DNA of 64,000 nt, taken from the NCBI GenBank assembly GCA_022616055.1, contig JAKEFM010000223.1:1-64000 (forward strand), given 5' to 3'. The DNA is from Planctomycetota bacterium (GTDB taxonomy: Bacteria; Planctomycetota; UBA1135; JAKEFM01). Made by a program: the position numbers and the translations under genes. The notes under the pieces were generated by a model. It had not been told where the DNA came from, made no database searches, and saw only the letters and a program-made list of their open reading frames with translations. Below, in pieces: positions 1 through 64,000 of this stretch (within the stretch, counting starts at the first letter, position 1; the number at the start of each line of letters is the position of its first letter).

Positions 1-294
1 AGGGGGATCCCCGAGGCGCTCGTCGTGCGGCGCCACGCCCTGCGCAACGCCCTCCTCCCGGTCGTCCAGCTCTTCGGCCTGAACCTCCCCCTCCTCTTCG
101 GCGGGTCGGTCCTCGTCGAGTCGGTCTTCGGCTGGCCGGGCGTGGGGCGGGTCCTCGTGGAGGCGGTCCAGCTCCGGGACATCCCCGTCGTCCTCGGGGC
201 GTGCTTCTGGTTGACCCTCCTCGTCGTCGCCGGGAACCTCCTCGCCGACCTGCTCTCGGCGCTCGCGGATCCCCGCGTCCGGAGGGAGGCGTGA
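1..294 (+). CDS. ABC peptide transporter permease, DppB/OppB type (C-terminal part)
   Basis: Only the last 97 codons are inside the window; the reading frame is already open at base 1, so the ORF-track start at 25 is internal. The residues fit the end of a DppB/OppB-type permease: an EAA-like loop segment (HALRNALLPVVQLFGLNL), then membrane segments around LLFGGSVLVESVFGWPG and a last hydrophobic stretch ending in ADPRVR, the typical tail of this family. It forms the inner-membrane channel of a di/oligopeptide (or nickel) importer together with the next permease. The stop overlaps the GTG start of that gene by 4 nt, so the genes are translationally coupled. Substrate cannot be told; the binding protein lies outside the window if present. 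Confidence 0.9.
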   Translation, partial: RGIPEALVVRRHALRNALLPVVQLFGLNLPLLFGGSVLVESVFGWPGVGRVLVEAVQLRDIPVVLGACFWLTLLVVAGNLLADLLSALADPRVRREA

Positions 295-1100
295 GCCGGG
301 GGATGCGGGCTGGAATCCTCGGCGCGGGGGCCCTCTTCCTCCTCGCGATCCTCGGCCCGTCCCTCGCGCCCCACGATCCGCTCGAGCACATCGGCTTCCC
401 CGGGAACGCGCTCCGTCCGCCGGGGGGAGGATTCCTCCTCGGGACGGACGACTACGGGAGGGACGTCCTCTCCCGCCTCCTCGCCGGGGCGCCCGTCTCC
501 CTCGGGATCGGGTTCGCGTCCGCCGCCCTCGCGGTCAGCCTCGGGACGATCCTCGGCGCCGCCGCGGGGTTCCGGGGTGGCGCGCTCGAGGCCGTCCTCC
601 TTCGCCTCGTCGACCTCCTCCTCGCCTTCCCCCGCCTCGTCCTCCTCCTCCTCCTCGTCGCCCTCTTCGACCGCTCGATCCCCCTCCTCGTCCTCGTCAT
701 CGGCGCGACCGGATGGATGCAGACGGCCCGGATCGTCCGCGCGGAGGTCGCCTCGCTCCGCGCGCGACCCTTCGTCGAGGCGGGGCGCGCTCTCGGCCTC
801 CCCGGCTCCCGCCTCCTCTTCCGGCACATCCTCCCCAACTGCGCGGCGCCGATCCTCGTCTCCGCCTCCCTCGCCGTCGGCGCCGGCATCCTCCTCGAGG
901 CCTCCCTCTCCTTCCTCGGCCTGGGGGTCCCGCCTCCGGCCGCGTCGTGGGGCTGGATGCTGAAGGAGGGGCGCGACGTCCTGCGCCAGGCTCCGTGGAT
1001 CTCGATCTTCCCGGGCCTGATGATCCTCCTCTCGGTGGTCGCCTTCCAGGCGCTCGCGGACGGACTGCGCCGGACCTTCGCCGCGGGCGGGGCCCCGTGA
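291..1100 (+). CDS. ABC peptide transporter permease, DppC/OppC type
   Basis: About 269 residues. I chose the GTG at 291, which overlaps the upstream stop (GTGA) and has GGAGG just before it; ATG at 303 is the alternative, and the track start at 201 reads back into the previous gene. An N-terminal membrane helix (GILGAGALFLLAILGP) is followed by the family signature GTDDYGRDVLSRLL, several hydrophobic segments, and the EAA loop EAGRALGLPGSRLLFRHILPN that docks on the ATPase subunits. Length and order match DppC/OppC. It pairs with the upstream permease in the inner membrane, and the downstream ATPase starts at a further 4-nt overlap. Peptide specificity is inferred from family only; nickel or other small ligands are possible. 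Confidence 0.93.
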   Translation: MSRGMRAGILGAGALFLLAILGPSLAPHDPLEHIGFPGNALRPPGGGFLLGTDDYGRDVLSRLLAGAPVSLGIGFASAALAVSLGTILGAAAGFRGGALEAVLLRLVDLLLAFPRLVLLLLLVALFDRSIPLLVLVIGATGWMQTARIVRAEVASLRARPFVEAGRALGLPGSRLLFRHILPNCAAPILVSASLAVGAGILLEASLSFLGLGVPPPAASWGWMLKEGRDVLRQAPWISIFPGLMILLSVVAFQALADGLRRTFAAGGAP

Positions 1101-2065
1101 GCCTCGGTCGGGCCGTCCTCCTCCGCGTCCAGGGACTCGCGACCCACTTCCTCACCGGGGAGGGGGTCGCGCCCGCCGTCGACGGGGTTTCCTTCGACCT
1201 CGACGACGGGCAAGTCCTCGGCCTCGTCGGGGAATCGGGCTGCGGGAAGTCGGTGACGGCCCTCTCGATCCTCCGGCTCGTGCCGTCCCCCGGACGGATC
1301 GTCGGGGGGAAGATCCTCTTCCGGGAGCGGAACCTCCTCGATCTCCCCGAGGAGGAGATGCGGCGACTCCGGGGGGGCTCGATCGGGATGGTCTTCCAGG
1401 AGCCCGCCGCCTGCCTCAATCCCGTCCTGACGATCGGCTCCCAGGTGGCGGAGGTCCTCGAGGTACACCGGCGCCTTCCCGGGCGCGAAGCGAGGCGCGA
1501 GGCGGTCGAGTGCCTCCAGCGCGTCGGCATCCCCGACCCGGAGATGCGCTACGGGGAGTACGCCCACCGCCTCTCGGGAGGGATGAAGCAGCGGGCGATG
1601 ATCGCGATCGCGCTCGCCGGGAAGCCCTCCCTCCTCCTCGCCGACGAGCCGACGACCGCCCTCGACGTCACGATCCAGGCCCAGATCCTCGACCTCCTGC
1701 GGCGGCTGCGGGAGGAGACGGGGATGGCGATCCTCCTCATCACCCACAATCTCGGCGTGGTGGCGGAGCTCGCCGATTCCGTCGCCGTCCTCTACGCGGG
1801 GAAGGTCGTCGAGCGCGCCCCCGTCGCGACCCTCTTCGCCCGGCCCGCCCACCCCTACACGGTCGGGCTCTTCCGCTCCCTTCCCGACCTCCAGGACCCG
1901 GGAAAGCGCTTCGAGCCGATCCCGGGGTCCGTGCCGCCCCCGACGCGCTTTCCGATGGGGTGCCGGTTCCGCGACCGCTGTCCGATCGCTGCCGAGGTCT
2001 GCGCGGAGGAGCCGAGACTGAGAGAGATCGAACCGGGGCACCTCGTCGCCTGCCACAAGGTCTGA
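1097..2065 (+). CDS. ABC peptide transporter ATPase, DppD/OppD type
   Basis: 322 residues from a GTG at 1097 that overlaps the permease stop (GTGA); the longer ORF from 713 is out of frame with the permease and was not used. Visible motifs are Walker [10 protein letters not shown]-loop VFQEP, signature LSGGMKQR and Walker [13 protein letters not shown], then the H-loop ITHN. The C-terminus carries the oligopeptide-transporter extension with the conserved GCRFRDRCP segment and further cysteines (EVCAEEP, ACHKV), characteristic of DppD/OppD/AppD. It energises import of peptides by the two permeases, acting as a heterodimer with the next gene product on the cytoplasmic face. Confidence 0.94.
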
Positions 2066-2069
2066 CGGC

Positions 2070-3197
2070 ATGGGCGCCACGAGCCTCCTCGAGGTCCGCG
2101 ACCTGCGCGTCTGTTTCCCGCTCCGCCGCGGGATCCTAGGCCGGCGCGTCGGGCTCGTGCGGGCGGTCGACGGCGTCTCCCTCGACGTCGGGAGAGGGGA
2201 GGCGCTCGGCCTCGTCGGGGAATCGGGCTGCGGGAAGACGACGACGGCGCGCGCGATGCTGCGGCTCGTGCGACCGAGCGCGGGTTCGGTCCGCTTCTTC
2301 CCCGCGGAGCCCGACCCTCGGCTGGCGGGGATCCTGTCGGAGCCCTCCCACCCGGCGCACGTGCGCGACGGGGAGGGGCGGTCGGGGATCGAGGTCCTCC
2401 GTCTCCGAGCCCGCGAGATGCGGGCGCTTCGCCGCCACCTCCAGATCGTCTTCCAGGACCCGTACGGGAGCCTCAACCCGCGGATGACGGTCGGGGCGAT
2501 CCTCGCCGAGCCGCTCCGGGTTCACGGCCTGTCGCGCGGCGACGCGCTGCGGAAGGAGGTCGACGGTCTCCTCGGACGGGTCGGGCTCCACCCGGAGATG
2601 GCCTCCCGCTACCCCCACGAGTTCTCGGGCGGGCAGCGCCAGAGGATCGGGATCGCCCGCGCGCTCTCCCTGCGCCCCTCCTTCCTCGTCCTCGACGAGC
2701 CGGTCTCGGCTCTCGACGTCTCCGTCCAGGCCCAGATCCTCGCCCTCCTCGCCGATCTGCAGGCGCGCGAAGGGCTCGCCTACCTCTTTATCGCGCACGA
2801 CCTCGCCGTCGTGAGCCGCCTCTGTCGGGAAGTCGCCGTCATGTACCTCGGCCGAATCGTCGAGTCGGGGCCGGCCGCCCGGGTGTTCACAGATCCGCTC
2901 CACCCCTACACGAAGGCCCTCCTCTCTGCCGTGCCCGTCCCGGACCCGACGCGGAAGCGGACGCGGATCCTCCTGCCGGGGGAGCCACCGTCCCCCGCGA
3001 ATCCTCCTTCAGGCTGTCACTTCCATCCGAGGTGCCCCGTCGCGGAGGCCCGGTGCCGAGTGGAGGACCCCTTCCTCGGGCGCGCGGCGGACGGGCGCCT
3101 CGTCGCCTGCCACCTGGTCGATCGGAAACCGCTCGGGGTGGCCCCGGAGTCCGGCGCCGGGTCGACCCGCCGCGGCGGTGGATCGGGACCGCCGTAG
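2070..3197 (+). CDS. ABC peptide transporter ATPase, DppF/OppF type
   Basis: 375 residues, starting at ATG four bases after the DppD-type stop. Motifs: Walker [12 protein letters not shown]-loop [14 protein letters not shown], signature [15 protein letters not shown], Walker [14 protein letters not shown]-loop FIAHDLAV, and the C-terminal cysteine segment [15 protein letters not shown]. Compared with usual family members there is an extra stretch of roughly 40 residues between Walker A and the Q-loop (around [18 protein letters not shown]), making the protein longer than average. It completes the ABC-ATPase pair. The gene ends 13 bases before the convergent CGNR gene; no clear hairpin with a T-tract separates them. 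Confidence 0.94.
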
Positions 3198-3210
3198 GAA
3201 CGCGTCCCCT

Positions 3211-3849
3211 TCAGCCGGGCCGAGACCGCGGAGCCCGGCGCCGGAAGCGCCGCGCCTTCTCCCGGTTCCCGCACACCGTCATGCTGCACCAGCGACGGCT
3301 GCCGTTCCGGCTGGTGTCGAGGAACAGCCACGCGCAGTCCCGCGCGCCGCATTCGCGGAGCCGGCCGACCTCCTCGGAGGCGAGCAGTTCCGCGCCGGCG
3401 CGCGCGGCGGGCCACCAGGGGCGGTCGAGATGAGGCTCGCTCGCCCATGTCCACGCCGCCGCTCCCGCCCGACCCGCGGGCGAGAGGCGGAGGCGGACGA
3501 GAGCGCCCGAGAGCGCCTGGTTGATCCGGCCGAGCGCCCCCGGCGGCACGGCCCGGCCGCCGGCGAGCGCCGAGCCGGCCGCGAAGAGGGCCTCGCGCAA
3601 ATCGAGGGCGCGCGCGAGAGCCTTGCGCGCGCCGTCTCGGCGCCGGCCGGCCAGCGCGAGGAGCGCCTTCCCCTGCGCGGCGCCGAGCGCGCGCGCCTGG
3701 ACCGCCCACGAGACGAGGTCGGGGTACGTGTGGAGGAACTCCACGGGCGCGGGGGTGGGACGCCTCTCCTTCGTGTTCGCCAGGTCGAGGGCGAGGTTGC
3801 CTCCGGTGAGCTCGAAGGCGTGCCGCGGATGCGGGAGGGGGACGGCCAT
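3211..3849 (-). CDS. CGNR zinc-finger transcriptional regulator (ABATE domain)
   Basis: 212 residues from the ATG at 3849; the ORF track extends 10 codons further to a TTG, which would run into the promoter region of the divergent transporter. The N-terminal part (FELTGGNLALDLANTKERR) matches the ABATE domain, a putative ligand-binding region. The C-terminus has the CGNR zinc finger: CGARDCAWLFLDTSRNG then WCSMTVCGNREKARR, giving four cysteines for zinc and the CGNR signature. Such proteins act as repressors or activators of neighbouring genes. It is divergent from the EamA transporter across only 47 bp that hold a small inverted repeat, so the transporter and itself are likely targets (inference). 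Confidence 0.9.
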   Translation of the reverse strand: MAVPLPHPRHAFELTGGNLALDLANTKERRPTPAPVEFLHTYPDLVSWAVQARALGAAQGKALLALAGRRRDGARKALARALDLREALFAAGSALAGGRAVPPGALGRINQALSGALVRLRLSPAGRAGAAAWTWASEPHLDRPWWPAARAGAELLASEEVGRLRECGARDCAWLFLDTSRNGSRRWCSMTVCGNREKARRFRRRAPRSRPG

Positions 3850-3856
3850 TTCAGGC

Positions 3857-3885
3857 TGGACAGGGTAGCACGGCCACAATAACCT
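3857..3885 (+). promoter_or_regulatory. Candidate promoter for the EamA transporter
   Basis: TGGACA (5 of 6 to the -35 consensus), 17-nt spacer, then TAACCT (3 of 6 to -10), 11 nt before the EamA ATG at 3897. Placement would give a very short leader. Sequence match only. Confidence 0.35.
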
Positions 3886-3888
3886 GTG
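3875..3888. promoter_or_regulatory. Candidate operator between CGNR regulator and EamA gene
   Basis: The inverted repeat CACAATAACCTGTG (CACA-6-TGTG) lies in the 47-bp divergent spacer and overlaps the putative -10 box of the EamA gene. A CGNR-family regulator is encoded alongside, so it is a natural binding-site candidate. The half-sites are only 4 bp, so chance is a real possibility. Confidence 0.25.
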
Positions 3889-3896
3889 AAACGCAG

Positions 3897-4844
3897 ATGA
3901 CTGGTTATCCGGAAACGGGTCCGCCGCGCGGGGCGCTCCTCGCCGCGTTCGCGGCCATCTACGTCCTCTGGGGCGCGAACTTCCTCGCCATCCGCTACGC
4001 GGCCGAGGCGATGCCCCCGTTCCTGCTGATGGGGTTCCGCTCCCTCGCGGCGGGCGCGATCCTCTACGGCTGGGCGCGGGTGCGCCGCGGCGAGCGCCCC
4101 GGTCCGGGGCACTGGCGTGTCGCCGCCGGGACGGGCGCGCTCCTGTTCGTCGGCTGTCACGGGCTGCTGGCGTGGGCCGAGCGGACGGTCCCGTCGGGCG
4201 TCGCGGCGCTGTTCATGGCGACGATCCCGGTCTGGATGACCCTCCTCGACGCGGCGTCGGGCGGCCCGCGGCCCGCGCCGGCGGGCCTCGCGGGTCTCGG
4301 GCTGAGCCTCCTCGGCCTCGTCCTCCTCGTCGGGCCGGTCCCGTCGACGGCCCCGGGGCCCGGAATCCTCGCGCTGCTCGTGAGCGCGTTCGCCTGGGCC
4401 TCGGGCTCGATCCTGTCCCGGCGCCTGAACCTCCCCCGCAGCCTGACGCTCGCGACCGGCATGCAGCTCCTCGCCGGCGGGACGGCGCTCGTGGTCGCCG
4501 GCCTCGCCCTCGGCGAGGCGGGGCGCCTCGAGCCCCGGGCGCTCGGGACGAGGGCCCTCCTGTCCCTGGCGTACATGGTGGGCGCGGCGTCGCTGATCGG
4601 GTTCACGGCCTACACCTGGCTGCTGCGCGTCTCGACCCCGGCGCGGGTCGGGACCTACGCGTTCGTGAACCCGGTCGTGGCGCTCCTCGTCGGCTGGGCG
4701 ATCGGCGGCGAGCGCCTCGATGCGCCGACGCTCGGGGCCGCGCTCGTGGTCGTGATGGGCGTCGCGCTCACGGTGAGGACGACCCGCGTCGAGCGAGGAG
4801 GAGAGGGAGCGCGCGCGGCCGATTGCGTGGAGCCGACCTCGTGA
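3897..4844 (+). CDS. EamA/DMT-family small-molecule transporter
   Basis: 315 residues with about ten hydrophobic helices in two EamA repeats. The first repeat starts with the family-typical AAIYVLWGANFLAIRYA, and the second (around AFAWASGSILSRRLN) follows a cytoplasmic break. The overall pattern resembles YedA/RhaT-type drug/metabolite exporters. It sits in the inner membrane and exports or exchanges an unknown small molecule. Start ATG at 3897 leaves 47 bp to the divergent CGNR regulator, the likely controller. The small ABM-like gene follows 53 bp later. The last 20 or so residues after the final helix are charged and not conserved-looking. Confidence 0.9.
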   Translation: MTGYPETGPPRGALLAAFAAIYVLWGANFLAIRYAAEAMPPFLLMGFRSLAAGAILYGWARVRRGERPGPGHWRVAAGTGALLFVGCHGLLAWAERTVPSGVAALFMATIPVWMTLLDAASGGPRPAPAGLAGLGLSLLGLVLLVGPVPSTAPGPGILALLVSAFAWASGSILSRRLNLPRSLTLATGMQLLAGGTALVVAGLALGEAGRLEPRALGTRALLSLAYMVGAASLIGFTAYTWLLRVSTPARVGTYAFVNPVVALLVGWAIGGERLDAPTLGAALVVVMGVALTVRTTRVERGGEGARAADCVEPTS

Positions 4845-4897
4845 GACCGGACCCGGGGCGCTCGGCAGGCGCCGGGGACGGCGAAAGGAGACCGCCG

Positions 4898-5209
4898 ATG
4901 ATCGCACGCATCTGGAGAGGGACGACACGGACGGAGCAGGCCGACCGGTATCTCGAGGTCCTGAAGAGGACGGGCCTCGCGAAGGCCCGCGGCACGCCGG
5001 GCAACCTGGCCGTCCAGATCCTGCGCCGGACCACCGGGGAGGGCGTGGAGTTCACGTTCCGCTCGGACTGGGAATCGTGGGAGGCGATCCGCCGCTTCGC
5101 GGGGCCGGAGCCCGAGAAGGCGGTCTACTTCCCCGAGGACCGGGAGTTCCTGCTCCGGATGGCGCCGGGCGTGGAGCACCACGAGGTCGCCGTGGACGAG
5201 CGCGCATGA
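4898..5209 (+). CDS. Antibiotic biosynthesis monooxygenase (ABM)-like small protein
   Basis: 103 residues. The ATG at 4898 is preceded by a good ribosome binding site (GAAAGGAG, about 7 nt away), which decides the start; the 345-aa track ORF merely extends upstream in a shadow frame. The opening MIARIWRGTTRTEQADRYLE and the central hydrophobic strand plus SDWESWEAIRRFAG fit the ferredoxin-like ABM fold, often a dimeric alpha+beta barrel. Members range from cofactor-free monooxygenases and heme-degrading enzymes to proteins of unknown role. The stop overlaps the start of the M20 peptidase gene (ATGA), so the two are co-translated. No catalytic residue can be assigned. Confidence 0.8.
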   Translation: MIARIWRGTTRTEQADRYLEVLKRTGLAKARGTPGNLAVQILRRTTGEGVEFTFRSDWESWEAIRRFAGPEPEKAVYFPEDREFLLRMAPGVEHHEVAVDERA

Positions 5210-6684
5210 AGGGGCTCGATCGAGCGGCGTGCCGGGCCTGGGCCGAGCGCGTCCGCGCGACGTACGAACGCTGGCTGCGGCGGCTGGTGGAGATTCCGAG
5301 CGTGTCCTCCGACCCGGCCCGGAGCGCGGACGTCGCGCGCGTCGCGCGAGCGGCGGGGGAACTAGTCCGGAGCGTCGGCGGCCGGGCGCGGGTCGTCGCC
5401 ACGGGCGGCCACCCCATGCTCGTCGGCGAGCTCGCCGGTCCGCCCGGAGCGCCCCGGTTGACGCTCTACAACCATCTCGACGTCCAGCCCGCGGACCGCG
5501 CGGCCGAGGGCTGGAGCAGCGAGCCGTTCCGGCTCGTCCGGCGCCGGGGCCGGTACTTCGGGCGCGGCACCACGGACGACAAGGGTCCGGCGCTCGCCGC
5601 GCTCTTCGGAGCGGTCGCGGCGCGCGACGCGGGCGTGCCGGTGACGGTGAAACTGCTGTGGGAGGGCGAGGAGGAGATCGGCTCGCCCCATCTCGCGCGC
5701 ACGCTGCGGCGGCTGGGTCGCAGCGTCGAGACCGATGCCGTGGTGATCTCCGACAGCGCCTGGCTCACGCGGACCGTCCCGACGGTCACGGCCGGACTGC
5801 GGGGCTGGCAGGGCTTCCTGTTCCGGCTCGAGACCGGAGACGCCGACGCGCACTCCGGCATCGTGGGCGGAGCCGTCCGCAACCCGCTCGGCGAGCTGAT
5901 GGACCTCGCCTGCGCCCTCCACGACCCGCGGAGCGGGAGGGTCAAGGTGCCGGGGTTCTACGACGACGTGCGGCCGCTCACGGCTCGCGAGAGGGAGGAG
6001 TTCCGCCGGTCGGGGTTCACCGTGAGGGCGTTCCGGCGGGACAACCGGGTGCGGCGGCTGCGCAGCGCCGACCCGCTCGAGGTGATGGAGCGGACCTGGG
6101 CGCGGCCCACCTTCGAGGTCCACGGGCTCGTCGGCGGCCACCAGGGGCCGGGGCTCAAGGCGGTGGTGCCGGCGCGCGCGGAGCTGAAGGCGTCGTGCCG
6201 GCTGGCGCCGGGCCAGGACCCCGCGCGGGTGGCCGCGCTCGTCGCCGGCTTCGCGCGCCGGCACAACCGCGACGTCGACGTCGAGGTCGCCCCCGGCGGG
6301 TCGCCGGCGACGCGCTGGGATCCGACCGACCCGCTCGCCGCCGCGGTCCGCGTCGCCGTGGAGTTCGCCTTCGGGCGCGCCCCGGCGTTCGTGAGGGACG
6401 GCGGAACCATCGGCGCCGTCGGCTCGATGCGGGAGATCCTGGGATGCCCGGTCGGGTTCCTCGACCTCTCTCTCCCCGACCACGGCTACCACGGCCCCGA
6501 CGAGAACTTCGAGTGGCCCCAGGCCGAGGGAGGGATCGCCGCGTTCGCGCGTCTGATCCGGGAGTGGGGGGCTGCCCGGAACGCCGGCCCGCGCGCTAGG
6601 CTCGCGCCTTCGCGCGCGAGCGGCGCCGGGCCGGCCGGGCCGGACCGGAGGCGGGCTCGGGAAGCTCCGCGCCGAAGTCCTTGA
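5206..6684 (+). CDS. M20-family metallopeptidase (dipeptidase/deacylase)
   Basis: 492 residues, ATG overlapping the previous stop. It shows the M20 di-zinc signature in order: LYNHLDVQPA (metal His and following catalytic Asp), GRGTTDDKGPA (bridging Asp), WEGEEEIGSPH (general base Glu and metal Glu), VVISDS (metal Asp), the lid/dimerisation region after HSGIVGG, and a late HGYHGPDENF that supplies the last His. Such cytoplasmic enzymes hydrolyse dipeptides or N-acyl amino acids, fitting the peptide importer just upstream. The last 35 or so residues (Arg/Ala/Pro-rich after LIREWGAA) overlap the convergent HAD gene by 89 bp and look like read-out rather than conserved sequence. Confidence 0.92.
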   Translation: MKGLDRAACRAWAERVRATYERWLRRLVEIPSVSSDPARSADVARVARAAGELVRSVGGRARVVATGGHPMLVGELAGPPGAPRLTLYNHLDVQPADRAAEGWSSEPFRLVRRRGRYFGRGTTDDKGPALAALFGAVAARDAGVPVTVKLLWEGEEEIGSPHLARTLRRLGRSVETDAVVISDSAWLTRTVPTVTAGLRGWQGFLFRLETGDADAHSGIVGGAVRNPLGELMDLACALHDPRSGRVKVPGFYDDVRPLTAREREEFRRSGFTVRAFRRDNRVRRLRSADPLEVMERTWARPTFEVHGLVGGHQGPGLKAVVPARAELKASCRLAPGQDPARVAALVAGFARRHNRDVDVEVAPGGSPATRWDPTDPLAAAVRVAVEFAFGRAPAFVRDGGTIGAVGSMREILGCPVGFLDLSLPDHGYHGPDENFEWPQAEGGIAAFARLIREWGAARNAGPRARLAPSRASGAGPAGPDRRRAREAPRRSP

Positions 6685-7390
6685 CGAGGATGTCGCGGAG
6701 CTCGTGGAAGTTGCGGATCCGGTAGTCGGGCTGGGGGTCGTCGGGGCCGATCTCGAAGCGCCCGGACCGCTGGTGCCAGACCGTCGTCATCCCGATCGCC
6801 CGGCACGGCTCGACGTCGCCGCGCGGGTTGTCCCCGATGTACATCGCCTCCGCCGGCTTCACCCCCGAGTCCTCGCAGGCCCGGGCGTAGAGCTTGGGGT
6901 TGGGCTTGTTGATCCCGATCTGGTCGGAGATGTAGATCGCCCGGCGGTCGAGGAACCCGTAGATCTTGAGGCGGACGAGCTTCTCGGCCTGCTTGACGGC
7001 GAGCCCGGCGGAGATGACGCCGAGGAGGAGGTCGGTCTTCGAGAGGTCGCGCAGCACCTCGTAGACGTCGTCGTAGACCTTGAGCTCGCGCGACTTCGTC
7101 TCGTGGTACGCGACGACGCCGGCCGCGATCAGGATCTCGGGGTTCACCCCCTTCGAGGCCTCGGGACCGAGACGGACGAGGAGCTTGTCGAAGTGGTGCT
7201 CGTAGTTGGAGGAGAACTCCTCGATCACCTCCCGCAGCTCCCGCAGGAGCTCCTCGCGGTCCCCCCTCAGGCCGTGGGCGACCATCGAGTCGATGGCGTT
7301 GCGCCGCGCCGACTCGGCGAACGCGCTCGTCGAGAAGAGCGTGTCGTCGATGTCGAAGAAGATCGCGCGGAGTCGTCCCTTAGCCGTCAA
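6596..7390 (-). CDS. HAD-superfamily hydrolase (subfamily IA)
   Basis: 264 residues from a TTG start at 7390 with GAGGAG a few bases upstream; no ATG/GTG lies before the catalytic motif, so TTG is favoured. HAD motifs: I, FFDIDDTLF (nucleophile and acid/base Asp); II, VISAGL (Ser); III, INKPNPKLY (Lys); IV, YIGDNPRGDVEPC (Asp/Asp for Mg). A helical cap lies between motifs I and II (residues about 20-100), as in subfamily IA phosphatases such as the TIGR02253-like group. Likely a cytosolic small-molecule phosphatase; substrate unknown. The basic tail (PARPARRRSRAKARA) overlaps the convergent M20 gene. Confidence 0.9.
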   Translation of the reverse strand: MTAKGRLRAIFFDIDDTLFSTSAFAESARRNAIDSMVAHGLRGDREELLRELREVIEEFSSNYEHHFDKLLVRLGPEASKGVNPEILIAAGVVAYHETKSRELKVYDDVYEVLRDLSKTDLLLGVISAGLAVKQAEKLVRLKIYGFLDRRAIYISDQIGINKPNPKLYARACEDSGVKPAEAMYIGDNPRGDVEPCRAIGMTTVWHQRSGRFEIGPDDPQPDYRIRNFHELRDILVKDFGAELPEPASGPARPARRRSRAKARA

Positions 7391-7463
7391 GCGGCCTCCT
7401 CGGGCCGGGTTAGGAAGGAAGCCGTGGCGAGGATAGCCCCGGGGGAGGGCCGGTCAAGGAAAT

Positions 7464-7493
7464 GGGGGGCCGGCCGGGAACCGGCCTCCCCCC
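7464..7493 (-). terminator. Rho-independent-like terminator after secretin 1
   Basis: On the minus strand, 21 nt after the secretin stop, a G/C stem of about 10 bp with one bulge (GGGG-GGCCGG on the plus strand paired with CCGGCC-T-CCCC) and a 7-nt loop is followed by ATTTCCTT. The stem is strong but the T-tract is interrupted. Confidence 0.55.
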
Positions 7494-7514
7494 GCGCAAC
7501 GATCTGGCGCGGCG

Positions 7515-10163
7515 CTACTTCCGCGCGATCTTCTTCGCCTCCTCCTTCACGTCCATGATCCAGGCGCGGATCAGGACGGAGAGGGTCTGGTTCTCGTCGG
7601 AGACCCCCTCCTTCTTGAAGAAGGCGGAGATGAGGGGGATGCGCTCGAGGATCGGCGTGGAGGCGCGGCGCTCGACGTTGTGGACCTGCTTCAGGCCGCC
7701 GATCAGGACGGAACCTCCGTCCGGGATGACGACGGTCGTCGCGGCCGACTGGACCCGCAGCTCCGGGATCTGGAACGTGACGGGGATCGAGAGGCCCGAG
7801 AGGGAGGTCGTGAAGGTCGGGATCGGGCGGAGCAGCGTCGCCACCGTCGGCTGGAGCTCCAGGGTGAGGTACTTCCGGTCGTGGTGGATCGTCGGCGTGA
7901 CCTCGAGGACGACCCCGTCGGGGATCACGTTGATCTGGGGGTCGGCGATGAACGCCAGCTGCGCCACCTCGACGTCGAAGTCCTGGATGTAGCTCGTCTG
8001 GTTGATGACGGTGAGGTAGGCGCGCTGCGTGTTGTGGACGGAGAGGATCTGGCTGTTGACGAGCTGGAAGTTCGCCGTCTTCTCGACCGCGCGGAAGATG
8101 AGGGAGATCTGGGCGTCGTCGAGGAGGGTGAACTGGAAGCTCAGCCCCCCGCGGTTGTTGAGGGTGCGCCCGAGCGGGGTCTCGAAGAAGTTCTCCGTGC
8201 GGCCGCGGAACTCGGAGTCCCCCCCCTCGTTGAAGAAGACGCCGCTCGAGGGGTTGTTCCCCGCTCCCGTCGACAGCCCCGTCCCGTTGTTGTCGAGGCC
8301 GAGGGAGGCCATGTCCTCGAGGCCGTTCGTCACGTCGTCGAGGTTCGCCAGCGTCCCCGTCTCGCCCCCGAGCCCGCGGAAGTCGACGCCGATCTCCTGG
8401 AGGAAGTTCTCGGACACCGTGAGGAACTTCGCCTCGACGGTGACGAGGGAGGCGGTGAAGGTCCGCAGGTCCTGGAGGAACTGGGCGACCTGCCCCTGGA
8501 CCTCGAGGTCGTGGACGACGATGAGGTTGCCGTTGAGCGCGTCGATCGAGTGGCCGTCCCCCTCCCAGGTCCCGGGGGCGAGCGACTCCTTGATGACGGT
8601 GATCAGCTGCTCCGCGTTGACGATCGGGGCCGCCTCCCCCGCCCCGCCGAAGAAGCCCCCCTGCTCCTCGTCCGCGGCGGCGCCCGGGAGCCGGATGTCG
8701 CCGATCTTGGGGCCGAAGAAGGTCGTCAGCCCGAAGACGAGGTCCTGGATGTCGTGGTTGCGGACGACGGGGGTCCCCTTCGCCTTCTCCTTCGTCGTGA
8801 CGAGGATCGCGTCGTGCTTGAAGACGTGGGTGATCTCGCCGCCGGCGTACTCGTAGATGAGGTCGAGGGCGTGCCCGGCGGAGATCGGGTGCTGGATGTC
8901 GAGCTGGAAGGTGACGCTCGCCTCGTCGACCTTCGCGACGGCCGCCGGGTCGACGACGATCGGGAGGCCGGTGATCGTCCGGACGAATCCGACGACGGCC
9001 CCGAGGTTCGTCTCGTCCTTCACCTGGAGGGAGGGGAGCCGCGTCGTGCGGAGCAGGTCCCGGAGCCGCCTGGAGTCCTCCGGCTCGGCCGACGCGATCC
9101 CCGCGACCGCCCGGTCCGCCCGCTTCCGGGAGATCTCCTCCCAGAACTCCTCGTCGGGGAGGGTGAGGAGGTCGGCGTAGGGGATCCGCGCCTCGAGGAG
9201 GTCCTCCCGCCACCGGCGGAAGTGCTCGCGCTTCGCCGCCACGTAGTCGCGCCTCCCCTGGTCGAGGGAGGCCTTGAAGGCGGCCTCGCGCAGCTCCTTC
9301 GCCCGCGGGTTCCTCGGGTCCTCGCGCAGCGCGCGGTCGGCCGCCTCGACCGACTCGCGGTAGCGGCCCGCCTCGAACGCCTGGATCCCCCGCGCGAGGA
9401 TCGTGTCGAACAGCGCCTGGCGCCGGGTGCGCTCGCGGCTCTCCTCCGCCTGCAGCCGCTCGAAGGTCTCGCGCTCGCGGTCGCGCCGGACCCGGTCCTC
9501 CTCCTCCTGCTTGCGCCCCCGCGCCTCCTCGAGGCCCTCGCGCGCCCCCGCCTCGATCTCCGTGCCGGCGAGCCCCGTCGGGGCCCACTTCACGTGCTGG
9601 AGGACGAGGCTGAACTCCTCGATGGAGCGGTCGAACTCCTTCGCCGCGAGGGCGGCCCGCCCCCGCTCGAGGGCCTCCGTCGCCTCCGCGCGCAGCGCCT
9701 GGAGCTTCAGATCCCACTGCTCCTCGAGCTCCTTCTGGACGGTCCGGATCTCCGCCCCCCGCTTGCCGAGGAGGGCGCCGATCTCCTCGAGGAGCTCCCG
9801 CGCCTCGCGGTGGTCGGGGTCGACCTCGAGGGCGGCCGCGGCCGAGCGCTCGGCCTCCTCGAGCCTCCCCTGCGAGCGCAGGTCCCGCGCGAGGGAGAGG
9901 TGGCGCTCGATCAGGACGGTTCGCCGCTGCGCCTCGATCGTCCGCTCCTGCGCCCGGCGCTCGAGGAGCTCGGTGGGGGTCTGCTGCGGGGCGGGCGGGG
10001 CGGGCGGGGCGGGCTCCTGCGGCGGGCTCGCCTCGGCCACGGGGCCGGGCTCCCCCGGCGTCGGCTCCGCGGTCTCCGGCGTGGGGCCTCCGCGGCAGGC
10101 GAACAGGAGCGAGGCGGCCAGCAGGGCCGCGCGGGACGACGACATCCTCGGGCTCGGGCTCAT
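7515..10163 (-). CDS. TPR-containing secretin lipoprotein (GspD/PilQ-like), copy 1
   Basis: 882 residues (ATG at 10163; ATG seven codons later is equally possible). A lipoprotein signal ends in LLFAC (Cys23). Residues about 25-60 are Pro/Glu-rich, then coiled-coil and TPR-like repeats run to about residue 330. A secretin N0/STN-like domain (about 375-465) and a second N-domain (about 475-590) precede the outer-membrane secretin core, which ends with the family pattern VIPDGGSVLIGGL and a LERIPLISAFFKK segment. It should form a ring pore in the outer membrane. It shares layout and core sequence with the second secretin at 24039. It lies last in the TPR-ExbB-ExbD-ExbD series but also has its own strong promoter candidate. 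Confidence 0.9.
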   Translation of the reverse strand: MSPSPRMSSSRAALLAASLLFACRGGPTPETAEPTPGEPGPVAEASPPQEPAPPAPPAPQQTPTELLERRAQERTIEAQRRTVLIERHLSLARDLRSQGRLEEAERSAAAALEVDPDHREARELLEEIGALLGKRGAEIRTVQKELEEQWDLKLQALRAEATEALERGRAALAAKEFDRSIEEFSLVLQHVKWAPTGLAGTEIEAGAREGLEEARGRKQEEEDRVRRDRERETFERLQAEESRERTRRQALFDTILARGIQAFEAGRYRESVEAADRALREDPRNPRAKELREAAFKASLDQGRRDYVAAKREHFRRWREDLLEARIPYADLLTLPDEEFWEEISRKRADRAVAGIASAEPEDSRRLRDLLRTTRLPSLQVKDETNLGAVVGFVRTITGLPIVVDPAAVAKVDEASVTFQLDIQHPISAGHALDLIYEYAGGEITHVFKHDAILVTTKEKAKGTPVVRNHDIQDLVFGLTTFFGPKIGDIRLPGAAADEEQGGFFGGAGEAAPIVNAEQLITVIKESLAPGTWEGDGHSIDALNGNLIVVHDLEVQGQVAQFLQDLRTFTASLVTVEAKFLTVSENFLQEIGVDFRGLGGETGTLANLDDVTNGLEDMASLGLDNNGTGLSTGAGNNPSSGVFFNEGGDSEFRGRTENFFETPLGRTLNNRGGLSFQFTLLDDAQISLIFRAVEKTANFQLVNSQILSVHNTQRAYLTVINQTSYIQDFDVEVAQLAFIADPQINVIPDGVVLEVTPTIHHDRKYLTLELQPTVATLLRPIPTFTTSLSGLSIPVTFQIPELRVQSAATTVVIPDGGSVLIGGLKQVHNVERRASTPILERIPLISAFFKKEGVSDENQTLSVLIRAWIMDVKEEAKKIARK

Positions 10164-10265
10164 GGGGTGGTCCTCGAGGGCTCCTCCCTATCCGGAATCC
10201 GGTCGCGTCGCGGGGTCCTTCAGGGGGCGAGGAGATGGGCAGGGTGACCCGCGGCGAAGGGGAGC

Positions 10266-10294
10266 ACTGTAGGGAACGACCGGCCGGGTGTCAA
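10266..10294 (-). promoter_or_regulatory. Sigma70-type promoter for secretin 1
   Basis: TTGACA, 17-nt spacer, TACAGT on the minus strand, in the 141-bp gap between the second ExbD gene and the secretin. The -35 is a perfect consensus match and the -10 matches 4 of 6. The predicted leader would be near 95 nt. This is the best-looking promoter in the window and suggests the secretin can be expressed apart from ExbBD. Confidence 0.65.
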
Positions 10295-10304
10295 AAGGGG
10301 GGGG

Positions 10305-10838
10305 TCATCCCCTCTCCACCCCGCCGACGAAGGCGATCTCCTGGAACCCGACCTCCGAGGCGAGGTCGAGGACGCGGACGACCTCCCCGTAGCGCACCCC
10401 CGGGCGCGCGTCGATCGCGCAGGGGCGCGGCCGGCCGTCCTCTCCCGGGGTCACCCTCGCCTGCTCGGCGAGCCAGGAGCGGAGCGTGCCGAGGTCCTCC
10501 GTCGCGCGGGGGCCGAGGGAGTAGCGGAGCACCCGGCCGACGAAGTCGTACGCCCGCCCGTCGCGGGAGGGGTCGTAGGGACGGCCGGGGCTCCCCTCCG
10601 CGACCTTCCTCCCCTCCTCGACGACCTCGATCCGCACCCCGACCTTCTCGAGCGGCCCGGCGGCGACCGCGCCGCTCCCGACGTCGCGCGGGAGGTGGGC
10701 GCTCAGCTTCCCCTCGAGGGTCTGGAAGCGCAGCGTGCAGAGGAAGAAGACGAGGAGCTGGAAGGTGACGTCGATCATCGGCGTCGTCTGGAGGGGGACC
10801 TCGCGCTCGGAGACCTCCCGGTTGATCGCGGCGGTCAC
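10305..10838 (-). CDS. exbD: ExbD/TolR-family biopolymer transport protein (second copy)
   Basis: 177 residues, ATG start three bases after the stop of the first ExbD gene. A short cytoplasmic tail (REVSEREVPLQ) leads into the single membrane helix with the ExbD/TolR signature TTPMIDVTFQLLVFFL, whose Asp is the proton-carrying residue of the motor. The periplasmic domain (about 45-177) ends with the usual ExbD strand-helix pattern (RPGVRYGEVVRVLDLASEVG). It is longer than E. coli ExbD (about 141 residues) owing to an insert around SPGRPYDPSRDGRAYDF. It works with ExbB as the proton-driven stator; two ExbD genes in tandem suggest a hetero-oligomeric plug. Confidence 0.93.
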   Translation of the reverse strand: MTAAINREVSEREVPLQTTPMIDVTFQLLVFFLCTLRFQTLEGKLSAHLPRDVGSGAVAAGPLEKVGVRIEVVEEGRKVAEGSPGRPYDPSRDGRAYDFVGRVLRYSLGPRATEDLGTLRSWLAEQARVTPGEDGRPRPCAIDARPGVRYGEVVRVLDLASEVGFQEIAFVGGVERG

Positions 10839-10841
10839 GGC

Positions 10842-11339
10842 CTAGCGCCCCTCCTCCCTCCCCTCGGCGGCCGCCAGCTCGACCTTCCAGATGCGCACCC
10901 CCTCGCGGGCGCACCACTCGAGGACCCGCTGGACGTGGGCGAAGGGGACGTTGCGGTCCGCCCGTACGAGGAGGGGCTCGTCGGGGATCTCCCGCCGGGC
11001 GACCTCGTCGTACCGGCGCGGCATCGCCCGGGCCCACCGGGCGAGCTGCTCCTGCACCTCCCGGGGGTCGCGCAGCCGCGGGTCCGCGCTCGTCGGGTCG
11101 TAGGTGAGGCGGCGGCGGATGAAGACGCGCCCCTCGTGGTCCACGTTGAGGATGGGGCGCTTCGTCGCCGGCTCGTCCGGCACCGCCGCGCGCGCGGGGG
11201 GGAGCTCGAGGCTCTCGAGCTCCTTCTGCCCCATGTCGATCGTGACGATGAAGAAGATGATCAGCTGGAAGCAGCAGTCGATCATCGGGGTCATGTTGAT
11301 CCCGAGGTCGAGGTCGATCGAGCGGCGGGGGGCGGGCAC
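10842..11339 (-). CDS. exbD: ExbD/TolR-family biopolymer transport protein (first copy)
   Basis: 165 residues. The track ORF runs far upstream, but the GTG at 11339, with GGGAG a few bases before it and 11 bp after the ExbB stop, is the sensible start. The membrane helix carries the signature INMTPMIDCCFQLIIFFIV with the essential Asp; the Cys-Cys after it is unusual but position-tolerant. The periplasmic part contains RRRLTYDPTSADPRLRDP, an insert similar in place to that of the second copy, and ends FAHVQRVLEWCAREGV. Inner-membrane component of the ExbB/ExbD motor. Confidence 0.92.
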   Translation of the reverse strand: MPAPRRSIDLDLGINMTPMIDCCFQLIIFFIVTIDMGQKELESLELPPARAAVPDEPATKRPILNVDHEGRVFIRRRLTYDPTSADPRLRDPREVQEQLARWARAMPRRYDEVARREIPDEPLLVRADRNVPFAHVQRVLEWCAREGVRIWKVELAAAEGREEGR

Positions 11340-11350
11340 CCGGAGGCTCC

Positions 11351-12085
11351 CTACCCCTTCGCGACCCGGAGGCGCTCGAGGAGGTCGACGGCGAGATCCC
11401 CGACCTCGATCGAGAGGCGGGTCACCCGGTTGCGCATCTGGGCGAAGACCGCCGTCACGGGGATCGCGACGAGGAGGCCGAAGAGCGTCGTCAGGAGCGC
11501 GACGGCGATGTCTCCGGCGAAGTCGGCGGGGTTCGCCTGGCCCCGCTTCGCCGCGATCACGTTGAACGCCCCGATCATCCCCTGGACCGTCCCGAGGAGG
11601 CCGAGCATCGGGGCGATGTTCGCGTGCACGGAGAGCCAGCCGACCCGCTGGTGGAGACGGATCGACTCCGCCTCGAGGGCGTCGGCGCTCGCCTTCTCGA
11701 TCGCCTCGTGGGGGTGGCCCGCCTTCGCCAGGCCGGCCGCGACGACGTTCGCGAGGAAGGAGGGGCGGTCCGCGCACAGCTCGAGCGCCTCCCGCACCGC
11801 CTTCTCGTCGAGGAGGGCGTGGAGCTCCTCGAGGAGGTCCGGGGGGGCGAGCTTCTCCCGGCGGATCGTCATCGCCTGCTCGAGGGCGATCGCCCCGACG
11901 AGGACCGACTGGGCGACGATCAGCATCCCGATCACGCCGGAGGCCCGGATCCACCCCCACACCGAGTGGGTCCACGCGAGCGGATCCCTCGCCGCCTCGG
12001 CCTCCTCCTGCGCCAGGGCGCCGCCCGCTGCGAGGGCGAGGAGGAGGGCGGCCGGGAGGAACGGCGAGCGGGCGAGTCGTCTCAT
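11351..12085 (-). CDS. exbB: ExbB/TolQ/MotA-family proton channel protein
   Basis: 244 residues, ATG with AAGGAG upstream. It begins with a cleavable signal-like segment (PFLPAALLLALAAGGALAQ), seen in long ExbB proteins, followed by three membrane helices. The conserved core NIAPMLGLLGTVQGMIGAF and the later helix DIAVALLTTLFGLLVAIPV, with the polar residues lining the channel, are clear. ExbB pentamers with ExbD convert proton flow into movement of a TonB-like partner. Here the only TonB-like anchors nearby are those of the divergent toroid proteins at 16478 and 18251. Confidence 0.94.
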   Translation of the reverse strand: MRRLARSPFLPAALLLALAAGGALAQEEAEAARDPLAWTHSVWGWIRASGVIGMLIVAQSVLVGAIALEQAMTIRREKLAPPDLLEELHALLDEKAVREALELCADRPSFLANVVAAGLAKAGHPHEAIEKASADALEAESIRLHQRVGWLSVHANIAPMLGLLGTVQGMIGAFNVIAAKRGQANPADFAGDIAVALLTTLFGLLVAIPVTAVFAQMRNRVTRLSIEVGDLAVDLLERLRVAKG

Positions 12086-12119
12086 CCTCCGCTCCTTCCC
12101 GCGCGAGTGGGGACGGGGC

Positions 12120-13184
12120 TCACTCGCCGAGGGCGCGGCGGGCCTTCCCGGCCCAGGGGGAGGAGGGGTGGCGGTTCGCGACCTCGGCGAGGTAGGCCCG
12201 CGCGAGGCGCTCGGCGTCGGGCTCCTCCCCGGAGAGACGGCGGTGGCACTCGGCGAGGAGGTAGGTCGCGCGCGGGACCGAGGGGAGGCCGGCGGGCCCC
12301 GTCGCCCGGGCCTCGGCGAGGGCGTAGATCGCCTCCCGCACCCTCCCGGCGGCGAGGAGCGCCTCCCCCTCGCCGGCCCGCGCGGTCGCGCGCGGCGCGA
12401 ACGCGCTCCCCGCCTCGGCGAGGAGGCCGCGGAAGTGGGAGAGCGCCTCGGCGGCGCGCCCCTCCGCGAGGAGACAGTCCCCCTGCGCGGCGCGCACGCG
12501 CGCGAGGAGGGGGGAGGGCGCGGGGATGCGCGCCTCGAGCGACCCGAGGGTTCTCCGCGCCTCCCCGGCCCGACCCGCGGCGAGGAGCGTCTGCGCCTTC
12601 TCGAAGTCGGCCTCGAGCTGCGCCTCTTCCCCTAGGAGGGAGACGCCCCCGCCCGCCTCCCCGAGGAGGGCGAGAGCCTCGTCGTGGCGCTGGAGGCTCC
12701 GCAGGCACCGGGACCGGCCGAGGAGGGCCGCCGGGAATCGCCGGCTCGAGGCGTGGGCCTCGGCGAACGCCCGGTAGGCCTCCGCCGCCTCCGCCGTCTT
12801 TCCCTCAACGGTCGCTCCCCACGCCTCGAGGAGCCCGGCGGACTCGAACGCGACCTCCTCCCGCAGCCAGGGACGCACTCCCCTCGCCTCGAGCGCCGCG
12901 GCGAGCGCGCGGGAGGCGGCGGCGAACTCGCCCGCCGCGCGCCTCTCGCGCGCGCGGCGGAGGGCCGGCGGCTCGTCCCGCCACTCGATCCTCAGGACCT
13001 GCGAGGCGGGGAGGACCCGCTCGCTCCCCCCCGCGCGGTAGCGCACCCCCGCGAGGGCGTCGGCGAGGACCTCCTCCACGCCGAGGCGCGAGCCGGTCAC
13101 CGTCACGATCACGTCCCGGCGGCCCCCGGGGCCCGAACCGTCCGGTGAACAGGTCGCGAGGAGGAGAGGGACGAGGGGGATCAT
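12120..13184 (-). CDS. TPR-repeat envelope protein
   Basis: 354 residues. The N-terminus is a short signal (MIPLVPLLLATC) with a lipobox-like LATC, although Thr before Cys is not the standard residue, so lipidation is uncertain. Residues about 25-75 (DVIVTVTGSRLGVEEVL ... LPASQVLRIEW) form a small non-repeat region seen as a beta-type module. The remainder is Ala/Glu/Arg-rich helical repeats of TPR type to the end (RHPSSPWAGKARRALGE). It lies 34 bp upstream of exbB and downstream of the large TPR gene, so it is probably a periplasmic scaffold of the same assembly. No enzymatic motif seen. Confidence 0.75.
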   Translation of the reverse strand: MIPLVPLLLATCSPDGSGPGGRRDVIVTVTGSRLGVEEVLADALAGVRYRAGGSERVLPASQVLRIEWRDEPPALRRARERRAAGEFAAASRALAAALEARGVRPWLREEVAFESAGLLEAWGATVEGKTAEAAEAYRAFAEAHASSRRFPAALLGRSRCLRSLQRHDEALALLGEAGGGVSLLGEEAQLEADFEKAQTLLAAGRAGEARRTLGSLEARIPAPSPLLARVRAAQGDCLLAEGRAAEALSHFRGLLAEAGSAFAPRATARAGEGEALLAAGRVREAIYALAEARATGPAGLPSVPRATYLLAECHRRLSGEEPDAERLARAYLAEVANRHPSSPWAGKARRALGE

Positions 13185-13257
13185 CCTCTCGATCCCCGGC
13201 GTCCCGGGCTCGGCGCGCCGGGCGCGGGGAGAGGGGGGGATTGTAGGGAGGAGGGGC

Positions 13258-16257
13258 TCACCTCGTCCGATCCATCAACCAGCGGAACCGCGCCGCCGCC
13301 TCGGGGCCCGCGATCGACTCGCCGAGGTCGGGGGCCTGGGAGGCGAAGGCCTCCAGGCTCGAGCGGAGCCGGCGCCCCTGCGCGGGGTCGATCCGGCTCC
13401 ACCTGTGGAGCATGTAGAGGTGCCCGAAGAGGAGATCGAAGAACTCGGCGTCCCGCCACGCTTCGCGGTGGGAGGCGAGGAGCTCGAGCCAGAGGCGGTT
13501 GCACTCCTCGAACTTCGGGGCGCTCGGCGGGACGCCCGGAGGACCCGGCTCGCCCTCCTCCTCCGCCGTGCCGGCGACCTCCACGAAGGGGGGGCGCGTC
13601 CCCCGCAGGTGGCCCCCGAGGCAGCGGGCCAGCAGCAGCTGGGTCTCCCTCGTCCGGCGCTCCGCGAGGACCTCCCGAAGCTCCTCCTCCGCCTTCGCGA
13701 GCCTCCCCTGCGCGAAGAGACAGCGCGCGTGCGCCTCTCGCAGCGCGGCGCGGCGGCCCTCCGCCTCCGGGTCGTCGGCGAACGTCCCGAGGATCGCCTC
13801 GTACAGGGCGCGCGGCCGGTCGAAGTCCCCGGCCCCGCGGCTCGCGAGCTCGAACCAGAGGTCCGCCTCCTTGCGCCAGTTGCGGAACGAGGGCTTCGCG
13901 GTCGAGTTGTAGAGGGAGAGGACCTCCGCCGCCTCCCGGAGCGCGGCCGTGAGGGCCTCCTCGGAGGAGCCGGGCGCTCGCTCCGCCTCCCGCGCGACGA
14001 GCACCTTCTCTTCCAGGGCGGAGAAGACCCTCGCCGCGGCGAGCCCCGTGAACCGGTCCTCTGCGAACCGATCCCGCATCGAGGAGAGGACCCCCTTCGC
14101 CGCCTCGAGGTCCCCGGCCCCGACGTGGGCGACGACGAGCCCGTAGTGGATCCGGGGGTGGTACTCGGAGCGCTCGGGGTGGAGCTCGAGGGCGCGCTCG
14201 AGGAGGGGGACCGCCCGCTCGAAGCCCCTCGCCCGCGCCGCCGCATCGCCCTGCGCCTCCGCCTCCCGCAGGGCGAGGGTCGCGGAGAAGAAGTCCGCCT
14301 CCGCCTGCGCCTCCTTCCGCCGGGCGATCGCGGCCGGGTCGGTGCGGGCGTTCCGGGGATCCTCGACCCGTCGCCGGAACTCGTCGAAGTGGCGCCTCGC
14401 GACCGCGAGGTCCGCGCTCCCGCAGGCGATCACCCCCTTGCGGGCGAGGGCGCGCTCGTACCACTCGCTGTCGGGACCGATCCGCTCGAGGCGGGCGAGC
14501 GCCTCCGCCGACTTCGCCCGCGCCCCCTCGGCATTCCCCTCCTCCTGGAGCGCGAGGGCCTCCTCCCGGAGTCGGACCGCCTGCCGCCACAGGAGGGTGT
14601 CGGCGGAGCCGCCGCGAGAGAACTTCGTGACCTCTTGCTCCGCCTCGGCGAGCAGGGCGCGGGGCGCCTCGTCGTTCCTCCCCGGCCCGCCGCGGCGGAT
14701 CGCCAGCATCGCCCGGTGGAAGCCGTCGGCGTTCCGCTCCGCCGTGGAGGGCTCGGCGGCGAAGTCGCGGGCGCCCATGCGGTACGCCATCGCCGCCTCG
14801 TGGGGCTGGCCGAGGGCCTCGAAGGCGCGGCCGAGGAGGAGGCAGGCCCGTCCTCCGTGCGTCGCCCGGTCGGCCTCCCCGCGCATCTCGCCGAGCGCGC
14901 GGCGGAGGAGCGCGAGCGCGTCATCGGGCTTGCGCAGGCGAAGCTCCCCCTCCGCCGCCGCCAGGAGAACCTCCGGATCGAATCCCCCGCCGGACGCAGC
15001 GATCTCGGCGAGGAAGGCCTGCGCCCGCAGCTCGAGGGTCGTCCGGGGGTTCTCGCGAAGCACGCGCAGCGCCAGCCGGAGGGCCTCCGTCGCGTCCCCC
15101 TCCTCGAGGAGGGAGCGCGCCCCCTCGAGGAGGGCGAGGTATCCCTGGACGCTGGGGGAGCGATCGCCCTCCCGCTCCATCCACTCGAGGAGGCGCCGCC
15201 TCCAGCGCCCCGCCCCCTCCGCGTCCCCCTCGCGATTCGAGAGCGCGAGCGCGATCGCGAAGGCCTCCTCCGTCCTCTCCCGGCGGAACCCCTTCCCCTC
15301 TTCCCCCTCCTCGACCGCGACCTCGCGGAGGACCTCGGGATCCTGGGGGAGGGCGTGCTCCATGACCCACTCGCAGAGCGAGAGGGCGGTCTCGAGCCGC
15401 TCCCGGCGCTCCCGCTCCTCCGACTCGCTCCTGGCCGCCTCGCGGGCGAGCTCCCCGTTCGTCCGGGCGAGGAGGAGGCACCCGAGGAGGCCGAACCACG
15501 AGCCCTCGCCCGAGGAGAGGAGGTAGTCGTTCATCACCCCGGCCGCCGTCCGCAGGTCGTCGGCCCGACGAGACGACCCGAGCGGCGCCGCCGCGCCCCG
15601 GTCGTGGTACGCCTTCCCCTTCACGTACCACGCGCGGAAGAAGGCGACGCGCTGCTCCTCCGACCTCTCTCCCTCCGGGACTTCCTCGATCGCCGCGACG
15701 ACGCGGCTCGCCTCCCGCACGGCGATCGCGAAGGAGGCGTCGGCGGCGGCGACGAGCGCCGCGCGCGGGTCCCCTGGCGGCTCTCCACCCGGGTCCTCCC
15801 GGAGGATCTCCGCCACCTCCGCCTCGATCCCGGCCGTGGGGGGATCTCCCTCCTCGGAGCGCTGGACCTCCTCTGCGAGGAACCGGCCGCGGGAGGCGGC
15901 GACCTCGGCGCAGTCGAGGCGCGCCGGGAGAGTCGCGGTCGTGCCGCCGTGGCGGGAGAGGAACGCCTCGAGCTTCCGGACGGCGAGCGACTGGAACTCG
16001 AGGCGACGCCCGCGGTCGAGTTCCCGCTCGGCGGCGAGCTTGAGGATTCCGCACGAGGCGAGGGCGACCCTGCGCTCCTCCTCCGCGGGGAGGCCCTGGC
16101 GGAGGAGCCTCTCGAGCCTCTCCGAGGCGAGGTCGTGGTAGCCGAGCTCCGAGACGAGAGCGCGGGCGAACGCGATCTCGTCCTCGACGGAGGACCCGGG
16201 GAGAGCCGGCGCCTGCCCGCCGGCGGAGAGGAGGAGGAGAAGCGCGAGGAGCGGCAC
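13258..16257 (-). CDS. Large periplasmic TPR-repeat protein
   Basis: About 999 residues if the GTG at 16257 is used; the track ORF extends to 16581 but crosses the divergent promoter region and the start of the toroid gene. The chosen start gives a hydrophobic leader (PLLALLLLLSAGGQAPALP) that resembles a signal peptide, though without a basic n-region, so the start is unsure. The rest is almost entirely helix-turn-helix repeats rich in Ala, Glu, Arg and Leu, consistent with TPR/Sel1-like solenoids (e.g. ACLLLGRAFEALGQPHEAAM). First gene of the operon leading to ExbB, two ExbDs and a secretin, and divergent from the toroid genes. Likely a scaffold; no catalytic motif. Confidence 0.75.
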   Translation of the reverse strand: MPLLALLLLLSAGGQAPALPGSSVEDEIAFARALVSELGYHDLASERLERLLRQGLPAEEERRVALASCGILKLAAERELDRGRRLEFQSLAVRKLEAFLSRHGGTTATLPARLDCAEVAASRGRFLAEEVQRSEEGDPPTAGIEAEVAEILREDPGGEPPGDPRAALVAAADASFAIAVREASRVVAAIEEVPEGERSEEQRVAFFRAWYVKGKAYHDRGAAAPLGSSRRADDLRTAAGVMNDYLLSSGEGSWFGLLGCLLLARTNGELAREAARSESEERERRERLETALSLCEWVMEHALPQDPEVLREVAVEEGEEGKGFRRERTEEAFAIALALSNREGDAEGAGRWRRRLLEWMEREGDRSPSVQGYLALLEGARSLLEEGDATEALRLALRVLRENPRTTLELRAQAFLAEIAASGGGFDPEVLLAAAEGELRLRKPDDALALLRRALGEMRGEADRATHGGRACLLLGRAFEALGQPHEAAMAYRMGARDFAAEPSTAERNADGFHRAMLAIRRGGPGRNDEAPRALLAEAEQEVTKFSRGGSADTLLWRQAVRLREEALALQEEGNAEGARAKSAEALARLERIGPDSEWYERALARKGVIACGSADLAVARRHFDEFRRRVEDPRNARTDPAAIARRKEAQAEADFFSATLALREAEAQGDAAARARGFERAVPLLERALELHPERSEYHPRIHYGLVVAHVGAGDLEAAKGVLSSMRDRFAEDRFTGLAAARVFSALEEKVLVAREAERAPGSSEEALTAALREAAEVLSLYNSTAKPSFRNWRKEADLWFELASRGAGDFDRPRALYEAILGTFADDPEAEGRRAALREAHARCLFAQGRLAKAEEELREVLAERRTRETQLLLARCLGGHLRGTRPPFVEVAGTAEEEGEPGPPGVPPSAPKFEECNRLWLELLASHREAWRDAEFFDLLFGHLYMLHRWSRIDPAQGRRLRSSLEAFASQAPDLGESIAGPEAAARFRWLMDRTR

Positions 16258-16402
16258 GCGAAGGGCGCGGAGGAGTAGCGTCCCTCCTCCGGGCTCGGGG
16301 AGGAGAGCGCCCCCGAGTCTCTCCCTAGTCGCCGAGGCGGGGAAGTTTCGCGTTCCCCCGAACCGTCGGCCTCCCCGCGCCGTTGATCCGCGCCGGCCTC
16401 GA

Positions 16403-16434
16403 GGACCCCGGTCCGAGGGGAAGGTCCCGTGGCC
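16403..16434. repeat. GC palindrome element upstream of toroid gene 1
   Basis: Imperfect inverted repeat GGACCCCGGTCCGAGGGGA followed by AGGTCCCG, 44 nt before the start codon. A closely similar element sits 46 nt before the paralogous gene at 18251, and a third at 23996. It could be an operator or a leader hairpin. Confidence 0.45.
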
Positions 16435-16477
16435 CGCGATCCGCTCCCCTCGGAAGCGCAGCCACCTCCTCGTCCTC

Positions 16478-18115
16478 ATGAACAACTCGAGCGATCGACC
16501 GGAGTCCGTCGCGCCCGGGACCGGAGCGCCCTCTCCGCCGTTCTTCCGGACCCTCGTCCGCAACGCGCCGTGGACCATCATCGCGGGGATGATCCACGTC
16601 GTCCTGATCGCGGTGCTGAGCGTGATCTACGTCGCGCACGTCCGCAGCAGGGAGGAGGCGAGGCCGACCACCGTCGCGATCCGCGAGGTCCGCGACGAGC
16701 CGGTGATCCCCCCCGTCGAGCCCCCCGAGAGCTTCAAGCGCGACGCTCTCCCGAAGCTCGCGGAGAAGAGTCTCGACCCCACCCCGCCCGTCGAGGACCC
16801 CTTCCTCGAGTTGGGGAAGGTGCTCCCCGAGGACCAGGTCTTCGAGGACGCCACGGTGAACGAAATCCGCGGGGACCCGACCGCGCTCGATCTCATTCTC
16901 CCCCCCGGCGACACCACCGGGGGGACGCCGATCGGAGTCGGCCGCATCGGGCGCTACGGGACTGGAATCCCCGACTCGATGGGGATCGGGAAGGTCGGAT
17001 CGCCCTACGGCGACCGCGACGGGGGGCAGCAGAGGGCCCGCAGGACTTGGCGAGGAGTCGAGACCGAGGGGCCGCTCGAGGACGCCCTCGAGTGGCTGAG
17101 GAAGCACCAGGACCCCGGAGGGAGGTGGGACTGCGATGGGTTCTCCAAGCACTGCAGGCAGAACACGTGCGACGGGCCCGGCGAGGGGCTCCACGACATC
17201 GGGGTCACAGGCCTCGCCCTCCTCGCCTTCCTCGGGGACGGCAACACGCTCAACACCGGACGCTACCGCGCCGTCGTCGCGCGGTCGGTCAAGTGGCTGA
17301 TCAACCAGCAGAACCGGGAGAACGGGCTCCTCGGTGATCCGGCCGGTCAGGCCTACCTCTACTCGCACGCGATCGGCACGCTCGCCCTCTGCGAGGCCTA
17401 CCATCTGAGCGGCAGGCCGGCGGCCCTCCGGGAGCCTGCGCAGCGCTCGCTCAACCTGATCCTCGCCTCGCGCAACCCCTACAAGGCCTGGCGCTACAGC
17501 CACCTCCCGAACGGGGACAACGACACCTCGGTGACCGGGTGGATGGTCTTCGCGCTCAAGGCGGGGGAGGAGGCGGGGCTGAACATCGACAAGACCGCCT
17601 ACGACGCGGCGCTCGCCTGGTTCGACGAAATGACCGACATGCAGACGGGCCGGTGCGGCTACCAGCAGAAGGGGGAAGCCTCCTCGAGGCGCACCGGGTC
17701 CGAGAAGCGCTTTCCGCAGGAGAAGACGGAGTCCCTCACGGCCGTGGCGCTGCTGTGCCGCTTCTTCCTCGGCCAGACGCCGGACAGGGTGCCGACGATG
17801 CGGCTGCACGCCGACCGGCTGCGCAAGACCCTCCCGGTCTGGGAGGTGACTCCGGAGCGCTCCCTGGTGGACGAGTACTACTGGTACTACGGCACCTTCG
17901 CGATGTTCCAGATGGGGGGGGAGGACTGGAAGCTCTGGAACGGGGCGATGAAGAAGGCGATCGTCGAGCACCAGCGGCAGGGGGGGGACGAGAACGGGTC
18001 GTGGGACCCCGTCGGCGCGTGGGGGAAGGACGGGGGCCGCGTGTACATGACCGCGATGAGCGCCCTCTGCATGGAGGTCTACTACCGATACGTGAGGGTC
18101 CTCGGGGGGCGGTAG
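16478..18115 (+). CDS. TonB-like anchor fused to terpene-cyclase-like toroid, copy 1
   Basis: 545 residues. A short cytoplasmic tail precedes one membrane helix at about 29-53 (APWTIIAGMIHVVLIAVLSV) that aligns with TonB's anchor, including the intramembrane His in IH. A Pro/Glu-rich periplasmic linker (residues 55-110) and a Gly-rich stretch follow. From about 195 onward an alpha/alpha-toroid of the prenyltransferase/squalene-cyclase type runs to the end, with QW-like motifs (KHQDPGGRW, DENGSWDP). A Cys/His cluster WDCDGFSKHCRQNTC lies at the toroid entry. Cyclase DxDD and prenyltransferase zinc ligands are not evident, so I expect binding rather than terpene chemistry. Likely partner of ExbB/ExbD encoded divergently. 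Confidence 0.8.
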   Translation: MNNSSDRPESVAPGTGAPSPPFFRTLVRNAPWTIIAGMIHVVLIAVLSVIYVAHVRSREEARPTTVAIREVRDEPVIPPVEPPESFKRDALPKLAEKSLDPTPPVEDPFLELGKVLPEDQVFEDATVNEIRGDPTALDLILPPGDTTGGTPIGVGRIGRYGTGIPDSMGIGKVGSPYGDRDGGQQRARRTWRGVETEGPLEDALEWLRKHQDPGGRWDCDGFSKHCRQNTCDGPGEGLHDIGVTGLALLAFLGDGNTLNTGRYRAVVARSVKWLINQQNRENGLLGDPAGQAYLYSHAIGTLALCEAYHLSGRPAALREPAQRSLNLILASRNPYKAWRYSHLPNGDNDTSVTGWMVFALKAGEEAGLNIDKTAYDAALAWFDEMTDMQTGRCGYQQKGEASSRRTGSEKRFPQEKTESLTAVALLCRFFLGQTPDRVPTMRLHADRLRKTLPVWEVTPERSLVDEYYWYYGTFAMFQMGGEDWKLWNGAMKKAIVEHQRQGGDENGSWDPVGAWGKDGGRVYMTAMSALCMEVYYRYVRVLGGR

Positions 18116-18172
18116 TCGACCGGAGGCCCCCCCGAACCCGCGACCCCTCCGCTCCGTTGTTCCGGTCCGCGC

Positions 18173-18205
18173 GGGGACCCCGCCCGAGGGAGGGTCCCGC
18201 GGGCC
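18173..18205. repeat. GC palindrome element upstream of toroid gene 2
   Basis: GGGGACCCCGCCCGAGGGA then GGGTCCCGCGGGCC: the second copy of the element seen at 16403, at almost the same distance (46 nt) from the start codon. The arms GCGGG(G)ACCC and GGGTCCCGC can pair over 9 bp with one bulge. Confidence 0.45.
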
Positions 18206-18250
18206 AACCTTGCCCTCTCCTCGGGCGTCCCGGTACCCTTCCTACCTGCC

Positions 18251-19888
18251 ATGAATGCGCCGAACGAACGACCGGAGTCCGTCGAGCCGGGGACCGAGGC
18301 GCCGTCTCCGCCGTTCCTCCAGACCGTCGTCCGCAACGCGCCGTGGGCCATCATCGCGCTGATGATCCACGTCGTCCTGATCGCGGTGCTGAGCGTGATC
18401 TACGTCGCGCACGCCCGCAAGAAGGAGGAGCTGACGGCGACTTCCGTCGCGATCAGCCAGCCCCGCAACGAGGAGGACCTCGCCCCCGTCGAGCCCCCGC
18501 CGATCATCGAGCGCAACGCGATCCCGAAGCTCGCGGACACGAACCTCGACCCGACGGAGAGCATCAAGGACGTCTTCCTCGAGCCCGGGAAGGTCATCCC
18601 GGAGAACGAGGTCTTCGACGACGCCACGGAGAACGACCTGCGCGGCGATCCCACCGCCCTCGACCTGAACATCCCGCGCGGCGACACGACCGGCGGCACG
18701 GCGGCCGGCGTCGGGACGGTCGGGCACTACGGGACGGGGATCCCCGACACGGTGGGAGGCTCGAAGGTCGGCTCGAGGTACGGCAGCCGGTTCGGGGGGA
18801 AGCAGGGAGCCCGCGGGACCGGCGGGGGATCGGGGACGGAGCAGTCGCTCCGGGACGCCCTCGAGTGGCTGAGGAAGCACCAGGACCCCGACGGGAGATG
18901 GGACTGCGACGAGTTCTCGAAGCACTGCAAGCAGAACACCTGCGACGGGGCCGGGGAGGGGCTCCACGACATCGGGATCACCGGCCTCGCCCTCCTCGCG
19001 TTCCTCGGGGACGGCAACACGCTGCAGGTCGGGCCCTACCGCGCCGTCGTCGCGCGGTCGGTCAAGTGGCTGATCGCCCAGCAGAACCGGGAGAACGGGC
19101 TCCTCGGCGAGCCGGCCGGGACGAGCTACCTCTACTCCCACTCGATCGGGGCGCTGGCGCTGTGCGAGGCCTACAGCCTCAGCAACAAACCGGCGGCCCT
19201 GCGGGAGCCGGCGCAGCGCGCGATCAACCTGATCCTCGCCGCGCGCAACCCCTACAAGGCCTGGCGCTACAACTATCCGCCGAACGGGGACAACGACACC
19301 TCGGTGACGGGGTGGATGGTCTTCGCCCTGAAGGCGGGAGAGGAGGCGGGGCTCAACATCGACAAGACCGCCTACGACGCCTCGCTCGCCTGGTTCGACG
19401 AGATGACCGACCTGCAGACGGGTCGGTGCGGCTACCAGCAGAAGGGGGAGGCCTCCTCCCGGCGCACGGGCTCGGAGAAGCGCTTCCCGCAGGACAAGAC
19501 CGAGTCCCTCACGGCGGTGGCTCTGCTCTGTCGCTTCTTCCTCGGCCAGACGCCGGAGAAGGTGCCGACGATGCGGCTGCACGCCGACCGGCTGCGCAAG
19601 ACCCTCCCGGTGTGGGAGGTGACGCCCGAGACCTCCCTGATCGACGAGTACTACTGGTACTACGGCACCTTCGCGATGTTCCAGATGGGAGGGGAGGACT
19701 GGAAGCTCTGGAACGGGGCGATGAAGAAGGCGATCGTCGAGCACCAGCGGCACGGGGGGGACGAGAACGGGTCGTGGGACCCGATCGGCGCGTGGGGGAA
19801 GGACGGCGGGCGGGTGTACATGACGGCCATCGGCGCCCTCTGCCTGGAGGTCTACTTCCGCTACGCGAAGGTCCTCGGGGCGCGGTAG
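18251..19888 (+). CDS. TonB-like anchor fused to terpene-cyclase-like toroid, copy 2
   Basis: 545 residues, a paralogue of the preceding gene with the same architecture. The membrane anchor (NAPWAIIALMIHVVLIAVLS) again keeps the TonB-like His. The acidic Pro-containing linker is followed by the toroid, whose Cys/His cluster (WDCDEFSKHCKQNTC) and C-terminal half are almost unchanged. The linkers differ most (here EEDLAPVEPPPIIERNAIP), suggesting distinct partners or spans but the same cargo-binding fold. No Shine-Dalgarno sequence is obvious, as for copy 1. A large TPR gene starts 11 bp downstream. Annotation pipelines usually label such proteins prenyltransferase/squalene oxidase repeat proteins; true ligand unknown. 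Confidence 0.8.
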   Translation: MNAPNERPESVEPGTEAPSPPFLQTVVRNAPWAIIALMIHVVLIAVLSVIYVAHARKKEELTATSVAISQPRNEEDLAPVEPPPIIERNAIPKLADTNLDPTESIKDVFLEPGKVIPENEVFDDATENDLRGDPTALDLNIPRGDTTGGTAAGVGTVGHYGTGIPDTVGGSKVGSRYGSRFGGKQGARGTGGGSGTEQSLRDALEWLRKHQDPDGRWDCDEFSKHCKQNTCDGAGEGLHDIGITGLALLAFLGDGNTLQVGPYRAVVARSVKWLIAQQNRENGLLGEPAGTSYLYSHSIGALALCEAYSLSNKPAALREPAQRAINLILAARNPYKAWRYNYPPNGDNDTSVTGWMVFALKAGEEAGLNIDKTAYDASLAWFDEMTDLQTGRCGYQQKGEASSRRTGSEKRFPQDKTESLTAVALLCRFFLGQTPEKVPTMRLHADRLRKTLPVWEVTPETSLIDEYYWYYGTFAMFQMGGEDWKLWNGAMKKAIVEHQRHGGDENGSWDPIGAWGKDGGRVYMTAIGALCLEVYFRYAKVLGAR

Positions 19889-19899
19889 TCGAGCACGGG

Positions 19900-22791
19900 A
19901 TGGCGACCCTCCGCGCGCCCGACCGGCGCCGAGCCCTGCTGTGTCGCGGGACCGCCCTCTTCGCCGCGTGGGTCGCGTCCGGCGCCCCCGCGCTCGGGCA
20001 GAGCGCCCGGATCCTCGGCCGCGACGACGCGGAGTTCGCCCGCCTCCTCCTCGAGGCGAACTATCCCGACCTGGCGCAGGGGCTCCTCGCCCTCCTCGAG
20101 AAATCGGCCAAGCCCGGCGCGACCGGGACGGCCGGGGCGGAGGCGGCCAAGCTCGACCTGCGCCTCGAGCTCGCCCGCCAGGAGCCCGACCTCGCGAAGC
20201 GCTCGGACCTGATCGGGAGGGTCCTCGAGGACCGGCAGGTTTTCCTGCGCCAGCACGCCGGCACCCCCGAGGCGGAGGCGGTCTGGATCGGGCTCCCCGA
20301 GGTCTTCGGGCGGCTCGCCGAGGTCCTCGCCGCGCTCCTCGAGAAGGAGAGCGACCCGGTCGCGCTCGAGCGGATCCGGGGCCGCTTCGGGAATTCCTTC
20401 GTCGACTACGAGGCCGAGCTGCGGGACAGGATCGCCGCCCTCGAGATCGACCGGGCGGCGGACCCGGAGGGGGAGGCCGAGCGGCAGTACATGATCGCCT
20501 CCTTCAACCTCGGGCGGATCTACTTCCATCACGCGCGCCTCTACCCCCCGGAGAACCCCCTCCACCTCGACCTCCTCCGGCGGACGATCGACGCCTACCA
20601 GCAGTTCAGCATCGAGTACAGCGACCGGCTCCTCGCCTTCGAGGGGTTCCTCTACCAGGGGCTCGCGCTGAAGGAGCTCGGGCGGCTCGACGAGGCGCGC
20701 AAGTGCCTCGACGACGCGATCGGGCTGCGGGAGACCTACGAGCGGGACGTGAAGGGGGTCTACCTCCTCCCCCCCGAGGCGGCCGACATCGTCGTCGCCG
20801 CCTTCCTCCAGAAGGTCCTCCTCCTCTCGGAGAACAAGGACTACGCGGCGGTGTCGCTCGTGGCGAAGGAGTTCCTGAGGTGCGTGCCCCGCCCCCTCTC
20901 CACGCCGACGGGGCTCGCCGTCCTCGGCGCCCAGGCGAGGGCGCAGGTCGACGCGGGGGACACGGCGGGTGCGACGGAGACGGCGCGGGCGCTCCTCGCC
21001 GCCGATCCGAGGGGCCCCTGGGGGGCGCTCGGCCGCGACATCCTGGGGGGGAACGTCATGACCCCGGGGCCGGGGAAGGGGCTGCGCCTCGAGGAGACGC
21101 TCGAGATCGCGAAGTCCCTCGCGAGCCAGGGGGAGTACGACAAGGCGATCGCCGTCTGCCACCAGCTCCTCGCGAGCGCGCGCGGCGCCGAGAAGGAGGC
21201 CGACTTCGGGGCCGAGGCGTTCCACCTCGTGGGGATGATCTACGCCACCCGCAACCTCCTCGCCGAGGCCTCCGTCGCCTTCGACGCGGCCGTCCAGCGC
21301 TATCCCAAGGGGGAGAAGGCCTCCGACGCGCTGTACGGGGGGATCCGCTGCTACCAGAGGCTCAACGCCCAGGAGAAGCGCCCCTTCTACAAGCGCCGGA
21401 TGGAGGAGCGGATGCGCGAGCTCGCGACGAAGTACCCCGAGAGCCCCTTCGCCGCCTCGGTCCAGCTCGTCGAGGCGCAGGACCTCGAGGACGCGGAGGA
21501 CTTCGCCGGGGCCGTGGCGCTCTACGAGAAGATCCGGCCGGGCTCCGCCGCCTACGAGGAGGCGCAGTACCGGGCCGGGAGCGGCTACGCCAAGATCGGC
21601 CGCCGCGCCTTCGCCGAGGGGAAGAAGGAGGAGGCGCGCGCCCAGTTCGCGAAGGGGGAGGCGCTCCTCAAGAAGGCGATCGCCGAGCTCGACTCCGCGC
21701 GCACGAGGACCGTCGACTCGCGGCGCCTCGCCCTCCTCGGGGAGATCGCCTTCGCCGCGCGCCTCTCCCTCGCGGGGCTCCTCCTCCACGAGGGGGTCGC
21801 GCGCGGGTCCGACGCGATGCCGGTCCTCGACGCGGCCGAGGAGCGCGCGGGGACCGACGCGGAGAAGCTCGCCTCGGTCTGGGGGATGCGGATCAAGGCG
21901 TTCGAGGCGCAGGGGAAGCTCGACGACGCCGCGAAGCTCCTCGACGGGCTCCTCCAGAAGAACCCGGACACCCGGGGCCTCGGGGCCGCCGCGAGCGCGA
22001 TCGGGAGGGCCTTCGACGTCCGCTCGGCGGAGGAGAGGGCGAAGGACCCCAACTCCCCCGTCGCGCAGGACCTTCTTCGGAAGGCGGCGCGCTACTACGG
22101 CCTCGGCGCGAAGTCCCTCGCCCGGGGCGAGGAGGTCGTCCGGACGGAGGACCTCGAGGAGATCGCGAAGCGCCTCTTCGCGATCGCCCTCCAGTTCAAC
22201 GAGGTCCCGGACAGCGCCGGGGGGACCTTCGTCAACTGGCAGGCGACGGGCCGCAAGGCGCCCGAGCCCTGGGAGCAGGCGGCCCTCCTCTTCGAGGCGG
22301 CGGTGAGCCGAAGCCCCTCCCACCGTCCCCGGCTGAACCTCGGGCGGTGCTACGGGTTCCTCGGCCGGTGGAGGGAGGCCGCGCGCGTCTACGCGGAGCT
22401 GTTCGAGCACGAGCCGCTCGTCGACCGGGAGGCCCGGCGGCTCGATGCGGGGGTCCTCCGCGCGAAGCCGGAGCTCCTCCCGGCCTACCTCGAGTGGGGG
22501 GTCGCGGAGCACCGCTCCGGCGTCTCGGACGGGGACGCCGACGGCTTCCGGCGCGCCTCCGAGATCTACACGCTCCTGTGCTCGAATCTCCCGGAGGGGC
22601 ACCCGATGTGGTGGGAGGCGAAGTACCTCCAGATCCGCGTCCTCGTCGACCAGGGGGACTACGCGCAGGCCGAGTTCCTCCTGCGGGACCTCAAGCGCAG
22701 CACCGGGGAGTTCCCCCCGGGGTGGAAGGAACGCTTCCGGGCCGTCGAGGAGGAGCTCTCGGGGAAGGTCTTCCGCCAGAACCCGAAGTAG
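19900..22791 (+). CDS. Large secreted TPR-repeat protein
   Basis: 963 residues starting at ATG 19900, 11 bp after toroid 2; the 1750-aa track ORF starting at 17539 runs through the toroid gene in a wrong frame. A twin-Arg-like basic stretch (APDRRRALLCRGTALFAAWV) and an ALGQ site suggest a signal peptide. Repeats typical of TPR are visible throughout, e.g. FEGFLYQGLALKELGRLDEARKCL and AQYRAGSGYAKIGRRAFAEG. It resembles in design the 999-residue TPR protein at the head of the divergent operon. Probably a periplasmic scaffold working with the toroid proteins; no catalytic motif was found. Confidence 0.8.
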   Translation: MATLRAPDRRRALLCRGTALFAAWVASGAPALGQSARILGRDDAEFARLLLEANYPDLAQGLLALLEKSAKPGATGTAGAEAAKLDLRLELARQEPDLAKRSDLIGRVLEDRQVFLRQHAGTPEAEAVWIGLPEVFGRLAEVLAALLEKESDPVALERIRGRFGNSFVDYEAELRDRIAALEIDRAADPEGEAERQYMIASFNLGRIYFHHARLYPPENPLHLDLLRRTIDAYQQFSIEYSDRLLAFEGFLYQGLALKELGRLDEARKCLDDAIGLRETYERDVKGVYLLPPEAADIVVAAFLQKVLLLSENKDYAAVSLVAKEFLRCVPRPLSTPTGLAVLGAQARAQVDAGDTAGATETARALLAADPRGPWGALGRDILGGNVMTPGPGKGLRLEETLEIAKSLASQGEYDKAIAVCHQLLASARGAEKEADFGAEAFHLVGMIYATRNLLAEASVAFDAAVQRYPKGEKASDALYGGIRCYQRLNAQEKRPFYKRRMEERMRELATKYPESPFAASVQLVEAQDLEDAEDFAGAVALYEKIRPGSAAYEEAQYRAGSGYAKIGRRAFAEGKKEEARAQFAKGEALLKKAIAELDSARTRTVDSRRLALLGEIAFAARLSLAGLLLHEGVARGSDAMPVLDAAEERAGTDAEKLASVWGMRIKAFEAQGKLDDAAKLLDGLLQKNPDTRGLGAAASAIGRAFDVRSAEERAKDPNSPVAQDLLRKAARYYGLGAKSLARGEEVVRTEDLEEIAKRLFAIALQFNEVPDSAGGTFVNWQATGRKAPEPWEQAALLFEAAVSRSPSHRPRLNLGRCYGFLGRWREAARVYAELFEHEPLVDREARRLDAGVLRAKPELLPAYLEWGVAEHRSGVSDGDADGFRRASEIYTLLCSNLPEGHPMWWEAKYLQIRVLVDQGDYAQAEFLLRDLKRSTGEFPPGWKERFRAVEEELSGKVFRQNPK

Positions 22792-22817
22792 CCTCGCCCC
22801 CTCCGGGCGCCACAGGC

Positions 22818-23885
22818 CTACTTCGGTGCGAGCGGATCGGTCTCAGGCTTGTCCCGCCCCCGCTCGTCGACCAGGGTCGAGGAGAGGGTGAACGTCTTCC
22901 ACTTCGCGGGATCGTCCTTGATCCGGTTGAAGACCTCGATCCACGCCTTCGCGACGTGCCGGTTCCACTTCGCCGAGTCCGGGTCGGTCTTGCTTCGGAA
23001 CTGGAAGGTCTTCCCGCCCGCCAACTCCTCGAGCATCCGGTTGACCGCGTAGCCGGTCTCGACGTCGGGGGCCTTGTCGTAGTCGAGGCTCTTGAGGGCG
23101 TTGAGGATCGCGGGGAAGGCGGGCTTCCCGATCGCGATGAGGCGCACGCGCGCCCGGCTCCCCTTGGCGCCGCTGTAGGGGTCGATCACGGCGGCGAGGG
23201 CGTCGCGGATCTCCTTCTCCAGCTCCGCCGGCGTGTCCTTCAGGGTGGGGACGTCGGGGATCGTCGAGAGGTCGATCTCCGGCAGGATCCGCTCGGCGGG
23301 CTTGGAGGCGGCTGCGACGGTCGGGTCCGCCACCACCTTCTCCCCTCCTTCAACCGCCGGGGGGCTCGCGGCGGCTCCCGTGCCGGACGGCTTCCCCGCC
23401 GCAGGTGACGGCGGCGGGGGGGCGGGGGGCTTCGCGGCGGCGGCGAGGGGGGGAGGGGAGGCCGCGGGGGCGGCGGGGCGCTCCGCGACCGGTCCGGCCG
23501 GCGGCTTCGCCGGCGACGCGGTCCCCTCGGAGGAGTCCTTCCCCGAGATGAGGATCAGGAGGAGGATCGCGACGGCGCCGGTTGCCGCCACCGAGACCCA
23601 CATCCCGGTCGCGGCCCGGTTGCGGCGCGAGGAGCCCGCCTGGACGGCGATCGCGCGGTGGCCGCTCCCCCGGGCGGGGGGCCGAGCGGGGGGCGGGGAG
23701 GCGGGCGCAGCGCCGCGAGCGGCCGGACGGGGAGCGCTCGTCCCGGCGCCCACCGCGGGTTGCGAGGGCGCCTCGGAGACCTCCAGGGTCCCTCCGCACT
23801 TCGGACACCGCGGGGAGGTCCCCGGGGCGGTCGCGCCGAGGCGGAACCTCGAACCGCATCCGCTGCAGGTGCCGATGCTCGTCAT
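22818..23885 (-). CDS. Zinc-ribbon membrane protein with Pro/Ala linker
   Basis: 355 residues. The N-terminus is a zinc ribbon (CSGCGSRFRLG ... CPKCGGTLEV), as in planctomycete proteins with a zinc-finger/FHA-like head. After an Ala/Pro-rich stretch comes one membrane helix at about residues 95-113 (VSVAATGAVAILLLILI). A long low-complexity Pro/Ala linker extends to about 190. The C-terminal 160 residues (from LPEIDLSTIPDVPTLKD) form a compact alpha-helical domain possibly of HEAT type (RVRLIAIGKPAFPAILNALKS). So the ribbon is cytoplasmic and the C-terminal domain periplasmic. It follows the second secretin operon by 153 bp and converges on the TPR gene. Function unknown. Confidence 0.75.
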   Translation of the reverse strand: MTSIGTCSGCGSRFRLGATAPGTSPRCPKCGGTLEVSEAPSQPAVGAGTSAPRPAARGAAPASPPPARPPARGSGHRAIAVQAGSSRRNRAATGMWVSVAATGAVAILLLILISGKDSSEGTASPAKPPAGPVAERPAAPAASPPPLAAAAKPPAPPPPSPAAGKPSGTGAAASPPAVEGGEKVVADPTVAAASKPAERILPEIDLSTIPDVPTLKDTPAELEKEIRDALAAVIDPYSGAKGSRARVRLIAIGKPAFPAILNALKSLDYDKAPDVETGYAVNRMLEELAGGKTFQFRSKTDPDSAKWNRHVAKAWIEVFNRIKDDPAKWKTFTLSSTLVDERGRDKPETDPLAPK

Positions 23886-23995
23886 GGGGTCTCGCCTCCT
23901 CCGAGGCGTCGCGCGATCCGGCCGCGAATCCCGCCGGGATCGGCCGCCGGAAGCGGGGTCAACGGACCCGCTCCGGCGAGGTTCGACGGATCGTA

Positions 23996-24023
23996 GGACC
24001 CCCCGCGGAGGGGGGCAAGGTCC
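23996..24023 (-). terminator. Strong GC hairpin downstream of secretin 2
   Basis: On the minus strand, 15 nt beyond the secretin stop: GGACC-TTG-CCCCCC, 5-nt loop, GGGGGG-TCC. The stem is strong but no T-run follows, so termination is uncertain. The plus-strand text (GGACCCCCCGCGGAGGGGGG) also resembles the palindromes in front of the toroid genes. A weak promoter match (TTGCCC-17-TACGAT) for the zinc-ribbon gene overlaps it. Confidence 0.4.
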
Positions 24024-24038
24024 CGCGCGAGGGCGGGC

Positions 24039-26651
24039 CTACCGGTTCGAGCCGCCCGCGAGGAGAGGCTCGTGCTCGACCGGGATGACGACCTTAGCCC
24101 GCAGGAGGATCAGGAGCTTGCGGTTGCTCACGAAGGTCCCCTTCCGCGAGAAGAAGGAGGAGACGAGAGGGATCTTGTTGAGGAGCGGGACGCCCGACTG
24201 GAAGTCCTGCTGCTCGCTGATCTTCAGGCCCCCGAGCACGATCGTGGAGCCGTCCGGCATCGAGACGGTCGTCCGCGCGCGCTGGATCTCGAGCTCGGGG
24301 AGCTGGATCGTGACCGGGGACCCGACGCCGAGGCTGGTCGAGGTCTGCTGGATCGGCCGGCGGAGCACCGCGACCGTCGGGCGCAGCTCCATCGTGATGA
24401 ACTTGCGGTCGGCGGAGACGACCGGCTTCACGTCGAGGAAGATCCCGTCGTTGACGACGTCGATGATCGGGTCGGCGACCGCGGCCGCCTGGGCGATCTC
24501 GACGTCGAAGTCCTTCACGTAGGTGACCTGGTTCAGGACCTTCAGGCTCGCCCGCTCCGTGTTGAAGACGAGGAGGTGGGGGGCCGTGACCTCCTCGACC
24601 CTCTCCGACTTCGTGACGGCGCGGAGGATGAGCTCGAGCTGGGTGTCGTCGAGGAGGGTGTACTGGACGGAGAGCCCCCCCGATCCCTGCAGGATGTTCG
24701 CGTTCCCGAGGCCGAGGTCGAAGAGGTGCTCCGCGCGGCCGCGCAGGTCCGCGTCGTTCCCCTCCTGGAAGAAGCCTCCGACGTCGGGCCCGGTCCCGAT
24801 CTCCCCCGGGTCCGAGGGGGAGCCGGGGGTGTTCCCGAAGTCGTCGAGGATGGCCCCCGACCCGACCCCGGGCACCCCGAGCCCGCCGGAGTCGTCGCCG
24901 AGCCCGCGCCAGTCGACGCCGATGTCCTCGAGGAAGGAGTCCTGGACCTTCAGGAAGCGGGCCTGGATGTCCACCATGATCCCGGTCGCCTCGCGCAGGT
25001 CGTCGAGGAGGCTCGAGATCTTCTCCTGGACCTCCGGGGTCTGGCGGACGACGAGGGTCCCGTTCTGGACGTTGATCGTGTTCCGCTCGTCGGCCGTCCA
25101 GGACTCGGCGGCGATGTTCGCCTTGATCAGCTCGACCAGCTTGTCCGCGTTGATGACGAGGAACTCCCGCTGCTCCCCCGCCTCCGGCTCCGGGCGCTGG
25201 TCCGTGCTCCCGAAGAGGTTGATCTCCGGCGCCGGGAAGTCGCGGACGGGGTGGACGATGTCCCGCACCTCGTACTGGGCGAGGACCTGGCCCCCCTTCA
25301 GCTCCTCCTTGTGGACGATCTGGACGACGCCGTTGCGGATCCGCCAGCCGAGGGGGAGGAGCTCGCTCATCAGGTCGAGGACCTTCGCGACGGAGGTCGA
25401 CTTGAGGTCGATCCCGCGCAGCGTCTTCTCCTCCGCGCTCACCTCCTCGCGCACGCGCCGGGAGACGAGGAAGTTCACCCCCGTCAGGTTCTGGAAGAAG
25501 GAGGCCGCCTCCTCGATCGAGGCCTCGTCGAACTTCGCGGGGAAGACGGTCTCGGCGAGGCGCCGCCGGATCGCCTCCTCCTCGGCCCCCTCGGGCGCGG
25601 CGACGGGGCGGATCTGGCGGGGCTCGCGGGCGGCGACCTCGCGCCACCGGTCGAGGTCGAAGCGGAAGGTCTCCGTCTGCGGCACGTCCATCGCGTCGAG
25701 CTCGGCGAAGGTCCGCTGCCACTCCTCCGCCAGCCGCTTGCGCAGGTCGCGGTCCGTCGACTCGTGGCGGGCGGCGACGACGATCTGGAGCAGGTCCTGC
25801 GCCTGGGCGTTCTCCGGCTCCATCGCCAGGATCTGGCCGAGGAGCGCCTCGGCCTCGGCGAAGCGCCCGGCGGAGAAGGCCCCGTCCGCCTCGCGGTAGA
25901 GCGCGCGGACGCGGGTCTGGCGCGACTCCCGGTCCTCCCGCTCGCGGCGCTCCTGCTCCGCACGCGCGCGCGCCTCCGTCTGCTCCGCCATCTCCCGCTC
26001 GGCGGTCTCGGCGGTCGCGGACGCCTCGTCCATCTTCTGGCGGATGACCGCCTCGGAGAGCTCGGGGGTCTGGAGGAGGGGGTTGTAGCGGAGGATGAGG
26101 AGCGCCTCCCGGTACTTGTCGATCGCCTCCTGGTAGCGGCCGGCGCGGGCGGCGTTGTCCGCGTCGAGGACCGCCTGCTCGGCGGCGATCCTCGCCTGGG
26201 CGCGGCGCACGCTGCTCAACTGGGCGGCGTCCTCGACGAACTCGGCGGCGGAGGCTCCCCGCTCCCCGAGGATCGCCTCCGTCCGGCGCAGCCCCTCGCG
26301 GGCCGCCTGGGAGGTCGGGTCGACGTCGAGCGCCTGGGCGTACTGGACGAGCGCCTCCTGGAAGTCCGCCCGGTCGAAGGCCTCCTTCGCCCGCTCGACG
26401 TACTGGTTCGCGAGAACGGCTGCCCGCTCCTGCCGCAGGCGCAGGCCCTCCGCCTCCTGCCGGAGGAAGCGCCCCGGATCCTCCTGGGCCGCGGGCTCCC
26501 CCTGCCGGGGAGGCGTCCGCTCCGCGCCCGGGCCGGCCGCCGCCGTCTCCCCGGGAGGGGGCTCGAACTCGGGCGGGGGGGCCGTCCCCCTGCAGCCGAT
26601 CGCGAGGACCGCCAGCGGAGCGGAGAGGAACAGACAGGTGAACCTGCTCAT
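24039..26651 (-). CDS. TPR-containing secretin lipoprotein, PilQ position, copy 2
   Basis: 870 residues from the ATG at 26651; the track start at 26765 lacks a signal, whereas this one begins SRFTCLFLSAPLAVLAIGC with Cys20 as lipidation site. Architecture mirrors copy 1: Pro-rich spacer, TPR-like repeats (about 55-320), an STN/N0-like domain (about 370-455, FDEASIEEAASFFQNLTG), an N1-like domain, and a secretin core ending MPDGSTIVLGGLK. The core carries a Gly/Asp-rich insert (DDSGGLGVPGVGSG), a place where copy 1 has a similar insert. Last gene of a series in pilM-N-O-P-Q order, so it is the likely outer-membrane pore of a type IV pilus-like or related system. Confidence 0.9.
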   Translation of the reverse strand: MSRFTCLFLSAPLAVLAIGCRGTAPPPEFEPPPGETAAAGPGAERTPPRQGEPAAQEDPGRFLRQEAEGLRLRQERAAVLANQYVERAKEAFDRADFQEALVQYAQALDVDPTSQAAREGLRRTEAILGERGASAAEFVEDAAQLSSVRRAQARIAAEQAVLDADNAARAGRYQEAIDKYREALLILRYNPLLQTPELSEAVIRQKMDEASATAETAEREMAEQTEARARAEQERREREDRESRQTRVRALYREADGAFSAGRFAEAEALLGQILAMEPENAQAQDLLQIVVAARHESTDRDLRKRLAEEWQRTFAELDAMDVPQTETFRFDLDRWREVAAREPRQIRPVAAPEGAEEEAIRRRLAETVFPAKFDEASIEEAASFFQNLTGVNFLVSRRVREEVSAEEKTLRGIDLKSTSVAKVLDLMSELLPLGWRIRNGVVQIVHKEELKGGQVLAQYEVRDIVHPVRDFPAPEINLFGSTDQRPEPEAGEQREFLVINADKLVELIKANIAAESWTADERNTINVQNGTLVVRQTPEVQEKISSLLDDLREATGIMVDIQARFLKVQDSFLEDIGVDWRGLGDDSGGLGVPGVGSGAILDDFGNTPGSPSDPGEIGTGPDVGGFFQEGNDADLRGRAEHLFDLGLGNANILQGSGGLSVQYTLLDDTQLELILRAVTKSERVEEVTAPHLLVFNTERASLKVLNQVTYVKDFDVEIAQAAAVADPIIDVVNDGIFLDVKPVVSADRKFITMELRPTVAVLRRPIQQTSTSLGVGSPVTIQLPELEIQRARTTVSMPDGSTIVLGGLKISEQQDFQSGVPLLNKIPLVSSFFSRKGTFVSNRKLLILLRAKVVIPVEHEPLLAGGSNR

Positions 26652-26715
26652 CGGGCCTATCCTCGGTTCGATCTCGATCGGAGGAGCGATTCCCCGTGCC
26701 GGTCCGCCGGGTGGC

Positions 26716-27684
26716 TCACCTCGGGGCGGCGGGCGAGCCGGCGGTCGCGGTCCGGACGACTCCACAGGCGTCCCGGAACCGCACGGAGGGGTAGGAAACG
26801 GACCGGACGACCGTCCGCGTGCGGAAGACGGGGCGTCCGTCCTCCACCTCGCGGGAGCCGTCGGGGCGAAACACGGGGAACCGGAGTTCGACGTCCTCCT
26901 CGCGCGGGGTCGAGCCGACCTCCTCGAGGACGAAGCCCGTCGGCGCTCCGGCGTCGGTGCGGATGGTATCCCCGGAGGAGGCGGAAGTTTCGAAGGTCCG
27001 CCCGCCGAGGGCGGTGGCCCGGAGGCGGGCCCTCCCCTCCTCGACTCCCAGGAGTTCGAGCCGGTACCGGTCCCCGACGGCCACCACGACCGGTTCGCTC
27101 CGGCGGCTGCGGCGGACCTCCACCCCCTCGACCTGACTGCGCAGGACGGTCACGACGCAGTAGAAGTACCGAATCGAAGGGCAGACATCGGGGTCGAGAC
27201 GCTCGAGCCCCGCCGTCTCCCCCTCCAGGCTCCGCACGCCCTCGTTGTCCCTCCACCGGTAGACTTCGTAGGTCACTCCCTCGCGCGGATTGCGGTCGTC
27301 GTGGAGCCACCGGAGGGTGACGCCGTGTTCGTCGACTTCTCCGCGCAACCCGGGAGGAGGGAACACGTCGGCCGCGCCGGCGGGTTCCGCGGGGGCCTTC
27401 GCCCCGAGCGCCACCCAACGCACCGGGGGGTCCGGAGAGGAGGGCGCGGGCGCGGACCACCGCTCGGCGAAGGTCACGGGCGGCCGGGCTCCGTTGGCGC
27501 GCCCGCTCGGTTCGACGAATCGCGCCGCGGCGCCCGTCACGACGGATTGCGCTCGAACCTCGCTCCTCGCGATCCCGCCGTGCAGGCGCACGTGGAAGGC
27601 GAAGACCATACCGGCGAAGGCCGCGAGGGTCAACAAGGAGAGCCGCGCCGCCTCCCCTCGGGGGATGCCGGGGGAGCCGCTCAC
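26716..27684 (-). CDS. Membrane-anchored fibronectin-III-like protein in PilP position
   Basis: 322 residues. The GTG at 27684 overlaps the upstream stop (GTGA). One N-terminal membrane helix (about 11-30, LSLLTLAAFAGMVFAFHV) is followed by a linker, then a fibronectin type III-like module at about 105-185 (VDEHGVTLRWLHDDRN ... FYCVVTVLRSQ). A beta-rich C-terminal region (from about 190, YRLELLGVEEGRARLRATA) ends near residue 320. It is not recognisable as PilP by sequence, but its place between the PilO-position gene and the secretin, its topology and its beta-rich tail make it a functional PilP counterpart candidate (inference). Confidence 0.65.
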   Translation of the reverse strand: MSGSPGIPRGEAARLSLLTLAAFAGMVFAFHVRLHGGIARSEVRAQSVVTGAAARFVEPSGRANGARPPVTFAERWSAPAPSSPDPPVRWVALGAKAPAEPAGAADVFPPPGLRGEVDEHGVTLRWLHDDRNPREGVTYEVYRWRDNEGVRSLEGETAGLERLDPDVCPSIRYFYCVVTVLRSQVEGVEVRRSRRSEPVVVAVGDRYRLELLGVEEGRARLRATALGGRTFETSASSGDTIRTDAGAPTGFVLEEVGSTPREEDVELRFPVFRPDGSREVEDGRPVFRTRTVVRSVSYPSVRFRDACGVVRTATAGSPAAPR

Positions 27685-28418
27685 CTCGGCCCCGACCCGA
27701 GGAGGGGGACATGCGCCTCGAGGAGGGCGCGAACCCGGTCCGGGCCTCCCCCCGCGGGGTCGGCGACGAGCTGGAGGCGGTCCGGGAGGAAGAAGGGACC
27801 TCTCTCCCGCCGGCCCACGAGGGCCTGGTACGCCTCCGCATGCACCGCCACCGGGGCCGCGTACTGGATCCGGACGCGCACGCGACGGTTCCCGGCCTCG
27901 CCCGGGACCTCCCGAGCCCGATCCGGGAAGACGAGGAAGTCGAAGTCGGCCACCCCTTTCCCGGCGAGCGTCTCGAGGAGGGAGGAGGCGAGCCGGAGCT
28001 TGCGCCAGGCGAGAAGGTTCTCCTCGGCGGAGGGGGCCCTCCCCTCCCGTTCCCAGTCCTCCTCGGGCAGGAGGTGGCCGAGGAGCTGCTCGGGGAGCCT
28101 CGGCCGGGCGAGCGCCCCGAGGATCCGCCGGCGCTCCTCCCGGAGGTCCTCCGGCGCCCGCGGCGTCTCGGCGAGGGCGCCGGCGAGGAAGCCCGCCGCC
28201 TCGAGCCGCCGCCGCCTCCAGTCGGCCGCATCCTCCGCGTCCTCCCCCGTCTCGGCGGGGATGCGCGCGAGCCCCTCCTCGGCGCTCTCCAGGACCTCGC
28301 GCGCCTCCCCGAAGGCCACGCGCGCCCCGAGGGCGTTCGGCGCGGTCCGGACCGCGAAGAGGGCGAAGCACCCGAGGGCGATCCCCCCGACGAGCGTCCG
28401 GACGGGCCTCGGGCTCAT
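27681..28418 (-). CDS. Single-pass membrane protein in PilO position
   Basis: 245 residues. The ATG at 28418 overlaps the PilM/N stop (ATGA), which decides the start; the track ORF reads 97 codons back into that gene. A membrane helix near the N-terminus (about 8-24, LVGGIALGCFALFAVRT) is followed by an Arg/Glu-rich helical region that could be a coiled coil (about 30-130). A C-terminal alpha/beta part (FDFLVFPDRAREVPGEA ... VRVRIQYAAPVAVHAEAYQAL) fits the ferredoxin-like fold of PilO. Sequence identity to PilO cannot be judged by eye; position and topology support it. Confidence 0.65.
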   Translation of the reverse strand: MSPRPVRTLVGGIALGCFALFAVRTAPNALGARVAFGEAREVLESAEEGLARIPAETGEDAEDAADWRRRRLEAAGFLAGALAETPRAPEDLREERRRILGALARPRLPEQLLGHLLPEEDWEREGRAPSAEENLLAWRKLRLASSLLETLAGKGVADFDFLVFPDRAREVPGEAGNRRVRVRIQYAAPVAVHAEAYQALVGRRERGPFFLPDRLQLVADPAGGGPDRVRALLEAHVPLLGSGPR

Positions 28419-30022
28419 TCCCCGCCTCCGAAGAAGGCCGAGCCGTGCAGGATGCGCGCTCCCGGCTCGCTCCCCGGCTCGACGGGGGCCTCCTCGACCT
28501 CGCGGAGGGTGACGCCCCTCGCTCCCGCCCGCGAGCGGAGCACCTCCGCCACGCGGGACTGGAACGCGCGCTCCGGGTCGGGGAGCGCGCCGCGGACGAG
28601 GACCGAGAACTCGAGCCTCAGCCCTCCTCCGTCGGAGCGGACGTCGCACGACCCGATCTCCCCGGCGGCGCCGAGGGCGGCCAGCGCGCGCGCCGGGGCG
28701 ATCTCCCACAGGGCGCGGGCCTCGAGCTCCGGGGCGAGCCCCAGGACCGCCGCGCGGTCCTTCCGCACTTCCTCCCGGCGCCGCCAGCGCTCCTGCGTCT
28801 CGACGACCGCGGAGCGCGCGCGCTGAGTGCGCTCGACGAGCGCCTCCGCCCGCTCCCGCTCCCTCGAGGCGGAGAGGTCGCCGAGCAGGGCCGTCCCGAG
28901 GAGGATCGCTCCGGCCGCCGCCAGCGCCGGGACGCTCCGGGCGCTCGCCCGCGTCCGGTCGGGATCGGCGAAGGAGACGGGGAAACGGACCCGCTCCAGG
29001 CCCTGGAGGGCGGCCCCGAGCGCGACGACGAAGGAGGGGAGGTCCCTCAGCTCCGAGGACGCGTAGGCCTGGTGGGAGATCCGGACCCGGTTCAGGCGGA
29101 CGACGGGCTCGACCTGGACGTGGAAGACCTCGGCGAGGTGCGCCGCGGCTCCCGGGATCCTCGCGACGTCGCCCGTGAGGAAGATCCGCGAGGGGAGGAA
29201 CGCGCCGATGCGGCGGCGGTGGAAGTCGAGCGCGCGCCGGACCTCCCCGACGAGGCGATCGAGGAAGGCCCGCGACGCCTCCTCCGAGCCCGAGACCGCC
29301 TCGCCCCGGGTGATCGAGATCCGCGCCGCCTCGGCGGCCCTCGACTCCGCCCCGGGCGCCGCGGCCATCGCCCGCGCGAGCACCCGCGATCCGAAGGGGA
29401 GGCTCCGGAACCAGACGGAGTCCCCGGGCAGGCAGACGACCGCCGTCTCCTCCGACCCGACGTGAAGGAGGAGGGCGTCCTCGACGCCGCGCAGGTCGAA
29501 GTCGAGGAAGCTCGCCAGGGCGAGGGGGGCCGGGACGACCGCGTCGGGGGCGAGGCCGACCGGGCCCGCGGCGGCGAGGATCTCCTCGAGGGCCGCCGCC
29601 GGGTGGGAGGCGACGAGGACCCGCTTCTCGTTCACGGAGATCCGCGGGAGGACGTGGAAGGCGTGCCGGGCGCCCTGGCCCGGGGAGGCGTTCAGGGTCA
29701 GCGCCTCCGCCCTCGCCAGCTCGACCAGCCGGGGGCCGGCGACCGGAGGGAGCGAGACGACGCGGTTGTCCGTCTCGACGCCGGAGATCGCGATCACGAC
29801 CACGTCCCGCCGGCGGACGACGTGGCTCACCGAGAAGAGGGCGAAGGCGCGCCGCAGCGCGGCGGCCCGCGCGTCGGGGCTCCCGGCCGATCCCTCCCCG
29901 GGAATCTCGAGGCGGTCGAGCCTCCGGACGACGAGCCTCCCGCCGGGACCCCGCCGCATCTCGGCCACCCGCAGCGCCGTCGGTCCGACCTCGAGCCCGA
30001 ACGAAGAGAGGCTTCCGATCAA
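28415..30022 (-). CDS. PilM-PilN-like fusion protein
   Basis: 535 residues from a TTG at 30022; no ATG/GTG lies near the conserved beginning SSFGLEVGPTALRVAEM, which is the actin-like ATPase opening of PilM (compare GLDIGSSAVKAVEL). No good ribosome binding site is seen, so the start is tentative. Residues about 1-350 are the PilM-like domain (with FLTGDVARIPGAAAHL). From about 370 a membrane helix (ALAAAGAILLGTALLGDL), a coiled coil and an alpha/beta domain match PilN. In type IV pili PilM is cytoplasmic and binds the PilN tail; here both are one chain. The next gene overlaps by 4 nt. No pilin, PilB, PilC or PilT is in the window. Confidence 0.8.
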   Translation of the reverse strand: MIGSLSSFGLEVGPTALRVAEMRRGPGGRLVVRRLDRLEIPGEGSAGSPDARAAALRRAFALFSVSHVVRRRDVVVIAISGVETDNRVVSLPPVAGPRLVELARAEALTLNASPGQGARHAFHVLPRISVNEKRVLVASHPAAALEEILAAAGPVGLAPDAVVPAPLALASFLDFDLRGVEDALLLHVGSEETAVVCLPGDSVWFRSLPFGSRVLARAMAAAPGAESRAAEAARISITRGEAVSGSEEASRAFLDRLVGEVRRALDFHRRRIGAFLPSRIFLTGDVARIPGAAAHLAEVFHVQVEPVVRLNRVRISHQAYASSELRDLPSFVVALGAALQGLERVRFPVSFADPDRTRASARSVPALAAAGAILLGTALLGDLSASRERERAEALVERTQRARSAVVETQERWRRREEVRKDRAAVLGLAPELEARALWEIAPARALAALGAAGEIGSCDVRSDGGGLRLEFSVLVRGALPDPERAFQSRVAEVLRSRAGARGVTLREVEEAPVEPGSEPGARILHGSAFFGGGE

Positions 30023-30081
30023 GGAGGGAGGGGGGAGGCCGCGGGAAGCGGCGGATGCTAGCGATCCCGTGGGGGGCGCCG

Positions 30082-30897
30082 CTACCCCCGCCGGCGGTCG
30101 GGGATCGGGAGCCCGATCTCGCGCATCGCCACCTGGATGTCCTCCCAGACCTCCCTCTTGGCGGGAGGGTTCCGCAGCAGGTAGGCGGGGTGGTAGGTCG
30201 GCACGACCGTCCGCCCCTCCCGGTGGAAGACCTTGCCCCGGAGCTTCCCCATCGGCTCGTCCGTCTCGAGGATGGCTCCCGTCGCCGGCCTGCCCAGGGT
30301 CACGATCAGCTCGGGATTCACGGCGGCGATCTGGCGGTGGAGGTAGGGGAGGCAGGCGGCGGCCTCGTCGGGGAGCGGCACGCGGTTCTCGGGGGGGCGG
30401 CACTTGACCACGTTCGCGATGAAGACCGCCTCCCGCTTCAGGCCCATCCCCCCCTCGACGATCTTCGTCAGGAGCTCGCCCGCCCGCCCGACGAACGGGC
30501 GCCCCTGGAGGTCCTCGTTCTCCCCGGGACCTTCCCCGATGAAGAGGATCCGCGCGTCCGGGTTCCCTTCCCCGGGAACGGCGTTCGTCCGTCCCTTGTG
30601 GAGCCGGCACTTCGTGCAGGCGCGGACCTCGGCGGCGATCGCCTCGAGGGCCGCGGCTTTCTCCCCCGTGGAGAGAGCGGGAGCCGCCTTCGCGGCCGCG
30701 TCGAAGAGGCCGCTCCCTTGCGGAGGACGTTCCGGCGCAGGGCTCGGGGGGCTCGCGGGGGACGCTCCCCGCGGCGCCGTCGCCGTCTTCGGGGCCTCGA
30801 TCCGGATCGCGTCGATCCCCGCCTCGACGGCGTTCATCAGGCGCATCCGGATGGCGGCGATCAGCTCGAGGGCCTCCGCGCGGGGATCTTCCTTCAC
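30082..30897 (-). CDS. Uracil-DNA glycosylase, family 4 (iron-sulfur type)
   Basis: 271 residues from GTG 30897; upstream ORF sequence runs through the putative promoter. Residues 1-80 are a helical and Pro-rich extension. The catalytic domain shows ACTKCRLHKGR, GEGPGENEDLQGRPFVGRAG (active-site loop), NVVKCRPPENR, and HPAYLLR near the end. The four cysteines (CxxC, KC, AACL) are those that bind the 4Fe-4S cluster in family 4 and 5 enzymes. It removes uracil from DNA to start base excision repair, useful in GC-rich genomes. It lies 59 bp upstream of the pilus-type operon on the same strand, possibly co-transcribed. A TAGAAT box only 7 nt before the GTG suggests a leaderless mRNA. Confidence 0.93.
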   Translation of the reverse strand: MKEDPRAEALELIAAIRMRLMNAVEAGIDAIRIEAPKTATAPRGASPASPPSPAPERPPQGSGLFDAAAKAAPALSTGEKAAALEAIAAEVRACTKCRLHKGRTNAVPGEGNPDARILFIGEGPGENEDLQGRPFVGRAGELLTKIVEGGMGLKREAVFIANVVKCRPPENRVPLPDEAAACLPYLHRQIAAVNPELIVTLGRPATGAILETDEPMGKLRGKVFHREGRTVVPTYHPAYLLRNPPAKREVWEDIQVAMREIGLPIPDRRRG

Positions 30898-30904
30898 GGG
30901 CCGA

Positions 30905-30910
30905 ATTCTA
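30905..30910 (-). promoter_or_regulatory. TAGAAT -10 box for the uracil-DNA glycosylase
   Basis: TAGAAT (5 of 6 to the -10 consensus) ends 7 nt before the GTG start, which would place the transcript start at or next to the start codon. No clear -35 is present. The same TAGAAT-N6-GTG layout occurs at 51454. Confidence 0.4.
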
Positions 30911-30959
30911 CGGCCGCCGGTTCCGCGCTCCTGGCCGGAGCCGGCTCCTCCGGCCGCAC

Positions 30960-30987
30960 TTGACGGTAGGGGGGAACTCGCTAGATT
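30960..30987 (+). promoter_or_regulatory. Candidate promoter for the glycan cluster
   Basis: TTGACG, 16-nt spacer, TAGATT on the plus strand. Both boxes are good matches in a region otherwise lacking AT-rich words. It would give a leader of roughly 480 nt before the chosen start at 31476. Confidence 0.45.
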
Positions 30988-30989
30988 CC

Positions 30990-31475
30990 GCTCGAACGTT
31001 GTAGGCGGTCCATGCCGATTCGGCCGTTGTGTGCCGCTCGTACCGGTCGCGCCGGAGGATCCCGGCGCAAGGAGGCCCCTGGAGGGGTCCCGGGGACCGG
31101 GCCGCGGTTCGGGCACCAGCGCGCCGGCGATGGCCTGGGCGCCACCGGGCTCGGGCGGGCTCGACTCTGGGAGGGGAAGGGCGCCAGCATGCGGAGGGTC
31201 CGTGAAGCGGGTCGTGGGCCGGTTCCCGCGCGGAAGATCCCCCAGGGATCCGGATGTCGCCGGGCGATCGACGTCGAGACCGGGCGCGAGGGAAGCGAGG
31301 TGAGGGGCAGATCAGCCCCTGAATGATCCCCGCGCCAGAAGGGTCGCTCCCGCGGGAAGGGCACGCCCGCGGTCCTCGGCGCAGTCCAGGAAACGTCAGG
31401 TTCGCGATCGATCGAGTCCTCTCGACCGGTCCCCGTCTCTCGACTCGGAATCGGCGGCTGCCGGAGCGCCGCGAA
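30990..31475 (+). other. Long untranslated leader region upstream of the glycan cluster
   Basis: About 490 bp without a convincing gene. Codon third positions here are far less GC-rich than in neighbouring genes, which argues against coding. It contains a perfect palindrome GGTCCCGGGGACC at 31086-31098 and a clean hairpin AGGGGC-AGATCA-GCCCCT at 31303-31320, just before an ATG (31323) that opens the same frame as the cluster's first gene. I saw no match to RNase P, tmRNA or signal recognition RNA motifs. Confidence 0.4.
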
Positions 31476-34145
31476 GTGCCCCTCGAACGCTCCTCGACCT
31501 TCCCTCTCATCTCCATCCCCCCGGCGGAGCCGGGGGCGCGCTCTCCTCTCGCTCCGGCGCGGGAACCTTCCCCAGCGGAACGACGGGTCCGGGCGGATTC
31601 CGCGGTCCCTCCGTTCGAGGCGGAGCGCCCCCTCCGCCCCCATGTCCGCGGCCCCTTCCTGTTCCTTGGAGAGCGGAAGTGCACGGTCCACGGCGTCACG
31701 TACGGCACCTTCGCGGCGGACGCGAACGGGGACCTCTATCCGCCCCGAGAGGTCGTCCGGGCGGACTTCGCGCGGATGCGGAGCGCGCAGGTCGACACGG
31801 TCCGCACCTACACTCCCCCGCCCGATTGGCTCTTGGAGGAGGCCCGGGCCGCCGGGCTGAGAGTCCTGGTCGGGATCCACTGGGAGGGGCGCGGCTGCGA
31901 CTTCGACGACCCCCGGACGTTCCGCGCGGCCGAGGCCGCCGTGCGGGTCGCCGTCGCCCGGTGCCGGCGATTCCCGGACGTCGTCCTCGCCTACGCGATC
32001 GCCAACGAGATCCCCCCCCTCACCGTCCGGTTCCACGGGAGGCGCGTGATCGAGCGCTTCCTCCGGCGGCTCTACCTCGTGGCGAAGTCGGAGGACCCGG
32101 AGGGGCTCGTCACCTACGCGAACTATCCGACGACCGAGTTCCTCGACCTCGACTTCCTCGACTTCCACCTCTTCAACGTCTACCTCCTCGAGCCGCGGGA
32201 GATGGGGAAGTACCTCGACCGGATGCTGATCCAGGTCAAGGGGAAGCCGCTCGTCCTGGGCGAGGTCGGCGACGACTCGCTGCGGAAGGGGGAGGAGAGC
32301 CAGGCGGCCCTCCTCGACTGGACGATCCCTCTCGCGCTCGGGAAGGGATGCGCCGGGGTCTTCGTCTTCTCCTGGACGGACGAGTGGGTGGTCGGAGGCC
32401 ACTCCGTCGGGGACTGGCGCTTCGGACTCGTCGACCGGAAGCGCGGCCCGAAGGCCGCCCTCGCGGTCGCCCGGGCCCGCTTCGGGGAGGGGCCCTTCTC
32501 CCGCCGAAGGTCCTGGCCGCGCGTCTCCGTCGTCGTCTGCACCTACAACGGGGAGGCGACCCTCGCGGAGACGCTCGCCTCGCTCGTGGACCTCGACTAC
32601 CCCGATTTCGAGGTGATCTACGTCGACGACGGATCGACCGACCGAAGCCTCGACGTCGCCCGGCGCTTCGAGGGCCGCATCCGCATCCTGCGCCAGGAGA
32701 ACCGCGGCCTCTCCGTCGCGCGCAACGTCGGCGCGGAGGCGGCGACCGGGGAGGTCGTCGCCTACATCGACTCGGACGCCTACGCCGATCGCGACTGGCT
32801 GCGCCACCTCGTGGCGACCCTCGGGTCGGGCCCCTTCATCGGCTGCGGGGGACCCAGCCTCGCGCCGGCCTCCGACGGAGCGATGGCGCGGTTCATCGCC
32901 GCCTGCCCGGGCAACCCGACGGTCGTGCTGAGGGACAACGTGGAGGCCGACCACCTCGCGGGCGTGAACATGGCGTTCCGGCGCGACGCGCTCCTCGCGA
33001 TCGGGGGCTTCGACCCGGTCCACGCCCGGGCGGGGGACGACGTCGACATCGGATGGCGGCTCCAGGACGCCGGCATGCGACTCGGCTACAGTCCGGCGGC
33101 GATCGTCTGGCACCACGCGAGGCCGTCGATCCGGCGCTACCTCCGCCAGCAGTTCGGCTACGGCGAGGCCGAGAACCAGCTCGAGAGGAAGCACCCCGAG
33201 CGCTTCAACCTCGGCGGCTACATCCGCTGGGCCGGGAAGATCTACGGGAGCGGGACGCAGCGCACCTCGGCTCTCTTCCGGCCCTTCATCTATCACGGGC
33301 GGCTCGGCTCGGCCCTGTTCCAGACCCTCTACCAGAAGGACCCCTCCTCCCTCCTCTCCGGACCGGCGATGGTCCACTGGTACTTCGCCTGGATCCTCCT
33401 CCTCGCGCTGACGCCGCTCTCCCCCTGGCTCGGCGCGGTCGGCGGCGTCCTCCTCCTCCTCTCGGCCGGGGCGGCGCTCGTCGCCGGCTGGACGACGGAC
33501 GTGCCGGGGCCGCTTTCCAGGCGCGAGAGGATCCGCAAGGTCGTCGCGGTCTCGATGCTCCACTTCCTCCACCCGCTCGTGCGCTGGGCGGGGAGGGTGG
33601 CGCCGCGGAGGCGCCGGCCGGTCGAGCCGCGACCCGAGGAGAGGAGCGCCGACCGCTGGACCCTGCGCGGCTGGGCGCGCGAGATCCGGCACCTCGGCCC
33701 GCGCCGCAAGGAGCAGCGGCGCTACTGGGGACCGGGCGGAGGCGACCGCGAGGCCCTCGTGCGCGAGCTCTACCGGGAGCTGAAGTCGAGGGGGGCCAAC
33801 GTCACCTACGGCCTGGAGTGGGTGAACTGGGACCTCGCCGTCAACGGCTCCCTCCTCGCGTCCGGGCGCATCTACACCGCCCCCGAGAACTACGACCGGT
33901 CCCTCTGCTTCGGCTTCCTCGCGCGAACGGGCCGCTCCGCGCGCTTCGCCCTCCTCCTCCTCTGCGCGGCGGCCGCCTTTCTGACCTGGCGCAGCGCCCT
34001 CTTCCTGCCGGTCTGGCTCCTGCCGCTTTGCCTCTTCGCGTGGATCGTCGCGCGCCGCGCGCGCCTCCGGGGCGCGGCGTGGGAGGCGATCGACGCGGTC
34101 CTCGAGCGGCGGGGCGCGAAGCGGTTCGAGCGGAGGGGGGCGTGA
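31476..34145 (+). CDS. Glycosidase-like domain fused to family 2 glycosyltransferase
   Basis: About 889 residues from GTG 31476; ATG 31323 is possible, but the extra 51 codons have poor codon bias. Residues about 50-330 form a clan GH-A-like barrel: family-type opening VRGPFLFLGERKCTVHGVTY, likely acid/base in IANEIPP (Glu178) and nucleophile in VLGEVGDDS (Glu263). From about 350 a GT2 domain follows (VSVVVCTYNGEATL, YVDDGSTDRS, the acidic metal motif in YIDSDAY, and GDDVDIGWRL). C-terminal membrane helices lie at about 625-670 and 800-845. It is probably an inner-membrane sugar transferase whose N-terminal domain may bind or trim glycans. First gene of a five-gene coupled cluster with an exporter. 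Confidence 0.85.
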   Translation: MPLERSSTFPLISIPPAEPGARSPLAPAREPSPAERRVRADSAVPPFEAERPLRPHVRGPFLFLGERKCTVHGVTYGTFAADANGDLYPPREVVRADFARMRSAQVDTVRTYTPPPDWLLEEARAAGLRVLVGIHWEGRGCDFDDPRTFRAAEAAVRVAVARCRRFPDVVLAYAIANEIPPLTVRFHGRRVIERFLRRLYLVAKSEDPEGLVTYANYPTTEFLDLDFLDFHLFNVYLLEPREMGKYLDRMLIQVKGKPLVLGEVGDDSLRKGEESQAALLDWTIPLALGKGCAGVFVFSWTDEWVVGGHSVGDWRFGLVDRKRGPKAALAVARARFGEGPFSRRRSWPRVSVVVCTYNGEATLAETLASLVDLDYPDFEVIYVDDGSTDRSLDVARRFEGRIRILRQENRGLSVARNVGAEAATGEVVAYIDSDAYADRDWLRHLVATLGSGPFIGCGGPSLAPASDGAMARFIAACPGNPTVVLRDNVEADHLAGVNMAFRRDALLAIGGFDPVHARAGDDVDIGWRLQDAGMRLGYSPAAIVWHHARPSIRRYLRQQFGYGEAENQLERKHPERFNLGGYIRWAGKIYGSGTQRTSALFRPFIYHGRLGSALFQTLYQKDPSSLLSGPAMVHWYFAWILLLALTPLSPWLGAVGGVLLLLSAGAALVAGWTTDVPGPLSRRERIRKVVAVSMLHFLHPLVRWAGRVAPRRRRPVEPRPEERSADRWTLRGWAREIRHLGPRRKEQRRYWGPGGGDREALVRELYRELKSRGANVTYGLEWVNWDLAVNGSLLASGRIYTAPENYDRSLCFGFLARTGRSARFALLLLCAAAAFLTWRSALFLPVWLLPLCLFAWIVARRARLRGAAWEAIDAVLERRGAKRFERRGA

Positions 34146-35905
34146 CCGGCGGCGGCGCGCGGGCGGGCGACCGGCTCCTCTGGCGGCGGCTCCTGCGGCA
34201 GGGCCGGCCCTACGCCCCGCATGTCGCCCTCCTCCTCCTCCTCGGGCTCGCGGCGACGCCCCTCACGCTGCTGCAGCCCTACCCGCTCAAGATCGCCATC
34301 GACAGCGTGATCGGGGATCACCCGCTGCCGCGCTTCCTGGAGGCCCTGGTTCCCGACCTCCTCGCCGGGTCGAAGGAGGGGCGCCTCGCCCTCGCCGTCG
34401 TCCTGCTCGTCGGGACGGCGCTCCTCGTGCGCCTCCAGGGGCTCGGCACGTGGCTCCTCACGACCTGGACGTCGCAGCGCATGGTCCTCGACTTCCGGGC
34501 GCGCCTCTTCCGGCACGCCCAGCGCGTCTCCCTCGCCTACCACGACACGAAGGGGACGACCGACTCGAGCTACCGGATCCTGTACGACGCCCCCTCGATC
34601 CAGCACCTGGCGATCGACGGCGCCCTTCCGTTCCTCTCCTCGGCGGTCGCCTTCGCGTGCATGCTCCTCGCGATCGCGCTCCTCAGCCTCGAGATCGCCG
34701 CCGTGGCGCTCGCGATCGCCCCCCTCCTCTTCCTCGCGACGCACGTCTACGGGAAGAGGCTCCGCCAGCGCTGGCGCAGCGTGAAGAAGCTCGAGAGCGC
34801 CTCCCTGTCGGTCGTCCAGGAGGCGCTCGCGGCGGTGCGGGTCGTGAAGGCGTTCGGGCGGGAGGAGCGCGAGGAGAGCCGGTTCGAGGAGGTGTCGAAC
34901 CGCGGGATCCGCGAGAACCTCGCCGTCGCGCGGGCCGAGAGCGTCTTCGGGATCGTGATCGGCCTGACGACGGCCGTGGGGACGGCGGCCGTCCTCTGGA
35001 TCGGCGTGCGTCGCGTGGGGGCGCAGGCGATGACCGTCGGCGACCTGCTCCTCGTCATGGCCTACCTGGGGCACATGTACGAGCCGCTGAAGACGATGAG
35101 CAAGAAGCTCGCCGGGCTGCAGGGGTCGCTGGCGAGCGCCGAGAGGGCCTTCGAGCTCCTCGACGAGGCGAAGGAGGTGGCGGAGAGGCCCGACGCGCGG
35201 CCGCTCCTGCGGGCGCGCGGGGACGTCCGGTTCGAGGGCGTGTCGTTCTCCTACGACGGGGGCCGGCCGGCGCTCGAGGAGATCGCCTTCGAGGTCCCCG
35301 CCGGCGCCCGCGTCGGCATCGCGGGGCACACGGGAGCCGGAAAGACGACGCTCGTGAGCCTGCTGATGCGCTTCTACGACCCGACGTCGGGCGCCGTCCG
35401 GCTCGACGGCGCCGACCTCCGCGACTGGCGGCTGCGCGACCTGCGGAACCAGTTCGCGATCGTCCTGCAGGAGCCGGTCCTCTTCTCCGCGAGCATCGCC
35501 GAGAACATCGCCTACGCCCGGCCCGACGCCCGCCCCGAGGAGATCGTCGCCGCCGCCCGGGCGGCGAACGCCGACGAGTTCATCGCGCGGCTCCCCGAGG
35601 GGTACGAGACCCCGGTGGGGGAGCGCGGCATGAAGCTCTCGGGCGGCGAGCGCCAGCGGATCTCGCTCGCCCGGGCCTTCCTCAAGGACGCGCCGGTCCT
35701 CGTGCTCGACGAGCCGACGAGCGCCGTCGACCCGCGGACCGAGGAGGGGATCTTCGCGGCGATGGAGCGCCTGATGGCGGGGCGGACGACGTTCATCATC
35801 GCGCACCGGCCCGGGACGCTGGAGGGGTGCGACCTGCGGCTCGAGCTCGCGCGGGGGAGGCTCGTCGAGTCGCGCGCCCGCGTCGCGGAGGAGGCTCGGC
35901 CATGA
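34142..35905 (+). CDS. ABC exporter, fused membrane and ATPase domains (MsbA-like)
   Basis: 587 residues; GTG 34142 overlaps the previous stop (GTGA). The N-terminal half has about six membrane helices (first around HVALLLLLGLAATPLTLL) with the ABC type-1 pattern of B exporters. The ATPase half has Walker A GHTGAGKTT (about 395-403), Q-loop IVLQEP, signature LSGGERQR (about 499-506), Walker B VLVLDEPTS and H-loop IIAHRPGTL. It should work as a homodimer, flipping or exporting a lipid-linked glycan or other product made by the flanking glycosyltransferases. Peptide processing domains are absent. Confidence 0.92.
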   Translation: MTGGGARAGDRLLWRRLLRQGRPYAPHVALLLLLGLAATPLTLLQPYPLKIAIDSVIGDHPLPRFLEALVPDLLAGSKEGRLALAVVLLVGTALLVRLQGLGTWLLTTWTSQRMVLDFRARLFRHAQRVSLAYHDTKGTTDSSYRILYDAPSIQHLAIDGALPFLSSAVAFACMLLAIALLSLEIAAVALAIAPLLFLATHVYGKRLRQRWRSVKKLESASLSVVQEALAAVRVVKAFGREEREESRFEEVSNRGIRENLAVARAESVFGIVIGLTTAVGTAAVLWIGVRRVGAQAMTVGDLLLVMAYLGHMYEPLKTMSKKLAGLQGSLASAERAFELLDEAKEVAERPDARPLLRARGDVRFEGVSFSYDGGRPALEEIAFEVPAGARVGIAGHTGAGKTTLVSLLMRFYDPTSGAVRLDGADLRDWRLRDLRNQFAIVLQEPVLFSASIAENIAYARPDARPEEIVAAARAANADEFIARLPEGYETPVGERGMKLSGGERQRISLARAFLKDAPVLVLDEPTSAVDPRTEEGIFAAMERLMAGRTTFIIAHRPGTLEGCDLRLELARGRLVESRARVAEEARP

Positions 35906-37119
35906 GCGAGTCCCTGCGCGTGGTCGTGACCGGACTCGCCGCGACCTATCCCTTCGGCGGCGTCTTCTGGGACTACGTCCAGTACCCCCTCGGCCTCCTG
36001 CGCCTCGGCCACGACGTCCTCTACCTCGAGGACACCGGCCAGTGGTGCTACGACCCGGCGCGGGGGACCTACGTCGAGGACGGCGCCGCCAACGCGCGCG
36101 TCCTCGGCGAGTCCCTCTCGCGCCTCGAGGGCCGGCTCGCGGGGCGCTGGTACTTCCGCGACGCGGGCGGCCGGTCCTTCGGGCGTCCGTGGCGCGAGGT
36201 CGCCGCGTTCGTCCGCTCGGCCGACCTCTTCCTCAACGTCTCGGCCGCCTGCTGGATGCGGGAGGAGTACCTCTCCGCCCGGCGGCTCGCTTTCCTCGAC
36301 AGCGACCCGATGTACACGCAGGCCTCCGTCCCCGGCTACGTGGCGGGGGACCTCGAGCCTCGGGCGCGCGCGCGGGTCGAGGGGCTGCGCCGCCACGACG
36401 TCTTCTTCACGTTCGGAGAGAGCGTGGGCCGGGCCGAGTGCCGGATCCCCACGGAGATGTTCGACTGGATCCCGACAAGACAGCCGATCGTCCTCGACTG
36501 CTTCGAGCCCGTCGCGGTCGCGCGGCGGCGGCCCGTGATGACGACCGTCGGATCGTGGGAGCCGCACGAGCGCGGCCCCCGGGTGCGGGGCGTCGAGTAC
36601 GGGGGGAAGAGCCGGGAGTTCCTGCGCTTCCTCGACCTCCCGGCGAGGTCCCCGATCCCCCTCGAGGTCGCGATGAGCGGGCGCGCCCCGCGCGAGACGC
36701 TCCTGCGCCATGGCTGGCAGGTCCGCGACGGACTCGAGGTCTCGCGGGATCCCTGGGTCTACCGCGAATACCTGGCGAACTCGCTCGGCGAGGTGAGCGT
36801 CGCCAAGAACGCCTACGTCGAGGGGGGGACGGGCTGGTTCTCCTGTCGCACGGCCTGCTACCTCGCCCTCGGCGTGCCGGCGGTCGTCCAGGACACCGGC
36901 TTCTCCCGCCACCTCCCGACCGGCGAGGGGCTCTTCGCATTCACGACGGTGGAGGAGGCGCGGGCGGGGATCGAGGCGATCCGCGCCGAGCCGGAGCGCC
37001 ACGCCCGGGCCGCGCTCGAGATCGCCCGGGAGTTCCTCGACTCGGGCCGCGTCCTCGGCGCGCTGCTCGACCGGGCCCTCGCGAGCCCGGAGCCGGCGGC
37101 GGGACGGGGGAAGTCCTGA
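35902..37119 (+). CDS. Glycosyltransferase-like protein A (GT-B type)
   Basis: 405 residues, ATG overlapping the ABC gene stop by 4 nt. An N-terminal Rossmann-like opening (LRVVVTGLAATYPFGGVFWD) with a glycine-rich turn and a C-terminal donor-site-like region (EVSVAKNAYVEGGTGWFSC ... LGVPAVVQDTGFSRHLPTG) resemble GT-B glycosyltransferases. The segment GEGLFAFTTVEEA is the usual end. It is a paralogue of the protein encoded at 38009 (shared YPFGG/YPLGG and TGFSxHLPxGEGLFA). Likely adds a sugar to the exported product; donor and acceptor unknown. Assignment to a CAZy family is not possible by eye. Confidence 0.7.
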   Translation: MSESLRVVVTGLAATYPFGGVFWDYVQYPLGLLRLGHDVLYLEDTGQWCYDPARGTYVEDGAANARVLGESLSRLEGRLAGRWYFRDAGGRSFGRPWREVAAFVRSADLFLNVSAACWMREEYLSARRLAFLDSDPMYTQASVPGYVAGDLEPRARARVEGLRRHDVFFTFGESVGRAECRIPTEMFDWIPTRQPIVLDCFEPVAVARRRPVMTTVGSWEPHERGPRVRGVEYGGKSREFLRFLDLPARSPIPLEVAMSGRAPRETLLRHGWQVRDGLEVSRDPWVYREYLANSLGEVSVAKNAYVEGGTGWFSCRTACYLALGVPAVVQDTGFSRHLPTGEGLFAFTTVEEARAGIEAIRAEPERHARAALEIAREFLDSGRVLGALLDRALASPEPAAGRGKS

Positions 37120-38009
37120 TGCACGCGCTCGTCACGGGCTGGTTCAGCTTCGAGGGGATGGGGGCGACGGCAGGGGACCTCCTGGCGCGCGACGTCGTCT
37201 GCGGCTGGCTCGAGCGCGCCGGGCTCCCGCACGACGTCGCCCTCGCCCCGCCGTTCCGCGGCGGCGTGGCGCTCGCGGCCGTCGATCCCCGGCGCTACAC
37301 GCACCTCCTCTTCGTCTGCGGCCCCTTCGGCAACGACGAGAGGACGGCCGGGCTCCTCGCGCGCTTCGCCCACTGCCGCCGCATCGGGGTCAACCTGTCG
37401 ATGCTCCACGACCTCGAGGAGTGGAACCCCTTCGACCTCCTCCTCGCGCGGGACGGCTCGCGCGGGGCGGCCCCCGACCTGAGCCTCGCCGCGCGCTCCC
37501 TCGCCGTTCCCGTCGCGGGCCTCGTCCTCGTCGCGCCGCAGAAGGAGTACAGGAGGCGCGGATGCCACGAGGAGGCGAACGCCGCCCTCCGCGGGGTCCT
37601 CGCCTCGCGCGAGGTGGCGGCCGTGACGATCGACACGCGGCTCGACGCGAACGCGACCGGCCTTCGCACGGCGCGCGAGGTCGAGTCCCTGATCGCCCGG
37701 ATGGACGTCGTCCTGACGACCCGACTGCACGGCCTCGTCCTGGCGCTGAAGCACGGCGTCCCGGCGCTCGCCGTCGACCCGGTCGCGGGCGGCGCCAAGA
37801 TCGCGGCGCAGGCCCGGGTGCTCGGCTGGCCCCGCGCCTTCCTCCCCGGGGAGCTCGACCCCGGAGCCCTCCTTCGCGCGTTCGACGCGTGCCTGACCGA
37901 GGAGGCCCGCCGCACCGCGCGCGAGTGCGCCGCGCGCGGCCGGAGCGCGATCGAGGAGACGGAGCGCCGCTTCCTCGACGAGGTCCGGGGCTCGGAGGCG
38001 AGGGTCTGA
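37119..38009 (+). CDS. Polysaccharide pyruvyl transferase family protein
   Basis: 296 residues. The ATG shares one base with the previous stop. Features of the family are the opening ALVTGWFSFEGMGATAGD, the central VAGLVLVAPQKEYR with a following helix, and the C-terminal ESLIARMDVVLTTRLHGLVLALKHGVPALAVD, the best-conserved segment in CsaB/ExoV-type enzymes. Members add ketal-linked pyruvate to sugars in exopolysaccharides or cell-wall glycans, although several homologues have other or unknown roles. Placement between two glycosyltransferase-like genes supports a surface-glycan role. About 50-100 residues shorter than usual family members. Confidence 0.82.
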   Translation: MHALVTGWFSFEGMGATAGDLLARDVVCGWLERAGLPHDVALAPPFRGGVALAAVDPRRYTHLLFVCGPFGNDERTAGLLARFAHCRRIGVNLSMLHDLEEWNPFDLLLARDGSRGAAPDLSLAARSLAVPVAGLVLVAPQKEYRRRGCHEEANAALRGVLASREVAAVTIDTRLDANATGLRTAREVESLIARMDVVLTTRLHGLVLALKHGVPALAVDPVAGGAKIAAQARVLGWPRAFLPGELDPGALLRAFDACLTEEARRTARECAARGRSAIEETERRFLDEVRGSEARV

Positions 38010-39187
38010 TGGGCGCCCGCGTCGTCCTCGCCTCCTACATGGTCCGCTACCCGCTCGGCGGGATGCTCTCCTGGGTCCTCCAGTACCTCGTCGGGTTCCG
38101 GCGCCTGGGCCACGAGATCGTCCACGTCGAGAAGGCGGGCTGGGCGAACGCCTGCTTCGACCCCTCGCGCGAGGCGATGACCGACGACTGCGCGTTCGGG
38201 ACGCGGGCGGTCGGCGAGCTCCTCGCCCGGCACGGGCTCGGAGACCGCTGGTGCTTCGTCGACGCCGCCGGCCGCACCCACGGCATGAGCCGGGCGCGGG
38301 TCGAGGAGGCCTGCGCCGGGGCCGACGTCTTCATCGACATGGGGGCGCACGGCGATTGGGACGCCGAGACGCAGCGGGCGGGAGTTCGCGTGCTCCTCGA
38401 GGCCGAGCCGGGCTTCACCCAGGTCAAGCGCGCGCGCGCGCGGGCCGCCGGCCGATCCCTCGCCGCCTACGACTTCCTCTACACGGTCGGGCAGAACGTG
38501 GCGAAGGGAGGGAGCGCCGCACCGACGGAGGAGGAGGTCTGGCGGGCGATCCTCCCTCCCGTCGACCTCGACCTGTTCCCCGTCACCGCGCCCCCCGCCG
38601 GCGCCCCGTTCACGACCGTCATGAACTGGAAGTCCTACGAGCCGGTCGTGTGGGGGGACCTCACCCTGCGGCACAAGGACGTCGAGTTCGAGAAGTTCGC
38701 GGACCTGCCCCGACGGGCGCGGGTGCCCCTCGAGATCGCCGTCTCCGGCCGCGGCCCCTCGCGCGAGAGGCTCGAGGCCCTCGGCTGGCGCGTCGAGTCC
38801 GCCCACGCGGTCACCCCCACCGTCGACGCGTTCCTCTCCTACGTGCGGCGCTCGCGCGGGGAGTTCGCCGTGGCAAAGCACGGCTTCGTCGTGACCCGCA
38901 GCGGCTGGTTCAGCGACCGGACCTCCGCGTACCTCGCGAGCGGCCGTCCCGCCGTCCTCGAGGAGACCGGCTTCAGCGCCCACCTCCCCTGCGGCGAGGG
39001 GCTCTTCGCCGTCACCCGCCCGGAGGAAGCCGCCGCGGCGCTCGAGGAGATCGCCGGAGACTGGCCCCGCCACGCCCGCGCGGCTCGCGAGATCGCCCGC
39101 GAGCACCTCGACGTCCGCCGCGTGCTGCCCCGCTTCCTCGAGGAGGTCGGCGTCGGCCGCGCCCGGCCCCTCCCGTCCCCCGGCTAG
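38009..39187 (+). CDS. Glycosyltransferase-like protein B (GT-B type)
   Basis: 392 residues, ATG at the stop of the preceding gene (one-base overlap). It is a paralogue of protein A: opening ARVVLASYMVRYPLGGMLSW, a middle region with VMNWKSYEPVVWGD, and the donor-site region GEFAVAKHGFVVTRSGWFSD then LASGRPAVLEETGFSAHL. The gene ends 3 bp inside the convergent pyrophosphatase gene. Two related transferases around a pyruvyl transferase suggest successive sugars on one glycan. No metal-binding DxD is required in GT-B enzymes, so its absence is not informative. Confidence 0.7.
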   Translation: MGARVVLASYMVRYPLGGMLSWVLQYLVGFRRLGHEIVHVEKAGWANACFDPSREAMTDDCAFGTRAVGELLARHGLGDRWCFVDAAGRTHGMSRARVEEACAGADVFIDMGAHGDWDAETQRAGVRVLLEAEPGFTQVKRARARAAGRSLAAYDFLYTVGQNVAKGGSAAPTEEEVWRAILPPVDLDLFPVTAPPAGAPFTTVMNWKSYEPVVWGDLTLRHKDVEFEKFADLPRRARVPLEIAVSGRGPSRERLEALGWRVESAHAVTPTVDAFLSYVRRSRGEFAVAKHGFVVTRSGWFSDRTSAYLASGRPAVLEETGFSAHLPCGEGLFAVTRPEEAAAALEEIAGDWPRHARAAREIAREHLDVRRVLPRFLEEVGVGRARPLPSPG

Positions 39188-39906
39188 CGCGCGGCGGGGT
39201 GCGCGGCGGCGAAGTCCGCGACGGCCTGGTCGAGCAACCCGAGAGCGGCGTCGCGCCCGGCGAAGCCGCCTGCGGCCATCTTGCCAGGCCCCTTGTAGTT
39301 CGCGAACCAGGTCTCGAGGATCTTCGTCACGCCCGGGAACCCGGCCTCGAGGTCGGAGAGGTCGTTGATCCCCTCGAAGGGCGAGTCCGCGACGACGGCG
39401 AGGAGCTTGTCGTCGAGCTCCCCCGAGTCCTTGAGGTGGATCAGCCCGACGACGCGCGTCTCGACGACCGAGCCGCGCGGGAGCGCGGCCCCGAGGACGA
39501 GGATGTCGAGCGGGTCGCCGTCGCCGCCCCTCTCCTTCGAGAGGACGGTGCGCGGGACCATCCCGTAGTTCGTCGGGTAGCCGAGGTACTTCACGACCCG
39601 CGGTTTGCCGTCCTTCATGTCCCAGTGGAGGAGGCCGTCCTCGTTCTTGACCTCCCACTTGTCGAGGCGGCCGGCCGGGATCTCGACGACGGCGCGGACG
39701 CCTCCCCCCTCCGTGCGCGCCTCCCAGCCGGAGAGGAAGTCGCGCTCCCCCTCGATCGTCTTCTCGTCGACGAAGCGCGCGCCGGGCGCGATCTCCTGGG
39801 AGGGCTCGGGGGCGGCCGTCCGGGGGGAGGCCGCCGGACGGCCCACCGCGGCGAGGGCGCAGAGGACCGCCGTCGAGGCGAGGAGGGAGAGGGTTCGGGT
39901 CGACAT
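39184..39906 (-). CDS. ppa: Inorganic pyrophosphatase (family I) with signal peptide
   Basis: 240 residues from ATG 39906. The N-terminus (TLSLLASTAVLCALAAVGR) looks like a cleavable signal peptide followed by an Ala/Pro-rich stretch, so the enzyme is probably secreted across the inner membrane, unlike classical cytosolic Ppa. The catalytic part from about residue 60 keeps the active-site elements: RAVVEIPAGRLDKWEVKNE, YPTNYGMVPRT, the metal ligands in GDGDPLDILVLG, DDKLLAVVADSP and WFANYKG near the end. It hydrolyses pyrophosphate to phosphate. The family usually has about 175 residues; the excess is the leader. It overlaps the last glycan gene by 4 bp, tail to tail. Confidence 0.9.
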   Translation of the reverse strand: MSTRTLSLLASTAVLCALAAVGRPAASPRTAAPEPSQEIAPGARFVDEKTIEGERDFLSGWEARTEGGGVRAVVEIPAGRLDKWEVKNEDGLLHWDMKDGKPRVVKYLGYPTNYGMVPRTVLSKERGGDGDPLDILVLGAALPRGSVVETRVVGLIHLKDSGELDDKLLAVVADSPFEGINDLSDLEAGFPGVTKILETWFANYKGPGKMAAGGFAGRDAALGLLDQAVADFAAAHPAAR

Positions 39907-39995
39907 CTTTGGGGCAGGTCTCCGGGAGTGAAAAAACCTATCGGCCCGCTGCAAACCGGGGATGAAGGCTCGGTGAGGAAGGCGCCGGGGGGCCC

Positions 39996-41069
39996 CTATC
40001 CCCCGAGTGCCCTCAGTCGAGCGGGGACCTCGGGGTCCCGACCGCCTCGCCGGAGGTACTCCCGGTAGCAATCCCGCGCCCGGTCCCGGTCCCCGGCCGC
40101 CTCCGCCAGCCGCCCGAGGTGCTTCCAGCACTCCTTGAAGATGGCGTCCTCCCTCGCCTCGGGGTCGAGCGCCAGGACGCGCTCGAAGGCGCTCTTCGCC
40201 TCCGGTCCGTTCCCGAGGTTCGCCGCGGCGAGGCCGAGGTGGTAGTGGGCCCTCGTGTAGCGAGGGTCGAGGCGCACCGCCTCGCGGTAGGACTCCGCCG
40301 CCGCCCGGAGGTCGCCGCGCGCGCGGCGGGCCTCCCCCTCGTGGAATCGCCCGCGGGCGAAGCCCGGATCGACCTCGACCGACTTCGCGAAGGCCGCCTC
40401 CGCCTGCCCCCCCTCCCCGGCCTCCATCCAGGCGAGACCCAGCCCCAGCCAGGCGAGCGGGTCGCGGGGGTTCTCCCGGACCTGGGCCTTCCGCGTCTCG
40501 AGTGCGCGGAGCCAGAGGTCCTTCTTCTCGGAGAGGCGGCGGTGCTCCCGCGCCTTCTCGGGCTCTCCCGCCCGCGCGCAGATCTGCCCGAGCATCGCGT
40601 GCGCGCGGGGCGCGTCGCGGTGGCTCGGGGCGCGGGCGAGCATCCGCTCGAGGGGGCCCCGCGCGTCCGCCGGGCGTCCCGAACGCACGGAGGCGAGCCC
40701 CGAGGCGAAGAGGAGGTCGGGGTCCTCCGGATGCCGGAGGAGGGCCTGGGCGAGGAGCGTCCCGGCCTCCTCGAGCCGGTCCGCCTCGAGGAGGACGCGA
40801 CTGAGCGCGTTCGCGACCCTCGCGTCGGAGGGGTCGAGGGCCCGGGCCTTCTCGAGCGTCTGCGCCGCCTCCTCGAGCCGGTGGAGGTCCTGGAGGCAGA
40901 GCCCGGCGTAGAGGAGCGGGCGCAGGTCCTTCGGGTCGGCCGCGGCCGCACGGGCGAGCGGCGCGAGGGCGGCGCTACGTTTCCCGGCTTCGTAGAGGGC
41001 GATCCCGTCCTCGAGGTCCCCGCAGGCGGGGAGCGGCGCGCCGAGGAGGGCGAGGGCGACCGCGATCAC
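39996..41069 (-). CDS. TPR-repeat lipoprotein
   Basis: 357 residues from GTG 41069, which overlaps the previous stop (GTGA). The first 16 residues (IAVALALLGAPLPAC) form a lipoprotein signal with LPAC. The remainder is nine or so TPR units, e.g. AAALAPLARAAAADPKDLR, RLEEAAQTLEKARALDPSD and AKSAFERVLALDPEAREDA, with the classic Trp/Ala/Pro spacing. It is the third gene of the kinase operon and may act as an envelope adaptor for the same process. Its stop is followed by 89 bp before the pyrophosphatase start. Confidence 0.85.
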   Translation of the reverse strand: MIAVALALLGAPLPACGDLEDGIALYEAGKRSAALAPLARAAAADPKDLRPLLYAGLCLQDLHRLEEAAQTLEKARALDPSDARVANALSRVLLEADRLEEAGTLLAQALLRHPEDPDLLFASGLASVRSGRPADARGPLERMLARAPSHRDAPRAHAMLGQICARAGEPEKAREHRRLSEKKDLWLRALETRKAQVRENPRDPLAWLGLGLAWMEAGEGGQAEAAFAKSVEVDPGFARGRFHEGEARRARGDLRAAAESYREAVRLDPRYTRAHYHLGLAAANLGNGPEAKSAFERVLALDPEAREDAIFKECWKHLGRLAEAAGDRDRARDCYREYLRRGGRDPEVPARLRALGG

Positions 41070-43135
41070 TTCCCCACGGGGGTCCAGAGGTAGTCGTCGA
41101 CGAACGCGGCCTCCGCGGCCATCGGCCCAACGAGCGCGGTGTCGGGCCGCGGGCCCTTCCCGGGGCCCGCGCAGGAGGCGTCGACCCTCCGGCGAGGGAG
41201 GCCGGCCGGGCGGATCCAGAACGCGTTCACGCCGGTCGAGCCGTACTGGAGCGGCCAGGCGTAGCCCTCCCACAGGCGCTCCGCCAGGTTCGTCTCGGGA
41301 GGCACGTCAGCGCGGAAGAGATAGCCCATCGCCTGGGCCTCGCCGGTCCCCTCCGCGAGCGAGAGTCCCTTCGGGAGGAGGGAGGCCGCCGCCAGGTCCG
41401 CGAGCGTGCCGTACTCCGGCAGCCCGTCGCCGTCGCGGTCGCGGATCCCGCGCCCGCGGAACTCCTCCTCCGCCTCCCGCAGCGCGAGGAGGGAGGCGAG
41501 CGCCTTCTCCTCGGCGGGGCGCAGCCCCTGGGTCCGCGCGGCGAGCCGATCCCCGAGGAAGGCATCCGTCGTGAACAGTTCGAAGTAGGAGAGGGGGGAG
41601 ACCCCGAGCCAGAAACGGAGGGTCCCGGACTCCTCGACGGTTTCGAAGCCGATGGCCAGGCGATCCGTCCGCTTCGAGAGGGAGGCGATCCCGGGCACGG
41701 AGAGGCGGAGCAATCCCAGGAGCGACTCGATGCGGAGGTAGAGCCACTTCGAGCGGGCACGGCCGGGGGGGATCAGGTCGTGGAACAGGGGCTCCGTCGA
41801 GAGCGAGGACTTGGAGGAGCGGGCCTCCCTCATCCGGCGGACCATGTCCGGAGCGGCCCCGCCGACCACCGCCGCCCCGTCCCGGGCGAAGAAGACGGGG
41901 GGGAGGCCGGGGATCCGCGCGGTGAACAGTCCTCCCTCCACCTCCTCGACCGGGATCCCGAGGCCCGGGAGGTTCGCCGGGATCGAGTCGAAGAGGTCGG
42001 GGGAGGAGAGGCCGAGGGCGAAGCCGACTCCGCGCCGGTCCGCCCGGCCCGCGACGAGCGCGGGCAGCGCCTGGTTCGTGAAGAAGACCGCCTCCCCGTC
42101 GAGGACCGAGGCGAGCCATCCGAGCTTCCCCGCGACCTCCGGATCGGAAAGGAGGGAGCCGAGCCCTTTCCCGAAGGAGCGCGCGATCGAGAGGGCGGGA
42201 TCGTCCCCGCCCCCCTCCGGGGGACGGAAGTCCCCGACCCTCTGGAGGAGGGAGACCGCGTCCAAGCGCCAGCCCACGGCGAAGGTCGCGTCGCCGGGGA
42301 CGCGGTCGGGAAGCCGGGGCTCCTTCGGTTCCTGCCGCACCGCCTCGTAGACCGGGAAGAGCGGGTGGGAGGGGTCGAGGAGGAACCGGAAGTCGGTCCG
42401 CTTCTTCCCCGGGCGGGCGGCGTCGTCGACGAACGTGCCGAGACCTCCGCCGAGGAGGTCGAGGATCCGACGGACGGCCCGCACGTTCTTCTCCACCGTG
42501 GCGGGATCGGCCCCGGGTGGGGGGACGAACTTGGAGGCGAACATCTCCCCCCACGAGACGACGGGGAGGTAGAAGAACTCCTCCTGGGCGCCGAGCGCGC
42601 GGCGCGCCCGCTGGAAGGCCGGGTCGTCGAGGAGGGAGCGGGAGGGCTCCTCGCCCCTCGCGCGCCGGAGCATGGCCTCGAGCCGCCCGCGGTCGCTCGA
42701 CGCGAGGACGAGGTCGCCGTGCACGGCGTAGGCGGCCTCGCCGTAGAAGGTCCGCGGCGCCGATCGCTCGCTGCGGGGCAGGCGATCGTCCGGGAGTCCC
42801 TCGATCGCGAGATCGAAGACCGCCTCGTAGGGGGAGTCCCCGCCGGGGAAGAAGGTGGCCTGGTGGAGGACGATGCCGCCCCGGAGCCCTTTCATCTCCT
42901 CCGGCGGGATATCCAGCTCCCAGGCCGCGGCGATCTCGAGGACCTCGTAGAACTCCTCCACGGCCGGGCGGCCGGCCGACTCCTTCGCGAAGGAGTTCTC
43001 CAGGAAGCAGGAGAGGTTGGGATGCTTCTGGCGGACGTAGACCATCGGATCCGCCGGGAAGAGCGCCGCCGGGTCGATTCCCGACCTGCCGGCCGCGGGG
43101 GAAACGCCGAGGAGGAGACCGAGGACCCCCCTCAT
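41066..43135 (-). CDS. Exported protein of unknown function with pseudopilin-like C-terminus
   Basis: 689 residues; the ATG at 43135 overlaps the kinase stop (ATGA). The track's 2295-aa ORF includes an antisense-frame run through the kinase and was cut here. A short signal-like start (GVLGLLLGVSPAAG) precedes a region reminiscent of DUF3352-like proteins (LFPADPMVYVRQ). The last 160 residues show a pattern found in planctomycete pseudopilins: a helix ending FRGRGIRD then DRDGDGLPEYGTLADLA, a later GYLFRAD, and NAFWIRPAG, but the pilin N-terminal helix is missing. It is coupled to a Ser/Thr kinase and a TPR lipoprotein. Function not known. Confidence 0.65.
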   Translation of the reverse strand: MRGVLGLLLGVSPAAGRSGIDPAALFPADPMVYVRQKHPNLSCFLENSFAKESAGRPAVEEFYEVLEIAAAWELDIPPEEMKGLRGGIVLHQATFFPGGDSPYEAVFDLAIEGLPDDRLPRSERSAPRTFYGEAAYAVHGDLVLASSDRGRLEAMLRRARGEEPSRSLLDDPAFQRARRALGAQEEFFYLPVVSWGEMFASKFVPPPGADPATVEKNVRAVRRILDLLGGGLGTFVDDAARPGKKRTDFRFLLDPSHPLFPVYEAVRQEPKEPRLPDRVPGDATFAVGWRLDAVSLLQRVGDFRPPEGGGDDPALSIARSFGKGLGSLLSDPEVAGKLGWLASVLDGEAVFFTNQALPALVAGRADRRGVGFALGLSSPDLFDSIPANLPGLGIPVEEVEGGLFTARIPGLPPVFFARDGAAVVGGAAPDMVRRMREARSSKSSLSTEPLFHDLIPPGRARSKWLYLRIESLLGLLRLSVPGIASLSKRTDRLAIGFETVEESGTLRFWLGVSPLSYFELFTTDAFLGDRLAARTQGLRPAEEKALASLLALREAEEEFRGRGIRDRDGDGLPEYGTLADLAAASLLPKGLSLAEGTGEAQAMGYLFRADVPPETNLAERLWEGYAWPLQYGSTGVNAFWIRPAGLPRRRVDASCAGPGKGPRPDTALVGPMAAEAAFVDDYLWTPVGK

Positions 43136-46100
43136 CGTCGACCCACGAGCTCGAGGAGTCGGGCATCCTCGAATCCGTTGGAGGCCGAACCGAGGAGGGC
43201 GTAAGGGGGATACCCCGCGTCGAGGGCCCGGCGCAGCAGTTCGTACGTCCGACCCTCCTCCCCGAGCGCCTGGCAGGCGCGGGCGGCGACGACCAGCGTC
43301 TCGGGGTCGGAGGCGCCCCGCGCCAGGGCGAAGTCGAGGTGGGGCCGCGCCTTCTCCTTTTCCCCGGCGCCGGCGAGCGCCGACGCCAGACGCGCGTGCG
43401 CGACGGGGTCCTCGGGTCGGAGGGCGGCGAGGCGTCCGAACGCCTCGACGGCGGACCCGCAGTGCGCCTTGCAGCGGAGGCGGTGCGCTCCGAGGAGCTC
43501 GAGGCTCGCCGGCTCGTCGCCGCTCCCGCCGGCGGTGGCGAGGGCGAGGTGGCCGGCTTCCCCCTCCCCGTGCTCCGTGCGGAGGACCGCGGCGCGGACG
43601 CGGGCGAGGGTCCACTCGGGCGCCACCTCGGCGGCGCGATCGAAGAACCGGAGCGCCTCCTTCCAGCGCCCCCCCGGGAGCGCGTCCCCCTCGAGGTAGA
43701 GCGTCTCGGCGGCGGCCCGCCGGGCGGCGGGAGGAAGGGTGCAGAGATCGAAGCGGGCCTCCGCCGGCGGCGCCGCGCCGCTGACACGAGCGAGGGACCG
43801 CGCCGCGAGCTTCGCCTCGAGGAGGGTTCCCTCCTCGGCAACGCGAGCGAGCTTCGCGAACGCGCTCCCGTCCCCCGCCCGGGCCAGGGTCTCGAAGGCG
43901 GCGATCCGCACGCGAGGGTCCCCCTTGAGGAGCCCCCCGGCGAAGTCGAACACCAGGGCGCCGAACGACCGGACCGCCGCCCCGGTCCCGCCGGGCAGGC
44001 TCCGCCCGCTCCAGAACTCGGAGAGGGCTCGCACGGCGCCGGCCTGGGTGTGCACGTCGGGATCGCGCAGGGCGCGCGCGAGGTAGGAGGGGACGGCGAG
44101 GTCCGAGGCGATGCGGGTGACCTCGGATGCCTCCCCCTGCTCCTCCGGCGGGGCGGGCGCGCCCGAGAAGAGGGCGAAGCCGATCGGCGAGCCGAACCCC
44201 GCGTCCGCCGGCCGCTTCTCGACGTAGGCGAGGAGCATCAAGCCCATGCGATCCCCGAAGCCGGCGAGTTCCCGGACGGCGTACTCCCGGACGAAGGCAT
44301 CGGCCTCGGTTCGAAGGACCTGGCGGAGCTGCGCCACCGATTCCGGACCGGCGGCCGCCGCGAGGGCGTGCACCGCGTAGGCGCGGAGGACGGCGTCCTT
44401 GTCCTCCAGGGCGACTTCGATCGCGGAAACGGTCGAGGGGTCGGCGAGCTCGGCGAGTCCGACCAGCGCGTGGAGCCTCGACTCGCGGCCGGGCGCCCGG
44501 AGGGTCTGGGCGAGGGCGTCGGCCGCCTCCTGCCCGCCGATCCGGAGGAGGGCCTCTCTCGCTCGCGCGCCGACGATCGTCTCGGGGAAGCGGAGGAGGG
44601 CCCGGACGAGCCAGCCCGGGGCGCGGCCCTTGAGCGCCTGGACGGCGGGAGGGACGGGATCCTCGGAATGGCAGAGCCATTCCCCGACGAGGGCGTCCGC
44701 CGCCCGGTCGAGCGCCTTCGTCCGCGTCTCCCAGAGGCGCTTCGCCTCCTCCCCGCCCCGGTGTCCGCGCGAGGCCTCCTCGAGGACCGGGAGGGCCTCC
44801 GCGCCGGCCTCCGTCAGCTCCTTCTCGGCGATCTCGCGGGGCTCCCCGCCGAGCCCGAGGGCCCGGGTGAAGCCGAGGAGCTCCTCCTTCCGGCGCGGAG
44901 TCGCGGTCCCGGGCCGCCCCAGGAGGAACTCGGGCCCGACCGTCTCCCGCGGGTCGAGGGACAGGCGGAGCTCCTTCAGTCGCTTCTCCATTTCCTCCGG
45001 GCCGGCGTCCGCGGGTCTCTCCTCCTCCTCCAGCGCGGCGCGGAGGAGGGCCCCGTGCTCCTTCTCCCCTCCGTGGACGACGAGGTCGAGGGTCTCCGCG
45101 AAGCGCCGGCTGCTCCGGTCGAGCGCCGCGTCCAGGTCGTCCCACGCCTCCGAGAGCCTCCCCATCCGGAACAGGGAGAAGGCGCGGCGCACGCGCGCCT
45201 CCGGGGGACTCGCGGGCGTGGCGATGGCGGCGCTGAAGTGGAGGGCCGCCGCCTCGGCCTCGTTCGCCGCGGCCGCCGCGACGCCGGCGAGGAGGAGGGC
45301 GGACGCGTCGTTGCGGTCGGCGGCGATCGCGCGCTCGAGGATGTCCCGGGACCCCGTCGCGTCCCCCATCGCGAGGGCGCAGACGGCGCTCGCGAGGAGC
45401 GCGCGCCGTCCCGACCGTCCCGAGTCGACGGCCGCGGCCTGGAAGTCCTCGCGCGCGCCCTTGCCATCCCCGCTCTCGAAGCGCGCCGCCCCGCGCCTGA
45501 GGAGCGCGGCGACGGACCGCGGATCGCGGCGGACCGCCTTGTCCGCGTCCTCGCGCGCGCCCTCGGCCTTCCCGAGCCGCGACCGTAGCTCGGAGCGGAG
45601 GAGGAGGGCCCCGACGTGGTCGGGGTCGAGGTCGAGGGCGTCGTCGACCGCCCCGAGCGCACCCCGTCCCATCCCGTCCTTTCCGCTCCCGGTGAGTTCC
45701 CCCATGAGGGTGAGGGCGCGCGCCCTCCCGAGGTGGGCCTCGACCAGACCCTCGTTCGCCCGAAGCAGTTCGTCGAATCGTCCCATCGCGTCCTCCGCCC
45801 GTTTCGCGGCGAGGTCCGCGTAGGCGAGGTGGAGGTTCGCCCGGGCGTTCGACGGGTCGAACTCCTGCGCCTTGCGCGCGAGATCGACCTGGTCCTTCGT
45901 GATCGGCGCCGACGGGTCGGCGGGGAACGTCGCGAGGAGCGCGTCCGCGCGGGCGCGCCGGGCCTCCGCCTCCTTCGAGAGATCCTCGATCGCCTCCTTC
46001 TTCCGCCCGAGCGCGTTGTGGGCGAGTCCGCGGCCGTGGAGCGCCTCGAAGTGGTCGGGGCGCTCGGCGAGGATCGCCGTCCACTCCCGGATCGCGTCCG

Positions 46101-47571
46101 TGTGCCTCCCCGCCTCCGCGAGGAGGGAGGCGTACCGGACATGCAGCCTCAGGGTGTCCGTCGCGGAGGAGGCGGTCCGCTTGAGCGCGAGGGCCCGCCC
46201 GATGGCGTCCGCCGCCTCTCCGGGATTCCCGGCCTTCTCGTAGGCGTCTCCCAGCGTCTCGAGGAGCTCGGGCTCGTCGGGCTCCAGCTCCACGGCTCGG
46301 CGGGCCTCGTCGACCGCGGCGACGAAGTTCTCCTCCTTGAGGTGGTCCCGCGCCCGCGTGTTCGCCTCGCTCGCCGCGCTTCCCAGGACGCCGGGCCGTC
46401 CCGGGCTGCCGCCCCCGAAGAGGGTGAGCACGAGGAGAAAGATGGCGACGGCGGCGGCCGTCGCGATGCCGATCGAGGCGGCGATCGAGACGCGGGCGCT
46501 GCGGGTCTTCTTCCAGATCCGGTAGCCGAAAGACGCGCGCCGGGCCTGGATCGGCTCCTCGCGGAGGAAGCGGTGGAGGTCCTCGGCGAGCTCGAGGGAG
46601 GTCCGGTACCGCCGCTCCGGGTTCTTCTCGATGCTCTTGAGGACGATCGTCTCGAGGTCGCGGGGGATCCGCGGGTTGCTCCTTCTCGGCGCGGCGGGAT
46701 CGGCGAAGAGGATCTGGCGGATGACCTCCTGGGAGGACTCCCCTTCGAAAGGGGGGCGCAGGGTGAGGGCCTGGTAGAGGGAGACCCCCAGCGAGTAGAC
46801 GTCGGTCCGCCGGTCGATCGGGATGCGCTTCGCCGTGAGCTGCTCCGGGCTCATGTAGAGGGGGGTCCCGAGCATGTCCCCCGTCCGCGTGAGGGAGGCG
46901 GTCCCCTCCTCGTGCGCGAGCCCGAAGTCCGTGATCCGCGGCTCCCCGGCCATGTCGAGGAGGATGTTCCCGGGCTTCACGTCCCGGTGGATGATCCCCT
47001 GCTCGTGGGCGTGGTGGAGGGCGCGGGCGACCTTCTCGAAGAGCTCGGTCATCCGCGTCGTGTGGGCCCGCTCGAGCGCGGCGGGGGAGATCGAACGCTC
47101 GCGCTGGACGGTCCCCGCCGGCGCCGGCTTGGCCGGCGCCCCGGGCCGCCAGGGCGCCCCCTCGGCGTCGAGGAGGTCCCCCTTCGCCTCCGTCAGGACG
47201 AGGGAGACGTCCGAGTCCCCGGGCGCCCCCTTCCGGGCGCGCATCCCGTCGAGGAGCCGGTCGAGGGAGGTCCCCTCGACGAACTCCATCGCGATCCAGT
47301 GCTGCCCCTCCTCCGCCCCCGCCGCGAAGATCGGGACGATGTTCGAGTGGTGCAGCCGCGCCGCGGCCTCGGCCTCGCGCTTGAACCGCTCGACGCGGGC
47401 CGGGGATGCGGTCAGGTCGATCGGCAAGACCTTCAGGGCGACGGTCCGCCGCAGGGTCTCCTGCTCGGCGACGTAGACGACCCCCATCCCGCCGCGCCCG
47501 ATCTCGCGGATCAGCCGGAATTCTCCGAGCGTGCGGAGGCTCGCGTCGGGGTCTCGTCCCTCGGGGGGCAT
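43132..47571 (-). CDS. Ser/Thr protein kinase with TPR and HEAT-like repeats
   Basis: 1479 residues. The PknB-type kinase domain (about 17-335) has glycine loop GRGGMGVVY (25-33), Lys47 in VALKVL, HRDVKPGN (Asp197), DFG (215-217) and YMSPEQL, so it should be active. An extra stretch of about 50 residues (115-170) sits in the C-lobe. One membrane helix (about 361-385) separates it from an external half: TPR-like repeats (about 395-900) and HEAT-like repeats (about 950-1290, e.g. SRLHALVGLAELADPSTVSAI), with more TPRs to the end. The design is frequent in Planctomycetes. It probably senses envelope conditions and phosphorylates cytoplasmic targets. First gene of a three-gene operon. Confidence 0.93.
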   Translation of the reverse strand: MPPEGRDPDASLRTLGEFRLIREIGRGGMGVVYVAEQETLRRTVALKVLPIDLTASPARVERFKREAEAAARLHHSNIVPIFAAGAEEGQHWIAMEFVEGTSLDRLLDGMRARKGAPGDSDVSLVLTEAKGDLLDAEGAPWRPGAPAKPAPAGTVQRERSISPAALERAHTTRMTELFEKVARALHHAHEQGIIHRDVKPGNILLDMAGEPRITDFGLAHEEGTASLTRTGDMLGTPLYMSPEQLTAKRIPIDRRTDVYSLGVSLYQALTLRPPFEGESSQEVIRQILFADPAAPRRSNPRIPRDLETIVLKSIEKNPERRYRTSLELAEDLHRFLREEPIQARRASFGYRIWKKTRSARVSIAASIGIATAAAVAIFLLVLTLFGGGSPGRPGVLGSAASEANTRARDHLKEENFVAAVDEARRAVELEPDEPELLETLGDAYEKAGNPGEAADAIGRALALKRTASSATDTLRLHVRYASLLAEAGRHTDAIREWTAILAERPDHFEALHGRGLAHNALGRKKEAIEDLSKEAEARRARADALLATFPADPSAPITKDQVDLARKAQEFDPSNARANLHLAYADLAAKRAEDAMGRFDELLRANEGLVEAHLGRARALTLMGELTGSGKDGMGRGALGAVDDALDLDPDHVGALLLRSELRSRLGKAEGAREDADKAVRRDPRSVAALLRRGAARFESGDGKGAREDFQAAAVDSGRSGRRALLASAVCALAMGDATGSRDILERAIAADRNDASALLLAGVAAAAANEAEAAALHFSAAIATPASPPEARVRRAFSLFRMGRLSEAWDDLDAALDRSSRRFAETLDLVVHGGEKEHGALLRAALEEEERPADAGPEEMEKRLKELRLSLDPRETVGPEFLLGRPGTATPRRKEELLGFTRALGLGGEPREIAEKELTEAGAEALPVLEEASRGHRGGEEAKRLWETRTKALDRAADALVGEWLCHSEDPVPPAVQALKGRAPGWLVRALLRFPETIVGARAREALLRIGGQEAADALAQTLRAPGRESRLHALVGLAELADPSTVSAIEVALEDKDAVLRAYAVHALAAAAGPESVAQLRQVLRTEADAFVREYAVRELAGFGDRMGLMLLAYVEKRPADAGFGSPIGFALFSGAPAPPEEQGEASEVTRIASDLAVPSYLARALRDPDVHTQAGAVRALSEFWSGRSLPGGTGAAVRSFGALVFDFAGGLLKGDPRVRIAAFETLARAGDGSAFAKLARVAEEGTLLEAKLAARSLARVSGAAPPAEARFDLCTLPPAARRAAAETLYLEGDALPGGRWKEALRFFDRAAEVAPEWTLARVRAAVLRTEHGEGEAGHLALATAGGSGDEPASLELLGAHRLRCKAHCGSAVEAFGRLAALRPEDPVAHARLASALAGAGEKEKARPHLDFALARGASDPETLVVAARACQALGEEGRTYELLRRALDAGYPPYALLGSASNGFEDARLLELVGRR

Positions 47572-47795
47572 CGCGGAGGTCCATGCTACCGGCAGGCGGG
47601 GCCGGAAGCGGGCGCGCCCGGAGGGATGCGGAGAGCGTCGCGGGGTATGAGCCTCGGAGCGGAGCCGGCCGGAGGCTCGCTATCGTAGCCCGGAGGCCAC
47701 CCCGCCTCCCTTCCGGCCGACTCCGCGAGCGTCCGGCGCCCGGCGGCCCGGGACTTCGAGGAGGAGGGAGATCGGCCACGTCGGAGGGTGACTCG

Positions 47796-48641
47796 TTGGA
47801 GAAGAACGCGACCGAACCGCGCCCCCTCCGGGTGATGCTCGTGGTCCTCGGGACCCTGATCGGGGTGACCCCGTTCCTCCTCCTCGCGGGCTGGGCGAAG
47901 GGGCAGGCGCCGCCGATCGCGGCCGCCTGCTCGATCCCCGCGGGCGTCCTCACGATCGTCGCGGTGGGCGCGATCGGCGAGTGGCTCGTCCACCGCTGCG
48001 CGATGCACGGCGGGCGGCGATTCCCGTTGTTCCGGCTGGCGACCGACCTGCACCACCGGGCCCATCACTGGGTGCACTTCACCCCCGATCGCTACGTGCA
48101 CGCGGGCCGGATCGAGTATCCCTCCCCCTTCGGGCGCGGGAGGGCGGGGCCCTGCCGGACCCCGTCCGGCCGGGCGCTCACCGTCGCGTCGCACGGGGCG
48201 TTCTACACCTTGTTCGCCGCGCCGATCGTGATCGCCGGCCGGACCGTCACGGCGAACGCCTGGTTCACGGCCTCCGCGGCGGCGGCCTCGGTCGCCCTGA
48301 TCGGGCTCTTCATCCGGGTCCACGACGCCGTCCACTACCCCGGCGCGAGCCGGATGGAGCGCTTCCGCTGGTTCTGGTTCCTCGACCGCCACCACTACAT
48401 CCATCACATCGACAACGGCGCGAACACCAACTTCCTCCTCCCGCTCGGGGACCTGCTCATGGGGACGCTGCGGCTCCGGCTGACCCCGGCCGAGCAGGGG
48501 AGGTGGCCGAGCTACGAGGAGGCGCGCCGCCGGCTCTTCGATCCCGCCTCCCGCGCGACGAGCGCCGGGGTCGGGGGGGTCCCCGCGCGGCCCCGGCGAG
48601 GGCGCGAGCGGGTTCAGAGCGGAGCGCGCACGGAGGCGTAG
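47796..48641 (+). CDS. Sterol desaturase/fatty acid hydroxylase family protein
   Basis: 281 residues from TTG 47796, with GGAGGG about 8 nt upstream; ATG 47835 is the alternative. Several membrane helices carry the four His clusters of the di-iron family: HRCAMH, HHRAHH, HDAVHY and HHYIHH, spaced as in membrane hydroxylases of sterols, carotenoids or fatty acids. Substrate is not visible; lipid hydroxylation in the inner membrane is the safest reading. It is transcribed away from the kinase operon. The C-terminal 30 residues (Arg/Gly/Pro-rich) overlap the convergent methyltransferase gene by 28 bp. Confidence 0.88.
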   Translation: MEKNATEPRPLRVMLVVLGTLIGVTPFLLLAGWAKGQAPPIAAACSIPAGVLTIVAVGAIGEWLVHRCAMHGGRRFPLFRLATDLHHRAHHWVHFTPDRYVHAGRIEYPSPFGRGRAGPCRTPSGRALTVASHGAFYTLFAAPIVIAGRTVTANAWFTASAAAASVALIGLFIRVHDAVHYPGASRMERFRWFWFLDRHHYIHHIDNGANTNFLLPLGDLLMGTLRLRLTPAEQGRWPSYEEARRRLFDPASRATSAGVGGVPARPRRGRERVQSGARTEA

Positions 48642-49774
48642 ACCGCCGTCAGGTACCTCGACTCGGGGAAGTTCGGCGCGACGGGGTGGTCGGGGGCGGC
48701 CCCCCCGATCTCGTGGAACCGGATCTCGCACCCGCTCGAGGCGGCGGCCTTGCGCAGGGCGGCGAGGAAGGCCTCCTCCGAGACGAGCCCGGTGCAGCAG
48801 CAGGAGAGGAGGAGCCCGTTGTTCCGCAGCACCCGCATCGCGAGGGCGTTCAAGTCGCGCAGGAAGGCGAAGGCCCGGGGGAGGTCCCCCTTCGCGGTCG
48901 CCAGCTTCGGCGGGTCGAGGACGGCGAGGTCGAACTTGGGCCCCGAGGAGGCCTGCCGCAGGTAGTCGAAGAGGTCGGCGTGGACGAACTCGACGGCGGC
49001 GCCGTTCGCGGAGGCGTTCTCGCGCGCCACGGCGAGGGCCTTCTCGTCGAGGTCGACGCCGACGACGCGCCCCGCCCCGCCGCGGACGCGGGCGTGGAGG
49101 CCGAACCCTCCCGTGTAGCAGCAGCCGTCGAGGACCGTCTTCCCCCGGCAGTAGCGGGCGAAGCGCTCGCGGTGGTCGCGCTGGTCGAGGAAGAACCCGG
49201 TCTTGTGCCCCGCCCCGGCGTCGACGCGGAAGCGCACGCCCGCCTCCGTGATCGTCGTCCGGCGGGGGGCGGGAGGCGGCCCCGGGTCGAACCCCTCCAG
49301 CCGGGCGACGCGATCGTCGACCCGGACGATCGCCTCCGAGCCCGGGAACATCTCGCAGAGGAGGGAGGCGACCTGCGGCGCCAGGCGCCAGAAGCCGACC
49401 GAGGTCGGCTCGATCACGAGGAGGTCGGCGTACCGGTCGACGATCAGGCCCGACAGCCCGTCCCCCTCGGCGTGGACGACCCGGTAAGCGTCGGTCACGG
49501 CGTCGAGGTCGAGGGCGCTGCGACGCACGTAGACGGCGTCCCTGAGCGCGCGGCGGAGCCACAGCTCGTCGATCTCGCCCCGCGCCCCCCGGTCGAGGAA
49601 GCGGACCGCGACGGTCGAGCGGCCGTTGTAGAAGCCCGTCCCGACGAACCGCCCCGAGCGGTCGAGGACCTCGACGATCTCCCCGTCCTCGACGTCCCGC
49701 GGCCGCGCGACCATCTTCCGGAAGACCCAGGGGCGGCCGCCGAACTTGTCCGTCTTCAGGCGGACCTGCTTCAC
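48614..49774 (-). CDS. Class I SAM-dependent rRNA methyltransferase (RlmI/YccW-like)
   Basis: 386 residues; GTG 49774 overlaps the stop of the FG-GAP gene (GTGA). An N-terminal PUA-like domain (about 1-75, RPWVFRKMVARPRDVEDGE) is followed by an RFLDRGARGEIDEL linker and the methyltransferase fold. SAM motif I is KTVLDGCCYTGGFGLHA, motif II VGVDLDEKALAVARENA, and the motif IV region FDLAVLDPPKLA. Members of this COG1092 family methylate cytosine C5 of 23S rRNA; a second Cys-rich strand (LLLSCCCTG) supplies the usual catalytic-like Cys region. Position-specific target not inferable. Confidence 0.9.
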   Translation of the reverse strand: MKQVRLKTDKFGGRPWVFRKMVARPRDVEDGEIVEVLDRSGRFVGTGFYNGRSTVAVRFLDRGARGEIDELWLRRALRDAVYVRRSALDLDAVTDAYRVVHAEGDGLSGLIVDRYADLLVIEPTSVGFWRLAPQVASLLCEMFPGSEAIVRVDDRVARLEGFDPGPPPAPRRTTITEAGVRFRVDAGAGHKTGFFLDQRDHRERFARYCRGKTVLDGCCYTGGFGLHARVRGGAGRVVGVDLDEKALAVARENASANGAAVEFVHADLFDYLRQASSGPKFDLAVLDPPKLATAKGDLPRAFAFLRDLNALAMRVLRNNGLLLSCCCTGLVSEEAFLAALRKAAASSGCEIRFHEIGGAAPDHPVAPNFPESRYLTAVYASVRAPL

Positions 49775-51447
49775 GGGAGAGTCTCCTCCTCGACGACCCC
49801 CGCGCCCTCGACGAGCCGGTAGCGCCGTCCCGGGAGGAGGGGCCCCGCGGCGTCGAGCCGTCCCGAGGGCCAGCGCACCTCGACGCGCCCGGACCCCGCC
49901 ACGCCGAAGACGAGGCGCGGGTCGCTCGAGGACTGGAAGGAGGCATTCCTCCGGACCTCGCGGGCCTGGCTCGTTCCCCCCGCCTCGAGCCGGACGAGGG
50001 CGCCGAGGGCGTCGCGGCTCGACCGGACGCCGCGCAGGTCGAGGACGATCCTCCCCGCCGTCCCGGCGTCGTTCCGCAGGAGGGCAGGGGCGGCATCGAT
50101 CGGGAGGACGACGACATCCGTGTCGCCGTCGCCGTCGACGTCGCCGAAGGCGGCGCCGCGGCCCCCGCGCACCGAATCGACCGCCTCCTCCGACTTCCCC
50201 CGCCGCTCGAGGAATCGCCGCCCGGACGGGCCGGGGACGTTCTCGAAGAGCTGGCAGCGCTGGCGGTAGGCCGTCCCCGTGTCCGGGTCGTCGGCCTGCG
50301 GGTAGACGTGGCCGTTCGCGACGAACAAGTCGAGGTCGGCGTCGAGGTCGACGTCGAGGAAGGAGAGGCCCCAGGAGAGGTAGGGGAGGGTCGGGGCCCC
50401 GAGCCCCGTCGAGTAGGTGGCGTTGTCGAAGAGGAGGCCCCCGGTGTTCCGGTAGAGCGTCGTCGTCTCGTCGCTGAAGTTCCCGACGACGAGGTCGGGG
50501 AGCCCGTCGCCGTCGAAGTCCCCCGCGTCGACCCCCATCCCCGCCTGGGCGAGCCCGGTCTCGGAGAGCGCGACGCCCGCCTCCACGCCGACCTCGACCA
50601 GGGTCCCGGCGTCGTTGCGGAAGAGGAGGTTCGGCATCGAGTCGTTGGCGACGTAGATCTCGTCGTCCCCGTCGAGGTCGAGGTCGGCGGCGACGGCGCC
50701 GAGCCCGTAGGAGGCGGCGGCCGCGCCGGCTCCGCAGCGCTTCGAGACGTCCTCGAAGCGGCCGTCCCCGAGGTTGCGGTAGACCCGGTCCGGCGTCGGG
50801 GCGAAGCCGTGGGGTCCGCAGAAGACCTCCCGTCCCTTCCAGCGGCACGGGACGCGGTCGATCGACCCCTTCGGGGGACGGTGGGCGTCGAAGTCGAGGT
50901 AGTTGGCAACGTAGAGGTCGAGGGACCCGTCGAGGTCGAGGTCGAACCAGACGGCGGAGGTGCTCCAGGCGGGGTCGTCGACTCCGGCCGCCGCCCCGAC
51001 CTCCCGGAACCGGCCCCCGTCGTTACGAAAGAGTGCGTCGTGTCCGTAGGCCGTAACGTGGACGTCGACGTCCCCGTCCCCGTCGAAGTCGGCCGCCGCG
51101 GCCCCGTTCCACCATCCGCGCCGCTCGAGGCCGCTCGCGCCCGTGGCGTCCTCGAACCGCCACCCCCCGAGGTTGCGGTAGAGGCGGTTCCCCTCCCCCT
51201 CTCCCCGGACCCACGACTCGATCGTGGTCCCCTGGGTGACGAACAGATCCAGGTCCCCGTCGCCGTCGAAGTCCGCGAGAGCCGGCCCGTTCCCGTTCGC
51301 CTCGAGGATGTAGGCCTTCGCCGGGGAGCCGCAGACGTTGCGGAGGTCGACCCCCGAGGCCGCGCCCACGTCCGAGAAGGTCGGTCTTCCCCGCTCCTGA
51401 ATCGGGAAGGCGGCCGCGAGGAGGAGGAGGGGAGAGGGTCGAGCCAC
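49771..51447 (-). CDS. CRTAC1-type FG-GAP/ASPIC-UnbV secreted protein
   Basis: 558 residues from GTG 51447. A signal-like N-terminus (SPLLLLAAAFPIQERG) precedes a beta-propeller of FG-GAP/VCBS repeats, each with a calcium loop such as DFDGDGDLDLFV, DFDGDGDVDVHV, DLDLDGDDEIYV, DFDGDGLPDLVV and DVDGDGDTDVVV. The C-terminal domain (from about 475, LGALVRLEAGGTSQAREV) matches ASPIC/UnbV. Such extracellular, integrin-alpha-like proteins are abundant in Planctomycetes; their role (adhesion, glycan binding) is mostly unknown. Divergent from the large lipoprotein at 51792 across 344 bp. Confidence 0.92.
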   Translation of the reverse strand: MARPSPLLLLAAAFPIQERGRPTFSDVGAASGVDLRNVCGSPAKAYILEANGNGPALADFDGDGDLDLFVTQGTTIESWVRGEGEGNRLYRNLGGWRFEDATGASGLERRGWWNGAAAADFDGDGDVDVHVTAYGHDALFRNDGGRFREVGAAAGVDDPAWSTSAVWFDLDLDGSLDLYVANYLDFDAHRPPKGSIDRVPCRWKGREVFCGPHGFAPTPDRVYRNLGDGRFEDVSKRCGAGAAAASYGLGAVAADLDLDGDDEIYVANDSMPNLLFRNDAGTLVEVGVEAGVALSETGLAQAGMGVDAGDFDGDGLPDLVVGNFSDETTTLYRNTGGLLFDNATYSTGLGAPTLPYLSWGLSFLDVDLDADLDLFVANGHVYPQADDPDTGTAYRQRCQLFENVPGPSGRRFLERRGKSEEAVDSVRGGRGAAFGDVDGDGDTDVVVLPIDAAPALLRNDAGTAGRIVLDLRGVRSSRDALGALVRLEAGGTSQAREVRRNASFQSSSDPRLVFGVAGSGRVEVRWPSGRLDAAGPLLPGRRYRLVEGAGVVEEETLP

Positions 51448-51791
51448 GCGGGGATTCTAGGAGGCGGGAGATCCCCCCCGTCCGGCTGGGCATCCGATTT
51501 GGATTGCGGTCCTCCGTTCCGGTCTCGGAGCTCGGCTGGAGCGCCCCGGGAGTTCGGGGGCCGGGCTCCGGGGCCGTTTGAACAGGCAGCCGCGCTTCGT
51601 GCGGGCGCGCACGCCCGTGCCTCCTCGGCGCACATGACCTGTGTCGGAGAGGGACAGACGAGGGGCTTCCCCACCTCAACCTGCCCGGCACTTGGTTTGG
51701 GGCGTCCCTCGTGGCGCTCTGACGGAATTCCCCGCGCGGCCGGCCCGGCCGTCCCGCGGAAGGGGTTCTCTGCCCCTGAAGAGGACGTCCC
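51448..51791. other. Divergent intergenic region, 344 bp
   Basis: No gene seen. It holds a TAGAAT box (51454-51459, minus strand) close to the CRTAC1 start, a GC palindrome around GCGCGGCCGGCCCGGCCGT, and a good ribosome binding site (GAAGAGGA) before the ATG at 51792. No convincing promoter for the plus-strand lipoprotein gene was found. Confidence 0.4.
51454..51459 (-). promoter_or_regulatory. TAGAAT -10 box for the CRTAC1-type gene
   Basis: TAGAAT ends 6 nt before the GTG start at 51447, implying a leaderless transcript. It repeats the layout seen before the uracil-DNA glycosylase. No -35 box is evident. Confidence 0.4.
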
Positions 51792-54700
51792 ATGTCCTTC
51801 TCCAGGGCGATTGGCCTCGCGTGCTTCGCGGCGGCGGTCTCGTGCGGCGGCGGGGGGGACGGCGGTTCCTCGGGGGGCCTCGTCCTCGAGGAGATCCGGT
51901 GGGGGAGGCTCGTCGAGGTCCGGGACGCCGCCGACGCGATCCTCCACCCGGAGTTCTTGGTCGCCGAGGGGATCTCGACCGACCTCCTCGACTACGAGAT
52001 GACGACCTTTCCGGTGACGGGGGGGACGGTCCTCCGGATCCTCCCCGCCCCCGGCACTCCGGCCTACGACGCGGCGCTCGCCGCGCTGGAGACGGGGCTG
52101 GGGTTCGTCGCGCCGAAGGGGCCCGACTCGCCTCCTCCGTACTCGATGGTCCCGCGGAACGCGGCGCTCCGCCTCCGGTTCAACCAGCCGGTCAACCCCG
52201 CGACCGTGACGGCGCAGAACCTGCGCGTCCTCTCGGGCGAGGTCTCGCTGGAGGTCCGGCTCGAGGTCGACCCCGAGGATCGCCGCGCGATCCTCCTCGA
52301 CCCCGTCATCTCCGCGGCCGAGAGCTCGGCGAGCGGGCTCGCGGTGAACGCCCTCGGATTCCCCGCCGCCGCGACCGCGGTCGTCCCGAACCTCGAGCTG
52401 CGGATCCCGACCCGACGCGACCCGTCCGCCGGCCAGAACACCCTCCTCCGCGCCGCCTCCGGCTCCTCCCTCGAGGACGACGACGCCGAGGACGGCGCCG
52501 ACCTGGTGCGCGTCTTCCGCTCCGGGGGGACGGCCACGGCGGACCCCAACCGCGGTTTCCTCACGGACTACGTCCCGCCGGCCCTCATCGGGGTGCAGCC
52601 GGTGTCGATCTGCGCCGTGGCGCCGGGGCCGGGCGGGAGGCAAGCGGTCTCCTTCGGGTACCTCGTCGGCTCCTGCGCGATGGCCCCGGAGCGCGGCGAC
52701 GTGATCCAGCAGGGGGACGCCCTCGCCCTCGTCGTGTCGGTCCTCGCGACGATCGCCTCCTGCGGGCCCCCCGCCTTTTCGGTCGCCGAGGTCCTCGTCC
52801 AGCCGCTGCGCGCGGGGGGCGCGGGCCCGCTCCTCCCCCTCGAGACGGGCGGCGCCTCGATCCACCTCCGGTTCGAGCCGGGGGAGGACGACCCCCCGGC
52901 GTGCTTCGTCCAGTTCGTGCCGGAGCCCCTCGCGCCGCCCGCCGGGGGGATCGACCCCGCCGCCGTCGCCCGCCTGCGCTTCTCCGAGCCGATGGACCCC
53001 GCGACGCTCGGGGCGTTCGACGGGCTGACGATGACGACGGTCGACCCGGACCTGGCGGGCACCCCCGCGCCGCGAGACTTCGTCATCGGGGAGGTCGCTC
53101 CCTCCGTCGACCTCCAGGAGTTCGCCTTCGTCCCCGCGCTCCCGATCCCGCACGTCGCGGGAGCCGGCGAGCCCCGCTACCTGAACCTCGCCTCGGGCGC
53201 CGCGGGACCGACCGACCTCGCGGGGAACCCGGTGGCGGGGTCGGGGATCTCCCTCCTCTTCACGATCGACCCGTCCGCGCCGACGGCGAACATGGGAGGC
53301 TTCGCGCTCCGGTTCGGCTCCGTCAACGAGACGAGCTTCGACCTCGGGCCCCCCGACCTCGGGGGAGACCCGCCCGTTCCGGAAGGAGGGCTGCCCGACA
53401 TCTCCGGGCAGGTCGTCCTCTCGCCTGGAGAGCTGCGGGGGCGCGGGGTGCTGCGATTCTCGCGGGCCGCCGACCCGGGCAACCTCTTCGTGGGGGCCGC
53501 TCCGGTCCAGCTCGCGGTCGGGCTGATCACCCCGCTCACTTCCTGGGGGAGCCGTCTCCTCACGCTCTGGCGACACGTCGACCTCGGGCTCGGAGGACAG
53601 GAGGTGGGGGAGATGAACCTCGACGTGGAGCGGCTCGCCTGGGCCCCCTTCCAGTCGGGCGTGGGCCCCCAGGGCCCGCCCGTCTTCCCGAACCTCCTGC
53701 CGCGAGTGCGGATCGACCTCGCCCACGCCTACTACTTCCCCGACGAGGCGATCAACCCCGTCACGCTCCTCCCGCAGTGGCCCGCCTCGGGGCTCGACCT
53801 GGCGAAGTTCCAGCCGACGATCCCTCCGACCGCGACGAATCCGGGGGGGGAGATCTCGAACGTCTTCGCCTACCACCGCTGGAACCCGGCGGCGAACGGC
53901 GGGCTCGGGGGGGTCGAGGTGAACCCGCCCCTCACGGTCTTCGACGGGCCCTACGCGATCAACCCGCTCGACCTCTTCGCCGTGCCGGAGTCCGGGTTCC
54001 TGATGCTCCCCTATCCCTCCTTCACGCAGACCTACACGTGGCGCGACACGGGCTACCCCTTCCGCCGGAAGGGAGCGCCGGGAGGGGACGGCGTCGAGCC
54101 CGAGCGCTGGCTCACCGTCCTCGGGGCGCCGCGACCCCGCCTCTACGCGGCGGGCCAGGTCCCCTCGGTCTGCCTCCCCCTCCTCCTCCAGATCCGGTCC
54201 TACCCGCAGGCCGACGCCGGCCCGTTCGCGACCGTCAACCAGCTCCAGGTCTCGCTGATGGTCAACTCCTCCACGAACCCCCAGCTCGCGCCTCCCTTCT
54301 TCCGGATCTTCTCCACGGGAGGGTTCAACGGCGCCGGCACCCTCGTCCTCAAGGACCCCGAGGCGAACGTCCCGGACGGCGGCTTCAACGCGGCCGGAGC
54401 GCCGACGGCCCCCGCGGGCCCCGAGCTCTACTGGGGACGGGCCGACTTCGTCACGCGCGTGACCCGGTGCTTCACCCACTGGTTCGACCTCGGCGCCGGG
54501 AGCCCGGGGGGCCCGACCTTCGTCCCTCCGCTGATCGAGCCGCGGGCGGAGGGCCAGCCGGCCGGCACGAGCGTGAAGGTCGAGTTCCGCGGGGCGAGCG
54601 GGGTCGCGGGGAGCTGCCTGGGCCCGTCGCCCGCCTGCCCGGAGCTGAACGACGCCTCCTCCGCGAACGTCTACGGCATCTACCTGCAGAGCCCGCTGGG

Positions 54701-54914
54701 CGAGCCTCCGAACCAGGCGCCGACGACGCGGATCACGGGCGTGGCGCCCCCCTTCGCCTCGGGCCCGCAGGCGGCCGTCCTCGACGAGTGGACCGACGAC
54801 CTCACGTGGCTCAACGGCCGGCGTTATCTCCAGATCCGGTTCACGTTCCTCTCGAACCGGACGACGGGGGAGGTGCCGAGGATCTCCTCCCTCGGGGTGG
54901 CCTACGCCCGCTAG
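51792..54914 (+). CDS. Large lipoprotein with SbsA-type Ig-like modules
   Basis: 1040 residues, ATG with GAAGAGGA upstream. The lipoprotein signal ends AAAVSC, followed by a Gly-rich tether (GGGGDGGSSGG). Two bacterial Ig-like (SbsA/Big_5) modules are visible: around residue 120 (MVPRNAALRLRFNQPVNPAT) and around 385 (VARLRFSEPMDPATLGAF). The rest is beta-rich with repeated NP, DG and Tyr-containing turns, e.g. FQPTIPPTATNPGGE and LNDASSANVYGIYLQ. No enzyme motif was found. Likely an outer-membrane-anchored surface or periplasmic structural protein, of a type common in Planctomycetota with no assigned function. Confidence 0.8.
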   Translation: MSFSRAIGLACFAAAVSCGGGGDGGSSGGLVLEEIRWGRLVEVRDAADAILHPEFLVAEGISTDLLDYEMTTFPVTGGTVLRILPAPGTPAYDAALAALETGLGFVAPKGPDSPPPYSMVPRNAALRLRFNQPVNPATVTAQNLRVLSGEVSLEVRLEVDPEDRRAILLDPVISAAESSASGLAVNALGFPAAATAVVPNLELRIPTRRDPSAGQNTLLRAASGSSLEDDDAEDGADLVRVFRSGGTATADPNRGFLTDYVPPALIGVQPVSICAVAPGPGGRQAVSFGYLVGSCAMAPERGDVIQQGDALALVVSVLATIASCGPPAFSVAEVLVQPLRAGGAGPLLPLETGGASIHLRFEPGEDDPPACFVQFVPEPLAPPAGGIDPAAVARLRFSEPMDPATLGAFDGLTMTTVDPDLAGTPAPRDFVIGEVAPSVDLQEFAFVPALPIPHVAGAGEPRYLNLASGAAGPTDLAGNPVAGSGISLLFTIDPSAPTANMGGFALRFGSVNETSFDLGPPDLGGDPPVPEGGLPDISGQVVLSPGELRGRGVLRFSRAADPGNLFVGAAPVQLAVGLITPLTSWGSRLLTLWRHVDLGLGGQEVGEMNLDVERLAWAPFQSGVGPQGPPVFPNLLPRVRIDLAHAYYFPDEAINPVTLLPQWPASGLDLAKFQPTIPPTATNPGGEISNVFAYHRWNPAANGGLGGVEVNPPLTVFDGPYAINPLDLFAVPESGFLMLPYPSFTQTYTWRDTGYPFRRKGAPGGDGVEPERWLTVLGAPRPRLYAAGQVPSVCLPLLLQIRSYPQADAGPFATVNQLQVSLMVNSSTNPQLAPPFFRIFSTGGFNGAGTLVLKDPEANVPDGGFNAAGAPTAPAGPELYWGRADFVTRVTRCFTHWFDLGAGSPGGPTFVPPLIEPRAEGQPAGTSVKVEFRGASGVAGSCLGPSPACPELNDASSANVYGIYLQSPLGEPPNQAPTTRITGVAPPFASGPQAAVLDEWTDDLTWLNGRRYLQIRFTFLSNRTTGEVPRISSLGVAYAR

Positions 54915-54927
54915 GGACTCCGCGCGG

Positions 54928-54955
54928 TTGACAGGGGGAACTCCCCCGCTACCTT
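54928..54955 (+). promoter_or_regulatory. Promoter candidate for the SPOR-like gene
   Basis: Perfect -35 TTGACA, 16-nt spacer, TACCTT (3 of 6), 22 nt before the ATG at 54978. The spacer itself is a perfect 5-bp inverted repeat GGGGG-AACT-CCCCC, possibly an operator or part of the upstream gene's terminator. Confidence 0.5.
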
Positions 54956-54977
54956 CTCCGCGCATTCAGGGGCGGCC

Positions 54978-55595
54978 ATGGCATCCAAGAAGATCCTCCT
55001 CGAGGTCCTCACGACCGATCGCAACCGCGTGGCGCCGGCGCCGCCGCGCCCGAAGAAGGATAAGGAGGAGAGACGGCGCGAGAAGCGCGCGTCCCGTCCC
55101 ATCTCGCTCCCGCACCCGACGACCCAGAGCCTCCTCCTCGTCCTCGCGGGGGTCGTGGTCATGGTGGTCGCGTACGGCGTCGGATTCTGGCGGGGCCGAA
55201 ACGCCGGCTCGACCCCTCCGGACCTCTCCACGGCCGCCCGGGTCCCGGACCTCCTCGACCGGGTCGGGGACGAGCCCGTCCCGCCGAAGCCGATCGCCCC
55301 GAACCCGCCGCCCGCCAAGTCGCCTTCCGGGTTGGGCTGGGTGGTCCAGCTCGTCTCCTACGAGAAGAGCCCGAAGAACGAGACGCTCGCGCTCCACGTG
55401 AAGGACGAGCTGACGAAGGCCGGCCTTCCCCACGCGGGAGCCTGGGAGGTGGGAGGCATGTTCGTCGTCACCGTCGGTTCCTTCGCCACGAAAGACGACC
55501 CCGCCCTCGCGGCGCTCCTGGCGAGGGTGAAGGAGATGCCCTTCGAGCGGGAGAAGGCCCCGTTCGCCGGGGCCCGGATCCGGGAACTTCAGTAG
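54978..55595 (+). CDS. SPOR-like single-pass membrane protein
   Basis: 205 residues. A basic cytoplasmic N-terminus (residues 1-47, with PRPKKDKEERRREKRAS) leads to one membrane helix at about 50-68 (SLLLVLAGVVVMVVAYGVGF). After a Pro-rich linker, the C-terminal 85 residues (GWVVQLVSYEKSPKNETLAL ... FVVTVGSFATKDDPALAALL) have the beta-alpha-beta-beta-alpha-beta layout of SPOR domains. SPOR domains bind denuded peptidoglycan at division sites, so a division or wall role is likely. It is followed after 43 bp by the PVC small basic protein gene. Confidence 0.75.
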   Translation: MASKKILLEVLTTDRNRVAPAPPRPKKDKEERRREKRASRPISLPHPTTQSLLLVLAGVVVMVVAYGVGFWRGRNAGSTPPDLSTAARVPDLLDRVGDEPVPPKPIAPNPPPAKSPSGLGWVVQLVSYEKSPKNETLALHVKDELTKAGLPHAGAWEVGGMFVVTVGSFATKDDPALAALLARVKEMPFEREKAPFAGARIRELQ

Positions 55596-55638
55596 CCCCG
55601 TTCCCTCCGGTAGACTTCCGGGCCACCCGGAGTCCCCG

Positions 55639-55977
55639 ATGTCGATCCACGCGAGTCTCCGCACGCGGGGAAAGCTCACCCGCGAGCGGAACGTCTGGTC
55701 CCGCCTCGAACGCCTCCTCTTCCTCGAGAAGGAGGGGAAGTGGAAGGACGGGGACTCCATCTTCGGCCTGCCCAAGGTGCGCACGCGCCTCAAGGGGGCG
55801 GCGAAGAAGAAGGCGAAGAAGGCGGCGGCCGAGCCGGGCGCCGAGGGCGCGGCGGCGGCGACGACGGTCGCCTCCCCCGAGCCGGCGGCGAAGCCCTCCC
55901 AGGCGTCGGTGAAGGCGGCGGCGAAGGCAGCGGCCGCCGAGAAGAAGAAGGAGCGGGGCGGCAAGGGAGCGAAGTAG
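55639..55977 (+). CDS. PVC-group small basic protein with Lys/Ala tail
   Basis: 112 residues. The first 55 (SIHASLRTRGKLTRERNVWS, then KEGKWKDGDSIFGLPKVRTR) match the small basic protein found across Planctomycetes, Verrucomicrobia and Chlamydiae (TIGR04137-type), a signature of the PVC group thought to bind nucleic acid or ribosomes. Family members are usually about 60-90 residues. Here residues 56-112 form a Lys/Ala/Glu-rich tail (KKKAKKAAAEP, AAKAAAAEKKKERGGKGAK) reminiscent of histone H1-like proteins. The match is strong enough to place the organism in this group. A weak TTCAGT-17-TAGACT promoter lies at 55588-55616. Confidence 0.88.
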   Translation: MSIHASLRTRGKLTRERNVWSRLERLLFLEKEGKWKDGDSIFGLPKVRTRLKGAAKKKAKKAAAEPGAEGAAAATTVASPEPAAKPSQASVKAAAKAAAAEKKKERGGKGAK

Positions 55978-56099
55978 CGCGGGTCGCTTTGTCCCCGCGA
56001 ACCCCCTCCGAGCGGACCCGGCCCGGGCGCAGGCCTCCCCCCCCTCCCGGAGGGGGCGTCGAACGCGCGCGTTCCTCCCCCGTCCGCCTCGCCTCCCGG

Positions 56100-57287
56100 A
56101 TGTCGGGGATCGAGGCGAGCGGGATCCGGAAGATGTTCGAGCTCGTCTCCTCGATGGAGGACCCGATCAACCTCTCGATCGGGCAGCCCGACTTCGACGC
56201 GCCGCCGGAAGTGAAGGAGGCGGCGATCCGGGCGATCCGCGACGGGCGCAACAAGTACACGGTCACCCAGGGGCTCCCCGAGCTGAACGAGCGGATCCTC
56301 GCGCGCCTGGCGGCGCGCGACGGCCGCCGCCCGGAGAGCTCGATCCTCACGGCGGGCGTCTCGGGGGGGCTCACGCTCGCCTTCCTCGTCCTCCTCGAGG
56401 CGGGGGACGAGGTCCTCCTCCCCGACCCGGGCTTCGTCCTCTACCGCCACCTCGCGCGCGTCGCGGGGGCGAGCCCGGTCTTCTACGACCTCTATCCCGA
56501 CTTCCGGATCGACGTCGCGAAGATCGAGGCCGCCCTCACGCCGCGGACGAAGGTCCTCCTCGTCAACACCCCGAACAACCCGACGGGGGCCGTCGTCTCG
56601 GAGGAGGAGTCCCGCGCCCTCGTCGACCTCGCCGAGCGGCGGGGCCTCTTCCTCGTCGCCGACGAGATCTACGAGGCGTTCGTCTACGACGCCCCCTTCC
56701 GGTCGGTCGGGGCCTTCAGCGACCGCGTGCTCCTCCTCGGGGGATTCTCGAAGACCTACGGCGTCCCCGGGTGGAGGCTCGGCTGGGCGGCGGGGCCGCA
56801 CGCCGTCGTCGACGCGATGCGGACGCTCCAGCAGTTCACCTTCGTCTGCGCCCCCTCGATCGCGCAGCACGCCGCCCTCGCCGCCCTCGACCTCGACGTC
56901 CGCCCCTGGATCGAGGCGTACCGCCGAAAGCGCGACCTCGTCGTCGAGGGCCTCCGGGGCGCCTACCGCCTCGTCGAGCCGGGGGGATCCTTCTACGCCT
57001 TCCCCGAGCTGCCCCCGGGCGTGGCCGAATCGGACTTCGTCGCGCGCGCGCTCGAGCGACGCCTCCTCCTCGTCCCCGGCTCGGCCTTCTCAGCGCGCGC
57101 CACGCACTTCCGCATCTCCTTCGCCGCTCCCGACGAGGAGCTGCGCCGCGGCCTCGGGGTGCTCCGCTCCCTCGCGGGGGAGCGCCCCCCGTCGCGGACC
57201 GGTGGGCGAGGGCTCGACTCCCGGCCCGGAGGAGGGAAGATGCGAGCCGAGGGGTCCGCCCCGGGGGCCCCGGGAGTCCTGCGATGA
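56100..57287 (+). CDS. Class I/II aminotransferase (aspartate aminotransferase-like)
   Basis: 395 residues from ATG 56100; the track extension to 55740 passes through the PVC gene in another frame. Landmarks of the fold-type I enzyme are INLSIGQPDFDAP at the start, KYTVTQGLPELNERI, VNTPNNPTGAV (the conserved NPTG), DEIYEAF (Asp contacting the PLP ring nitrogen), GGFSKTYGVPGWRLGW (Lys forming the Schiff base with PLP), and the substrate Arg near the end in THFRISFA. It transfers amino groups between amino and keto acids (aspartate or aromatic side chain cannot be separated). Its stop overlaps the S9 peptidase start (ATGA), fitting peptide and amino-acid catabolism. Confidence 0.92.
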   Translation: MSGIEASGIRKMFELVSSMEDPINLSIGQPDFDAPPEVKEAAIRAIRDGRNKYTVTQGLPELNERILARLAARDGRRPESSILTAGVSGGLTLAFLVLLEAGDEVLLPDPGFVLYRHLARVAGASPVFYDLYPDFRIDVAKIEAALTPRTKVLLVNTPNNPTGAVVSEEESRALVDLAERRGLFLVADEIYEAFVYDAPFRSVGAFSDRVLLLGGFSKTYGVPGWRLGWAAGPHAVVDAMRTLQQFTFVCAPSIAQHAALAALDLDVRPWIEAYRRKRDLVVEGLRGAYRLVEPGGSFYAFPELPPGVAESDFVARALERRLLLVPGSAFSARATHFRISFAAPDEELRRGLGVLRSLAGERPPSRTGGRGLDSRPGGGKMRAEGSAPGAPGVLR

Positions 57288-59380
57288 GCCTGATCCTCCT
57301 CCCCGTCCTGCTTCCGGTGCTCCTTTCCTCGCCCGCCTCCGGCGGGCCCGGTCGGGGGATCACGGCGGAGGACCTCTACGGGCTGGCCGAGGTCCGCGAC
57401 GCGCGGATCTCCCCCGACGGCTCGAAGGTCCTCTTCACCCTGGTCCGGGCCGTCCGGGATCGGAACGCCTACGATGCGGACCTCCACCTCGTCCCCACCT
57501 CCGGCGGGGAGGGGCAGCGGCTGACGACCGCCGAGGCGATGGACGAGGGGGGGCGCTGGTCCCCGGACGGGCGCACGATCGCCTTCACGAGCGACCGCAC
57601 GGGGACCTCCCAGGTCTGGCTGATCCCGGTCGCCGGCGGGGAGGCGCGGGCGCGGACGAACCGCCCGCTCGGCGCCCGCAATCCCGCCTTCTCCCCCGAC
57701 GGCGAGCGGATCGCCTTCCTCGGGAAGGTCGCCCCGGAGGGGAAGGCCCGGGCGGGGCGGGAGCCGGCGGCGAAGGGCGCCGCGGGCCCGGGGATCGAGA
57801 AGGACGAGGAGGGGCGGGAGTTCGCGGGCGACGTGCAGGTGATCGACCGGATGGTCTACCGGCGGGAGACGCACAACCTCGACGGCTCCCGGACCCACCT
57901 CTTCGTCGTCCCGGTCGCCGGGGGGGAGCCGGTGCAGGTGACCGTCGGGGACTTCGACGTCCGCGAGTTCGCCTGGGCGCCGACGGGCGCCTCCCTCGCG
58001 TTCGTCGCGAACCGCAACGGAGACCCCGACCTCGACCAGAACGACGACATCTGGGTCGTCTCCGCGGAGGGGGGAGGGGAGCCGCGGCGCCTGACCCTCA
58101 ACGACGGGCCCGACTTCTCCCCCGCCTGGTCGCCCGACGGGAAGTGGATCGCCTACGTCGGGACCGAGGCGATCGACGACCTCAAGGCGGAGGAGGACCT
58201 CTGGGTCGTGCCGGCCGAGGGGGGGAAGCCGGTGAACCTCACGGCCTCCTTCTCGAACGATCCCGAGTCGCCGGTCTTCTCCCCCAACGGCGGATCGATC
58301 CTCTTCCGCGCGAGCGCGCGCGGGAACGCCCATGTCTTCACCGTCCCGCGCGAGGGAGGGGAGGTCGAGCAGCGGATCGGCGGGGACCGGGTGATCTCCG
58401 ACTTCTCCGTGTCGAGGGACGGGAACACGATCGCCTTCGTCGCCTCCGATCCGATGCGCCCCCCCGCGCTCTCGGTCATCCTCCGGGACGGGACGGGGGA
58501 GAAGCCCCTCCACGACCCGAACGCGGAGCTCCTCGCCGGGCGCCTCGCCAAGCCCGAGGAGATCCGCGTCGCGACCCCCGACGGGCACCAGGTCCACGGC
58601 TGGGTGCTGCGGCCTCCGAACTCCGACCCCTCCCGGAAGTACCCCTGCGTCCTCTACGTCCACGGGGGGCCCTACTCCTTCTTCGGGAACCGCTTCTCCC
58701 AGGAGTTCCAGTTCCTCGCCGCGCGCGGATTCGTCGTCCTCTACGTGAACCCGCGGCTGTCGGCGGGCTACGGCGAGGGGTGGAGGCGGGCGGCGGGAGG
58801 GGAGTGGGGGGCTCCCGTGTTCCGGGACCTCACGACCGCGCTCGACCACCTCCTCTCCCTCGGCTTCGTGGACGAGGAGCGGCTCGGGATCGCGGGCGGG
58901 TCCTTCGGCGGCTACATGGCGGCGTGGGCGATCGGCCACACGGGCCGCTTCAAGGCGGCGGTCGTCGAGCGCTGCGTGAGCGACCTCCTCTCGTTCTGGG
59001 GGACCACGGACGTCCCGCGGTTCGTCGAGATGGAGTTCGGCGGCCTCCCCTGGGACAACCTCGACCGCCTGCGCAGCCAGTCCCCCCTCTCCTACCTCGA
59101 GAGCGCGAAGACCCCGACGCTCCTCATCGCCGGGGAGAAGGACGCGCGCACCCCGCCTTCGCAGACGGAGCTCGTCCACCGGGCGCTCCGCCGGCTCGGC
59201 GTGCCGGCGCGGATGGTCGTCTATCCGCGCGAGGGGCACGATCTGTCGCGGCGGGGCGAGCCGGTCCACCGCGTCGACCGGATGAACCGGATCGCCGGCT
59301 GGTTCGAGACCTACCTGATGCCGAAGAGCCCGACCGAGACCGTCTCCCCGTCCCCGGATATCGGCGGCGCGAACAAGTGA
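57284..59380 (+). CDS. S9-family prolyl oligopeptidase-type peptidase (secreted)
   Basis: 698 residues, ATG overlapping the aminotransferase stop. A signal peptide (SLILLPVLLPVLLSSPASG) precedes a WD40-like beta-propeller with SPDGxxIAF repeats (ISPDGSKVLFT, WSPDGRTIAFTSDR, FSPDGERIAFLG, WSPDGKWIAYVG), which guards the active site. The alpha/beta-hydrolase domain (about 415-690) contains YVHGGPYSFFGNRFSQ, the nucleophile elbow GGSFGGYM (Ser540), Asp620 in GEKDARTP, and His652 in REGHDLS. It should cleave short peptides in the periplasm as a dipeptidyl- or acylaminoacyl-peptidase. The next gene, a dipeptidase, overlaps by 4 nt. Confidence 0.94.
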   Translation: MSLILLPVLLPVLLSSPASGGPGRGITAEDLYGLAEVRDARISPDGSKVLFTLVRAVRDRNAYDADLHLVPTSGGEGQRLTTAEAMDEGGRWSPDGRTIAFTSDRTGTSQVWLIPVAGGEARARTNRPLGARNPAFSPDGERIAFLGKVAPEGKARAGREPAAKGAAGPGIEKDEEGREFAGDVQVIDRMVYRRETHNLDGSRTHLFVVPVAGGEPVQVTVGDFDVREFAWAPTGASLAFVANRNGDPDLDQNDDIWVVSAEGGGEPRRLTLNDGPDFSPAWSPDGKWIAYVGTEAIDDLKAEEDLWVVPAEGGKPVNLTASFSNDPESPVFSPNGGSILFRASARGNAHVFTVPREGGEVEQRIGGDRVISDFSVSRDGNTIAFVASDPMRPPALSVILRDGTGEKPLHDPNAELLAGRLAKPEEIRVATPDGHQVHGWVLRPPNSDPSRKYPCVLYVHGGPYSFFGNRFSQEFQFLAARGFVVLYVNPRLSAGYGEGWRRAAGGEWGAPVFRDLTTALDHLLSLGFVDEERLGIAGGSFGGYMAAWAIGHTGRFKAAVVERCVSDLLSFWGTTDVPRFVEMEFGGLPWDNLDRLRSQSPLSYLESAKTPTLLIAGEKDARTPPSQTELVHRALRRLGVPARMVVYPREGHDLSRRGEPVHRVDRMNRIAGWFETYLMPKSPTETVSPSPDIGGANK

Positions 59381-60528
59381 TCGCACTCGTCCTCCTCCTC
59401 CTCGGCGGGGACGACCTTGCCGCGCGCGCCGCCCGCCTCCACCGCGAAGCGATCGTCGCCGACGGACACGTCGACACGCTCCAGCGCGTCCTCCTCGACG
59501 ACTCCGACCTCGGGCGGCGCCTCCCCGACGGGCACGGCGACCTCGTCCGCTTCGCGGAGGGGGGGCTCGACGTGCCGTTCCTCGCCCTCTGGGTCGACCC
59601 GGTCTTCCTCGGCCCGGCGGCGGTGAAGCGGACGCTGCGCCTAGCCGACGCCTTCCGCCGCGTCTGCGACGCCTTTCCCGACCGGATCGGCCAGGCCCGC
59701 ACCGCCAAGGAGGCGGAATCCCTCGTCGCCGCGGGGAAGGTCGCGGCGGTGATGACGATCGAGGGAGGGCACGCGATCGACGACGATCTCGCCGTGCTCC
59801 GGGAGTTCCACCGGATGGGGGTCCGGGCGATGACCCTCACCCACACGAACACGAACAACTGGTGCGACTCCTCCGGGGACAAGCCCCGTCACGGGGGCCT
59901 CTCCGACCTCGGCCGGTCGGTCGTCGCCGAGATGAACCGGATCGGGATGCTCGTCGACGTCTCCCACGTCTCGGACGAGGCGTTCTTCGACGCCCTCGAG
60001 GCGACGAGGAGGCCCGCCATCGCGACCCACTCCTGCAGCCGGGCCCTCGCGAACCACCCGCGGAACCTGACGGACGACCAGCTCCGCGCCCTCGGGAAGA
60101 ACGGCGGCGTCGCCTGCATCACCTTCGTCGCCTCCTTCGTCGACGAGGGGTACCGCAAGGCGACCGAGTCGACCTACGACCCGCAGGGGGAGGAGAAGGA
60201 CCTGCTCCAGAAGTTCGGCTCCGATCTCGAGGGGTTCGCGCGCGCCTCCTACGCCCGGTTCCGGAAGGAGACGCCGAAGGCGCCCCGCCCTCCGCTCGAG
60301 AGCCTCCTCGCCCAGATCGACCACGCGGCGAAGGTCGCCGGCTTCGACCACGTCGGGATCGGATCCGACTTCGACGGGATGACGGCGACCCCCGAGGGGA
60401 TCGAGGACGCCTCCTCCCTCCCGAGGATCACCGAGGCCCTCCTGCGCCGCGGCTGGAGCGAGGAGAACGTGAAGAAGCTCCTCGGCGGGAACGTCCTCCG
60501 CGTCATGCGGGAGTCATTCGGGGAGTAG
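59377..60528 (+). CDS. M19-family membrane dipeptidase (renal dipeptidase-like)
   Basis: 383 residues from GTG 59377, overlapping the S9 stop (GTGA). The first residues (IALVLLLLGGDD) could be a very short signal. The amidohydrolase-type barrel shows the M19 metal residues: DGHVDTL (His, Asp), MTIEGGHAI (bridging Glu), LVDVSHVSDEAF (His) and ATHSCSRALANHPRN (His), then GIGSDFDGM near the end. It hydrolyses dipeptides, including D-amino-acid-containing ones, with zinc. Coupled after the S9 peptidase, it would finish the breakdown of peptides; together with the importer at the window start this suggests peptide use. Confidence 0.93.
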   Translation: MIALVLLLLGGDDLAARAARLHREAIVADGHVDTLQRVLLDDSDLGRRLPDGHGDLVRFAEGGLDVPFLALWVDPVFLGPAAVKRTLRLADAFRRVCDAFPDRIGQARTAKEAESLVAAGKVAAVMTIEGGHAIDDDLAVLREFHRMGVRAMTLTHTNTNNWCDSSGDKPRHGGLSDLGRSVVAEMNRIGMLVDVSHVSDEAFFDALEATRRPAIATHSCSRALANHPRNLTDDQLRALGKNGGVACITFVASFVDEGYRKATESTYDPQGEEKDLLQKFGSDLEGFARASYARFRKETPKAPRPPLESLLAQIDHAAKVAGFDHVGIGSDFDGMTATPEGIEDASSLPRITEALLRRGWSEENVKKLLGGNVLRVMRESFGE

Positions 60529-60546
60529 GTCCCCTCGAGTCCGGCC

Positions 60547-61302
60547 GTGCGCACCTCCGGCCCGACCGCCCCGCTCGTCGAGGTCTTCACCTCGGTCCAG
60601 GGGGAGGGCTCCTTCGTCGGGGAACTCCAGACCTTCCTCCGTCTCGCGGTCTGCCCCCTGCGCTGCCTCTACTGCGACTCGGAGCGGACCTGGCGCGCCG
60701 GGCCGACCTACCGCGTCTACGTGAACGGGCGCTCGAGCGTCCGCCGGAACCCCGTCGCCCCCGACCTCGCGCTCGAGGCCATCCGCGCGGCGGGCGAGGG
60801 GTTTCCCGCCCCGCTCCCCGTCTCGATCACGGGCGGGGAGCCCCTGGTCCACGCCGACTTCCTCGCCGCGCTCGCACCGATCCTGCGCGCGGAAGGCCGG
60901 GCGATCCGACTCGAGACGGCGGGCGTCCACCCCGACGGGATGCGCAAGCTGCGGGGCCTCGTCGACCACGTCTCGGCCGACTGGAAGGCCCCGTCGACGA
61001 TGGAGCGCGGCGACTTCCGCGAGCTGCACCGCCGCTTCCTCGCCGAGGCGGCCGACCACGACCTCGCGGTCAAGTTCGTCGTGACCCAGGCGATGAAGGA
61101 GAAGGAGTTCCTCGAGGGGGTGGAGGCGGTCGCCTCGCTTGCGCCGCGCGCCTCGATTGTCGTCCAGCCGGCGACGCCGTTTCGGAAGATCCGCCGGGCG
61201 CCGTCGATGAAACAGGTCCTCCGCCTGGCCTCCCTCGCCCTCGAGCGGCACCCGCGGGTGCGCGTGCTCCCTCAGGTGCACCGCAGGCTCGGGATGAGGT
61301 GA
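60547..61302 (+). CDS. queE: 7-carboxy-7-deazaguanine synthase
   Basis: 251 residues, GTG start. The radical-SAM cluster motif CPLRCLYC (C36, C40, C43; CX3CX2C) follows the QueE-typical VEVFTSVQGEGSFVGELQTF. Further on are the SAM-binding SITGGEPLVH, LETAGVHP, and VSADWKAPS. It converts 6-carboxytetrahydropterin to 7-carboxy-7-deazaguanine in the queuosine/7-deazaguanine pathway. Other pathway genes (queC, queD, queF, tgt) are not in the window. It follows the dipeptidase by 18 bp. Loop lengths vary among QueE subgroups, but the GEGSF core makes the assignment firm. Confidence 0.93.
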   Translation: MRTSGPTAPLVEVFTSVQGEGSFVGELQTFLRLAVCPLRCLYCDSERTWRAGPTYRVYVNGRSSVRRNPVAPDLALEAIRAAGEGFPAPLPVSITGGEPLVHADFLAALAPILRAEGRAIRLETAGVHPDGMRKLRGLVDHVSADWKAPSTMERGDFRELHRRFLAEAADHDLAVKFVVTQAMKEKEFLEGVEAVASLAPRASIVVQPATPFRKIRRAPSMKQVLRLASLALERHPRVRVLPQVHRRLGMR

Positions 61303-61499
61303 GAGAGGAGGCGCACCCCAGCGATCCTCCGACGTCGGCCGTCCGAGGATCGGAGCCGGTCGAGTCCTCCTTGCCCGGCGCTTCCTCGAGGGGTCGCACC
61401 GCGCCCTCGCTGGCTCCGCGGTCGAGGTCCCGTGAAGCTGGTCGTCGGGAGTCCGCTCAAGGTACGAGGCGACGTGCTCGCCCACCGCCCCGCCTTCGG
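61303..61499. other. Convergent spacer with a hairpin
   Basis: About 200 bp between queE and the HEPN partner gene. An inverted repeat CGATCCTC ... GAGGATCG (61322-61329 and 61345-61352, 15-nt loop) could act as a bidirectional stop, but no T-tract is present. Nothing else is recognised. Confidence 0.35.
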
Positions 61500-61829
61500 T
61501 CAGCCGGCGATTCTCCCCGCAAGGGAGAGCCGCCTCCGGAGGCGACGAGCTCGATCCTTCTCCCGCCGCGAAGCCAAGTACTCCCGACTCTGGCGCCGAT
61601 CCGAGACGTGGACGAAGAATGTGGGCTCTTCGTCCCCGTACATCTTCCCCACGAGGTCGTCCGCGAATCCCTGGATCGCGCGCGCGTCCCGCGCACGCAC
61701 GTTGAGCACTTCGATCCACCAGCAGATCGAGGGGTCGTCGGGACAACCCCACTGCTCGACGACGACGCGCGACTCCGGGTAGCGGGTCTCGATCGCGCGT
61801 GCGAGCCGCCAGATCCTCTGCCGCTTCAT
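61500..61829 (-). CDS. Unrecognised partner protein of the HEPN gene
   Basis: 109 residues. The ATG overlaps the HEPN stop (ATGA), so the two are strictly co-translated. The chain looks alpha/beta: a basic helix (KRQRIWRLARAIETRYP), strands (SRVVVEQWGC, ICWWIEVLNV), a helix (DARAIQGFADDLVGKMYG), a strand (PTFFVHVSD) and an Arg-rich helical tail (RRQSREYLASRREKDRARRLRRR). It is not the usual MNT nucleotidyltransferase partner: the GSxxxG and DxD motifs are absent. It could be an antitoxin or an RNA-binding subunit; no function can be claimed. Confidence 0.65.
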   Translation of the reverse strand: MKRQRIWRLARAIETRYPESRVVVEQWGCPDDPSICWWIEVLNVRARDARAIQGFADDLVGKMYGDEEPTFFVHVSDRRQSREYLASRREKDRARRLRRRLSLAGRIAG

Positions 61830-62179
61830 TCCGTGACCTCTTCGACGAACCGAATCGCCTCGTGGCGGAGGACCTCCACGTCTCGTCGTAGGACGACCCC
61901 GGGACGGTAGTCCGCGAGGATCCTCAGGCTACGAAGCTCTCTCAGGAGGTCCCGATCCTCCCTCCTGCCTCGGACGAGCGCAACCTCCCTCAAGACCGCC
62001 GCGTGGCTCCAGTAGGGCCGGCCCATCCGGCCGACGGGCGGTACCTTCCCCAGGCGATCCAGGCCGTAAGTGGCCGCCTGGAACACCGCGAAGTAGAGGC
62101 GGCTCACTCCGTCGTCGAGCCGACCCTGATCGATGAGCCGGAGTGCCGTGTCGAGCGTGCGTCGGGCCTTCCTTCTCAT
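61826..62179 (-). CDS. HEPN-domain protein
   Basis: 117 residues, ATG start. An all-helical small protein with the HEPN features of the COG1895 type: VSRLYFAVFQAATYGL (first core helices), a loop RMGRPYWSH giving an Rx4H-like motif (the RNase signature of HEPN toxins is Rx4-6H), and LRSLRILADYRPGVVL, similar to the RxxADY segment of the family. HEPN proteins often form toxin-antitoxin or defence modules with an MNT partner. Here the coupled second gene is different. It is transcribed away from der. Whether it is a ribonuclease is inference from the motif. Confidence 0.75.
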   Translation of the reverse strand: MRRKARRTLDTALRLIDQGRLDDGVSRLYFAVFQAATYGLDRLGKVPPVGRMGRPYWSHAAVLREVALVRGRREDRDLLRELRSLRILADYRPGVVLRRDVEVLRHEAIRFVEEVTE

Positions 62180-62275
62180 CCCCCCGTGGGAGGGCCCCTC
62201 GCCGAGATAGGTCCTCCAAGGAATAGACGCAGGGGGTTACACCGGTGGGTACGAGGCGCGGATCCTCCGCTCGCC

Positions 62276-62304
62276 TTGTTCGGCTCCTGGCATGGGAATA
62301 GAGT
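62276..62304 (+). promoter_or_regulatory. Candidate promoter for der
   Basis: TTGTTC, 17-nt spacer, TAGAGT, ending 15 nt before the GTG at 62320. The predicted leader is only a few bases long. The -35 match is partial. Confidence 0.35.
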
Positions 62305-62319
62305 GACTCGCCCCGAGCC

Positions 62320-63654
62320 GTGAACCTCCCCCGCGTCGCCATCGTCGGCCGCCCGAACGTCGGGAAGTCGAGCCTCTTCAACCGGCTCGCGGGGAGACGG
62401 CTCGCCATCGTCGAGCCGACGGCGGGGGTGACCCGGGACCGGATCGAGGCGGAAGTGACGCTCGGGCGGAGGCCATTCGTCGCGGTGGATACCGGGGGGA
62501 TCGGCCTCGTCGACGAGGAGGGGCTGGCGGCGCTCGTCCAGACCCAGATCGACCACGCCATCGAGACGGCCGACGTCCTCGTCTTCGTCGTCGACGCGCG
62601 GGACGGGATCACGCCGCTCGACCGGGAGATCGCGGAGCGGTTCCGGGGGATCGAGAAGCCCCTCGTCCTGGTCGCGAACAAGGGAGAGACGAGCGGGGCG
62701 AGGATCGCGGCCGGGGAGTTCCACGCCCTCGGGCTCGGGGAGCCGAGGGTCGTCTCGGCCCTCGACGGCCACGGGCTGGACGAGCTGGTCGCCCGGATCG
62801 TCCGGCTCCTGCCGAAGGCGGAGCGGACGCGGAAGAGGAAGGAGGAGGCCCCGCTGCGGCTCGCGATCGTCGGGAGGCGCAACGCCGGGAAGTCGACGCT
62901 CGTCAACCGCCTGGCGGGGGAGGAGCGGGTGATCGTCTCGGACGTCCCCGGGACGACGCGGGACGCCGTCGACGTCGAGGTCGAGTTCGAGGGGAAGCGG
63001 CTCGTCGTGATCGACACGGCGGGGCTGAGGCGGCGCAAGTCCATCCAGCACGCGATCGACCTCTTCTCCCTGGCGAGGGCCTCGCGCGCGATCCGGCGGG
63101 CGGACGTCGTCCTCCACCTCTTCGACTGCACGGACGAGATCTCGGAGGTCGACAAGCACCTCGCCGACGAGATCGTGAAGCTCCGCAAGCCCTGCGTGCT
63201 GGGGGCGAACAAGTGGGACCTCGCGGGGGACGCCGATCCGGGGAGGTTCCGCGGCTACCTCGACGCGAAGCTGCCGGGCCTCTCCTTCGCCCCGGTGTCG
63301 TTCCTCTCGGCGCAGAGCGGGTTCCACGTGAAGGAGACGATCGGCCTCGCCTTCGAGCTGCACGACCAGGCCGGCGCGCGGGTGCCGACGACCGAACTCA
63401 ACGCGGCGCTCGAGGCGGCGCGGACCGAGCGCGTGCCGCGGGCGAGGGGCGGGGAGCCCAAGCTCTACTACGCGACGCAGGTCGGCGTGCGGCCGCCGAC
63501 GGTCCTCGTCTTCGTCAACCACCGGCGGCTCTTCGGGGACGCCTACGACCGCTTCCTCCAGAAGAGGCTGCGCGAGGCGACCCCGTGGGCCGAGGTCCCG
63601 ATCCGGCTCGTCTACAGGGAGAGGGTCCGGACGCGCCCGAAGGTGCGCGCGTGA
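62320..63654 (+). CDS. der: Ribosome assembly GTPase Der (EngA)
   Basis: 444 residues from GTG 62320. Two tandem G domains and a KH-like C-terminus. Domain 1: GRPNVGKSS (P-loop), TRDR, DTGG, and NKGE at 120-123 in the place of the usual NKxD. Domain 2: GRRNAGKST (P-loop with Ala for the usual Val), TTRDAVDVEV, DTAG, and NKWD. The KH domain (from about 350) includes GGEPKLYYATQVGVRPPTVLVFVN, typical of Der. It assists 50S subunit maturation. The Asp-to-Glu change in domain 1 might lower guanine specificity. The next gene overlaps by 4 nt. Confidence 0.95.
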   Translation: MNLPRVAIVGRPNVGKSSLFNRLAGRRLAIVEPTAGVTRDRIEAEVTLGRRPFVAVDTGGIGLVDEEGLAALVQTQIDHAIETADVLVFVVDARDGITPLDREIAERFRGIEKPLVLVANKGETSGARIAAGEFHALGLGEPRVVSALDGHGLDELVARIVRLLPKAERTRKRKEEAPLRLAIVGRRNAGKSTLVNRLAGEERVIVSDVPGTTRDAVDVEVEFEGKRLVVIDTAGLRRRKSIQHAIDLFSLARASRAIRRADVVLHLFDCTDEISEVDKHLADEIVKLRKPCVLGANKWDLAGDADPGRFRGYLDAKLPGLSFAPVSFLSAQSGFHVKETIGLAFELHDQAGARVPTTELNAALEAARTERVPRARGGEPKLYYATQVGVRPPTVLVFVNHRRLFGDAYDRFLQKRLREATPWAEVPIRLVYRERVRTRPKVRA

Positions 63655-64000
63655 GGGGACTCCTCCTCGTCGCGATCGGCGCCCTCGCCGGGTGCCGGGT
63701 CCTCGGCCTCGCCGGGCCCCCGCCGCGCTGGCAGGATGTGGCGGTCAGGGGCGTCGGCGTCGACGACCTCTGGACGGTCGTCACGACCACCCTCAACCAG
63801 CACGACTTCCACCGGCTCGAGGTCGACCGCGCCGCGGGGACGGGGAAGACGGGGTGGGACGTCTCCCTCCACCCCTACTCGGGGGGGGGCTGGCGCGAGC
63901 GCGCGCACGTCCGCGTCGAGGGGATGGGCGAGCGGAGGTGGAAGTTGGGGGTCCGGATCGAGCGAGAGCGCAACGAGACCCTCAAGCACCCGCTCGAGGA
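63651..64000 (+). CDS. Putative lipoprotein (truncated by window end)
   Basis: At least 116 codons, GTG overlapping the der stop (GTGA), still open at the last base. The leader RGLLLVAIGALAGC contains a good lipobox (LAGC), so it is probably membrane-anchored in the periplasm. The following residues (VDDLWTVVTTTLNQHDFHRL, then VSLHPYSGGGWRERAHVRV) look like a beta-rich domain I cannot name. Coupling to der suggests co-expression, not necessarily a related role. Confidence 0.7.
   Translation, partial: MRGLLLVAIGALAGCRVLGLAGPPPRWQDVAVRGVGVDDLWTVVTTTLNQHDFHRLEVDRAAGTGKTGWDVSLHPYSGGGWRERAHVRVEGMGERRWKLGVRIERERNETLKHPLE

Follow-up and report, generated by a model that had tools for sequence, protein, structure and literature searches.

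Two tandem genes on the forward strand of the window, by which we mean the whole stretch of 64,000 nucleotides of a Planctomycetota contig analyzed here, probably code for proton-motive-force transducers, in which an alpha/alpha toroid replaces the C-terminal domain of TonB, the arm that lets a proton-driven motor act on the outer membrane. As described in the initial annotation, both are 545-residue open reading frames starting with a membrane helix; the two products are 79% identical. The window comes from an assembly of 5.78 Mb, composed of 394 contigs, and relatives were sampled within Planctomycetota. The features discussed below are listed in Table 1.

Table 1. Position of the toroid genes, of their relevant segments and of the neighbouring genes within the window
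Feature	Position	Strand	Remarks
P0001, toroid transducer 1	16478..18115	+	545 aa; N-terminal TM anchor PWTIIAGMIH, disordered linker, C-terminal alpha/alpha toroid
P0001 intramembrane His40	16595..16597	+	equivalent of TonB His20 / TolA His22 (PMC12215075)
P0001 D-box-like strand TTVAIREV	16667..16690	+	residues 64-71, H+24 to H+31; assigned by position
P0002, toroid transducer 2	18251..19888	+	545 aa; anchor PWAIIALMIH, linker 62-186, toroid 190-541
P0002 intramembrane His40	18368..18370	+	invariant across the 56-sequence alignment
P0002 D-box-like strand LTATSVAI	18431..18454	+	residues 61-68
P0002 alpha/alpha toroid domain	18818..19873	+	residues 190-541; from model, Foldseek and profile
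TPR3	19900..22791	+	about 960 aa, predicted secreted TPR protein, 11 bases after P0002; homologues in every class-2 locus
TPR1107	13258..16581	-	second TPR3-family member; ORF start uncertain, ATG at 16581 overlaps P0001
TPR354	12120..13184	-	TPR-400 family, found ahead of ExbB in class-2 and class-3 loci
ExbB/TolQ-type motor subunit	11351..12085	-	keeps the Ser (E. coli S34) contacting TonB His20, and the pore Thr residues
ExbD 1	10842..11330	-	start approximate; ORF open to 11975
ExbD 2	10305..10838	-	
TPR-secretin	7515..10163	-	downstream of the motor genes
Second TPR-secretin	24039..26765	-	membership in the transducer system unclear; similar ExbB-ExbD-ExbD clusters in other places have secretins at their flanks

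The organization of P0002 was analyzed on an AlphaFold2 model, based on a 56-sequence alignment. A single membrane helix is predicted at residues 31-60, and residues 62-186, modelled as disordered, would provide the flexible linker that characterizes TonB/TolA-type transducers. The following toroid is modelled with a pLDDT mostly above 90. In the family, basic residues are found at positions -12 and -11, on the N-terminal side of the membrane helix. A single N-terminal helix, preceded by basic residues and followed by about 125 disordered residues, is compatible with the periplasmic location proposed for the toroid. By Pfam scan, TonB_C (PF03544) is absent from both P0001 and P0002, and vWA from the toroid family.

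TonB (S16, H20) and TolA (S18, H22) touch ExbB/TolQ through a Ser-x3-His unit (PMC12215075). The same unit is present in the single N-terminal membrane helix of the toroid family, whose consensus is PWxxxSxxxH: among 102 N-anchored relatives, His is found in 100, Ser in 92 and Pro in 92. In both window proteins the His is kept and the Ser is changed to Ala, which gives Ala-x3-His. Ala occupies this position also in most other ExbB-linked copies of the class 2 described below (L067, L070, L113, L129 and L173), and Ser is nearly always present in the mfd-linked copies. When 115 toroid ORFs, from loci outside the motif definition, were considered, [SA]xxxH was found in 96, the remainder being mostly signal-peptide copies or fragments. 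It had been proposed that the helix aligns with that of TonB around both PW and the His. The nearly invariant His40 bears this out; the literal PW alignment was rejected, as the spacing is one residue off (PWxxxSxxxH, versus PWxxxxSxxxH in E. coli TonB). PW is thus left outside the strict alignment, and homology is signalled by the Ser-x3-His unit.

The specificity of this signal was evaluated by a profile HMM, built from 86 non-redundant toroid anchors with the exclusion of the window pair, and scored on 1495 decoy membrane segments, unannotated ORFs included, together with 30 TonB/TolA anchors. Nine of the ten best-scoring sequences and 15 of the best 20 are TonB/TolA anchors (AUC 0.915); column-shuffled control profiles reached a mean AUC of 0.61 (maximum 0.80), with a mean of 0.9 positives, and never more than 6, among their best 20. 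SxxxH itself occurs in 81 of 86 toroid anchors, 25 of 30 TonB/TolA anchors and 13 of 1495 decoy helices. A chance membrane segment carrying a His is ruled out by the decoy and column-shuffle tests. In a search of 177,635 PDB sequences, with E up to 10, the anchor profile, in this case including the two window anchors, found three matches, all of them TolA (E 0.75, 0.79 and 7.3), whose membrane sequence ISAVLHVILF is very close; the TonB of the Ton complex was matched by the full-family profile, at E 0.65. A TonB-like anchor is therefore detectable by profile, as anticipated, and it is the specificity of the ranking that points to it, the individual E-values (0.0002 to 0.8 in the profile tests) being weak and none of them decisive. 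When the anchor was scanned by itself, Pfam and NCBIfam gave nothing significant, so it is not recognised by curated libraries.

Just beyond the membrane, TonB carries a strand, the D-box, which binds ExbD (PMC10907165). A short beta strand is predicted from hydropathy at the corresponding place in the toroid proteins, as a hydrophobic, strand-like patch at H+22..26, with a mean hydropathy of +0.75, versus -1.01 elsewhere in the linker (n=84). In a comparison set of local TonBs the peak falls at H+24..34, and the strand of P0001 agrees with both the family peak and the TonB range. Examples of the patch, from several large, ExbD-linked toroid proteins, are RYRVTMA, SFTVQLS and TYRVRIL, compared to ISVTMVT in TonB.

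The window pair thus shares with E. coli TonB the helix, with Ala in place of Ser, the D-box-like strand and a disordered Pro/Glu-rich linker and, in two classes of the family, nearby motor genes; it differs in the C-terminus, a 350-residue toroid rather than a TonB_C fold, in the PW spacing, and in that no TonB-box receptor is linked to the toroid genes. Unlike TolA, the toroid proteins lack domains II and III, and no TolB-Pal genes are found beside the toroid genes of the window. The closest parallel in layout is with the vWA force transducers proposed by Williams-Jones et al. (2025), which have an SHLS-type helix, a proline-rich/disordered linker and a non-TonB C-terminal domain (PMC12204202): class-2 toroid loci are laid out alike, with the toroid replacing vWA. 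Toroids, squalene cyclases and secretins are not mentioned in PMC12204202. Transducers of this kind are therefore already known, in the form of TonB, TolA and vWA proteins, and no report of a toroid version was found in the open-access journal papers covered.

Toroid relatives were found in 220 of 246 sampled Planctomycetota genomes. A MotA/ExbB match is present in 239 of the 246; per-genome presence of ExbB was accordingly dropped as a non-discriminating test, since, with ExbB so common in the phylum, bare co-occurrence proves nothing. In 63 sampled genomes, by a hand tally in which MotA is counted in the family, no TonB_C match accompanies the toroid relatives and the MotA/ExbB-family gene; four toroid-bearing genomes, all of them incomplete assemblies, have no detected ExbB. 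Genuine TonBs are encoded elsewhere in the genome of the window.

Three context classes were distinguished, on loci picked by similarity to P0002, so that their frequencies are not population estimates; counts are inflated by genome relatedness. The largest, class 1, collects about 100 of 217 toroid ORFs, located downstream of rnc and mfd and, in some loci, directly downstream of a SurA-like chaperone gene. Class 2, of about ten loci (L067, L070, L089, L098, L101, L113, L129, L168, L173 and probably L203), is a toroid-TPR3-TPR400-ExbB-ExbD-ExbD module, somewhat variable in order, which the window carries in divergent form. In class 3, the gene after ExbB and ExbD codes for a large protein that runs from an SxxxH helix of its own, through a long linker, to a toroid at the C-terminus, in some cases preceded by a PD40 propeller; among the large ExbD-linked toroid proteins, 13 of 14 have their own SxxxH membrane helix and the other has AxxxH. 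The expected conservation of exbBD linkage in relatives was thus found in two of the three classes, across many families of the phylum, and fails for class 1, where none of about 100 toroids has exbBD within 8 kb. In a FastTree tree of the toroids, from which no history is drawn, the ExbB-linked sequences do not form one clade.

Linkage was also evaluated within genomes, under the assumption of uniform gene placement. In ten near-complete genomes, 8 of 38 ExbD loci have a toroid gene within 6 kb, versus 0.54 expected (P 1e-7); these loci, operons of ExbB, ExbD and an SxxxH-linker-toroid protein, come from 7 genomes. In the genome of the window, three of the four ExbB genes have a toroid gene at a distance of no more than about 5 kb (P about 2e-5), and the fourth adjoins TonB. 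The linked ExbBs retain the Ser that contacts TonB His20 (9/9, 7/7 and 5/5); this Ser and both pore threonines are conserved in class 2, in class 3 and in the secretin-flanked clusters.

The C-terminal alpha/alpha toroid, already recognised in the initial annotation, is confirmed by the AlphaFold2 model and by three types of search. Of 56 family members, 52 carry a match to Pfam SQHop_cyclase_C; in the PDB, squalene-hopene cyclase is hit by the family profile (1gsz, E 3e-14); and Foldseek neighbours include squalene-hopene cyclase-like single-domain enzymes, AprG, GH76 mannanases and sugar epimerases, with a TM of 0.68 to 8paj. A PDB search with P0001 as a single sequence gave nothing, and a viral structure library gave no matches at <=0.001. 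Fold and QW-type repeats are those of class II terpene cyclases, single-domain ones included, from which the family differs in being tethered to a TonB-like helix and in lacking a conserved DxDD acid motif, found in just 15 of 56 rows and at scattered positions. An intact terpene cyclase is ruled out on this ground. In the profile alignment, the squalene-hopene cyclase stretch aligned to the family begins C-terminal of the DxDD. The toroid alignment contains 32 invariant positions, among which Trp, Tyr, Asp and Arg are frequent, with His and Glu near-invariant, which indicates strong selection on the domain.

Such a pattern of conservation is what an active site would show, and raises the alternative of a periplasmic enzyme or ligand-binding protein, of terpene-cyclase/glycosidase fold, tethered to the membrane by a helix that is a plain anchor, with no role for the motor. 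The closest folds of the toroid are indeed enzymes, class 1 has no exbBD nearby, and in some paralogues a signal peptide or a lipoprotein signal replaces the anchor, so that the toroid can act without a motor. A plain anchor, however, would have retained neither a D-box-like strand nor, in more than 90% of sequences, the three residues Pro, Ser and His of the PWxxxSxxxH motif; ExbB-ExbD-toroid operons exist; and the repeat bearing the cyclase DxDD acid is outside the aligned part. We consider this alternative improbable. A combination of the two, in which the motor acts on a toroid that is itself an enzyme or a substrate carrier, driving its reach or its opening, would account for anchor, D-box-like strand and motor linkage together with the pocket-like set of conserved residues, but no catalytic motif was recognised and the arrangement is without precedent among TonB/TolA transducers in the papers covered; it appears a little less probable still.

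If P0001 and P0002 are transducers, the N-terminal helix would dock on the side of the ExbB5-ExbD2 motor through the intramembrane His, with Ala replacing the usual Ser, and the strand just outside the membrane would pair with the periplasmic domains of ExbD, as the D-box of TonB does. The Pro/Glu-rich linker would span the periplasm, and the toroid, with its conserved aromatic and charged residues, would take the place of the TonB box-binding domain, gripping a periplasmic or outer-membrane partner, most likely one of the co-encoded TPR proteins or a ligand that these present. Proton flow through the motor would then exert force, pulling or remodelling this partner. The suggestion that an ExbBD-driven system has the toroid at work in the periplasm is thus supported by the anchor, the D-box-like strand, the TPR partners and the ExbB-ExbD-toroid operons; the mechanical role is inferred. 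In class 1, where exbBD is not nearby, motor use would be in trans. It is conceivable, at somewhat less than an even chance, that the paralogues are specialised, as a housekeeping pair linked to mfd/SurA, a TPR-partnered ExbBDD form and an ExbB-ExbD-propeller-toroid form, one motor type driving several envelope machines.

If a second large family, with another working end, draws on the ExbBD/TolQR motor that is known to power TonB and TolA, this motor would be shown to be a general power take-off. If the transducer reading holds, it suggests an envelope machine widespread in Planctomycetota, and would offer a testable handle on how the periplasm is energised in a phylum with an unusual envelope. 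At its core, the claim depends on a single residue, His40, and on a single interaction, that of the anchor with ExbB.

The ExbB-ExbD-ExbD-secretin operon, originally placed opposite the toroid pair, is present, running from 12085 down to 7515, and is longer than described, as two TPR genes lie ahead of ExbB; the gene order on the minus strand is TPR1107, TPR354, ExbB, ExbD, ExbD and TPR-secretin. Other genomes contain secretin-ExbD-ExbD-ExbB-TPR-secretin clusters that lack toroids (L262, L293 and L304, and in part as seen in L271), and the window ExbB is nearer to the ExbBs of such clusters than to those of class 2. That the toroid pair with TPR3 and this operon are functionally unrelated neighbours, brought together by chance, is nevertheless very improbable, since elsewhere the toroid-TPR3 pair accompanies ExbB-ExbD-ExbD in essentially every locus seen. 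Chance adjacency would in any case touch the choice of motor for the window pair, not the transducer reading. The secretin-flanked cluster being found elsewhere without toroids within about 10 kb, the divergent pair need not use the adjacent motor, and the window may join two modules. Farther along the same minus strand, a zinc-ribbon/TM protein, the second secretin and a PilM-like protein are encoded; the second secretin sits in a PilM-containing cluster.

In the ExbB-ExbD operons listed in the table, the product of the third gene combines an SxxxH helix with a Pro/Ser-rich linker and a toroid, and in several cases also carries a PD40 propeller. In a set of toroid paralogues, frequently encoded by the second gene of a pair, the TonB-like anchor is replaced by a signal peptide.

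Features located in the window and in sampled Planctomycetota loci
Feature	Locus	Positions	Strand
ExbB-ExbD operon, toroid-bearing third gene	L114	6451-10419	
Same	L269	10596-14156	
Same	L278	4955-8602	
Same (operons)	L306-L312		
Toroid paralogue, lipoprotein-like or ordinary signal peptide	L195	2998-4320	
Same	L205	10650-11744	
Same	L058	7658-9112	
Second secretin and PilM-like protein region	Window	24039-30610	-
PilM-like protein	Window	28415-30610	-
Uracil-DNA glycosylase superfamily gene	Window	30082-31116	-

The ExbBs of nine class-2 loci, of toroid-TPR3-TPR400-ExbB-ExbD-ExbD type (L067, L070, L089, L098, L101, L113, L129, L168 and L173), have Thr/Val at the position of E. coli ExbB W38 and Val/Ile at that of P190, and many of their partner toroids have Ala instead of the motif Ser. 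Judged from these sequences, the replacements may reflect co-adaptation of motor and toroid.

In genomes G013 and G042, a single MotA/ExbB-family gene was detected, located in a secretin-flanked cluster, and TonB and several toroids are nevertheless present, so that one motor would have to be shared among several arms. In the window, the second secretin together with a PilM-like protein points to a platform akin to that of a type IV pilus or type II secretion system. The ExbB-ExbD-ExbD clusters of L262, L293 and L304 are also flanked by secretins.

A toroid pair in conserved housekeeping surroundings was observed for L118, L117, L126, L108 and about 100 further toroid ORFs, the order being RNase III, Mfd, the two toroids, then peptide deformylase or RibF, with a SurA/PPIC-type chaperone between Mfd and the toroids at some of the loci.
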